From assembly GCA_016186715.1 (NCBI GenBank), contig JACPLA010000050.1:1-43502 (forward strand): DNA of 43,502 nucleotides, in the 5' to 3' direction. This document shows positions 1 to 43,502 of this stretch, piece by piece (the stretch's first letter is position 1; each line of letters opens with the position of its first letter). This DNA is from Ignavibacteriales bacterium (GTDB lineage: Bacteria > Bacteroidota > Ignavibacteria > UBA10030). The translations under genes and the position numbers were made by a program. A model generated the notes under the pieces. The model did not search any database, was not told the origin of the DNA, and was given only the letters and a program-made list of their open reading frames with translations.

Positions 1-458
1 TCGACGATACCGACGACACTCTCCAACCGGATATCTCCTCCAGAGGTCGACCCTTCCACCCTGCCGCTGATGGCGCCGAGAACTTCCAGATCGCCTCCGG
101 AGGTTTTCATGTCGACGTTAAAATCCGCCGGGATGTTGATATCAAACTGCAGATGGCCACCCCATCCCCAGTCGCCGCGCGGGCGGAATTGGACGCGCAC
201 CGTATTCCCCGATTGCGTCATGGTGAGCCTCTCAAGATCTTCTTCATCGATCCCTTCAGCCTTCACATACACTTCGTACTTGCTCCAGGGGCTAATGCGA
301 ACATCACCTGACCGTACAGAAACTTCGAGTTTTCCCCCCCTGTCCACCGTAAAGGACTTGGATCGCACGCCGCGTTCATCCACATCACGCTTCTGAGCAC
401 TCAGCGGAAGGACAAAAAACATCATCATGATTGTTATCATCAAAAGGATCTGTTTCAT
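1..458 (-). CDS. DUF4097-like putative adhesin/envelope protein, C-terminus beyond window edge
   Basis: Minus-strand translation from ATG at 458: MKQILLMITIMMMFFVLPLSAQKRDVDERGVRSKSFTVDRGGKLEVSVRSGDVRI...VDMKTSGGDLEVLGAISGRVEGSTSGGDIRLESV; signal peptide and TSGGD/SGD repeats typical of DUF4097. ATGA overlap with the upstream CDS stop. Confidence 0.8.
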   Translation of the reverse strand, partial: MKQILLMITIMMMFFVLPLSAQKRDVDERGVRSKSFTVDRGGKLEVSVRSGDVRISPWSKYEVYVKAEGIDEEDLERLTMTQSGNTVRVQFRPRGDWGWGGHLQFDINIPADFNVDMKTSGGDLEVLGAISGRVEGSTSGGDIRLESVVGIV

Positions 459-1438
459 TGCTGTCGAACCTCCTCGAAGACCGCCCGCGCTTGCAGACGG
501 ACGTATTGATTATTATCGGTTTCCATTTTCCTACGCAAGACATCGAGAAGCTGCTCGTCCGAAGAGCGGAACTCGTCCTTGGCTGTTGCGAGGCTGTTAA
601 TTGCTTCCACGCGCAATCCCTGGTTCCTGTCCCTCGTCAGCACATACAGCAGTCCCTGTTTGATCTCATCATCGAAGGGGAACTTTCGTAGGGCATGAAG
701 AGCCTCTTTGCGAACACCAGGATTTTCATCGTATTTCATCGCGTTGATGAGCGCTATCTTCACTTCATTGTCAACGCCCTTCTCTTTCCTGAGCTGGATC
801 TGAATCTGGGACGTAATAGCGCTCACGGCTCTCAGACGTACTCCCGGGTTCTCCTCATACATCAGCGCTTTTGTGAGGACGCTCTGAATGCCTGGGTCAT
901 TCGGATTTCCCCTCACCTTGACGGGGCTGACCGCGTGAAAACTGAACGCGATCTCGCCGTCGCTCGGATCGGCGTCTTCAAATCTGACGTTGGTAATTTC
1001 CGCCTCGCCGCGAAGCACCTCGGTCTGGTCTGAAAGTTGTTTCAAAATAGGTCCGCCGTTTGAGACGTCGGAACGAAACATGAGAGCTCCACCCAGGAAC
1101 CCCACCGCCAGGAATGCCGCCGCGCCCGCGCTCAATCGTACCCACGGTGCCATGAAGCGTTCAAGAAACCGCCCGACCGTGACCCCGAGCGAAGTCCGGT
1201 TGCGCTCGATTCGGATAGCCGCGCGCAATTCCCGACGCGCCTCCTGCAACAACGAATCCGTGACCGACACACGGGGCAACGCGGCGACCGCTACCTGAAG
1301 GCGCTTCAGGTGTGCCAGCTCCTCCCGGCATTCGCGGCAATCCGCCACGTGACTCTCCAGCTTCTTCTGCTCATCGGCTTCAAGCTCTCCGTGAATGGAA
1401 AGCAAGAGCCGTTCCTTGTATTGTTCATGAGTTTGCAT
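455..1438 (-). CDS. Anti-sigma factor: zinc-finger (zf-HC2), TM helix, C-terminal HEAT repeats
   Basis: HVADCRECREELAHL zf-HC2 motif, one TM segment, then repeated NPGVRLRAVSAI / NPGVRKEALHAL / NQGLRVEAINSL / NQYVRLQARAVF units. Start moved to MQTHEQYKERLLLS at 1438. Confidence 0.85.
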   Translation of the reverse strand: MQTHEQYKERLLLSIHGELEADEQKKLESHVADCRECREELAHLKRLQVAVAALPRVSVTDSLLQEARRELRAAIRIERNRTSLGVTVGRFLERFMAPWVRLSAGAAAFLAVGFLGGALMFRSDVSNGGPILKQLSDQTEVLRGEAEITNVRFEDADPSDGEIAFSFHAVSPVKVRGNPNDPGIQSVLTKALMYEENPGVRLRAVSAITSQIQIQLRKEKGVDNEVKIALINAMKYDENPGVRKEALHALRKFPFDDEIKQGLLYVLTRDRNQGLRVEAINSLATAKDEFRSSDEQLLDVLRRKMETDNNQYVRLQARAVFEEVRQQ

Positions 1439-1457
1439 AACGAATCCTTTCAATGAG

Positions 1458-1547
1458 CAATTGACAATTGGCAATTCGTAATTGGAACTCATGACTACAA
1501 AATCGCACATTGCAAATTACACATTGTAAATTGCACATTGCAAATTG
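1458..1547. repeat. Two 7-nt-period degenerate arrays: (CAATTGN)n-like and (CACATTG/CAAATTG)6
   Basis: caattga caattgg caattcg taattgg (1458-1485); cacattg caaatta cacattg taaattg cacattg caaattg (1506-1547). Confidence 0.9.
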
Positions 1548-1558
1548 ATTAACCACCA

Positions 1559-2158
1559 CTAGCCATACACCCCTTTCAATTCCTTCCTCATTTTCCGGGT
1601 TGCCGTGAAGAGATACTTCTTTACAGCTCCCTCGGAGCACTCCAGCATGCCGGCAATTTCCCGCAGCTTGTATCCCTCAAAGTGCCGGAGCGTAAACACT
1701 AGTTTCTCTCTCGGCGAGAGCGTCCGCAGAGCCTCTTCAATATGACCGGAAAGTTCGGTCTCGATCGCCCGCTGATCCGATGAAACGCCGGAGGCAAACG
1801 GCAAAGCTCCGTGAGACTCCTCCTCTCCTTCTGAGGCGGAATCAAGAGAAGAGTGGGCATGCCGTTTTCGTCTCGACCGGTGACTCAGACACACGTTGGT
1901 CGTGATGCGATAGAGCCAGGTGGAGAATTCGCTTCGAAGCTCGAATTTTCCCAGCCCCCGGTAGACTCTGAGAAAGACCTCCTGGTAAATATCTTTTGCA
2001 TCTTCCGCACTGTTGACATATGTGGCGGCAATGGAGAGTACCCGCCTGTCATAACGGTACACAAGCTGTTCAAATGCCAGCATGTCACCCTGTTGGGCTT
2101 TGAGAATCAGCTCAGTGTCGTTCGAAACCATGGTGTTGGGAGATTTCTCTTCGGACAT
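1559..2158 (-). CDS. ECF RNA polymerase sigma factor (sigma-70 family)
   Basis: YVNSAEDAKDIYQEVFLRVYRGL...FSTWLYRITTNVCLSHRSRRKR...LSPREKLVFTLRHFEGYKLREIAGMLECSEGAVKKYLFTATRKMRKEL. Confidence 0.93.
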   Translation of the reverse strand: MSEEKSPNTMVSNDTELILKAQQGDMLAFEQLVYRYDRRVLSIAATYVNSAEDAKDIYQEVFLRVYRGLGKFELRSEFSTWLYRITTNVCLSHRSRRKRHAHSSLDSASEGEEESHGALPFASGVSSDQRAIETELSGHIEEALRTLSPREKLVFTLRHFEGYKLREIAGMLECSEGAVKKYLFTATRKMRKELKGVYG

Positions 2159-2208
2159 ATGATTAGACCGTGCGAAGGCGGAAAGGTTGGGGAATTTGCG
2201 CGGAAAAA

Positions 2209-2263
2209 GGTAGAAGTCCGACTTCTACCGTGGACAAACAAAGGGAGAAGTCGGACTTCTACC
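2209..2263. repeat. Two copies of the palindrome GGTAGAAGTCcGACTTCTACC just 3' of the phosphohexomutase stop
   Basis: 2209-2229 ggtagaagtccgacttctacc; 2245-2263 gagaagtcggacttctacc. Confidence 0.85.
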
Positions 2264-2269
2264 AGGGAG

Positions 2270-3661
2270 TCAGAGAGAAGTGGCCGATCTCAGCAGTTTT
2301 TCCACTTTTTCGGGGGCGTCGGCCTCCGCATAGAACCTGATCAATGGCTCTGTTCCGGATGCTCGAACAAGCACCCAACCGTTATCGACAAAAAGCTTCG
2401 TGCCGTCTTTCGTTTCGACGCGGTTCACTCCGAACCCTGCGATGTTCTTGACCCCTTTCTTATAGACACCCAGAATGCGGTTTTTTTCCTTTTCCGTCAG
2501 ATGTGCATCGATTCGGTTGAAATAGTGCCATCCGAATTCTTCCATCAACTCCGCGACCAGTTCGCTTAACTTCTTGCCGCGGGCAGCCATGATTTCGCAC
2601 AGCAGGAGGCCGATGTAGATCCCATCCCGTTCCGGGAGGTGCCCTTTGACCCCCAGTCCTCCGCTTTCTTCGGCTGCAATCAAGATATCACGTTCAGTCA
2701 TCAGTCGGCACAAATGTTTGAAGCCGATCGCGGTTTCGTGCAATGTCAGGCCGTACTTCTCGCACATCTTGTTGATCATCTGGCTGACGGAAAACGACTT
2801 GGCCACTTCGCCGGACCACTTCTTGGTTTCAACGAAATACTTCAACAACAGGGCAAAGATTCTGTGTGAGTCCACGAAATTCCCCTCTTCGTCAAAAGCA
2901 CCCACGCGGTCGGCATCTCCATCGGTCGCAATCCCAATGTCGCACCGGCTGGCGACAACGGCCGACTCCAGTTCTTTCAGATGTTGAGGAAGAGGTTCCG
3001 GGTGGGAGCCACCGAAGGAGGGATTGTAGCCGTTTCGCAGGAGTGTGGTTACCGGCGCCAGCCGTTCCATCACACCCTGCCCCGCTCCGTACATAGCGTC
3101 GTACGCAATCCGGATCCCTGCCGATCGAATCAGCGGCAAATCCAACTTTTCCTTCAAATCCTCGACGTACACTTCGGTGAAGTCACGCCTCTGGATCACC
3201 CCTTTCTTCATCAGCTCCTCAAACGGCCTTTGAACGTTGAACGTTGAACGTTGAGCCTTCTTCAGTTCCTTCTCCAGCTTCTCAATCATCTCCGGATGAG
3301 CCGGCCCGCCAAAATCTCCTTTCAGTTTGTAGCCGTTGTACTTTGCCGGATTGTGGCTGGCTGTAATGACGACTCCTCCCGCCGCGTTCAGCTTTTTTGT
3401 CAACAGGGAAACCATGGGCGTGGAGGAAATCTTGTCGGAGATGATCACTTTGATCCCTTTGTTGGCAATGACAGTTGCGGCTGTTTCCGCAAACTCTTTG
3501 GAAAGGAATCGTGCATCGTAGCCGACAACGATTCCATTCTTGATCTTTTTGTGACGTTTGAGATAGTTCGCCGTCGCCAGCGCGACCTTCGCGACGTTAT
3601 TAAACGTGAAGTCGTCTGCGATCACTCCGCGCCAGCCGTCGGTACCGAACTTGATTGCCAT
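2270..3661 (-). CDS. Phosphoglucomutase/phosphomannomutase family (alpha-D-phosphohexomutase)
   Basis: MAIKFGTDGWRGVIADDFTF; ITASHNPAKYNGYK (phosphoserine loop); DGDADRVG (Mg loop); RASGTEPLIRFYAEA. Confidence 0.92.
   Translation of the reverse strand: MAIKFGTDGWRGVIADDFTFNNVAKVALATANYLKRHKKIKNGIVVGYDARFLSKEFAETAATVIANKGIKVIISDKISSTPMVSLLTKKLNAAGGVVITASHNPAKYNGYKLKGDFGGPAHPEMIEKLEKELKKAQRSTFNVQRPFEELMKKGVIQRRDFTEVYVEDLKEKLDLPLIRSAGIRIAYDAMYGAGQGVMERLAPVTTLLRNGYNPSFGGSHPEPLPQHLKELESAVVASRCDIGIATDGDADRVGAFDEEGNFVDSHRIFALLLKYFVETKKWSGEVAKSFSVSQMINKMCEKYGLTLHETAIGFKHLCRLMTERDILIAAEESGGLGVKGHLPERDGIYIGLLLCEIMAARGKKLSELVAELMEEFGWHYFNRIDAHLTEKEKNRILGVYKKGVKNIAGFGVNRVETKDGTKLFVDNGWVLVRASGTEPLIRFYAEADAPEKVEKLLRSATSL
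3230..3253. repeat. (TTGAACG)3 tandem heptanucleotide inside the phosphohexomutase CDS
   Basis: ttgaacg ttgaacg ttgaacg ttg; encodes STFNVQR-type insertion on the minus strand. Confidence 0.9.
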
Positions 3662-3685
3662 AGAGTGTGTCGGATTCAGGATTGT

Positions 3686-3706
3686 GAGGTCAGAGATCAG
3701 AGGTCA
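3686..3706. repeat. 7-nt array (GAGRTCA)3 overlapping the S23-like gene stop
   Basis: gaggtca gagatca gaggtca. Confidence 0.85.
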
Positions 3707-4079
3707 GTAGAAATGAGGAATGGCTTGGGATTTCGCAGCATGCCTCCCAGCATTCGACCAATCTCCTTAGCTTCTTCCGTTAGTCTTTTGTGTGTTTCTG
3801 CGTCAAGATATCCGCAATCCTTTGCAAAATCTAGTGCCGTGTCAGTCTCGCTGTTCTCGCCGTCACAATCCGTTAGCTTGTTGACAAAATGCGCTTCGTA
3901 CCGTCTCTTGGCCCATGCCTCTCTGAGGTTCATACAAACAGACCGAGACGCGCGGCGTATCTGGCCCGTCAGCGCATATCGCTCCTCGGGGGAAAGCTCT
4001 CGCTGATTTCAAAGATCTCCATTGCGAGTGCGTAAGCTTTCTTATAGACATCGAGATCCTTGGCGGAATTGAGCCGCAT
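3697..4079 (-). pseudogene. Four-helix bundle / 23S rRNA intervening-sequence-type protein, single-base frameshift
   Basis: Two-frame translation MRLNSAKDLDVYKKAYALAMEIFEISESFP | PEERYALTGQIRRASRSVCMNLREAWAKRRYEAHFVNKLTDCDGENSETDTALDFAKDCGYL; frames join at the G5 run at about 3988-3992. Confidence 0.8.
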
Positions 4080-4113
4080 CGTACCCCCCGTACTGTGACA
4101 AAACATGTTCAGA

Positions 4114-4179
4114 GATCAGAGGTCAGAGATCAGAGGTCAATGGGGCCGACGTCTGACTTCCGACTTCTGACCTCTGTCT
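4114..4179. repeat. Inverted pair of 7-nt arrays (GRTCAGA)4 ... (TCTGACY)4 after the enolase stop
   Basis: gatcaga ggtcaga gatcaga ggtcaat ... tctgact tccgact tctgacc tctgtct; arms are complementary. Confidence 0.85.
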
Positions 4180-4183
4180 TCTA

Positions 4184-5512
<1,329 letters not shown>

Positions 5513-5576
5513 TCAGCGCCGGAATTAAGAGAAAATTTGGGGGAAAAGCAAAGCCGGGATGAAGGCATAGTAAATA

Positions 5577-5671
5577 GTGAGTGGTGAATGGTAAGTGATG
5601 AGTGGTGAATCGTGGCCCAGTGAGATCAGAATCCTCAATCCTGGTAATCCTCCAATCCCACAAATCCCGGT
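5577..5671. repeat. 7-nt array (GTGARTG)5 followed by AATCCTN-type repeat block
   Basis: gtgagtg gtgaatg gtaagtg atgagtg gtgaatc; then aatcctc aatcctg gtaatcctc caatccca caaatccc. Confidence 0.85.
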
Positions 5672-5688
5672 TCAGACAATTAAGTCCT

Positions 5689-7920
5689 TTACTCTTCACC
5701 TCTCATATCCATCCAATCGCACCGCTCCAACCATTCCTCAGTCTCGATCTGATGCGACTGTTTTGAAGTAAAATTCAGCGACTCCCAGAAGAACATCCTT
5801 GCTTTCTGATACTCCCCGAGTTCATAGTACGACCGCGCAACCCGGCGGAACCGAACATATTCCAGAACTCCGGAATCCAGGATCGGAACGCGGGTGAGAA
5901 CCTGGAGCGCTTCTTCGTATTGCTCCCGGCCGAACAATTCCCGGCCGAGCAGGTACTGAATAAGGTCGCCTTGGCTCTGCCGCGCTTCAAGCCAGTCAAT
6001 CCGCGCCGTATCTTCCATTCCCCCCACAAAGAATTCCCTGAAGTCCTCAGACGCAGGATGCTTCAGCGCAGCCAGTCTCATTCCTGCCGACTCATCCAAC
6101 GGCAGACTGAGATGCGGGAGATACAGCTTTTCATACAGATCGCGCGCCTCAGATTCCCTCCCCTTCGCCCAATAAGAATCGCCGAGAGTCAGAAAAAGCG
6201 GAAGAAGCGCATGGGCAACCGTGGAATCCGCCAGCTTCACCGAGACGAACCGAATGACATCGTCATACCGTTTCAGCCGGAAGAGGGCTGTGGCATAGAG
6301 GGTGATGGCCTCGGGGCTGCCCGTCAGATCAAGGGATCGACGCGATGAGACAAGCGCATTGTCGTACTGCCCGGATCTTAGAGATTCTCTGGTCTCGGCG
6401 TTCAGGCTCGCAATCACGCGCGCGCATTCTTTTCCGAAGATGGAGGGCCGGCGAAACAAATACGCGGCTTTCGCGAGCTCGTGGGGCGACGGCTTCAGCT
6501 CACTGATGAACCGGCGCCACTCCTCCAGCAGCGTCGGTAGATCCTTGTTATAAAACGACTCAAAACTTCCCGTCCGGTACAGCCATTTGAATCTCCTCAT
6601 GCCGTACTGATCGATCAGATACCGGCAGAACGAACCGGCCAAAACGTAACTCGTTCCCCCATGGGCCTTGAAAAATCCGGTCAGGGAAAAAAGACTTTCC
6701 ATATCCGGTTTCAATCCTGTGCCAAAGATCTGTGCAGCAAGACGGTGAAGCGTTTCGTCGTACTCGACGCGCTCGGCCGCCATTGCCAGTCCTTCGATTA
6801 ATCCCGAGTTCAAACCGATCCGCAAGAGGGGAAATCCGAACTCCGCCGCCATGACATGAACAAGCTCGTGTTTGAGAGTCGCGTTGAGGTCCCCCAGGTT
6901 GATGTGGAGTTGCCACAGCCATGGTTTAGCGATGTTCGTTCCGGCAGCGCCTAAAAGTTTCCCCTTTTGCTCTTTGGTCTCATACACAAACGACACGATT
7001 CTCCTGTTCGGAATCACTCTGAGCTCACGCGACAACAGTTCAAAATAGAACTCATGCAGATCGGCAATCTTCGAAGACTGTTCCTGCGAGAGCCGGTCGG
7101 CAGGGTACAGAATGACGAAGTGTTCCGTTGTCCGTTCTCCCCCCAGTTCTTTTCGAATCAATCGCTCCGAAGACGAAAACCCCAGGTTGTCACTGAAGAC
7201 AAAAAAAACCACAAGCAACACCAACCCCGCAAGCCCTCCGATGCGCTCCCATCGGGTCATGGCACGGACAAGGTTGGTAGAAGTCTGTCTGCTTCTTTGA
7301 ATCGCTCCTCCAAGCACGACAAGCACACCGGCTGCCACCAACGTCGTCCCGCGATAGATCAGGAGTCTCCAGCCGATCTCAAGAGATTCATCGTAGGTCA
7401 CTCCCGGGAAAAAGCCAAGGATGGGATTAAAAGCGAAAATCTGCGGCGTGGCAAACGTCACTACAACGACATGCAAAAGAATTCCAAGGTAGGCAGCAGT
7501 ATACCGGATTCTGCGCCATCTCTTCGTTGCACCGGCGATGAACACCGCCAGTGAATTCAGAAACAGGACCGTGGGAAGAGGGATCAGGGCATAGAACATC
7601 AATCCCTGGGGAAAGGAACAATTTTTTATGAAAATTGCATTCAGGGCGATGACAGCAAGCGGAGGCAAAAGGAAGAAAAGCGCGACGGGAAGTGTTTGCA
7701 TGTATAGCTCGAGCACCTGGACCCCCGGCCCGGTCTTGCGGCTCTGGAGAAGGACATAGAGGCCTGACACATACCCGGCCACCAATGCGGTAAGAACAGA
7801 GAACTCAAAACCGAGATAGTTGAAGAGAGGAATTTGCGTGCAGACAAGGGAAAAACCGGTGAGAACAAGCAGGGAGGATCTCGACGAACGTTCAGAAAAC
7901 CAGGTTTTCAAACGATTCAT
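5689..7920 (-). CDS. Membrane protein with gluzincin (peptidase MA-like) metalloprotease domain and C-terminal TPR-like region
   Basis: Multiple N-terminal hydrophobic segments; ATLKHELVHVMAAEFG...SGLIEGLA (HExxH...GLxEG); C-terminal repeats with YELGEYQKARMFF. Confidence 0.75.
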   Translation of the reverse strand: MNRLKTWFSERSSRSSLLVLTGFSLVCTQIPLFNYLGFEFSVLTALVAGYVSGLYVLLQSRKTGPGVQVLELYMQTLPVALFFLLPPLAVIALNAIFIKNCSFPQGLMFYALIPLPTVLFLNSLAVFIAGATKRWRRIRYTAAYLGILLHVVVVTFATPQIFAFNPILGFFPGVTYDESLEIGWRLLIYRGTTLVAAGVLVVLGGAIQRSRQTSTNLVRAMTRWERIGGLAGLVLLVVFFVFSDNLGFSSSERLIRKELGGERTTEHFVILYPADRLSQEQSSKIADLHEFYFELLSRELRVIPNRRIVSFVYETKEQKGKLLGAAGTNIAKPWLWQLHINLGDLNATLKHELVHVMAAEFGFPLLRIGLNSGLIEGLAMAAERVEYDETLHRLAAQIFGTGLKPDMESLFSLTGFFKAHGGTSYVLAGSFCRYLIDQYGMRRFKWLYRTGSFESFYNKDLPTLLEEWRRFISELKPSPHELAKAAYLFRRPSIFGKECARVIASLNAETRESLRSGQYDNALVSSRRSLDLTGSPEAITLYATALFRLKRYDDVIRFVSVKLADSTVAHALLPLFLTLGDSYWAKGRESEARDLYEKLYLPHLSLPLDESAGMRLAALKHPASEDFREFFVGGMEDTARIDWLEARQSQGDLIQYLLGRELFGREQYEEALQVLTRVPILDSGVLEYVRFRRVARSYYELGEYQKARMFFWESLNFTSKQSHQIETEEWLERCDWMDMRGEE

Positions 7921-7952
7921 GAAGATTTCCGCCGGCCGGAACGGCTGTTGTG

Positions 7953-9224
7953 TCAGAACTCCCCTCCGCTCCGCCGTGTGATGTCGGCCCCCAGATCCCG
8001 GAGCTTCTTTTCGATGCTTTCATAACCCCGATCGATATGGTACACCCGGAGAACCTCCGTCGTTCCCCGGGCAGCCAGGCCGGCCAGAATGAGCGAAGCG
8101 CTGGCGCGGAGATCTGTCGACATCACCTTGGCGCCGACGAGTTCCTTGACACCAATAACCGTTGCAACGTTTTTTTTTAACGCGATGTTTGCCCCCAGGC
8201 GGCTAAGCTCCGGAACGTGCGTAAACCGGTCGAAATAAATGGACTCGGTAATGATACTCGTTCCGGCGGCCAGGCTCATCAGTGCAATCCACTGGGCCTG
8301 CATATCGGTAGGAAATCCTGAATAGATTGCGGTTGTAACATTGACCGGGCGGATCTCATCCGGCGGTTCAATCGCAACGAAATCGGGTCCGATTTCCAGC
8401 TTCGCGCCGGCATCTTCGAGTTTTGACGTAACGACACCCAGGTGGCGCGGATTACACTCTTCGACACGAATTTTCGCTCCTTGTTTCCCCGCGACGGCGC
8501 CCGCAATGAGGAAAGTCCCGGCTTCAATCCTGTCCGGGATTGTGGTAAAGTCCACGGGATGCAGTTCGTCAACTCCTTCAATCTCCAGTGTGCTGCTTCC
8601 GATGCCGTCGATCTGGGCCCCCATGTTCGTCAGGAATTCTGCCAACGAAGTAATCTCGGGTTCCATGGCGGCGTTTTCGATCACCGTTGTTCCTTTGGCC
8701 AGCACGGCCGCCATCATGACATTCCCCGTAGCGCCGACACTCGAGATATCGAAAAGGATCCTTGCCCCTTTGAACTTTTTTACCGTTGCGACGATGTATC
8801 CGGCTTCGAGGTCGATTGCCGCCCCCAGTTTCCGCATTCCGTCGATGTGGAGATTCACCGGCCTCGGGCCCCAGGCACATCCTCCGGGGAGAGAGACGCG
8901 TGCCTGCCCGTAGCGAGCCAGCAGGGGACCGAGGACATAGACCGAAGCCCGCATTTTCTTCACGTGCTCATAGGGAGCTTCGAACCTGCTGATGCCGGCC
9001 GAATTGATCCTCAGATCGTGACGTTCTCTTGAAACGGCCGAGCCCATCGATTCAAGAAGTCGACTCATCGTCGTCACATCACGGAGAATCGGCGTGTTAT
9101 GAAGCGTATAGCTGCCAGGTGCGAGGATGGTAGCAGGCATGAGGGCCAGCGTGGCATTTTTTGCTCCGCTGACGCGAACGGTTCCTGAAAGAGGCTTTCC
9201 TCCACGAATGACGAACTTGTCCAA
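7953..9224 (-). CDS. murA: UDP-N-acetylglucosamine 1-carboxyvinyltransferase
   Basis: MDKFVIRGGKPLSGTVRVSGAKNATLALMPATIL...LPGGCAWGPRPVNLHIDGMRKLGA (catalytic Cys loop)...RIEAGTFLIA. Confidence 0.97.
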   Translation of the reverse strand: MDKFVIRGGKPLSGTVRVSGAKNATLALMPATILAPGSYTLHNTPILRDVTTMSRLLESMGSAVSRERHDLRINSAGISRFEAPYEHVKKMRASVYVLGPLLARYGQARVSLPGGCAWGPRPVNLHIDGMRKLGAAIDLEAGYIVATVKKFKGARILFDISSVGATGNVMMAAVLAKGTTVIENAAMEPEITSLAEFLTNMGAQIDGIGSSTLEIEGVDELHPVDFTTIPDRIEAGTFLIAGAVAGKQGAKIRVEECNPRHLGVVTSKLEDAGAKLEIGPDFVAIEPPDEIRPVNVTTAIYSGFPTDMQAQWIALMSLAAGTSIITESIYFDRFTHVPELSRLGANIALKKNVATVIGVKELVGAKVMSTDLRASASLILAGLAARGTTEVLRVYHIDRGYESIEKKLRDLGADITRRSGGEF

Positions 9225-9639
9225 CGAGTTCTCCGCTTGCTGATGATGTCGGCGCCAATATACCTGAATAAGTGAGGAAAGGCAAAGAGTGTCTATGAAT
9301 CGATGAGTAGATTAAGTATTGTTTTCGATGGATTCGCAAAGGGAACTGGCGGGCGACGCGGGCAGATTCTTCGCTCGCTGAAAAGCGCTCGCTCGGAATG
9401 ACGATAGCAAGGTGGGCGCTTCAACAACCCGGAACCTTCCGCCACAGGCGGATCCCTGCCAGCCTACAATCAAGCTTGTTGGAGGCGGGCTGGCGCCTTC
9501 GCCGGAGAAACATGGAACTCGGAACTTCAATACTCTATTCACTCAACTCCGTTTGTTTCTCTACCAATTTTTGCCTACCATTTTCAGGTTTCATCAAACT
9601 TCATTTTTCCTTTTCATTTTTCCCTTTTTCATTTCCTCC

Positions 9640-10947
9640 ATGCCTGTTCAAATCATTGTGGGAGCCCAATGGGGCGACGAAGGCAAGGGAAAAATCGTCG
9701 ACCATCTGAGCGAGAAGGTTGACATTGTCGCGCGCTATCAGGGCGGAGCCAACGCGGGGCACACCGTTGTTCTTCCGCCGCGACGCGCCGACCGCGAAAA
9801 GGAATTCGTACTCCACCTGATTCCATCCGGCATTTTTCATTCCCATGTTGTTTGTGTCATCGGCAACGGCGTGGTCCTTGATCCAAAAGCCCTCATGGAT
9901 GAGATCAATCAGCTTCAGACGGCCGGCATCGATATCAAAGGGCGGCTTCTCATCAGTCATCACGCCCATTTAATCATGCCGTATCACAAGGCCCTCGACT
10001 CCATCCGGGAACAGGGAAATCAGAAAATCGGTACCACAGGGAGAGGCATCGGGCCGGCTTACATTGACAAATACCTGAGGGCCGGAATCCGCGTCGTCGA
10101 CCTTTTGGATCGCGATATCCTGTGTAGGAAACTCAAGCAGAATATCGAGGAAAAAAACGAGCTCTTGCGAAAAGTGTACAATGTCCGCGAACTCGATATT
10201 GATGAGATCATCAATGAATACCAGGAATTCGACAAGAAAATCGATGAGTATATCACCGATACCTCAGAGTATCTGAATAACGCTCTCCGAAAGAAGAAAT
10301 TCATCCTGGCAGAAGGGGCCCAGGGAGCGCTTCTTGATGTCGACCATGGGACCTATCCGTATGTCACTTCTTCCAGTCCCACCAGCGGCGGGGCCTGCAC
10401 CGGACTGGGCATTCCGCCAACTTCCGTCAGATCCATCATCGGGGTAGCAAAGGCCTATTCAACCAGGGTCGGCAATGGTCCGTTCCCGACAGAGCTTGAC
10501 AACGACGCCGGCGAACGGCTTCGGACTATAGGCGGAGAATTCGGAGCAACAACGGGACGGCCGCGCCGGTGCGGATGGCTCGACCTCGTCAGCTTGGCCT
10601 ATTCTGTCCGGGTCAACGGGATTCAAAAAATCGCCGTCACAAAGCTGGACGTCCTGGACGACTTCGACGAAATCAGGGTATGTACCGGGTATACGCTGAA
10701 CGGAAGGAAACTCTCGAGTTTTCCAACCGACGTGCAGACTCTTGAAAAGATACACCCCATTTACAAAAACTTCAGGGGATGGAAGACCTCGACATCCGGG
10801 GCTCGGAGATTCAAGGACCTGCCTGGAAACGCGCGTCGATACATCGAAGCCATAGGTAAGTCTCTCAGGACCCAGATCTGGATGGTCTCCGTTGGCGCTC
10901 GCCGCGACCAGACCATCTTTGTGCCGGGGAATCGGCGCGGGTCATGA
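9640..10947 (+). CDS. purA: Adenylosuccinate synthetase
   Basis: MPVQIIVGAQWGDEGKGKIVDHLSEKVDIVARYQGGANAGHTVV; GTTGRGIGPAYIDK; EGAQGALLDVDHGTYPYVTSSSPTSGG. Start moved from 9412 to ATG 9640. Confidence 0.97.
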   Translation: MPVQIIVGAQWGDEGKGKIVDHLSEKVDIVARYQGGANAGHTVVLPPRRADREKEFVLHLIPSGIFHSHVVCVIGNGVVLDPKALMDEINQLQTAGIDIKGRLLISHHAHLIMPYHKALDSIREQGNQKIGTTGRGIGPAYIDKYLRAGIRVVDLLDRDILCRKLKQNIEEKNELLRKVYNVRELDIDEIINEYQEFDKKIDEYITDTSEYLNNALRKKKFILAEGAQGALLDVDHGTYPYVTSSSPTSGGACTGLGIPPTSVRSIIGVAKAYSTRVGNGPFPTELDNDAGERLRTIGGEFGATTGRPRRCGWLDLVSLAYSVRVNGIQKIAVTKLDVLDDFDEIRVCTGYTLNGRKLSSFPTDVQTLEKIHPIYKNFRGWKTSTSGARRFKDLPGNARRYIEAIGKSLRTQIWMVSVGARRDQTIFVPGNRRGS

Positions 10948-12158
10948 AATCACCGCTGAAAACCGGAAGTCCGCAGTCGAGCAAATTCAAAATAGGCCTG
11001 CTGATCTTTGCCTTCCTGATTATCGGGGGTACGCTCTGGTATACGCACACTATCGTTTCTGAATTAGAGGACCGCCAAAAACAGGTTGCCGATCTCTATG
11101 CCAAGTCGCTGGAGTACCTTGCCAACGCCCCTGAAACGATGGGGGGCGATTATGGGTTCGTCTTCGACGAGATTATCCGGGCCATCGACTTCCCGATCAT
11201 TCTGACGGATGCACACAACGAACCGATTACGCCGCTTGTCAACGCCTACAAAAATCTGGAAATCGATACCTCCGCCTCAGCTAAGGAGCAACGGGCGAGG
11301 CTGAAGACGCTGTTAGCTCAGATGGATTCCCGCAACAAGCCCATTACCGTTGCGTACCAGGACAGCATCGTTCTCAATTATGTGCATTTTGACGAGTCGC
11401 CTCTGGTCACCCGCCTTCGCTGGCTTCCGTATGTCGAAATCTCAATCATTGGACTTTTTATTCTGATCGGCTACATCAGTTTCAGTTACGTGAAGCGGAG
11501 CGAGCAGGGGAATATCTGGATCGGGATGGCGCGGGAAACTGCGCATCAGTTGGGCACGCCCATTTCAAGCATGATGGGATGGGTGGAGCTTTTGAAGAGC
11601 TCTTCCCTTGATCCGTCGCTGACCACGACCATCCGCGACATGGAGAACGACGTTCAGCGGCTTCAAAAAATTGCCGACCGTTTTTCCAAGATCGGCTCCA
11701 AGCCCGATTTGAAGCCGGAGAATCTCACAGAGATCATTTCAAGGACAATTCAGTATTTCGAGCGCCGAATCCCTCAGAGCGGAAAGAAAGTCCAGATTCG
11801 TTTCGAACACCCCGGTGCGGTGAATGCTTCGGTGAACAGCGAGTTGTTCGAATGGGTTCTGGAAAACCTCATTAAGAACGCACTTGACGCCATTGAAAAC
11901 GGAACGGGGACGATCTTGATATCGCTTTCGGAATCTGACCGGATCGTGACAATCGATGTCGCCGACACCGGAAAGGGAATCGAAGGGCTTTATAAGAAAG
12001 ACATTTTCCGTCCGGGTTTTTCCACGAAGACACGCGGTTGGGGGCTGGGGCTAAGCTTGTCGCAAAGAATCGTCGAAACCTATCACAAAGGGCGGCTCTT
12101 CCTCAAAGAGTCCCATGCAGGAAGCGGAACGACATTCCGCGTTCGTCTCAAGAAGTAG
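10944..12158 (+). CDS. Sensor histidine kinase (two TM segments, HATPase)
   Basis: ARETAHQLGTPISSMMGWVELL (H-box), NLIKNALDAIENG, DTGKGIEG, GWGLGLSLSQRIVE; ATGA overlap with purA stop. Confidence 0.9.
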   Translation: MKSPLKTGSPQSSKFKIGLLIFAFLIIGGTLWYTHTIVSELEDRQKQVADLYAKSLEYLANAPETMGGDYGFVFDEIIRAIDFPIILTDAHNEPITPLVNAYKNLEIDTSASAKEQRARLKTLLAQMDSRNKPITVAYQDSIVLNYVHFDESPLVTRLRWLPYVEISIIGLFILIGYISFSYVKRSEQGNIWIGMARETAHQLGTPISSMMGWVELLKSSSLDPSLTTTIRDMENDVQRLQKIADRFSKIGSKPDLKPENLTEIISRTIQYFERRIPQSGKKVQIRFEHPGAVNASVNSELFEWVLENLIKNALDAIENGTGTILISLSESDRIVTIDVADTGKGIEGLYKKDIFRPGFSTKTRGWGLGLSLSQRIVETYHKGRLFLKESHAGSGTTFRVRLKK

Positions 12159-12168
12159 ACTTGCCTCA

Positions 12169-13071
12169 ATGAAGATTGCAGTGATCCGAATCGCCCGACC
12201 CGCTTTTTTTGCCCTCCTCATCGCTTGCCCGGCGATGGCACAATCTCCCTCCGGCGAGGATCTTCACCGCTGGGTTCGTGGTATCGAAGGGAGAGATTCA
12301 CAGGGGAGGCGGGACTTTGTCAAGCAGGAACTGAACAAACTTCCCGTGGCTTTCGTTGCCTTGCCGTTTTCACGCACCATCACCTCTGGCGCGAGGCAGC
12401 GGGAGATCACGGGGGAGAATATTGTGGTCGGGCTTGGAAAAGGGAAACAGACTCTTGTCGTGGGAGCGCATATGGATGCCGCTCCGGAATCACCGGGTGC
12501 AAACGACAATGGATCCGGCGTTGCGGTTGTCCTTGGACTTATCCAAGCGTTCAAAGACCATGCGTGGAATCACCGCGCCTTCTTTTGCTTCTTCGACCAG
12601 GAGGAGGAAGGTTTGATAGGCTCTCAGGCTTTCGTCGAGTCGTACAGTGACTCACTGAATCACCGGGCGATGATCAACCTGGATGTTGCGGGAACAGGCA
12701 CGGAAATCTACGTCGGGCCGGTAGGCGGGGGCGACGACGACTTTCTCATGCCTCTTGTTCGGCGGGCGGCGGCACTCACGGGGTACGCGTTTCACGAGAG
12801 CGAGTATTACCCGCCGTCGGATCATCTTTCGTTTGCCGACCGCAACCTGGAAAACATTTCCATCTCTATTGTTCCGAAAGGTGACGTTCCCCTTCTGATC
12901 GAGGCCATTGCCGGGGGTTGGAGCATTGATCCGGGGAAAACGCCCGAGGTGTTGAAGGTCATGCATACATCGGAAGACAAGTCCGTTCATGTCTCTCCGG
13001 AATCGCTGAAGATGTCGTTTCGTTTCACGGAGCGGTTGCTCAGGCTCATCAACCGAACGAATGAGAAGTAA
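12169..13071 (+). CDS. M28-family zinc aminopeptidase, secreted
   Basis: Signal peptide MKIAVIRIARPAFFALLIACPAMAQ; VVGAHMDAAPESPGANDNGSGVAVVL; FFDQEEEGLIGSQAF. Confidence 0.88.
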   Translation: MKIAVIRIARPAFFALLIACPAMAQSPSGEDLHRWVRGIEGRDSQGRRDFVKQELNKLPVAFVALPFSRTITSGARQREITGENIVVGLGKGKQTLVVGAHMDAAPESPGANDNGSGVAVVLGLIQAFKDHAWNHRAFFCFFDQEEEGLIGSQAFVESYSDSLNHRAMINLDVAGTGTEIYVGPVGGGDDDFLMPLVRRAAALTGYAFHESEYYPPSDHLSFADRNLENISISIVPKGDVPLLIEAIAGGWSIDPGKTPEVLKVMHTSEDKSVHVSPESLKMSFRFTERLLRLINRTNEK

Positions 13072-13101
13072 GATCCATTCAATGAGGCGGACAGCTTCCG
13101 C

Positions 13102-14262
13102 TCAATCCCCCGTTGCTGTTCCTACGAGAGACTTGAAATAGCACCTCCTTCGTTTGTGCTGCCTTCCTTCGTAGAATCTCCACTGTGCCCGCACTTTCGT
13201 GTTCGATTCAAGCTCGGGGTTTGATTCAACACGCGTTACATTCCTTTTGGTATAGAGAACATTCATTTCGTACATCAGAATGGCATTCAGACCCTTATCC
13301 TGCATATCCGGACGGATGGCTGTAAGATAAAGATCGACCCGGTCGTTCTTTTTCATCGCCTTCAGCAGATGGGCAAATCCGAAAGGAAACAATCGTCCGT
13401 GTGCCTTCTGGAGCGCATGGGACATCGAGGGCATCGTGATGCCAAAGGCCGCAATCTTTCCTTCGCAATCCAGAACAACCGGCACGAATTCGGGACGGAT
13501 GAAACCAAAGTACTGCTTCACATACATCTCGACTTGTCTCTCCGTGAGCGGCACGAACCCGTAGAGGCCGGTGTAGGTGGTATTGATAAGCCCGAAAATT
13601 TCTTTTGCATATGGAAGCAGCTCTTTTGCCCGTTTCACTTTCAGGGTTTTCAGTTGATATCGATCTGCAACGACACGCGCGAGCCTTTTAACCTTTTCCG
13701 GGATTTCCTTCGGCGGAACCATTTCGTATTCAACCCAGTCGACATCTTTCTGATACCCGAGCTTCTCCAGATGTACGGGATAGTAAGGATGGTTGTAGAT
13801 GGTTGCAATCGTTCCGAGCTCCTCAAAACCCTCGATCAGCATTCCCTCCCGGTCCATATCAGTGAACCCAAGCGGACCATGCACTGCCTCCATCCCCCGA
13901 TCCCTTGCCCAGCCTTCGATCTCCTGAAAGAGCAGCCGCGATATCTCCTCGTCGTCAATGAAATCGACCCATCCTATGCGGGCATATTTCTTCCCCCACA
14001 GGTCGTTGAAACGACGGTTGATGATGCCCGCGATTCGTCCCACCGGTTTGCGATCCCTGGAGGCAAGCCAGTACTTTGCTTCGCAGTGTTCAAAGGCAGG
14101 ATTACGGTCCTTTCGCAAGGTATTCATTTCATCGAACAGGAGTGGAGGAATCCAGTACCGATTCCCTTTGTAGATTGAAAAGGGAAATTTGATAAATCGT
14201 TTGAGGTCGTGGTTGGATCTGACCTCTTCTATGACCGCAGACATACCGCCTTCCTTTCGCAC
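13102..14262 (-). CDS. GNAT-superfamily acetyltransferase-like protein
   Basis: Domain-like pattern VGRIAGIINRRFND...GRLFPFGFAHLLKAMKKNDRVDLYLTAIRPDMQDKGLNAILMYEMN; family-level call only. Confidence 0.6.
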   Translation of the reverse strand: MRKEGGMSAVIEEVRSNHDLKRFIKFPFSIYKGNRYWIPPLLFDEMNTLRKDRNPAFEHCEAKYWLASRDRKPVGRIAGIINRRFNDLWGKKYARIGWVDFIDDEEISRLLFQEIEGWARDRGMEAVHGPLGFTDMDREGMLIEGFEELGTIATIYNHPYYPVHLEKLGYQKDVDWVEYEMVPPKEIPEKVKRLARVVADRYQLKTLKVKRAKELLPYAKEIFGLINTTYTGLYGFVPLTERQVEMYVKQYFGFIRPEFVPVVLDCEGKIAAFGITMPSMSHALQKAHGRLFPFGFAHLLKAMKKNDRVDLYLTAIRPDMQDKGLNAILMYEMNVLYTKRNVTRVESNPELESNTKVRAQWRFYEGRQHKRRRCYFKSLVGTATGD

Positions 14263-14280
14263 AAACGATGATGTCGCCGA

Positions 14281-16215
14281 TCAGAACGCCTGCCCGAAAT
14301 TAAGATAGAATCCCGTCCCCTCCCGGCTCATTCCAACATCGGCTCTTGCCACAAACGTGTCCATGAGAAATCGCAGCCCTATGCCCGTATTGGTTTTCCA
14401 CCCTCTTTCAAAAGGCTCAAGCCGGGCGGGGACATCGGCGAGTTTCCCTGCATCGAAGAACGCAACCCCGCCAAATCTCCAAAACAGCGGAAATCGTATT
14501 TCCATGTTTGCCATGATGACAGACTTGTCCAGGAACCGGTCCTGCGGGTACCCCCGAAGCGTTCTGTTCCCTCCCAGAGACGCAAGCGCATGAATCGGAA
14601 GGTTGGTGCCGTCAATGATCTGGCCGTTGAGCTGGGCCGCGAACACCGTCCGGGGATAAAGAAGAACATGGAACGTTTGCACAGATGCTGAGAACCTTCG
14701 AACGCTATAATCGCTGAGAATGTCCTGATCCCCGGCTTCAACCTCAACCTGAATAACGTTTCCTCGGGACGGATTAATAAAGCTATTCCGGGAATCATAA
14801 CGAAACGACGAAAACAACGTCATCCCCTGACTTCTTCCGTGATTGATGGAAGGAAGGGAATTGGCAAATAATCCGGAAGCATCGTAGTTGAGATTCCGTA
14901 CGGTCCGGAACTTAAGTCCGATCTGTCCGACCAACCTCCGGCTGAATCCCCTGCTTCCCACCACCTGCACCTCAAGTGGTTCCTTGGTGTACACTTCACC
15001 CGCAGATTCTGCAGAACGATTTCCGATACCAAAAAAATTATTCTTGAGGTACTTGTCGTAATCGATGATCGCGTCGAACGAGAACGGGTATTCCTTTCCC
15101 TGACGCAATTCGAAATCGGGAATCGAAAAGACGAAACGGTACCATCGTTCTCCTTTTGTACTGTTGAATGCTATCACGTCAAACGATTCTGAAACTCCCC
15201 ACAGGTTGAGGAAAAAACCTTTTGCACCGTATCCGAATCCCACATCGGTGTCATACGTCAGAATCGGAAGGCCTTCAATCGTCGTGGCCGGATTGGGGAT
15301 GACAGCTTTCCGCTCCGGAAGCCGATGAATGTCGATGACCGCAAAAACGCCGTAGTGGTCGGAGGCAAAGACGCCGTCCCGCGGGTCGGTGAGGAAGACG
15401 GTGCCTGAAAGGACATCTTCCGATCGAAATGACGGATTGAGAAAGATGTGGTCGATTCTTCGAGAGTACCCATCGTACCAGGAATTCAGCACTTCAAAAA
15501 TGCCCGCATCTTGTGCCCGGGGAAAGGAAAACGCGACATTAGGGTTATCGACGGCATCCCACGTGGGCATGGTGCCCCAGCCGGCAAGTTCTATCGCGTC
15601 GAGGAATCCTTGATCGCGAAGAAACCCAATTTCCGGCGAACCGGGCTCGGCATTAAAATCACCGAGAAGAATCACGGGATAGGTTTCCCGGCCAGCCAGG
15701 TATCGAACAAGATCATGGACCTGTCGCTGCCGAACTTCGCCAAGCCGGGCGAGTTCTTCGCGGTGCGCGCGCCTCTTTTCCGAACCAAGATCGAGGCTGT
15801 CCATCAGGCGGGAAAGCCGGGATCTGGTCCGATCGTCGTCCGGCGGATGGGATGCCAGATGTGTGTTGATGATGGTGAGCGGCTTTTCCCCTTTCCTCAG
15901 GCGCGCAACGAGGGCAATGTTCCTATCGGAAAAATGAAAGGAACAGACGGTTCCAAACAGTCCAAAGGTCTCGGACAAGTCCCAGACGTCAATCAGTTCA
16001 AGTTTCAGTTCTTTCTTTGCTAAAATGGCGAGCCCTTCGTTCAGGTTCGAAGGAATCCCGAGTCGTCCGATCTTTATTCCGCCGTTTGCTCGTTGGGCTA
16101 CATAGTCATAACCCAGCGCATCGGCAAGAAAAGAGGCGACGTCCGCGACCGGGTTCGCCTCCTGCAAAGCGATGACGTCGGCATCCGCCAAAAAAAGCTG
16201 CTCGTCTGCGCGGAT
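14281..16215 (-). CDS. Endonuclease/exonuclease/phosphatase (EEP) domain fused to C-terminal Omp85/BamA-type beta-barrel; 5' end probably disrupted
   Basis: ADADVIALQEANP, NTHLASHPP, LLGDFNAEPGSPE, ASDHYGVFAVI (EEP motifs); C-terminal SFRYDSRNSFINPSRG, GGNRTLRGYPQDRF, ending in F. Listed ORF start is TTG (16191); frame stays open only to a TGA at 16216-16218. Confidence 0.8.
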   Translation of the reverse strand: MRADEQLFLADADVIALQEANPVADVASFLADALGYDYVAQRANGGIKIGRLGIPSNLNEGLAILAKKELKLELIDVWDLSETFGLFGTVCSFHFSDRNIALVARLRKGEKPLTIINTHLASHPPDDDRTRSRLSRLMDSLDLGSEKRRAHREELARLGEVRQRQVHDLVRYLAGRETYPVILLGDFNAEPGSPEIGFLRDQGFLDAIELAGWGTMPTWDAVDNPNVAFSFPRAQDAGIFEVLNSWYDGYSRRIDHIFLNPSFRSEDVLSGTVFLTDPRDGVFASDHYGVFAVIDIHRLPERKAVIPNPATTIEGLPILTYDTDVGFGYGAKGFFLNLWGVSESFDVIAFNSTKGERWYRFVFSIPDFELRQGKEYPFSFDAIIDYDKYLKNNFFGIGNRSAESAGEVYTKEPLEVQVVGSRGFSRRLVGQIGLKFRTVRNLNYDASGLFANSLPSINHGRSQGMTLFSSFRYDSRNSFINPSRGNVIQVEVEAGDQDILSDYSVRRFSASVQTFHVLLYPRTVFAAQLNGQIIDGTNLPIHALASLGGNRTLRGYPQDRFLDKSVIMANMEIRFPLFWRFGGVAFFDAGKLADVPARLEPFERGWKTNTGIGLRFLMDTFVARADVGMSREGTGFYLNFGQAF

Positions 16216-16306
16216 TCATGTGCGAGATTGCTTTTTCACCTCGGCGATTTCCGCTTGTGGAAATCATGACTTCAAGAAGCTTCTGCATGGCAGTTGCACT
16301 GTTCCG

Positions 16307-17275
16307 TCAGGCCTGATACGTTCCGCGCGTTTTCGAAAAGAAATACTCCATCAGTCCCAAAAAACCCGCCGAAGCTGCAACGGCGCCGACGGAATGTACG
16401 ATTGCGATGGGAGAAAGAAAATAAAGGACCATTCCCCTGGTGTACCATATAAGAACTTTATAGGAATTATGTTGCGAAGGATTCCTGATGAGGATGAAGC
16501 TGCTCGAAACCATCGTCACAACGGCTGCAGCGCTGAGAACCAAAAACACTGTGCTGGAGCCTTCGTTTGAACCAACACTGACTTGATCCGACAGGAAGAA
16601 CAGAATTCCCGCGACGGCAACAACGATGTACGGGATCACATGCCACTTTGCGACGTCGATCCCGTAATAGACCGGCGCCGTTCTGTATCCTGTTTTGGCG
16701 TCTCCCTCCACATCTTTGAAATACCCCGTAAGAACAAATCCGGCATAGACGAAACAGACGAGGAATGCAAATACGATGACTTCGCGCGGAAACCCGTTCA
16801 GCGTCGTGATGTCTGAAACACCCAGAGCTCCAAGGAACGGTAGCGCCGCAACGATAAGACCATTCCACACCGGTCCCGCATTCGGGATACGCTTCATTCT
16901 ATTGTAGGTGAAGCTCAACACGAGCGCGGCTCCCTGGAAAGCCAGCATCAGGGGGTTGATGAAATAAAATAGAATTCCGACTGCAAGCAGAAGGCTTCCA
17001 AGCACAACCCACATCATTTTCACCGGCAGCTCCCCCGTTACCATGGGACGAAACGGAGCGTTGATCCGATCCGTTTCGAGATCAAACGTATCGCAAAGCG
17101 CCTGGATCAGCCCGTACGAAAAGAAGCAGATAAGAAATGTGGTCGCGGTTTTCCAAACCGGCGGATCCTGATATGCGAATACCATGCCTGTAAGTCCTGC
17201 TGCACCGGAGACCGCGAAGAAGTGGGGGCGAAAAGTCGTCCAAACGTTTCTGACGAAAGCGATCGCTTTGTTCAT
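16307..17275 (-). CDS. UbiA-family prenyltransferase
   Basis: LIQALCDTFDLETDRINAPFRPMVTGELP (Asp-rich motif), multiple TM helices, GYFKDVEGDAKTGYRTAPVYYG (second Asp motif). Confidence 0.88.
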   Translation of the reverse strand: MNKAIAFVRNVWTTFRPHFFAVSGAAGLTGMVFAYQDPPVWKTATTFLICFFSYGLIQALCDTFDLETDRINAPFRPMVTGELPVKMMWVVLGSLLLAVGILFYFINPLMLAFQGAALVLSFTYNRMKRIPNAGPVWNGLIVAALPFLGALGVSDITTLNGFPREVIVFAFLVCFVYAGFVLTGYFKDVEGDAKTGYRTAPVYYGIDVAKWHVIPYIVVAVAGILFFLSDQVSVGSNEGSSTVFLVLSAAAVVTMVSSSFILIRNPSQHNSYKVLIWYTRGMVLYFLSPIAIVHSVGAVAASAGFLGLMEYFFSKTRGTYQA

Positions 17276-17284
17276 GACATTCTC

Positions 17285-18325
17285 CTATTCAAGACCGACA
17301 TTCCTGGAATACTTCAGGAGCGATTGTACATAGCTCCCGGGATCTTCCCGAATTGAGGATGAGAGTTGACGGACAAAGGCAATGTCGATTTGAGCTTTCC
17401 GGTTTTCCGTCAATACGTGAAAACCGGAGCCCTCGACCGCCTTCCCGATTTCGAATACATTGAGTTGAAGATCTCGGCAGCGATTCAAACATTCTTGAAC
17501 GCGGTCACCCGGCACCGAGAAGACCAGCTCGAACTCACCATGCTCGGCCGCCGCAAACAGCCAAAGGGGAATCTGAAATCTCGAGGCAAGGGCGCGTGCA
17601 TCGGAATGATAGCATTCCGGTCTTTGGCGGTACAAGATCCCGCAGTCGTTCAGCCGCGACAGGATGTCCAGGCTGGCGAACAAACCGTCGCTGGAATCGA
17701 TGCAAGCGGAGGCCACGTCCCGAATCACGGGCCTCGCATCAAACCTCGCCGTGGGACGATAATGCATCTCAATCTCTTGTGCTTCCTCCAACTTCTGCAG
17801 CTTTGAGAAGCCCAGTGCGTTCCCGAGTCCGATGGATCCGGTCACAAAGATTCGATCACCCGGTTTCATCCCGGTCCTCTGGCGCGCAACTGCTTTCGGA
17901 ACGAGACCGAAAGCGGTTCCGCAAATCTGAAGGGAGGATCCGGTGTTCACGTCGCCGCCGAGAAGCGCCGTCTTGTGCACAGTGGCCGCATCGGCGATCC
18001 CCCTGGAGATTTCTTTGACAGTTTCAGTTGGAATGGATGAGGGCAGCGTCCAGGCAAGCAACATCCCGAGCGGTTCAACTCCGACGGCCGCAAGATCGCT
18101 CAGGTTGATGTTCACTGCCGTCCATCCGATGGTCCAGGGATTCTCGAGGATCCCCAGCTCGATCTCTTCATGGAGCGAATCCGTCGTGCAGGCGAGACAC
18201 AGATCGCTGGAGAGTTCGATCAACTCGGCGTCTGAAGCAAACGGAGCATTGACCTGACGCGGATCCCGGGTCAGATGTGAGCGCACGACATTGATCAACT
18301 GTTCTTCCACAGTGCGGGAGTCCAT
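17285..18325 (-). CDS. ThiL-like / AIR-synthase-related kinase
   Basis: TTDSLHEEIELG, GWTAVNINLSDLAAVGVEPLGMLLAWTLP, LLGGDVNTGSSLQICGTAFGLVPK, RTGMKPGDRIFVTGSIGLGNAL, CIDSSDGLFASL. Confidence 0.75.
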   Translation of the reverse strand: MDSRTVEEQLINVVRSHLTRDPRQVNAPFASDAELIELSSDLCLACTTDSLHEEIELGILENPWTIGWTAVNINLSDLAAVGVEPLGMLLAWTLPSSIPTETVKEISRGIADAATVHKTALLGGDVNTGSSLQICGTAFGLVPKAVARQRTGMKPGDRIFVTGSIGLGNALGFSKLQKLEEAQEIEMHYRPTARFDARPVIRDVASACIDSSDGLFASLDILSRLNDCGILYRQRPECYHSDARALASRFQIPLWLFAAAEHGEFELVFSVPGDRVQECLNRCRDLQLNVFEIGKAVEGSGFHVLTENRKAQIDIAFVRQLSSSIREDPGSYVQSLLKYSRNVGLE

Positions 18326-18330
18326 CTACC

Positions 18331-19203
18331 TCACCGGTCAGTTCCAAAATTGTATGCAAATCCGAGCCATGGAAGAAACGGAAATCCAGTAATTCTTGAA
18401 CCAGCAGGATAGATGAGACCTAGATCGGCTGCCAGACTCTCTCCGAAGAAACGTATGCCGAAAGAGAGAAAAGCAATATCGGAATCCGGCGGGAACCAAT
18501 TTTCAGTGATGAACTTAATACTATTTGATGCGCGGAGTTCGCCTCCTAACATGATTATTGGCTTGTCGGCAGTTTCGTCTCCAGAAAAACCCCAACCAAG
18601 TCCAGCTGTCAGTGAGGCTCTTTGGCTGCCGAACGAAGTCACACCATAGATGATTCCTACTCCATCTGATCCCCCGGAAGTAGAGTTGATATATAAAACT
18701 CCACCGGAAAGACTGAGGTTGTCAATCTCAACCGGAGTTACCTTCGGGGCGAGATAGAAGATTTGACTCTCTGCTCCGGGGAAAAGGGATATACCGCCGG
18801 CCAGTGTGAGGACATCCGCAACGCCCACAGCCAGAAAAGGGAAGAATATCTGATAAGCTGAGAAGTACCCTTGTCCTGATTCGAGTGGTCGGGCAGTGGG
18901 GGCAAAAAACAACCGTGTGTGATTGGGATCGGGACGAATATATTGCCCACCCTCGACTTGTCCAGAAAGCTGTTCCCTGGCTTTCACTTGGTTTTTGGGA
19001 ATCGTCATTGAAATGTTACCGATGGTGTTAAAGAAAATTGAGACAGAATCCTCCTTGACGATAGTCCCAATAAGTTCTGATCCGTCTCTGAGAACCAGCT
19101 TGGTTGGTCTTTGAGATGTAGTGTCTTGCTGAGAAAAGCATCTGGTCATGAGAATAGAATCTAGCGCAACAAGCACCAAGACCGTCGAGAAAATAGATCT
19201 CAT
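18331..19203 (-). CDS. Secreted/outer-membrane hypothetical protein
   Basis: Signal peptide MRSIFSTVLVLVALDSILMTRCFSQQ; beta-rich glycine-containing C-terminus ending WLGFAYNFGTDR. Start moved to 19203. Confidence 0.6.
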   Translation of the reverse strand: MRSIFSTVLVLVALDSILMTRCFSQQDTTSQRPTKLVLRDGSELIGTIVKEDSVSIFFNTIGNISMTIPKNQVKAREQLSGQVEGGQYIRPDPNHTRLFFAPTARPLESGQGYFSAYQIFFPFLAVGVADVLTLAGGISLFPGAESQIFYLAPKVTPVEIDNLSLSGGVLYINSTSGGSDGVGIIYGVTSFGSQRASLTAGLGWGFSGDETADKPIIMLGGELRASNSIKFITENWFPPDSDIAFLSFGIRFFGESLAADLGLIYPAGSRITGFPFLPWLGFAYNFGTDR

Positions 19204-19315
19204 CTGATTATGTCCTTTCTGCCCCCTCAATGAGATTCCTTTTGGGGTAAGGGCGGTTTTGCCTGACTTTGTGTACAATGAACAGTGCACTGCGAGCAGC
19301 TTTGTCACCTCGCTC

Positions 19316-20284
19316 TCAGTAAACCATCTCCACCGGACGACGCGTAATTCTGAACCGGGCTGGCAGATATCCGATCAGCTCTCCGTCCGCTTCAATGATG
19401 CCTCTCTCCGACGATTCAATGACGATCTCCTTCGCCTTCTCAAGCCAGACCTTGGGATGCGAGAGAATGGATCCGCGATAGAAGAGGCTGAGCGTCCCTA
19501 TTCTTTCGAGCTTCGACAAATCGCCGACCCCCACGACGCAAAACGATCCAGGGGGTGCCTTTGCCCGCGGCCCGTACGACATCCCTCCGCCGAAATTGGG
19601 ACCCCTGAGAATCGCAAGGTTCGTGAGAACGCTCTTTCGTGTGCGCGTACCGTCAAGGACGATCCCATACTTCCGGGATTCATGGCGCACAATCGCGTTG
19701 ATCGCCGACCACAGCACGGCGGAATCCACCGAGTATCTCTTCATCATTCGCACGATTGCTGCGCTGCGGTTAAAGAATTCGAGTGCGCGCGCGACAATAC
19801 CGAGGCTTGCGTTCACAAGGAAATACCGGGTGACCGGCAGCCCCTGAGCGTCTCTGCAATCGATCCGGCCAACGTTGATCGGGACGGAGACACCCGCGGT
19901 GAGACGTTGAACAAAGGATCCGTTGCCGCCGCCAAAACTCCGGATGAAGTCATTACTGCTTCCAGCGCCGACAAAACCGAGGAGTGGAAGCCTTCTCCTG
20001 GGGGCCTTTTGCCGAAGGAGTCCATTTAACACTTCGTTGAGCGTCCCGTCTCCGCCAAACGCCACAATATAGTCAACCCCGTCCTGCACCGCTCTCGACG
20101 CAAGAGAAACGGCATGTCCGCGGGATTCCGTCACATCAACATGAAAAGGCATGTTGACGTTTTTCAGGGCCTGTTCCAGAATGCGCAACCGGCCAAGGGC
20201 AGTCGCTCCCCCGGCATTTGGATTCACAATAACATACACAGAACGTCGAATCACCGAAGGATCCTCTCCTCGACAAACTCGCAA
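19316..20284 (-). CDS. Diacylglycerol kinase-family lipid kinase (YegS/DagK-like)
   Basis: YVIVNPNAGGATALGRL, VAFGGDGTLNEVLNGLL, LGFVGAGSSNDFIRSFG, EADGELIGYLPARFRI. Confidence 0.9.
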   Translation of the reverse strand: MRVCRGEDPSVIRRSVYVIVNPNAGGATALGRLRILEQALKNVNMPFHVDVTESRGHAVSLASRAVQDGVDYIVAFGGDGTLNEVLNGLLRQKAPRRRLPLLGFVGAGSSNDFIRSFGGGNGSFVQRLTAGVSVPINVGRIDCRDAQGLPVTRYFLVNASLGIVARALEFFNRSAAIVRMMKRYSVDSAVLWSAINAIVRHESRKYGIVLDGTRTRKSVLTNLAILRGPNFGGGMSYGPRAKAPPGSFCVVGVGDLSKLERIGTLSLFYRGSILSHPKVWLEKAKEIVIESSERGIIEADGELIGYLPARFRITRRPVEMVY

Positions 20285-21189
20285 AACGTCTCTCTGGACG
20301 AGAACCGGGGGATATAGCCAAACTCCCTCTTCAACTTGGTAATATCCGGAACGCAGGAATGAGTCACAAATCCAAGCTGACCCCCTCCAAACGGTGCCAG
20401 CCGGAGTGCAAAGAGTCCATTCAGCAGGGCCCGGGCCAAGTACTCGGGAAACCGCACGAATTTCCGTCGGGCAATCCGCGCCATTTCGCTGAGACGAACC
20501 ATTCCCTCCCCGGCCACATTGAACGCCCCCCTGACAGGTTTGACCAGAGACTGAAAGAGAATCTCGTTCATATCTTCCTCATGGGTAAAGGCCAGGAAAG
20601 GGTCGCGGCGGCGGATTCCAAGGATCATCGGCGCTTCGAGACCGGCTGAAATCGCGTTGTGAACATGACGGCCAAGAACGTTGCAAATCCGGAGGACAAC
20701 GACATTACAGCCGGGGTGCGTGCTGCTAAAGTCCGTGATGAGGCCTTCAACAATTGCCTTGTTCATCGAGTAGTGAAAATCTCCATTGCCACGCAGCGGA
20801 TGTGATTCAGGAATCGGCAACGGGTTATCCGCATGCCACCCGTAAGCCGCAATACTGCTCGCAATCACGAGTTTCCGCACGGGGGCCGTTTCGCACGCCT
20901 GAAGAACGTTCCGTGTGCCCCCGACATCGACGTCATGCTCAAGGCGTGGATTGTGAGTGGGGTTCACGACGAACGCAAGGTGGACAACATGGGAGACCGA
21001 TTCCTTCTTGAACACATTGCTCAGTCCGGGATCGCGCACATCCATCTTGATGAATTCCATTCCTTCTGTCGGCACGGGCGGACGGATGTCAAGACCGATC
21101 ACACGATGAAACAACCGCTCTCCCCGAAGGCGGCCCAGTAACCCCTGTCCCAGGTAACCGCTTGCCCCTGTTATTGCAAGAACAGCCAT
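20251..21189 (-). CDS. NAD-dependent epimerase/dehydratase (extended SDR)
   Basis: MAVLAITGASGYLGQGLLGRL; VVHLAFVVNPTHNP; HYSMNKAIVEGL; start moved to 21189. Overlaps the DagK-like gene by 34 nt. Confidence 0.88.
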   Translation of the reverse strand: MAVLAITGASGYLGQGLLGRLRGERLFHRVIGLDIRPPVPTEGMEFIKMDVRDPGLSNVFKKESVSHVVHLAFVVNPTHNPRLEHDVDVGGTRNVLQACETAPVRKLVIASSIAAYGWHADNPLPIPESHPLRGNGDFHYSMNKAIVEGLITDFSSTHPGCNVVVLRICNVLGRHVHNAISAGLEAPMILGIRRRDPFLAFTHEEDMNEILFQSLVKPVRGAFNVAGEGMVRLSEMARIARRKFVRFPEYLARALLNGLFALRLAPFGGGQLGFVTHSCVPDITKLKREFGYIPRFSSRETFCEFVEERILR

Positions 21190-21239
21190 GGTTTCTCCTT
21201 CATTATCATCATTCATAATACCCGCTCCCGCCCGGAAAA

Positions 21240-21256
21240 TTGTCATGAAATTGTCA
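21240..21256 (-). promoter_or_regulatory. Direct repeat TGACAA-N5-TGACAA upstream of epimerase/DagK unit
   Basis: Minus strand: tgacaatttcatgacaa, then 19 nt, then TATTAT. Confidence 0.6.
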
Positions 21257-21323
21257 AAACGTGGTAAGAAGATTGACAATGGAAGAGGGTGGGTGGGGGA
21301 ATCTTCGGATTATGCCGTGAGGA

Positions 21324-21401
21324 GGATGGATGAATGGATGATGGATGGTGGCGTTCGCTCATGTGCTTGTGAACACACCCATTCTCCATCATCCATCCTC
21401 C
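21324..21401. repeat. Inverted pair of 7-nt arrays (GGATGGA-type ... CCATCMT-type) after TonB receptor stop
   Basis: ggatgga tgaatgg atgatgg atggtgg ... ccattct ccatcat ccatcct cc; complementary arms. Confidence 0.8.
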
Positions 21402-21415
21402 TGTAAGTATTGCGA

Positions 21416-24106
21416 TTAGAACGCGTACGACAGCCTCCCTATAACCATTCTTCCGATTTCCGGAGCACCGATGAAGTACCGATGTTTCTTGTTGAGAAGG
21501 TTCGTCGACGAGAGAGTAACGCCGAACCCGCGGAATCCGAGATCCTGAAGCCCAAGCGTTACATCAATGAACGATCCCGGACTCACGGATCCGACATACA
21601 CGCCTGAGTTCATACGAAATCCCTCTGTCCAGCGATAGCGGAGTTTGGAAAAAAGCCCGTACTCAGCGTTGCGATAGGCGACGGCGATCGAACCCTTTGA
21701 CCGGGGTGCATTGAGGGAAAGGTCCGTCGCGCCGTCGAGCTTTTCAAAGAAATTCCTGCTGACGTACGAGTAGGTTCCTTCGAGTGAAATCATTCCGGAG
21801 AGTCGATAATCCGCCCACAGATCGATTCCCTGCAAATTGACTGTCCCGAAGTTCCGGGAAGCCAGGAGGATGGCGGTGTTGCTTTCTGCTTCCTTTGGCG
21901 TAACCGTACCGAGCGGAATTTGTCCGACACTTGCTCCGATCTGAGTGGCCTGGTCCTCTGCAATTGCCTCGGCCTGCGGCTCGGGTACGCCTTGATCCAT
22001 CAGTCCCTGCTTGATGTAAGGCTTCAGATAGTCTTTCACATTGTCGCCATTCAGGAACACATTTGGCGTAAAGATCTGAAGCGGACCGATGAAATCGGTT
22101 ACCCGGGTGTAGTATATATCAACGCTGGCCTGGAGGCGGCTGGAAAAAACGCCCTTGTAGCCGACTTCGAGCGTTTGCGTGATCGTTGGTTTGAGCGCTT
22201 TGATATCGTACACGTCGGAGACCGGATCAAACGATCCCGTTTCCGGATTCAGAAGCGCCATCAAGGATCCGACCTCCTGACTGGTCGGGGCCGGAATGCC
22301 GGAGAGATCGACACCGCCGGCAGCGAGAAAATCCACGACGGCCGACCAGAGCAGAGCCGCCTCATCGGCGGGAATCGGCCCGGCGGGGAAAAAGGGGGAA
22401 TGCATCACGGGACGTCCCGCAATACGGTCAAAGTTGAACCCGGAAGTCGGAACTCCACTTGCGCGGACGGCAATGGCGTACGGTTCCGGAAACCCAAAGA
22501 CATTTGCCACCGACTCGATATCGAGAAAAAGTTCCGTCGTCGTGGGAGTTGAATACGCCCGGTTATACGTCACTCGAATGTTGTGATGATCGTTCGGCCT
22601 CAAAGTGATCCCTGCCCGCGGTGAAAAAACCGGACTGAGAAGCTGGTTATGCTTGTCGATCCGAGCCGCAAAGGCCAGGTCCAGATGATTGTCAAACAGC
22701 CGTGTCTCAGACTGCAGGTAACCGCCGTACTCATTGATATCGTCCGAGGCTTCGTTGCGACCGTTGATCGTGCCTCCGGTTTCGGGCCGTGTAAGAAGCA
22801 GATCTGCACCATAGATAAACCGCTGAGCATCGCTCAGGGCCACCGAATGTTGAATCTGAGTTACGAACTGAGACGACCGATCCACGATCGGTTCCCCGCT
22901 GCGGAGCAGATACGTGTCGCCGGCATCACTCTTGTTGAAAAACGCCTGGGCAAAAAGGTCGCCGTAACTCACCCGAGCCTGTGCGTACGAATAGTTCCAA
23001 TCCTTTGCCTGAGCAGCGCCGATGTCGGTCAATTCAATACCGCGGACCAATTGCGTCATTCCAAATGTCGCCACGGCCGAGAGTTGGTCGCCAAGGAGAA
23101 AATCCAGGCGGGCCTCTCCGGCATAGCGCTCGATCACTCCCTCACGCTTTCCTATCCGCAAGGTCGATGCATCCGCCCCGGCCGCGAGTGCATCCTGGCG
23201 AATTGCGGTTTCTACCGGGTCGACATAGCTCCAATCTTTCCCCTTGAAATAGAGCCCGGAGAACTTATATCCGGCATTGTTCCCAACGGAGCCGGCGTGA
23301 CGAAATGTTCCTTGAAACACCGATCGTTCCCCCATCGTCGTCGAAACAGAAGTCCCCTTCGAGGAAAAAGGAGAAGAGGTGATGAAATTGACCACTCCGT
23401 TTGCCGCATTGGGTCCATAGAGCGCGGATCCCGGGCCCCGAACAACCTCCACGCGCTCTATGTCATCGTTACCGGGCGCGAGAAGATAAGGAGCGTTGAG
23501 GCGGAGAGAAGGAACACCCGCCAACCGGTTGTCAGTCAGCATCATGAGCGTGCCGGAGAACACATTGTTGAATCCGCGCACCACGACGTTTTGCTGAAGA
23601 AGACCGGTTTGTGAGACGTCGACCCCCGCAACCGTTCGAAGATGATCCGTCGGGGTGATAACAGGCGCTTCAGCAACCGCTCTGGCGTCAATGACGGACA
23701 TCGACGCCGGGGCTTCAAGGAGCTTTTGTTGCTTGCGGGACGCCGACACCACAATCCCGTCGAGCATGATGATCCGTGGTACAAGCTCGGCATCAAGGCG
23801 GACAGATTGTGCCCCAAGGACCGAAATCCGTTCCATTCTCCGGGTGTGATGCGCCACTGACATGAAACTGACTGTATAATATCCGACCGGGATCTCCCCC
23901 AACGCGTACATGCCCCTCCCATCGCTGTAGACCCATGTTTGTTTTGTCGAATCCGTAAGACTCGTCGCCAGAATCACCACATTGACGATCGGCTCTGCCG
24001 TTTCCGCCTCTAGTACTCTTCCGGTGATGGTCCCGGTTTGTGCGGCGAGCTGATTCAATCCCGCCATCCAGACCAGAATCAATGTTCCACTGACTAGTTG
24101 TTTCAT
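21416..24106 (-). CDS. TonB-dependent receptor with carboxypeptidase-like N-terminal domain
   Basis: GTITGRVLEAETAEPIVNVVI; LLEAPASMSVIDARAVAEAPVITPTDHLRTVAGVDVSQTG (plug); RVEVVRGPGSALYGPNAANGVVNFIT; ends in RLSYAF. Confidence 0.95.
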   Translation of the reverse strand: MKQLVSGTLILVWMAGLNQLAAQTGTITGRVLEAETAEPIVNVVILATSLTDSTKQTWVYSDGRGMYALGEIPVGYYTVSFMSVAHHTRRMERISVLGAQSVRLDAELVPRIIMLDGIVVSASRKQQKLLEAPASMSVIDARAVAEAPVITPTDHLRTVAGVDVSQTGLLQQNVVVRGFNNVFSGTLMMLTDNRLAGVPSLRLNAPYLLAPGNDDIERVEVVRGPGSALYGPNAANGVVNFITSSPFSSKGTSVSTTMGERSVFQGTFRHAGSVGNNAGYKFSGLYFKGKDWSYVDPVETAIRQDALAAGADASTLRIGKREGVIERYAGEARLDFLLGDQLSAVATFGMTQLVRGIELTDIGAAQAKDWNYSYAQARVSYGDLFAQAFFNKSDAGDTYLLRSGEPIVDRSSQFVTQIQHSVALSDAQRFIYGADLLLTRPETGGTINGRNEASDDINEYGGYLQSETRLFDNHLDLAFAARIDKHNQLLSPVFSPRAGITLRPNDHHNIRVTYNRAYSTPTTTELFLDIESVANVFGFPEPYAIAVRASGVPTSGFNFDRIAGRPVMHSPFFPAGPIPADEAALLWSAVVDFLAAGGVDLSGIPAPTSQEVGSLMALLNPETGSFDPVSDVYDIKALKPTITQTLEVGYKGVFSSRLQASVDIYYTRVTDFIGPLQIFTPNVFLNGDNVKDYLKPYIKQGLMDQGVPEPQAEAIAEDQATQIGASVGQIPLGTVTPKEAESNTAILLASRNFGTVNLQGIDLWADYRLSGMISLEGTYSYVSRNFFEKLDGATDLSLNAPRSKGSIAVAYRNAEYGLFSKLRYRWTEGFRMNSGVYVGSVSPGSFIDVTLGLQDLGFRGFGVTLSSTNLLNKKHRYFIGAPEIGRMVIGRLSYAF

Positions 24107-24156
24107 GGTCGTGCCTCCTTTGATGTTCGAATGTGCTTGTGGTCGTTAAGCCGGCT

Positions 24157-24351
24157 TCACTTGAGTAGAATCACCCGTTGTGTTTCGACCGTTTCTCCTG
24201 CGACAAGCCGCGAGAAGTAAATCCCGCTGGGCAAATGCGATGCGTCGAACCGGGCACTGTGATAACCGGCGTTCATCTGTCCATCCAGAAGCGTCGCAAC
24301 TTCCTGACCGACAAGATTGTAGAGAATGGAGAGAATGACGATTATTTCCAC
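24157..24351 (-). pseudogene. Orphan type IX secretion (Por) C-terminal sorting domain remnant
   Basis: SILYNLVGQEVATLLDGQMNAGYHSARFDASHLPSGIYFSRLVAGETVETQRVILLK, with no upstream passenger domain in frame. Confidence 0.75.
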
Positions 24352-24459
24352 AATAACAACTTGAGCATCGGTGGTATCATAGCTTGCTCACTCTTGAGTC
24401 AAGGGAATCGGACTTGACCCTCCGTCCAGTGACAAATCTTGTATGCCTTGCAAATGCAG

Positions 24460-24927
24460 TCATGGGGCGGCGATCAGCTTTCCGATCGTTTCTCTTTTTT
24501 CCGCGACGCTTTTCCCTTCGAGCGGTACCGCCTGTTCCATATCCCGCAAAGATCCCGCTACGCTGCCGATGATCCCGCCAACGATTCCGATGTACAGGGC
24601 CGATGTTTCCATCGTTCGGTTTTGATCACGCACGGGTCGTGCCAGAAAACCGGCAACCATGCCGACGGCCAACCCAATGCCTGCACCGACCGCCGCGCCT
24701 TCGACGATTGATCCCTCGCGCATGACGCGGATTTGCTCGATCTCTTCGATGGGAACAAACAATGATTTTCCTCCGCTCAGGAGCTGTAGCGAGTCTCCTT
24801 CCATTCCCCGCCACGTTGCATTCAGAATTACTCTGTTCTCCGATAACTTCAGCCACAGGTAGTGATCCTGGGCCAAAGCGTTGAGCGGAACAAAGAAAAA
24901 GGAAACGAGCGCAATGAACTGTTTCAT
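24460..24927 (-). CDS. Hypothetical secreted protein with glycine-zipper-like hydrophobic segment
   Basis: Signal peptide MKQFIALVSFFFVPLNALAQ; GAAVGAGIGLAVGMVAGFLA. Confidence 0.6.
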   Translation of the reverse strand: MKQFIALVSFFFVPLNALAQDHYLWLKLSENRVILNATWRGMEGDSLQLLSGGKSLFVPIEEIEQIRVMREGSIVEGAAVGAGIGLAVGMVAGFLARPVRDQNRTMETSALYIGIVGGIIGSVAGSLRDMEQAVPLEGKSVAEKRETIGKLIAAP

Positions 24928-25004
24928 CGTATTCTTTTCTTAACAAGCACATGAAGGAGGGGGAGATCAGGAAATCCTTCACTCCCCGCTCAAAGAGTTG
25001 CAGC

Positions 25005-25577
25005 CTACCATTGAGTCCGCGCAGAACCCCGGATTGCGTAGCCGACAATCAGTGAAACCCGCTGTCCCTCGGGGTTGGTTGTCACTGCGAGATTGATCGG
25101 AATGCTGACACCGCCGTAGTCGATGCTCTTGCCGACAGCTATGGTGAGAGCCGTGCGCGGCTTGTCCGCAAGCAGCACGTTCGGACCCATGCCGAACTCT
25201 ATTCCATTGGGAAGTCGGACGCCGATCGCAAGAGTGGCCGTCGGAAAGATTCTGCTGTATTCGACTCCCGAGATCAGGGGGACAGCTTGAATGACAAATT
25301 GAGGCCCTCCGCCTTCCGGAATCACCTGGTATTCAAAGTGCCAGCCAAACTGGCTCAGCAGAAGCCCAAAGCCGTTTCGTTTCAACTCATCGGCCAGTTT
25401 TCCGCCTCCGACGACGTACGTAACGCCCAATCGGGGCCCTCCAAGATTCCGCTCTGCCAGAGTCACCGGTTGCTCCATAACCTGAACCTGAGCGACAGCC
25501 GTCATAGAGGCGGTTGTCAGAACCGCTCCGATGAAGGCGCCCAGCTTCGAAATCCTCGTTCTCATGATATCCTCCAA
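25005..25577 (-). CDS. Hypothetical exported protein
   Basis: N-terminal hydrophobic signal (GAFIGAVLTTASMTAVAQ); first gene downstream of a three-unit TGACAA array. Confidence 0.6.
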   Translation of the reverse strand: MEDIMRTRISKLGAFIGAVLTTASMTAVAQVQVMEQPVTLAERNLGGPRLGVTYVVGGGKLADELKRNGFGLLLSQFGWHFEYQVIPEGGGPQFVIQAVPLISGVEYSRIFPTATLAIGVRLPNGIEFGMGPNVLLADKPRTALTIAVGKSIDYGGVSIPINLAVTTNPEGQRVSLIVGYAIRGSARTQW

Positions 25578-25637
25578 AGTGGATTGATTGATGTGGTGAT
25601 CAACTTCATATCAAAGACGGAAAAACCGGATCGATCG

Positions 25638-25665
25638 TTGTCACGGTTTTGTCAAACAATTGTCG
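25638..25665 (-). promoter_or_regulatory. Three-unit array CGACAA-N5-TGACAA-N5-TGACAA upstream of 25005..25577
   Basis: Minus strand: cgacaattgtttgacaaaaccgtgacaa; exact 11-bp period. Confidence 0.65.
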
Positions 25666-25717
25666 AATTGCAGCGCGACAAAATCTTTGCCAATCGCGTG
25701 ACAGCTTCATCGGGCAC

Positions 25718-25807
25718 TTACAGAAGAAAGACCAAAGCGATGAGACTGAGAAATGTTTCGACCGCAACCCAAAAAACAATGATCCTCAACGCCATTCCTA
25801 TTTTCAC
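25718..25807 (-). CDS. Candidate 29-aa single-TM micropeptide (GTG start)
   Basis: Minus strand GTG at 25807: (M)KIGMALRIIVFWVAVETFLSLIALVFLL*; preceded by gaaaggaag. Confidence 0.35.
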   Translation of the reverse strand: MKIGMALRIIVFWVAVETFLSLIALVFLL

Positions 25808-25835
25808 AGGCTTTCCTTCCGATAGATCGCTGGAT

Positions 25836-26093
25836 TTATACAATCTGAATTTCGTTGTCGGGAACGAGTTCGTCGATCATGATCTGAACCGCGCCGAATG
25901 GCGTTAAGAATTTCCGAAGGGCGAAACAACCAATGAGCAAGTTCCCGATGCCATGATGGCGGGCGATTTGCTCCAGGAGTCGCCGATACAGTCTGGGTGA
26001 AATGAGAATCGCACTCGGAATGGACCGATGATGCTGACTGTGGCGTGCAACAGTTTCGTTGATGGCTTTCCCAGGGTCAGTGACTTCCTGCAT
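25836..26093 (-). CDS. Small hypothetical protein (85 aa)
   Basis: Open frame MQEVTDPGKAINETVARHSQHH...TPFGAVQIMIDELVPDNEIQIV; RBS-like ggagat upstream. Confidence 0.5.
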   Translation of the reverse strand: MQEVTDPGKAINETVARHSQHHRSIPSAILISPRLYRRLLEQIARHHGIGNLLIGCFALRKFLTPFGAVQIMIDELVPDNEIQIV

Positions 26094-26153
26094 AGGTAAT
26101 CTCCTTTCTTGGCGCGCAAAGCGGGCTATTACAATACCATTCAGATGTTTCCG

Positions 26154-26981
26154 TTAGTCGAGAGAAGCATGACGAAACATTGTTCCGGGGGACCAGTTCA
26201 TCCGTCGATATGATTCAAGCTCGAGCACGATTGACCCGAGAAAAATCTTGACCTCCGCACGAACCGGTAAAGCTGCTTCGTCATCTGTCAGCCATCCCTG
26301 GAAGGCGCCGGTCATGCCGGCAAATGTTTTCCCCTCCCATTTGGCAATTCCCTGGACGTACCGGCAACGGATTTCCCTGTCAAACGCTGGGACCTCGAGT
26401 TCTTCCTCTTCCCCCGTGAATACCACCTCGGTCGGAGCAATCTGATAATCGTTCAATGTCGGAAGCGTGATCTTGGCACGGCCCCCGGACAGCACTCGTG
26501 TCGCCATGAAAAGGCTCAGAGCATCGTACAAGAAACCATTCCAGCGCATGCTATCGCTGCGGAGACACGTCCCCTGAGCGCTGTCTGTCGCAATGAGAAT
26601 CTCCCGAGACCTGTCGTGAACGAACGTAGAGAAAATCGTCGGATCGTCTCCGGAAATCACACGGACATACTCCAGAGAGGGAACGTCTTTCTGAAGAACC
26701 GCCTCGTTGATAAAATTCACGTTGATGAACGGGAGTCCCGCAGCTGATCGGACATCCATGCGAACCAGGTACTTCTCTGTGTTTCCCATGGGCAATTGTT
26801 CCTGATGAACGATCACGGTGCCAAGGCGGATGAAATTCCACTTTACTTTGTATTGGAGCACCTCCCCGTGGGAAAACGGAGCCTTCTCCGTATTTTCCTG
26901 ACCAAACAAACTGCTGAACAGAGTGGGGATGACAAGAATCAGAATCCGAAAGCCGCGAAGAACCTCACAATGAGAATTCAT
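26154..26981 (-). CDS. DUF3108 domain-containing protein
   Basis: APFSHGEVLQYKVKWNFIRLGTVIVHQEQ...VRMDVRSAAGLPFINVNFINEAVLQKD; start moved to ATG 26981. Confidence 0.75.
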   Translation of the reverse strand: MNSHCEVLRGFRILILVIPTLFSSLFGQENTEKAPFSHGEVLQYKVKWNFIRLGTVIVHQEQLPMGNTEKYLVRMDVRSAAGLPFINVNFINEAVLQKDVPSLEYVRVISGDDPTIFSTFVHDRSREILIATDSAQGTCLRSDSMRWNGFLYDALSLFMATRVLSGGRAKITLPTLNDYQIAPTEVVFTGEEEELEVPAFDREIRCRYVQGIAKWEGKTFAGMTGAFQGWLTDDEAALPVRAEVKIFLGSIVLELESYRRMNWSPGTMFRHASLD

Positions 26982-27000
26982 GATCACATTCCTTTCCTCT

Positions 27001-28023
27001 TCAGAGGCAAATCTCTTCCCGGATATGAGCTGGAATGAGACGAACATTCGGCACAATCGTCCGTCCACATGTTACTTTGAAGAAATCGACCAGAAAGTCC
27101 GTGTAGGATGAATACACCGATGATCCTGCTTTCGCATATTTCGCTTCGAGTAGTCTGTGCACCTTCCGCAAATTGTACCAGGGAATGCCCGGAAACAGGT
27201 GATGCTCCAGATGATAGTTGAGGTTGCACATGAAGAAGGAAACAAAAGCGTTGCTCACGACGGTACGACTTGCCGTGAAATCATTTCCTCCCGTGGTCAG
27301 TCCGTGTTCAGCGAGGCCGCGAACGTTGGACAGCTGTGCGGCAACAAGCAGCGGAAGGATCCACACGGTGACGAGTTCTTGCAACGGAACGACAAGAAAC
27401 AGAAGGACGATGAAAGCAATCAGGAACGCATATTCCTGAAGAATCTCTTTCCTGACTCTGGCTTTACCTTTTTGATAGCCAACGATGGCCACAGTCGGGA
27501 TATAGAAGTAAATCCCCATCAACAAGACCGCATAATAGACAAAGACCAGTGGCAAGCCCTTTGCGGATGCTCCTTCGACGTTATCGGGATCGTCTTCCGT
27601 TTTTGTATGAGCGTGATGGGCGATATGAACTGACCGGTAGGCTGAAACGGCAACAAGACCGGGAATGCCGCACAGAAACCCTAGCCAGCGGTTGACAAAG
27701 AGATCCTTCGACAACAATGAATGGCAGGACTCGTGCATCATGATGGCGAGTCCGTTGAGCGAGAAGGACATCAGAATGATGGAAGGGATTTGAGCCGGGA
27801 CGTATTCAACGGAAAGTGCAATCCACCCGGCGGCAATCCAGATTCCGACAAAGAAGAGGGTTTTCCAATTGTACCGCGTATCGAGACTTTGCAGCAACCG
27901 CAAAGACGCCCATTGCTCCCGCGAGATGCTCTTGCGGGTTACCGTTGACAGGTTGTCACTTCCATCGCAGTAGTAGATCTGTGACTCCGACTCCCTGTCT
28001 TTTGTTTGTGTCGCCTGTTGCAT
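27001..28023 (-). CDS. Fatty acid desaturase, membrane di-iron
   Basis: Histidine boxes HESCHS, HIAHHAHT, NYHLEHHLFPGIPWYNL plus TM segments. Confidence 0.93.
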   Translation of the reverse strand: MQQATQTKDRESESQIYYCDGSDNLSTVTRKSISREQWASLRLLQSLDTRYNWKTLFFVGIWIAAGWIALSVEYVPAQIPSIILMSFSLNGLAIMMHESCHSLLSKDLFVNRWLGFLCGIPGLVAVSAYRSVHIAHHAHTKTEDDPDNVEGASAKGLPLVFVYYAVLLMGIYFYIPTVAIVGYQKGKARVRKEILQEYAFLIAFIVLLFLVVPLQELVTVWILPLLVAAQLSNVRGLAEHGLTTGGNDFTASRTVVSNAFVSFFMCNLNYHLEHHLFPGIPWYNLRKVHRLLEAKYAKAGSSVYSSYTDFLVDFFKVTCGRTIVPNVRLIPAHIREEICL

Positions 28024-28103
28024 GATATCCTCCGGTCAGTAACGTCTGACATAACCGCTTGTGAGACCCGTCATCCCCAATGACAGGAACTGTTACGGCG
28101 TTG

Positions 28104-28131
28104 TTGTCACGACTTTGTCAATCCGTCGTCA
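28104..28131 (-). promoter_or_regulatory. Three-unit array TGACGA-N5-TGACAA-N5-TGACAA upstream of desaturase
   Basis: Minus strand: tgacgacggattgacaaagtcgtgacaa; 11-bp period. Confidence 0.65.
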
Positions 28132-28172
28132 AAGTTCATCCATCGCTCGATCACTTTTTTTTTACATTCTTC

Positions 28173-28189
28173 TGACGATCGTGTGACAA
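28173..28189 (+). promoter_or_regulatory. Direct repeat TGACGA-N5-TGACAA upstream of SDR gene
   Basis: Plus strand: tgacgatcgtgtgacaa, then 19 nt, then TATTTT. Confidence 0.6.
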
Positions 28190-28242
28190 TTTTTCTCCGC
28201 CTCCCCGGTATTTTAAGAAAGGACAAAGGGAGATATCCCAAA

Positions 28243-29082
28243 GTGAAAACCTTGAAGAACAGCAACATTCTTGTGACTGGCGGTTCGGGAGGAATTGGCT
28301 CGGAAGTGTGTCGACTCATTTCGTCGGTCGGGGCAACGGTGATTTCCGTGGAACACTCTTCCGAAATGAACCACATGTCAGGCGTGGCATTGGCTCTCGC
28401 AGCGGATCTTCGGCGCCCCGCCGAATGGGACCGCGTGACAGCAGTTGTCCTTGAGCGATTCGGGCAGCTCGACGGACTGATCCACTGCGCGGGCGTCCTG
28501 ATCCCGGGGACCGTTCTCACGCTCTCCGTCCAACAGCTTGAGCAGATGGTCAGCGGAAATTTCCTCACTCTTCTCTATGGCATCCGATCCGTTGCGCCGG
28601 TGATGATCCGGCAGGGTTCCGGGCATATTGTGACCATTGGCTCTCTGGGCGGCATACTTCCGATGCCGTATGAGGCAGTGTACAGCGCGACAAAGTTTGC
28701 GGTTCGCGGACTCTGCCTCTCTGTGAGCGAGGAGTTAAAGAGATTCGGAGTTCACGTCAGTCTCATTTCCACCGGTCCGGTCGAAACGAAGATGCTGGAT
28801 ACCGAGGCACACGATAAGAAGTCATACATCGCGTTCATGAGCCGTTCTCAAAATCCGGCCGACATCGCGACCGCCGTTTTCGATGTTCTGATCAATCCGC
28901 GCACAGAAGTTCTTTTCCCCCGGCTCGCGGGAATCTGCGCTTCCGTTGTGTCACACTGTCCCCCCCTTTTCCGTCTTTTGTATCGATATCTTCGGCCGAT
29001 CGGGGAGAAACGGCAACAAGCTTATGTGAGAAAACGGCAGCACCAGGCACCGGTGTCAACCCTCTTTCAGGTGAAATCATGA
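28243..29082 (+). CDS. Short-chain dehydrogenase/reductase
   Basis: NILVTGGSGGIGSEVC, GVLIPGTVL, YSATKFAVRGLCLSVSEEL. GTG at 28243 favoured over the ATG at 28183, which lies in the promoter array. Confidence 0.88.
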   Translation: MKTLKNSNILVTGGSGGIGSEVCRLISSVGATVISVEHSSEMNHMSGVALALAADLRRPAEWDRVTAVVLERFGQLDGLIHCAGVLIPGTVLTLSVQQLEQMVSGNFLTLLYGIRSVAPVMIRQGSGHIVTIGSLGGILPMPYEAVYSATKFAVRGLCLSVSEELKRFGVHVSLISTGPVETKMLDTEAHDKKSYIAFMSRSQNPADIATAVFDVLINPRTEVLFPRLAGICASVVSHCPPLFRLLYRYLRPIGEKRQQAYVRKRQHQAPVSTLFQVKS

Positions 29083-30497
29083 AAAAACCCAAGCTTCTTC
29101 TTCTTGTGCTCTTTCAGAATTTGAAAGATGCGGATCCTTATTACGCTCGTACTCCTGCCCCGCCGTTGCCAGGAATCCTGCTCGCCGGCATGACACCGCC
29201 GATCGTTGAGGTCGAAGTGCTTCACGAAATGGTGCGGCCCATCGATTACGAAACCGATGCAGACTTTATCGCGATCAGCTTCATGGATTATCTCTCCCCC
29301 CACGCGTACGATGTCGCCGAACGGTTCAGGAAATTGGGAAAACCTGTCATCGGCGGAGGGAAGTTTGCAACGACTCATCCGGACGAAGTACAACCTCATT
29401 TCGATTCTATCCTTGTTGGAGAGGCGCAGAACGTCTGGCCTCAGATGGTGCGGGATCTCGTGGCGGGAACGCTGAAGCCGCGCTATACAGCTGAGCCCAT
29501 GCCCTCCCTCGAGGACATTCCCCCGCCGCGTTATGATCTGGTTGAAAAAACCTTCACGGTCCCGGTTGTGACCGAAGCATCACGCGGCTGCCCTCATCCG
29601 TGTACGTATTGTCAGCTGAACATCAATCGTCTTCCGTATCGGATGCGGCCCGTTGCCGATGTGATCCGCGATCTTCGCGCCACCCAGACGCTTCCATGGT
29701 ATCGAAGGAAAATGGCCATGATCCTCGACAATAACCTCGGCGGAAACTTGCAGAACGCAAAGGCTCTCCTGAAAGAGGTTGCCAAACTAGACTTCTGGGG
29801 AATCGGAACCCAATTCAGCATCGAATGTCTTCGCGACAACGAATTTGTGGATTTGCTCGCGAAAGCCCAATGCCGAATGGCCTTTCTCGGAATGGAATCG
29901 CTCAGCGACAAGAGCCTGGCAGGAGTAAAAAAGCGTCAAAACAAAGTGCGGGAATACAAGGAGAGCTTTGACAAACTGCACCGGCGCGGGATTCTGACCT
30001 TCACAGGACTCATGTTCGCCCTCGACGAGGATACGAATGAGTACTACGAATCGCTCCCCGAGCGCCTGGATGAAGTGGGGACCTGCGTGATCCTTCCCTC
30101 GATCTCAATCCCGATCTACGGAACACCCTGGTATCAACAGGTCATCCGGGAGGACCGGCTCGTCGATCCAGACATTTCTCACTATGAGGGAGATCACCTG
30201 GTTTTTCGGCACAACCATCTCTCCGATGACGAAATCTATGCCGCCTATAAACGAGTCAACAGGATTTTCTACTCCTGGTCAAATATCATTCGCCGTTGGT
30301 GGCGGTTTATGAAGAAGCAGACGCGCCAGGAACCGCCGATTCTCTTTCTCCGGAGATTATTCCTGACGTCGTTCATTTATTTCAAACTCTCGATCTTTCA
30401 GCGACACCACGCGCAGCATCGCGTCTTCCCCGCGCTGAGCTCCCGCAGCAACTCCGGCGAAGGTGAGCGGTCGGAAACGATGACTCGAGCGGCCTGA
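29079..30497 (+). CDS. B12-binding-type radical SAM protein
   Basis: N-terminal cobalamin-binding-like domain; TEASRGCPHPCTYCQLNI (CxxxCxxC); ATGA overlap with SDR stop. Confidence 0.9.
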   Translation: MKKPKLLLLVLFQNLKDADPYYARTPAPPLPGILLAGMTPPIVEVEVLHEMVRPIDYETDADFIAISFMDYLSPHAYDVAERFRKLGKPVIGGGKFATTHPDEVQPHFDSILVGEAQNVWPQMVRDLVAGTLKPRYTAEPMPSLEDIPPPRYDLVEKTFTVPVVTEASRGCPHPCTYCQLNINRLPYRMRPVADVIRDLRATQTLPWYRRKMAMILDNNLGGNLQNAKALLKEVAKLDFWGIGTQFSIECLRDNEFVDLLAKAQCRMAFLGMESLSDKSLAGVKKRQNKVREYKESFDKLHRRGILTFTGLMFALDEDTNEYYESLPERLDEVGTCVILPSISIPIYGTPWYQQVIREDRLVDPDISHYEGDHLVFRHNHLSDDEIYAAYKRVNRIFYSWSNIIRRWWRFMKKQTRQEPPILFLRRLFLTSFIYFKLSIFQRHHAQHRVFPALSSRSNSGEGERSETMTRAA

Positions 30498-30499
30498 AA

Positions 30500-31183
30500 T
30501 CAGGGGCGGACGAACTTATACCCCACAGTGTGGATGGTGAGCAAGTAACGAGGCTTGGAAGGAGACGGCTCGATCTTCTTTCGGAGAGAAAGTATATAAT
30601 TATCAACAGTTCGTGTTGTCGGCATCGCTTCATACCCCCACACTTCGTTGAGGAGCTGATCCCGGGAAATAACTTGACCCTCACGCTCGACGAAGTATCG
30701 CAGCAGCTCATATTCCTTGGCGCTCATTTCAATTTTTTTCTTTCCCTTCGAAGCTTCCTGACGCTTGAAGTCGATATGAACTTCGCCGATGTCTGTTTCA
30801 TGAACAAGGGAGACAAGATCCGTCTGGCGTCGAAGGAGGGCTTTGATGCGGGCAAGCAGCTCGCGAACGCTGAACGGTTTCGTCACATAGTCGTCCGCCC
30901 CGAGCTCGAGCCCAAGGACTTTGTCCGTCTCGTCCCCTTTCCCGGTCAACATGAGAATCGGGATTTTGCTCCCCGCCGACCGGAGCTGGCGGCAGATTTC
31001 CAAGCCGTTCATACCAGGAAGCATGACATCCAGTACAAGAAGATCCCACTGCGCTGTGCGCGCCTTCTCAAACCCCTTGATTCCATCCGACTCTGCGACC
31101 ACGCTGTAATGCTCCGAATTCAGATTGTCTACCAACCCCCGGAGAATTGCCAGGTCATCCTCGATGATCAGGATTTTTTTCAT
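30500..31183 (-). CDS. OmpR/PhoB-family response regulator
   Basis: Receiver domain LVLDVMLPGMNG, GADDYVTKPFSVRELLARI; winged helix EYELLRYFVEREGQVISRDQLLNEVWGYE...RTVDNYILSLRKKIEP...HTVGYKFVRP. Confidence 0.95.
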   Translation of the reverse strand: MKKILIIEDDLAILRGLVDNLNSEHYSVVAESDGIKGFEKARTAQWDLLVLDVMLPGMNGLEICRQLRSAGSKIPILMLTGKGDETDKVLGLELGADDYVTKPFSVRELLARIKALLRRQTDLVSLVHETDIGEVHIDFKRQEASKGKKKIEMSAKEYELLRYFVEREGQVISRDQLLNEVWGYEAMPTTRTVDNYILSLRKKIEPSPSKPRYLLTIHTVGYKFVRP

Positions 31184-31198
31184 AGAAAATTCCTCATA

Positions 31199-32314
31199 TC
31201 ATTGAGCACGGATCACCACGATGGTGATGTCATCGGACTGGGGCGTACCGCCGGCAAAACGCTGCAGGGACCGCATGGCCTGTTGGATCAGGGCCTTGCT
31301 GGTTCCCATCTTTCCCCTGAGAAGCCTGCGGAACCGATCAAAGCCGAATTCGTGAGAGTGCTCGTTCATGCATTCGACCACTCCGTCGGAGTACAGAACA
31401 AATACATCCCCGGGTCCGTATTCTACGGTTGTTCTCCGAAGCTCCTCGTCGAAGTTGCGGCCGATCGTCTGCCCGATCCACATTCCATCCGGTTTGATCT
31501 CTTCGATCTTCGACGCACGCCTCCGGAACACGGGAAGATGGCCGGCGCTCGCAAACTCCACGGTATGCCGGTCGAGATCAAACATCGCCGTCACCGCGGT
31601 AATAAAAGACGACGGTTCCATCGTCGTTCCCAGGTGTTCCTGGAGTTGAAGGAGAATATCGCCGGCAGTCCGTATCATGGTTTTCGATGCCTGAACGATT
31701 CCCTGCATCTTCTGAACATAGAGCGCCGCCGGCAAGCCTTTGCCTGAAACGTCAGCAACAATCACGGCCAGTTTCCGCGGGCCGAGAAGGAGATAATCGA
31801 AGTAGTCGCCTCCGACATGCGTTGCAGGAACCATGGTCCCCCAGACATCGAGAGTGTCGATCCGTGGGGGGATTTTGGGAAGAGAGCCCTGCTGAATTTC
31901 CCGCGCTTTTCGAAACTCCTGATCCAGAGCCCTTGCAGATCCCAGCGTCCGCTCCGTTCTTTCAATTGCATTGCGGATCCGAAGGAGCAGTTCCTGAATG
32001 CTGAACGGTTTTGGAATGTAGTCGTCCGCACCCAGGCCCAGCCCTCGCATTTTCGATCCCTCGTCTGCCAGGCCGGTGAGCATGAAGATCGGGGTCGCAT
32101 AACCTTCTTTTTTCAGCCGGGCGCAGATGTCAAATCCCGACATCGACGGAAGCATGACGTCGAGAATGAGAAGATCCAGGTTTTCGCGCCTTGCACGGGC
32201 CAGAGCGGCCCGGCCGTCTCGCTCCACGAGAACCTTCAGTTTCTCACGTTCGAGATTGGCCTGAAGACCCTGTCGAACCGCCGGGTCATCTTCTGCGATG
32301 AGAACGGTTTTCAT
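31199..32314 (-). CDS. Response regulator with PP2C/SpoIIE (RsbU-like) phosphatase output
   Basis: Receiver LLILDVMLPSMSGFD, GADDYIPKPFSIQELL; AREIQQGSLP, HVGGDYFDYLLL, VADVSGKGLPAALYV, FASAGHLPVF, YSDGVVECMN, SDDITIVVI. Confidence 0.93.
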   Translation of the reverse strand: MKTVLIAEDDPAVRQGLQANLEREKLKVLVERDGRAALARARRENLDLLILDVMLPSMSGFDICARLKKEGYATPIFMLTGLADEGSKMRGLGLGADDYIPKPFSIQELLLRIRNAIERTERTLGSARALDQEFRKAREIQQGSLPKIPPRIDTLDVWGTMVPATHVGGDYFDYLLLGPRKLAVIVADVSGKGLPAALYVQKMQGIVQASKTMIRTAGDILLQLQEHLGTTMEPSSFITAVTAMFDLDRHTVEFASAGHLPVFRRRASKIEEIKPDGMWIGQTIGRNFDEELRRTTVEYGPGDVFVLYSDGVVECMNEHSHEFGFDRFRRLLRGKMGTSKALIQQAMRSLQRFAGGTPQSDDITIVVIRAQ

Positions 32315-34769
32315 GGGAAATTGGCAGTTTCACGATGAACGTACTCCCTTGACCGACACGGCTCTTCACAGCAACCTCACCGCCGTGTGATTCAACAATA
32401 TGTTTCGCCAATGGAAGTCCGAGTCCCGCACCTCCCACCTGCTGCGATCGGATATCACGCACCCTGTAAAACTTTTGGAAGATGAACGGAATCTCTTTGG
32501 CGGGAATTCCAAATCCGGCGTCAGACACCTTGATCACGATCTTACTTCCCGTCTTTCCGACCTCAAGCCGCACCTGCTTCCTGGTGCCGGAGTATTTCAG
32601 AGCATTGGAAAGGAGGTTGATCAGCAGTTGCTCCAGAGCATCGGCATCTGCACGAAGACTCCTCGGAACGTCCCGGGCGACCGACGCCGAAAGTTTCCCA
32701 CGCACGCTCCTGAATTCATACTGCATTGCCATCGTGACTTTCCTGACGACTGAGCGCAGGTCGGTCGGCCCAAGGTTGTAATCCTTCATTCCCCGCTCGA
32801 TCTTCGCGAAATCCAAAACGTTTCCGATCAACCGGCCAAGGCGTCCGCTTTCTCCCTCAATGATTTCAAGATACTCTCGTTGTTGCCGGCGACCTGAGTA
32901 ACGCCCGAGCCGGAGCGTTTCCGCAAACATGCGGATCGACGTCAGGGGTGTCCTGAGCTCGTGCGAGACGCTGGATACGAAATACGATTTCAGTTCGTTG
33001 AGCTCCTGGAGTCGCTTGTTCTCTTCCTGTTCAAAGAACATCCTTTCCTGCAGCATCAGCCGTCCCAGGATCCCCGAGGCCTGCGAACAACCCGTTTGGA
33101 GGAGGTCCATTTCTTCTTCGCGAAATCGGTCCTGTTCCGCCCGCCGCGACAGCACAACCGCACCGATGAGGTCTCCGCGGTCGCTCGTGAGCGAGACACA
33201 GACCGAACAACCGATTTTTACAAGCCACGCCTCTCCCGTCTTGTTTTCCGTTCCCCGCGCGCCTTCGACAGCCCCACGCAGCGCGCAGAACGACGCCTTC
33301 GCAAGTGCCTCACGCTCTTCCGCCGTTACTGAAATCCGCTCGGGGATGTCGTCGCCGCGACGATGGGCAAGACGGAGTTCGTCCTCCCCTCCCCGGTACG
33401 CCCCTATCGTCCGGGCCGGAATGAGACCGTACAAACGGTCCACGAGAGATTGAAACAGCGATTCGGAAGTCAGTACCCGGTGCAGCCCGCCCGACAAATC
33501 GCGAACGGCAGACCGGAAATTCGCGCGCGCAGCAAAGAGGGTCTCGTCCACCAAATGCTGAAGTCGGTCGCGCACAGGGGAAAAAAGAAACGCCAATCCC
33601 AGTGCCGTGCCTGCCACGGTCAGATATTCCTCATATCGCGTCCGGGCTCCGAACGCCGACGTCAGGAGAAAAAACACAAGCGAGAACGTCACGACAATAA
33701 AAACCGACAGAACGGTGTACACGATGCTACGGTTGATCAGGAATTCGATATCGAGAAACCGGTATTTCAAAAACGACATGGAAAAAGAAAACGGAATCGC
33801 AAGAAAGAAGATTGTCGCGTACTCCTCTGCCATGAAGTACCGCGAGAAGAGGATCTGCGGGAGGACGTGGAGGAAGAGGAACGGACTCGCCCCAAGACTC
33901 AGTCCCCAGATAATCCATTGAAGCTTTCGACGTTCCTCAGCGGTCGTCGCCGTTCTGAGAGAGTAGATAATATTGACAACGGCCCCGCCAACATAGACAA
34001 AGAGAAAGACGTGAAAAAGATCGAAGAAGATCTGGAACGCGGTAAAACGCTCAAGTGACTGCGCCTGGAGATCAGCCAACTGAAAGTAACTCATGCCGAT
34101 GATAAGGACCGACGCGGGTAAGAACGTGAGGACCGCCAGGAGACTGCGCGACCGGCCCCGTTGGATGGGATAGAGAAGAGTGAAAAAAAAGAAGAGTGCT
34201 GCCACCCCCTCGTATGCCACAAAAAACAGAATACGATCAGTCAGGCTGAACGGATCGCCAGACCTGATCGAACCGAGCGTGATCAGAATCGTGACCGAAA
34301 AAGCGATCATGGTCCAATGGAGCACCATGGCGATGAAACCCGGCGGCGCGTTCCAGAGAATGAAAACCGCCATGCCCCAGATGATCAAGCCTACAACGAT
34401 GGAGATGATGAGAAACCGGGGAGATGTGTAGTAAGGAACCAACGTGACTGCCGCGACGAAGGTGTCCTCTCCCCGTTCAACAGTCAGAGTAACTTTTTCG
34501 CCAATGGACCTCTGATCACCCAGAAATTCCATCGCTTCCGGAGCCGGGATCGCTAACGCGTTCCAGACGATGAGTCGGTCACCCGGTAGGATTCCGTCTG
34601 ATGAAGACACGTCGGTCACAGTTGAGACAACGATGTGCCCGTTGACATCGGTCACTTCAAACGGCGCAGCGGCCCGGTAGAAGACCGAGGGGAGATGACG
34701 CAGACAAAGAGTCAGGAGGAGGACGTCAACAGCGAGAAGAACGCCAAACCGAAGCGTCAAGCGTTTCAT
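32286..34769 (-). CDS. Multi-TM sensor histidine kinase with N-terminal PDZ-like and GAF-like regions
   Basis: SSDGILPGDRLIVWNA PDZ-like; several TM helices; FVSSVSHELRTPLTSIRMFAETLR; NLLSNALKYSG; GGAGLGLPLAKHIVESHGG. 29-nt overlap with the next CDS. Confidence 0.92.
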   Translation of the reverse strand: MKRLTLRFGVLLAVDVLLLTLCLRHLPSVFYRAAAPFEVTDVNGHIVVSTVTDVSSSDGILPGDRLIVWNALAIPAPEAMEFLGDQRSIGEKVTLTVERGEDTFVAAVTLVPYYTSPRFLIISIVVGLIIWGMAVFILWNAPPGFIAMVLHWTMIAFSVTILITLGSIRSGDPFSLTDRILFFVAYEGVAALFFFFTLLYPIQRGRSRSLLAVLTFLPASVLIIGMSYFQLADLQAQSLERFTAFQIFFDLFHVFLFVYVGGAVVNIIYSLRTATTAEERRKLQWIIWGLSLGASPFLFLHVLPQILFSRYFMAEEYATIFFLAIPFSFSMSFLKYRFLDIEFLINRSIVYTVLSVFIVVTFSLVFFLLTSAFGARTRYEEYLTVAGTALGLAFLFSPVRDRLQHLVDETLFAARANFRSAVRDLSGGLHRVLTSESLFQSLVDRLYGLIPARTIGAYRGGEDELRLAHRRGDDIPERISVTAEEREALAKASFCALRGAVEGARGTENKTGEAWLVKIGCSVCVSLTSDRGDLIGAVVLSRRAEQDRFREEEMDLLQTGCSQASGILGRLMLQERMFFEQEENKRLQELNELKSYFVSSVSHELRTPLTSIRMFAETLRLGRYSGRRQQREYLEIIEGESGRLGRLIGNVLDFAKIERGMKDYNLGPTDLRSVVRKVTMAMQYEFRSVRGKLSASVARDVPRSLRADADALEQLLINLLSNALKYSGTRKQVRLEVGKTGSKIVIKVSDAGFGIPAKEIPFIFQKFYRVRDIRSQQVGGAGLGLPLAKHIVESHGGEVAVKSRVGQGSTFIVKLPISHENRSHRRR

Positions 34770-34857
34770 GAGCTCCCAGCAGCGATGAGGACAAGCCTAT
34801 GGTAAGGAGGAGGCCCCTGAGAATCAAGCCGGAGGGATTACGGCGGTGTGGATCTCC

Positions 34858-35286
34858 TTACGGCAGCGTCGCCGACGTATGGTCATACGTGATGCGCCAT
34901 CCTTCCGATTTTTTTTCAAGAATCAGCGTGAACCGGCCCCAGGGTGAGTCATCATTCCTGCGCAACCTCCACAGACCGGTGACCATCGATATCCCTTCAG
35001 ACAGCATTCTCACAGTAAGCTCCTCAAAGGAGAGAATTCCCATCTTTTCCCGGCTGTCGTACCTCTTCTTATAGCGGGAAAGTACTTCGGCGTACCCCTC
35101 GGTGACCGACCCTCCGCTGACAAACGTGGTTTGGTCGGAGTCCCAATAGCCCTTCATATAGCCCTCAAGGTCTCCACGATTCCATGCATCCATTTGATCC
35201 GAGAGAACCGTGCGGATTTGCTCCTCGGCCGACTGCGCGGGCGAGAGAGAAGTGCAAAAGAGAAGCACTCCAAAAGCGGATTTCAC
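34858..35286 (-). CDS. SnoaL/DUF4440-like (NTF2-fold) exported protein
   Basis: AEEQIRTVLSDQMDAWNRGDLEGYMKGYWDSDQTTFVSGG...WRITYDHTSATLP; likely alternative start near VKSAFGVLLFCTS. Confidence 0.7.
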   Translation of the reverse strand: MKSAFGVLLFCTSLSPAQSAEEQIRTVLSDQMDAWNRGDLEGYMKGYWDSDQTTFVSGGSVTEGYAEVLSRYKKRYDSREKMGILSFEELTVRMLSEGISMVTGLWRLRRNDDSPWGRFTLILEKKSEGWRITYDHTSATLP

Positions 35287-35290
35287 GAAT

Positions 35291-35836
35291 TTACCCCTGG
35301 GGCTGAGGAACATCGCCGATCGTTCGCTTCGGTTTAAACATCGAATACCCAATCAGCGCACCCAGCGTGGCAAAGAGCGGATTCACGATGAGATTCGTGA
35401 TCAGATCCATCAGCACGCCGATCGCGGTTTTTGACTGAGCCAATGATTGTTCGATTTCCGATCTCAGTTGATCCACGGTCTCGGGCGGCAAGGTCCCTTC
35501 TGATTCCATCTTTTCAAAAATGCCGTCCAGAAGAGACATGGCAAACTCTGCCGTGACGTCTCCAAACAGGAACGAAATCAGGAGGTTCAGGGTCGTGGCA
35601 ACAACTGCGGCAGCGATGCCCGTCATGATGCCCAGGACCGCCGCGTCCGACGATTCCATTGGGGGTGTATCGGGATGAAACTCCTGCTTGTAAAGATAAA
35701 CGGCCAGCACCCCGCCCAGAATGACGCCTGCACAACAGCAACAGTTGATCAGGTTCAGTCCTGGAATCGCCCACACTGCTCCAATCGCCGCGCCGCTGAT
35801 CAGGGCTACTCGAATCTTATCGGGTTTCTCTGGCAT
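35291..35836 (-). CDS. Membrane protein with NCCCC-containing hydrophobic segment
   Basis: ISGAAIGAVWAIPGLNLINCCCCAGVILGGVLAVYLYK and two further TM segments. Confidence 0.65.
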   Translation of the reverse strand: MPEKPDKIRVALISGAAIGAVWAIPGLNLINCCCCAGVILGGVLAVYLYKQEFHPDTPPMESSDAAVLGIMTGIAAAVVATTLNLLISFLFGDVTAEFAMSLLDGIFEKMESEGTLPPETVDQLRSEIEQSLAQSKTAIGVLMDLITNLIVNPLFATLGALIGYSMFKPKRTIGDVPQPQG

Positions 35837-36317
35837 GGAACCAACCTCCGCGTGAGTGTGCGATTTGATGAATCGCTTCTGTCAGGGGCGGGACGAGATA
35901 ATAGGGCAAGGCCAGACCGCAGGAAATGCCTGAAAGGAGCCGACTCAGGTTTGTGCTGTTCATCAAACCGGAAAGATTGAGGAAAACATCCGCCGCCATC
36001 GGTGCAAGGAACACAGCGAGGATCCACGGCGACGGTGCGACCGAACGGTGCTGTCGTCGAAGGAATGGATATGCGGCAAGGGAAAGAACAAAGCCCCCAT
36101 AGATCGCCGTGCAGCGTATGCAGACTCCTAAAGGTTCTCCTCCCACATGAAAAGAGCGGCTGTCGAATTGATGGCAAACATGAGAGTAGATGGAATACAG
36201 AAGGGAAGAGAGAACGGACAAGTCCAGGGTACGAAGAAACGGAGCCGCAACGATGCCGGCACACCACGCGGCCGTCAGGAGAAACAATGCAGAATAGACT
36301 TTGTACGAGAAGTTCAT
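35817..36317 (-). CDS. DUF2085 membrane protein
   Basis: SHVCHQFDSRSFHVGGEPLGVCIRCTAIYGGFVLSL. Confidence 0.85.
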   Translation of the reverse strand: MNFSYKVYSALFLLTAAWCAGIVAAPFLRTLDLSVLSSLLYSIYSHVCHQFDSRSFHVGGEPLGVCIRCTAIYGGFVLSLAAYPFLRRQHRSVAPSPWILAVFLAPMAADVFLNLSGLMNSTNLSRLLSGISCGLALPYYLVPPLTEAIHQIAHSRGGWFHARETR

Positions 36318-36328
36318 GACGACGGGGC

Positions 36329-36357
36329 ATTATCGGAACAAATGTGGGATTTGTCAA
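36329..36357 (-). promoter_or_regulatory. Near-consensus TTGACA-N17-GATAAT promoter for the DUF2085 gene
   Basis: Minus strand: TTGACA aatcccacatttgttcc GATAAT, about 11 nt before the ATG. Confidence 0.55.
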
Positions 36358-36418
36358 GGGCGAAACGTTTTCCGGAAACCTTCGTAGATTACTTGAATCC
36401 CGGCATCTAATTCAATCC

Positions 36419-36633
36419 ATGAACGAATCCACTGTTCTGCTTCTGTTGGTCCTCATCTCCCCGCAGCATCGTCTCTCTCCTGAGATGAATGTCCTTGTCG
36501 ATACTGAGCGCGCGTTCGCGGCTGCGTGTGTTAAAAACGGGATTTGAGCCTCTTTCCTGAATTTTTTCGCGGATGACGGCATTGCGTTCCAGCCCCATCC
36601 CATCGTGTATAAACACTGTTTCCCAGGAGGATG
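36419..36633 (+). pseudogene. DUF4440-like protein remnant with in-frame TGA and truncated C-terminus
   Basis: MNESTVLLLLVLISPQHRLSPEMNVLVDTERAFAAACVKNGI*ASFLNFFADDGIAFQPHPIVYKH; similarity continues across the stop. Confidence 0.7.
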
Positions 36634-36635
36634 TC

Positions 36636-37091
36636 ATGAGACTCTTGTTCATGGTTGTAATCATATCATTCGCATTCTGTGTGGGGGCGTTTGCCCAAAC
36701 GGCGTCTTCGGACAGTATTGATGCGGAGAAAAAACGGTTTCTCGAAATCCTCCGAAAACAAATTGCCGGCAAAGAGGAGCAGCCCGCGCCGGAGGTTTTC
36801 AAGAATATCACCTTCATGAATCGGACACCCGCCGGCAGGCTCCTCAACGTCATGGAACTCGGGTTCAGCCGGTCCCTTGGCGTAAGCTGCACGCATTGTC
36901 ACGTACCAGGGGAATGGGAAAAGGACGAAAAGCCGCAGAAGCGGATTGCCCGCGAAATGTCGAACATGGTGGGGACTATCAACAGGGAACTTCTCCCGAA
37001 GATCAAAAACCTGCAAACCGAGGTCCCGGTTGTCAACTGTACAACATGTCATAGAGGACAAATCAAGCCCGCCTTGAACCTCTCAAAGTGA
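36636..37091 (+). CDS. Di-heme c-type cytochrome (reaction-centre cytochrome c subunit-like)
   Basis: Signal peptide MRLLFMVVIISFAFCVGAFAQ; CTHCH and CTTCH heme motifs; AGGAGG RBS. Confidence 0.87.
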   Translation: MRLLFMVVIISFAFCVGAFAQTASSDSIDAEKKRFLEILRKQIAGKEEQPAPEVFKNITFMNRTPAGRLLNVMELGFSRSLGVSCTHCHVPGEWEKDEKPQKRIAREMSNMVGTINRELLPKIKNLQTEVPVVNCTTCHRGQIKPALNLSK

Positions 37092-37324
37092 TGTGGTCAT
37101 TTCCGGTCGTCACTACGCGCCTCTCGGATCAGCAAGAGAAAACAGTGACAACTCCCCTCGCAGCAATCGGTCGGAAAATAGCTCTGATGATAACGTTGTC
37201 GGCGACTCGCTTTGGTTGATTTTCCGGCACTCCGAGAATCCGGAACAACGGATTCCACAACAGTACCTGCGGTAATCTGACCTTTCCTCTCAGGCCCTTC
37301 TTCAGTACCTTCCCGCAGATCAGA

Positions 37325-38176
37325 ATGAACCATAGTCGCCTCAAAACCGTCCTCGGATCCTTCCCCGACACCCCCGGGGTGTATCTCTTCTTTGGGACGG
37401 GCGATCTTCTTCTTTACGTCGGAAAAAGCAGGACCCTTCGAAGCCGCATTCGTTCCCACTTTTTTTCACGTGATGAGCGCCGGCTCCGCAGAAAGGTGCG
37501 GCGTATTGAAGTCCGGGAAACCGCGGGAGAGCTGGGTGCGCTGCTCCTTGAGTCGAAGCTGATCAAAGATCTTCGTCCGTTGTACAACGTCGCAGCCAGG
37601 CAGCGGAGAAGGATCGTTCTCGCACGAAAGTCCGAGACCCGGTTAGGATACGTCGGCGTCGAGCTCGAAGCGGTGGACTCCCTTAAGCCCGATGATGCAT
37701 TCCGTGTACTTGGTGTTTTCAAGCACACAACGCAGGCAAAAGAGTTCCTCGCGGGGATTTCGAAAGGCTACCGGCTCTGTCCGAAACTTCTCGGATTAGA
37801 GCGATCGCGAGGTCGTTGTTTTTCGTCTCACCTCGGCCGTTGTAACGGAGCCTGTGTGGGTGATGAGGCCCCGACGACGTATAATGCCCGGCTTGAGGCC
37901 GCTTTTGAAGAGCGACGAGTCAAAGCATGGCCGTACGAAGGGAGTGTTCTGGTGGAAGAGCAATCAGCCGATCGCGGACTTAACGAATCATTCCTCATTG
38001 ACAACTGGTGTCTTCTGGCGAGCACCAGGACGACAGGAAACGATGTGCAAGAGCACGCGCATCAGTCCCACCGTTTTGATTACGACAGTTACAAGATTCT
38101 TTACTCTTTTCTCACTGATCCGGTAAATCAACTTTTGATCCGGACAGTTGAGAGGGCAGGGGAGAATAAAGTGTGA
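37325..38176 (+). CDS. GIY-YIG nuclease (UvrC N-terminal / Cho-like)
   Basis: FPDTPGVYLFFGTGDLLLYVGKSRTLRSRIRSHF; ETAGELGALLLESKLIKDLRPLYN; CFSSHLGRCNGACVG. Confidence 0.85.
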   Translation: MNHSRLKTVLGSFPDTPGVYLFFGTGDLLLYVGKSRTLRSRIRSHFFSRDERRLRRKVRRIEVRETAGELGALLLESKLIKDLRPLYNVAARQRRRIVLARKSETRLGYVGVELEAVDSLKPDDAFRVLGVFKHTTQAKEFLAGISKGYRLCPKLLGLERSRGRCFSSHLGRCNGACVGDEAPTTYNARLEAAFEERRVKAWPYEGSVLVEEQSADRGLNESFLIDNWCLLASTRTTGNDVQEHAHQSHRFDYDSYKILYSFLTDPVNQLLIRTVERAGENKV

Positions 38177-38177
38177 A

Positions 38178-38226
38178 GAAGTCAGGGGTCAGAAGTCAGA
38201 GGTCAGAAGTCGGAGGTCAGAAGTCA
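38178..38226. repeat. Seven-unit 7-nt array (GARGTCA)7 one nucleotide after a stop codon
   Basis: gaagtca ggggtca gaagtca gaggtca gaagtcg gaggtca gaagtca. Confidence 0.95.
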
Positions 38227-38421
38227 GCGCGTCCGCCGAAGCCATGAATATGATCGATCTCGGAGGCGTAGGCGGAAAGTCAGAGGCGAAGAACGCCGCT
38301 CGCCGATGCATTACCGTTGCGTCACTATCCATCCTCCATCATCACCCTCTTCAACCTCTTTCACTTGACACAAGCCTGAAAATTCCTTAGCATCACTGAT
38401 AGCTCACCCTTTGGGGGGTCC

Positions 38422-41292
38422 ATGAACGTCAGAACAACCGTCTTTTACTCCCTTCGGCCGGTCATCGCCTGCCTTATTGGTTTCTCTTCCGCCTCCGCCC
38501 AGGTCATCATCCGTGAACGGATTGCCATTGATCCAAGACCGCCAGCCCCAGTGCAGTCATCGAACGGTGCCGGTTCGGCACTGAGATACGAGCTCCAGTA
38601 TGACGGCCCCGTGCGGTCGCCGGAACTGAATTTCATGAGAATGCGAGAGATTATCTGCGGTGTGGATGAAAGCGCTCCGCTGAACAGTTCCATGACCGTT
38701 CCTGCGCAAAGCGGATTGTGGAATTTCTCTTTTCGCATCCACACGCCAGTCGTTTCGAACCATTATGCCCGGTTCTCTGTCTGGTTAGGAGATGCCGAAA
38801 TTTTGTCGGATTCCCTGTTGATCAACTGTGGATCCACCTGCCAGATCAATCACCAGTTCGGATTCAGAATCAGCAACACATTCAACTTCAGCGCCAACGG
38901 GCGGATTTTCTACACTGAGCAGTCTTTCCTGAGCGCGATAGCCTCAGGGCAGCAGCACTGTACAACGGAAATGTGGCATCCCGGCCTGCCGGTCAGTCTT
39001 CGGATTATCTCAGGCGAAGAACTGGGTCAATTTGCCGACCTGAACGGCATTCCCCTGGGTGATGCTGTGACGGTCGCCGGACGGGATGTAGACAACATTA
39101 CGTTTTTAGCCGATGGCATTGAGCCTGATTCCATTTCGGATTTCGTGATAATTGAAGCTGAGAGTTTCGGCATAACGCGAACAGCAACGATTGAAGTATT
39201 GAGAATATCGGAGAGTCCCATCTGGCTTGCCATGGACGCTCAGGGGGACGTTTCCTACGGGGCAGAGATGTCGATCATGGCCCAGGCGCTCAATATGTTC
39301 CAGCAGGAAGTCTCAGCCGGAAGCGGAGTCACCTATTCGTTTGAGATCATTGAAGGATCGGAGTGGGGGACTTTGTTCCGCGGAACGGCCGAAGGAAACA
39401 CGATCACAGGTATCCGGCCCACCGATGATTTTTTCTCCCGGGGAATGGCAACGATCGGATTTCGGGCAAGAAAGGCTGAGCCATCAGAGCCGCAGAAGGT
39501 GACCATCAGGGTTATGGCCACTAATCCTGAGATTCGCGCCGGAACCTGCAGCTTCAATGTCATTCCCAGTCCTTTGGCGATCAGCGTCATTCCCCCGACG
39601 ATCAGCTACGGCGAGCGATCGACCATTGTTGTTCAGAAGAAGAATCCGGACAGCACAGTAAGTCCCTGGCCTTCGGATGCGGGGTTGTCTTTCGAGATTA
39701 TCAAAGGCAACAATGCCGGCTATATCCTGTATCCGGACACATCGCTCAGAAACGATTCCTTCAACGGTCAGTCGGGCAGGATACAATTTGTGGCTCTGGA
39801 AGAGAGCCCACAGCCGGATACGGTGGAAGTTCAGTTTTATGTGTATGTTTACGAGGAAGGGACACCCGCCGCAACTGCTTCATCGTCTGCCGGTGTTCTG
39901 GCCTTCGATCCCATTCCGCCCAATCCGACGCTCAGGAGAACGGGATTGGCAACGGCCACGGTAGTCAAAGGGGACTCCTTGGATCATTTCCAGCTGGAGC
40001 TTGAGAAAGACACGATTGCCTTTACCGAGACAGCGAAGATCTTTGTGCAGGCGAAGGACAAAGACAGCAGCGATATTGGTCTCAACGGGAACACCCTGTT
40101 AAGATTCGCTTTGGACAGCACACGGTATGGGAGTTTCATTAAGGCTAATGGAGACACGGTTCCATCGCCTCTTGCCAATGTTCTTTACAGCGATGCAAAA
40201 GATGGTCATGTTCGGTTTGCCGCGGTGAACAAGAATCCGGATTCAGTCGTCAGTTTCAGGATTATTGCAAAGCTTCAACAAGATACGACAAAGGTGGGCG
40301 ATACAACGCTTGTGCTTTTGGAACAGACGCTGAAAATTGTGATGAATTCCCCTCATGAGGTGTTGCCAACAAAACTCTTCGGAATTCGAAACCAGCAAGT
40401 AACGGCTCATAACAGAAAATCGTTTGTCGTGCAGCTCACAAGAAATAGAGAGCCAGTTCCAAGTCATGCATTTGTTCTCACCACGAACTATGTTGCCCAA
40501 ACAGGCGGCCACGACCATGTCACCCCGCGGCGAATGGCAAACAACCAGACACAACGAAGAGAAAACTTTGGATATTTCATTCTTCAGCGGACGGGCGCGG
40601 CCATTGACAGGCCGTACCAAGGCACAACACAAACTGATGGAAGAGAGAATCTCGAATATGTTGCTTCGATGTTTGGTGATAGCATGCGAATTGTGGTCGA
40701 ATCAGCCGATCCCCTCAAGCGGCAATTCTTGAGAGACTCGATCACGATTGTCGAAAAAGTAAACAATTTGCAATTGCTGGACGATGGCACTGACTATGCG
40801 CTCATTGGTGGAACGTGTAATCATCATGGGCCGGCAGGGGTCGGTATCTGCGCGACTCCAAACAACAATCATTGGGCATCCGCTTCAGTAGTTACAAACA
40901 TTCAGCGTATCGCTTCCCGGTACCGACAGCAGTTTCCGACTGAACAGCCGTTGTACATCAACGATATGAGCCTTCCATTTGGGGGACGGTTTGATATCTT
41001 CGGTCAATGGGAAGGATACTCAGATCACCAATACCACAGGCAAGGTACTGATGTGGATATCAGGAGCACAACGATATCAGATGATGACAGGTACATCGAT
41101 GTCAACCGGAATGGGAGATACGATTCAGGTGAACCGATTACGTTTGATCTTAATAACAACGGGCAATACGACTACACAAATGCAGCGTTTGAGGAGATAT
41201 GTAGGGCCAATGATGTTCTTCGTCCGGATTTGGAATTTCCGGGTGTCCTTGGACAAGAGCACTATCACCTTTACTTTCATTTATACGATTGA
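38422..41292 (+). CDS. Large secreted Ig-like protein with C-terminal LAS-type (M15/MepA-like) metallopeptidase domain
   Basis: Signal peptide ending SSASAQ; long beta-rich region; C-terminal HQYHRQGTDVDIRS ... LGQEHYHLYFHLYD (HxxxGTxVDI and HxH); EF-hand-like DVNRNGRYDSGE / DLNNNGQYDYTNAAFEE between them. Confidence 0.7.
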   Translation: MNVRTTVFYSLRPVIACLIGFSSASAQVIIRERIAIDPRPPAPVQSSNGAGSALRYELQYDGPVRSPELNFMRMREIICGVDESAPLNSSMTVPAQSGLWNFSFRIHTPVVSNHYARFSVWLGDAEILSDSLLINCGSTCQINHQFGFRISNTFNFSANGRIFYTEQSFLSAIASGQQHCTTEMWHPGLPVSLRIISGEELGQFADLNGIPLGDAVTVAGRDVDNITFLADGIEPDSISDFVIIEAESFGITRTATIEVLRISESPIWLAMDAQGDVSYGAEMSIMAQALNMFQQEVSAGSGVTYSFEIIEGSEWGTLFRGTAEGNTITGIRPTDDFFSRGMATIGFRARKAEPSEPQKVTIRVMATNPEIRAGTCSFNVIPSPLAISVIPPTISYGERSTIVVQKKNPDSTVSPWPSDAGLSFEIIKGNNAGYILYPDTSLRNDSFNGQSGRIQFVALEESPQPDTVEVQFYVYVYEEGTPAATASSSAGVLAFDPIPPNPTLRRTGLATATVVKGDSLDHFQLELEKDTIAFTETAKIFVQAKDKDSSDIGLNGNTLLRFALDSTRYGSFIKANGDTVPSPLANVLYSDAKDGHVRFAAVNKNPDSVVSFRIIAKLQQDTTKVGDTTLVLLEQTLKIVMNSPHEVLPTKLFGIRNQQVTAHNRKSFVVQLTRNREPVPSHAFVLTTNYVAQTGGHDHVTPRRMANNQTQRRENFGYFILQRTGAAIDRPYQGTTQTDGRENLEYVASMFGDSMRIVVESADPLKRQFLRDSITIVEKVNNLQLLDDGTDYALIGGTCNHHGPAGVGICATPNNNHWASASVVTNIQRIASRYRQQFPTEQPLYINDMSLPFGGRFDIFGQWEGYSDHQYHRQGTDVDIRSTTISDDDRYIDVNRNGRYDSGEPITFDLNNNGQYDYTNAAFEEICRANDVLRPDLEFPGVLGQEHYHLYFHLYD

Positions 41293-41305
41293 AATGGAGA
41301 TAGAA

Positions 41306-42235
41306 ATGAGATACATACTTTTCTTTTTCATTCTGGTAGTTGCTCAATCATCGTTTTCTCAAACAGACACACTTTACTTCGATCCTGCATCGGGCAACTA
41401 TATCATACGATACCTTGGGACAACGCAGTCTGGTCAAGATACGATGGTTACTCTCACTTATGAGCCACCGACAGCAATCGATCCTGTAATACAGGGCTTT
41501 GTCTCGCCAACAGCCGACGGAAAGTATTTGTACCGATACAGAATCACGAATGGCACACAAGCTCAGCAAAATCTTGTTGAGTTTTCCTTGCATTATGACT
41601 CTACTGTTTGGATTGAAAGCAGAACACCGGAAACAAGCTGGAGAAATTACCCGCGTAAAATGCGCGATTACTCTGATACAGGCAAACCTAAACCCACTTA
41701 CACTTGGGTTTGGCGAGGAGATCAAGGACTAGAGGCAACGTGGTTTATTGACAGTTGTGTAGTAATCAGCGATGGGCTGCCTACAATTACGGCTTCGTAT
41801 AGCCAGGCGAAAACTCGCATATGGGCTTGGCCTGCAGGAGGACCGAATCAAAAGGATACGACGGCTTCTGATATCAGGATGAAGTTGCTACGTCTAGAAG
41901 TTTATCCCAATGCCAATGTTCTTAGAAAGACAATTGGCCCTAAGTTACCACCAACTCCGTTTGTACCGCTGAGCTTTCTCGGTACCCTTATTTCTTACAA
42001 GCATCAGGCCTTTGACCTTGGATGGATCAAGAACCATGGCATCGCCACCAGCCTGGATCAAAAGCTCGATAATGCCAAGGTTCAACTGGAAAAGGGGAAT
42101 AACACTTCAGCCAGGAACATTCTTGAAGCCTTCGTCAACGAAGTCGAGGCGCTGAACAAGCAGGATGGGCAAATCACAAACGAAGCCTATGCTCTGCTCA
42201 AGTTTAATACGGAGTATCTGATTGGGAAGCTGTAG
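41306..42235 (+). CDS. Hypothetical secreted protein
   Basis: Signal peptide MRYILFFFILVVAQSSFSQ; ORF track start at 40979 is spurious (overlaps upstream CDS). Confidence 0.7.
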   Translation: MRYILFFFILVVAQSSFSQTDTLYFDPASGNYIIRYLGTTQSGQDTMVTLTYEPPTAIDPVIQGFVSPTADGKYLYRYRITNGTQAQQNLVEFSLHYDSTVWIESRTPETSWRNYPRKMRDYSDTGKPKPTYTWVWRGDQGLEATWFIDSCVVISDGLPTITASYSQAKTRIWAWPAGGPNQKDTTASDIRMKLLRLEVYPNANVLRKTIGPKLPPTPFVPLSFLGTLISYKHQAFDLGWIKNHGIATSLDQKLDNAKVQLEKGNNTSARNILEAFVNEVEALNKQDGQITNEAYALLKFNTEYLIGKL

Positions 42236-42241
42236 GGGCAG

Positions 42242-42269
42242 GGTCAGAGATCAGAAGTCAGAGATCAGA
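42242..42269. repeat. Four-unit 7-nt array (GRTCAGA)4 after stop and fused to a truncated T9SS gene
   Basis: ggtcaga gatcaga agtcaga gatcaga. Confidence 0.9.
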
Positions 42270-42273
42270 CTTA

Positions 42274-42882
42274 TTGCTACCGTTTCTGGCACTCGGCCAG
42301 ACGGTCCATGAAATTCCGTTTGCGTCGGCAAACAACACGATTGAATTGACTGTACAGAATGCCTCGGCACTGAATCAGGAAGTGGTGAAGGTAAAAGTAG
42401 GGGGTGTACCGTCGTGGATACGCTTTGTGAAAAGCGAACAGCTAATCAACCGGCTCGGCGGAAACGAAGAGAAGACCGCCATCTTCGCCTTCTCGGTCGA
42501 CAAGACCGCTCCAGTCAACACCGAACGGACTCTCTCCTTCAACGTCTCCGGGCCTACGAACCAGGACTGGATCAAGACCATCGCCGTCAAGGTCGTTCCC
42601 CCGGAGTATTTTGAACTTTTTCAGAATTTTCCTAATCCTTTCAACCCTGTAACAACGATTGCTTACCAGCTTCCCCAGAAAGGGCTGGTGACTCTCAAGG
42701 TCTTCAATTTGATCGGGCAAACGCTGCTGACACTGTCGGATGCAGAACGGTCTGCCGGATATCATCAGGAGATCTGGGACGCGTCCCGGCATTCGAGCGG
42801 GACGTATGTGTATGAGCTTACCGTGCGCTTCTCCGATGGCAAGGAAACGGTTGCGCGGAAGAAGATGATGGTGGTGCAGTAA
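42274..42882 (+). CDS. T9SS C-terminal sorting domain protein, 5'-truncated (no ATG)
   Basis: LPFLALGQTVHEIPFASANNTIELTVQN...FELFQNFPNPFNPVTTIAYQLPQKGLVTLKVFNLIGQTLLTLSDAERSAGYHQEIWDASRHSSGTYVYELTV; frame begins with part of a signal peptide after the repeat. Confidence 0.75.
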   Translation: MLPFLALGQTVHEIPFASANNTIELTVQNASALNQEVVKVKVGGVPSWIRFVKSEQLINRLGGNEEKTAIFAFSVDKTAPVNTERTLSFNVSGPTNQDWIKTIAVKVVPPEYFELFQNFPNPFNPVTTIAYQLPQKGLVTLKVFNLIGQTLLTLSDAERSAGYHQEIWDASRHSSGTYVYELTVRFSDGKETVARKKMMVVQ

Positions 42883-42903
42883 AGGCCGCATCCCTGAATC
42901 GAT

Positions 42904-42957
42904 CAACGGCGCGTCGGAGAAAGGAGGCAAAACCCGACAGCGCCGTTGCGCTTTTTT
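42904..42957 (+). terminator. Rho-independent terminator
   Basis: CAACGGCGC-GTCGG ... CCGAC-a-GCGCCGTTG then cgcTTTTTT. Confidence 0.85.
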
Positions 42958-43031
42958 CCATGCACCGTTGCTATTCCTTCTCCTTTCTTCTATCTTTCTT
43001 CCCAATTCATCCAATCAAACATTTTTCTTCC

Positions 43032-43502
43032 ATGCTCAAGACTCTTCCAACGAAATCGAATTTCCTGGGCCTCGGCAAAGAACATTCTTCTTTCAACAAT
43101 TCAAAGGTCGTCATCCTCCCCGCCCCCTATGAACAAACAGTAAGCTACGGAGGCGGAACAAAAGCCGGACCCGCGGCAATCCTCAAGGCCTCCCACTACG
43201 TCGAATTCTTCGATGAGGAGACAAAACGAGAGATCTTCGCCGAACACGGAATCGCCACCCTCGTCCCTCTTCACTTCGCAAAGAAGAAAGACGCGGTCGC
43301 TATTCAATTCCTCCATGATACCGTTCTGAGCCTGCTCGACAAGGGAAAGTTCGTTGTCACCCTCGGCGGCGAACACACGATCTCTGCCGGTCCGATTGCC
43401 GCTCACCTGAAGAAAAATCCGAACCTTTCGGTCCTTCAGTTCGATGCCCATTCCGACCTGCGGGCCGAATATCAGGGGAACCCTCACAGTCATGCAAGCG
43501 TC
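43032..43502 (+). CDS. speB: Agmatinase/ureohydrolase, truncated by window end (absent from ORF track)
   Basis: Plus-strand translation from ATG 43032: MLKTLPTKSNFLGLGKEHSSFNNSKVVILPAPYEQTVSYGGGTKAGPAAIL...TLGGEHTISAGPI...VLQFDAHSDLRAEYQGNPHSHASV. Confidence 0.92.
   Translation, partial: MLKTLPTKSNFLGLGKEHSSFNNSKVVILPAPYEQTVSYGGGTKAGPAAILKASHYVEFFDEETKREIFAEHGIATLVPLHFAKKKDAVAIQFLHDTVLSLLDKGKFVVTLGGEHTISAGPIAAHLKKNPNLSVLQFDAHSDLRAEYQGNPHSHASV

Follow-up and report, generated by a model that had tools for sequence, protein, structure and literature searches.

An 11-bp TGACAA tandem repeat very probably joins outer-envelope and lipid genes of an Ignavibacteriales bacterium in one control circuit

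CenR, the regulator of the CenKR system in Rhodobacter sphaeroides and other alpha-proteobacteria, uses tandem TGA-N8-TGA sites with an 11-bp period that are co-directional with the gene and lie upstream of the -35 box, and its targets are mostly envelope genes that are mostly activated (PMC9275681). PhoB of Escherichia coli, a member of the OmpR/PhoB family, also has direct promoter repeats of 11 bp, the Pho box, whose core TGTCA complements TGACA. WalR also recognises hexamers with N5 spacers. Here, similar repeats were analysed in an Ignavibacteriales bacterium, in a window that is the whole 43,502-nt stretch of DNA studied (Table 1). The four promoters described below very probably form a single circuit that controls genes of the outer envelope and of lipid metabolism, because the tag they share tracks one sensor/response-regulator pair across hundreds of related genomes. 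No such regulon has been described for this bacterial class in the literature searched.

When the sequence was re-read, the four repeats had the coordinates, strands, N5 spacers and gene-facing orientation given in the sequence-only reading, and the exact 19-nt gap to TATTAT at site A and to TATTTT at site D was verified. The half-sites number ten (2+3+3+2), not nine as first counted. The likely start codons are at 21189 (A), 25565 (B), 28023 (C) and 28243 (D, GTG), placing the sites about 50, 73, 80 and 53 nt away, respectively. In the same register, 19 nt on, the sequence is GTCTTTG at B and GTCATTG at C, which makes the -10 boxes of these two promoters poor.

Table 1. Repeats, promoter boxes and genes of the window.
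Feature	Position	Strand	Remarks
Site A, TGACAA-N5-TGACAA	21240..21256	-	precedes the epimerase/lipid kinase unit
-10-like box TATTAT	21215..21220	-	19 nt 3' of site A
NAD-dependent epimerase/dehydratase	20251..21189	-	PF01370; first gene after site A
Putative remainder of operon A	13102..20284	-	same strand, short gaps; predicted extent
Lipid kinase, operon A	19316-20284	-	
Unknown protein, operon A	18331-19308	-	
ThiL-like, operon A	17285-18325	-	
UbiA, operon A	16307-17275	-	
Phosphatase-Omp85 fusion, operon A	14281-16191	-	
Weak GNAT match, operon A	13102-14262	-	
Site B, CGACAA-N5-TGACAA-N5-TGACAA	25638..25665	-	
Small protein after site B	25005..25565	-	predicted 8-strand outer-membrane barrel, OmpX/Ail-like fold, mean pLDDT 75.5
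Gly-zipper envelope protein	24460..24927	-	PF13441 below cut-off; downstream of 25005 gene, putative operon
Site C, TGACGA-N5-TGACAA-N5-TGACAA	28104..28131	-	
Fatty acid desaturase family protein	27001..28023	-	PF00487; after site C
DUF3108 protein	26154..26981	-	PF11306
Site D, TGACGA-N5-TGACAA	28173..28189	+	
-10-like box TATTTT	28209..28214	+	19 nt 3' of site D
Short-chain dehydrogenase (SDR)	28243..29082	+	PF00106; GTG start; after site D
B12-binding radical SAM protein	29079..30497	+	PF04055/PF02310; overlaps SDR gene
OmpR/PhoB-type response regulator	30500..31183	-	PF00072 (3.8e-29), PF00486 (4e-26); proposed binder of A-D
Receiver-SpoIIE (PP2C phosphatase) protein	31199..32314	-	also in L041, L044
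Sensor histidine kinase	32286..34769	-	N-terminal PDZ-like domain, membrane segments (by eye), GAF, HisKA, HATPase

Such repeats could arise by chance, or ordinary promoters could supply them as their -35 boxes. When as many as 2 mismatches are allowed, the window contains 18 matches compared with 7.7 +/- 2.7 in shuffles, and none of 100 shuffles reached 18. Pattern searches, on which the counts in the own genome are based, found strict TGACRA-N5-TGACAA 6 times in the whole 2.39 Mb and the reversed control 0 times. Five of the six are sites in the 7-kb region of A-D; the remaining match, on contig 81, is part of a different, unrelated inverted-repeat element and was excluded from the set. A position matrix trained on other genomes only, with the window genome left out, ranked A (29.3), D (25.8), B (18.1) and C (15.4) ahead of every other place in the window; the fifth place scored 10.5 and the maximum across 12 random windows was 14.6.

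The same motif emerged from related genomes. In an unseeded repeat search of 31 loci with the regulator, TGACA at exactly 11 bp was the outstanding upstream repeat, found in 26 of 254 upstream regions, and the runner-up, an unrelated 5-mer, in 4; the first 12 of these loci gave 13, compared with at most 3 in control loci. Across 98 genomes, the gap between TGACA and TAnnTT was 20 in 75 of 131 matches, with a second peak at 17. The ordinary -35 box is TTGACA, and a T precedes 19 of the 21 gap-17 matches but 14 of the 75 gap-20 matches; the former are ordinary TTGACA-17-TA promoters, unlike the gap-20 class. The motif is not equally common inside CDSs, since 67 of the 73 distinct composite gap-20 sites in the order are intergenic, and 54 of the 73 are no more than 150 nt away from the start of a gene. 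Nor do orthologues lack the motif: sites recur before those of the desaturase (L041, L045, L248), DUF3108 (L044, L055, L089, L287), SDR, DAGK, UbiA and the 25005-25565 barrel, the last recurring beside the regulator. The SDR/desaturase pair of L248 has the same divergent arrangement, the L040 orthologue of the 24460-24927 gene has a strict site of its own, and the radical SAM gene adjoins the regulator in many genomes. The statistics on period, spacing, position and co-occurrence contradict both chance and ordinary -35 boxes; the counts refute this explanation, and its probability is negligible.

It had also been proposed that one regulator, probably the OmpR-type protein 30500-31183, serves these envelope and lipid genes, and co-occurrence and clustering beside its gene support this assignment. 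The protein has both the receiver and the winged-helix Trans_reg_C domain of the OmpR/PhoB family, half-sites in tandem direct repeat with a period of about 11 bp are likewise typical of the family, and genomics ties the motif to the regulator. At most loci the cognate histidine kinase adjoins the regulator gene or is one gene off. Class-wide, a site was present in 51 of 70 genomes with the regulator compared with 32 of 226 without it. Outside the window's own order, in which the motif was discovered, the figures were 38 of 50 and 23 of 182 (family-stratified P about 4e-8, relatedness being partly handled through the family strata). In addition, the regulator gene has 24 of 84 sites in its neighbourhood, at distances of up to 7 kb, where 0.3 would be expected.

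The motif might instead be read by another regulator, either a paralogue (e.g., C9:4207-4875) or an unlinked protein, with the linked pair as a passenger. Outside the order, 12 of the 50 regulator-bearing genomes have no strict site; some regulator-less genomes do have one, four sites occur in genome G088, in which no regulator was detected at the threshold used, and the association is weak in families f3 and f5. However, the sites accompany the regulator even where neighbouring genes differ, and its recognition helix, TRTVDNYILsLRKK, hardly varies among orthologues; the 46-52% paralogues have another helix, and the motif is scarce at their loci. Genome G069, initially scored as regulator-negative, has a contig-cut regulator copy adjoining three of its four sites. 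Another reader is distinctly improbable. MerR/CarH-type operators, likewise 11-bp direct repeats, were the first lead, which was dropped because the sites track the OmpR-type regulator.

A Pho (phosphate-starvation) regulon was also considered. Reverse-complemented, the half-site gives the Pho-box core; the 11-bp period is shared, and several targets are phosphatase- or nucleotidase-like, including the phosphatase-Omp85 fusion and some with the VNDTH signature typical of 5'-nucleotidases (by eye). However, the regulator reaches 208.8 of 296.2 bits on the PhoB model, below the cut-off, and the repeat orientation is opposite to that of the Pho box. Among 23 PstS-family loci (10 genomes, about 1.5 kb flanks), 1 has TGAC-N7-TGACA, on the strand opposite PstS, and a search of the own genome for PstS at E<=0.001 gave no match. 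Of the earlier comparison with the Pho box, the formal identity of the half-site with the core on the opposite strand stands, and the regulatory likeness falls with the motif-free PstS loci. A Pho regulon is ruled out at these loci and is very improbable as an explanation of the repeats.

The computation shows the motif with its spacing and its place in promoters, its conservation, and its linkage to and joint occurrence with the regulator; binding, activation, a phosphorelay and a signal are inferred. It is highly probable that the repeats are binding sites of the 30500-31183 regulator and mediate kinase-driven class II activation of genes for the envelope and lipids. The TGACAA half-sites would be occupied head-to-tail by two or three regulator subunits on the promoter side, spaced by one turn of the helix (11 bp). 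Exactly 19 bp separate the end of the proximal half-site from the -10 box, so that this half-site occupies the -35 position; the regulator would therefore stand in for the -35 element in recruiting RNA polymerase. The kinase would phosphorylate the regulator on an envelope signal; judging by the periplasmic PDZ-like domain of the kinase, that signal may be a misfolded outer-membrane protein or a lipid defect. The outputs would be the epimerase/lipid kinase/UbiA/Omp85 operon, the desaturase-DUF3108 pair, the small outer-membrane barrel and the SDR-radical SAM pair. There is no site upstream of the kinase/regulator operon, so autoregulation was not seen.

A site at the -35 position could also block polymerase, and the OmpR-family members CenR and PhoB act both ways (PMC9275681, PMC10294691), so the regulator might be a repressor or dual regulator. 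This is unlikely, since a spacing to the -10 box that is rigidly 19 bp and the absence of a -35 consensus at the ordinary 17-bp spacing fit activation, and in CenR co-directional orientation marks the activated class (PMC9275681). Besides activation by the regulator, the receiver-SpoIIE protein is a probable second output of the same kinase. Tentatively, the whole might be a class-wide, undescribed envelope-lipid stress system, in which the PDZ kinase would sense the envelope, the regulator would activate lipid and outer-membrane genes from class-II promoters, and the receiver-PP2C protein would act on a partner-switching/sigma-factor branch.

By association, the circuit lends function to unnamed envelope proteins (the 25005 barrel, DUF3108, small lipoproteins) and to the lipid operon (UbiA, lipid kinase, and an alpha-oxoamine synthase in other genomes). 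In other genomes, a 439-aa target finds its best solved relatives among the serine palmitoyltransferases; it fails the SPT, BioF and KBL cut-offs, and only distant relatives (36-37%) occur in the window genome. A sphingolipid reading of the lipid operon was therefore rejected and is kept as a hint. Regulator, DNA code and promoter geometry are tied to defined genes in this class, and the rule TGAC-N7-TGACA-N20-TAnnTT predicts targets in any of its genomes.

Compared at the level of sites and targets, CenR is among the nearest described systems, with an OmpR-type regulator, an 11-bp tandem repeat and mostly envelope targets; TGACAA-N5-TGACAA contains the CenR-type TGA-N8-TGA, also co-directional with the gene. 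In contrast to the CenR sites, which are further upstream, those of the window have their proximal half-site at the -35 position, 19 bp before the -10 box; the half-site is longer (TGACAA), and the target genes differ. PhoB differs in repeat orientation, model score and PstS loci, as described above. WalR/YycF and MtrA are the top-scoring named models for the regulator, at 215.6 and 213.9 bits, far under their cut-offs of 340 and 300, and the WalR half-site differs from that of the window. On the OmpR-type Bacteroidales models of NCBIfam, the regulator scores 150.9 of 370 bits for RprY and 176.6 of 270 bits, again below the cut-off, for the Bacteroidales-type PhoB. It is under the equivalog cut-offs of WalR/YycF, MtrA, RprY, CpxR, BaeR and PmrA alike. 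Taken together, none of the named systems tested matches this regulator, its motif or the regulon, and the kind of system to which they belong is a known one, exemplified by the Pho box and CenR.

The sequence-only reading had singled out four promoters with tandem repeats of 11-bp period facing their genes, and these were confirmed as sites A to D in the table. The repeat pattern exceeds chance: of 6 occurrences of the strict pattern TGACRA-N5-TGACAA in the 2.39-Mb genome, 5 are in the window, and the reversed control gave 0. A matrix built from 74 sites of other genomes placed A, D, B, and C at ranks 1 to 4 in the window, where the fifth-best place scored 10.5 (best among 12 random windows, 14.6). 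The sixth strict occurrence, on contig 81, comprises TTGACAAC and an inverted copy 32 nt on, flanking a -10 box; with this different arrangement it was set aside as another element. In loci L038 and L039 the same inverted layout lies next to a winged-helix protein (about 343 aa), and the element looks like the operator of an autoregulator outside this regulon.

Features of the putative regulon and related loci (window positions unless a locus or genome is named)
Feature	Position	Strand	Remark
Site A	21240-21256	-	tandem hexamers, 11-bp period, toward epimerase/lipid kinase unit
Site B	25638-25665	-	tandem hexamers, 11-bp period, toward 25005 gene (unnamed 186-190-aa protein)
Site C	28104-28131	-	tandem hexamers, 11-bp period, toward desaturase and DUF3108
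Site D	28173-28189	+	tandem hexamers, 11-bp period, toward SDR and B12 radical SAM protein
OmpR/PhoB-type response regulator	30500-31183	-	adjoins genes behind A-D
Receiver-PP2C (SpoIIE) protein	31199-32314		
Sensor kinase	32286-34769	-	PDZ-like and GAF domains
Phosphatase-Omp85 protein	14281-16191		endonuclease/exonuclease/phosphatase domain fused to Omp85 barrel
Large outer-membrane receptor-like protein	21416-24106		TonB-type by eye; between A and B, without own site
Small envelope proteins	24460-24927; L036 7844-8506; L040 4082-4567; L261; L272; L289		seeming short beta domain
Alpha-oxoamine synthase targets	L138 8254-9573; L142; L144; L254; G002:C92:48979-50241		
TTGACAAC repeats with inverted copy	L006 1436-1553 (genome contig C81); L038; L039; L042		

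TATTAT and TATTTT lie 19 nt after sites A and D, respectively, and the register of these -10-like boxes is occupied by GTCTTTG at B and GTCATTG at C. Scanning TGAC-N7-TGACA-N{15,25}-TAnnTT over 98 genomes of the order gave 131 matches, with a gap of 20 (19 nt after TGACAA) in 75. The sole other peak was at gap 17 (21 matches); since a T precedes the motif in 19 of these 21, and in only 14 of the 75 gap-20 sites, the gap-17 matches are ordinary TTGACA-17-TA promoters. The fixed gap of 20 therefore puts the proximal half-site at the position of the -35 box, and a regulator bound there would fit class II activation. Of the 73 distinct gap-20 sites, 67 are intergenic and 54 are at most 150 nt from a gene start; the 6 "coding" sites include site D itself, through a spurious 53-aa ORF.

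The proposal that one OmpR-type regulator serves these envelope and lipid genes was largely borne out by the motif at its loci and by co-occurrence. Among loci of its orthologues from the same family and order, an unseeded repeat search of the first 12 found TGACA at exactly 11 bp in 13 upstream regions, while no 5-mer exceeded 3 regions at control loci; with 31 loci, the count was 26 of 254 regions (next unrelated 5-mer, 4). The recognition helix TRTVDNYILsLRKK is nearly invariant across the orthologues; it differs in paralogues of 46-52% identity, whose loci are motif-poor. Gap-20 sites in the order numbered 54 in the 37 genomes with the regulator versus 21 in the 61 without, and across the class a site was present in 51/70 versus 32/226 genomes. 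The promoter rule was derived from the order, and genomes outside it formed a separate count, with a site in 38/50 versus 23/182; there, 24 of 84 sites are no more than 7 kb from the regulator gene (expected, about 0.3). Family-stratified P values were 3e-4 in the order (verified orthologues; little association in families f3 and f5) and 4e-8 outside it, and serve as guides only because the genomes are related. Genome G069, an apparent exception, has a contig-cut regulator copy beside 3 of its 4 sites, and G088 stays an exception. The sites and the regulator pair make up a genuine two-component regulon whose cis-element is conserved; we infer binding of the sites by the regulator, activation, the phosphorelay, and the signal.

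Conservation upstream of orthologues was also found: those of the desaturase, DUF3108, SDR, and 25005 genes recur as first genes behind sites. Further recurring first genes code for DAGK-type lipid kinases, UbiA, phosphatase-Omp85 proteins, small lipoproteins, proteins in which a VNDTH signature, as is typical of 5'-nucleotidases, was seen by eye, and an enzyme of the alpha-oxoamine synthase family with a class I/II aminotransferase fold. The 25005-25565 protein is conserved and matches no Pfam or NCBIfam model. Its predicted eight-strand barrel (mean pLDDT 75.5) has its best solved matches in the OmpX/Ail type (TM about 0.5), suggesting an OmpX/Ail-like outer-membrane barrel. Because of these recurring targets and the 25005 barrel, the theme of the regulon is taken to be the outer envelope and its lipids. 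Phosphatase-Omp85 orthologues of the window's protein also recur beside the regulator, with the motif upstream of some. By eye, the small envelope targets seem to have a common short beta domain, DG..G.l..i..DSl.l....I..I.

The best solved relatives of the alpha-oxoamine synthase target are serine palmitoyltransferases, and the window's genome has no close orthologue of it. Its neighbours are the genes for UbiA, lipid kinase, ThiL-like, and B12 radical SAM proteins, and an unusual sphingolipid-like pathway is possible.

PF13180 (PDZ-like) was found in 10 of 16 kinase members, and this domain makes misfolded outer-membrane protein a guess, if a natural one, at the signal. The receiver-SpoIIE/PP2C fusion sits between kinase and regulator in the window and in loci L041 and L044, which suggests that this kinase has a second output, one not exerted on DNA.

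The regulator passes no named NCBIfam model, scoring below the cut-offs (in bits) of YycF (215.6/340), MtrA (213.9/300), PhoB (208.8/296.2), Bacteroidales-type PhoB (176.6/270), and RprY (150.9/370). A Pho-regulon reading fails at PstS loci. The literature searched, with most subscription journals outside its coverage, holds no description of the motif or regulon; the sequence-only proposal of an undescribed regulon apparently stands, for a regulon of a known kind. Among described DNA codes, the closest is that of CenR, which is TGA-N8-TGA, co-directional, and directed at envelope targets (PMC9275681). However, the -35 box is preceded by the site in CenR promoters, whereas the proximal half-site here lies at the -35 position.
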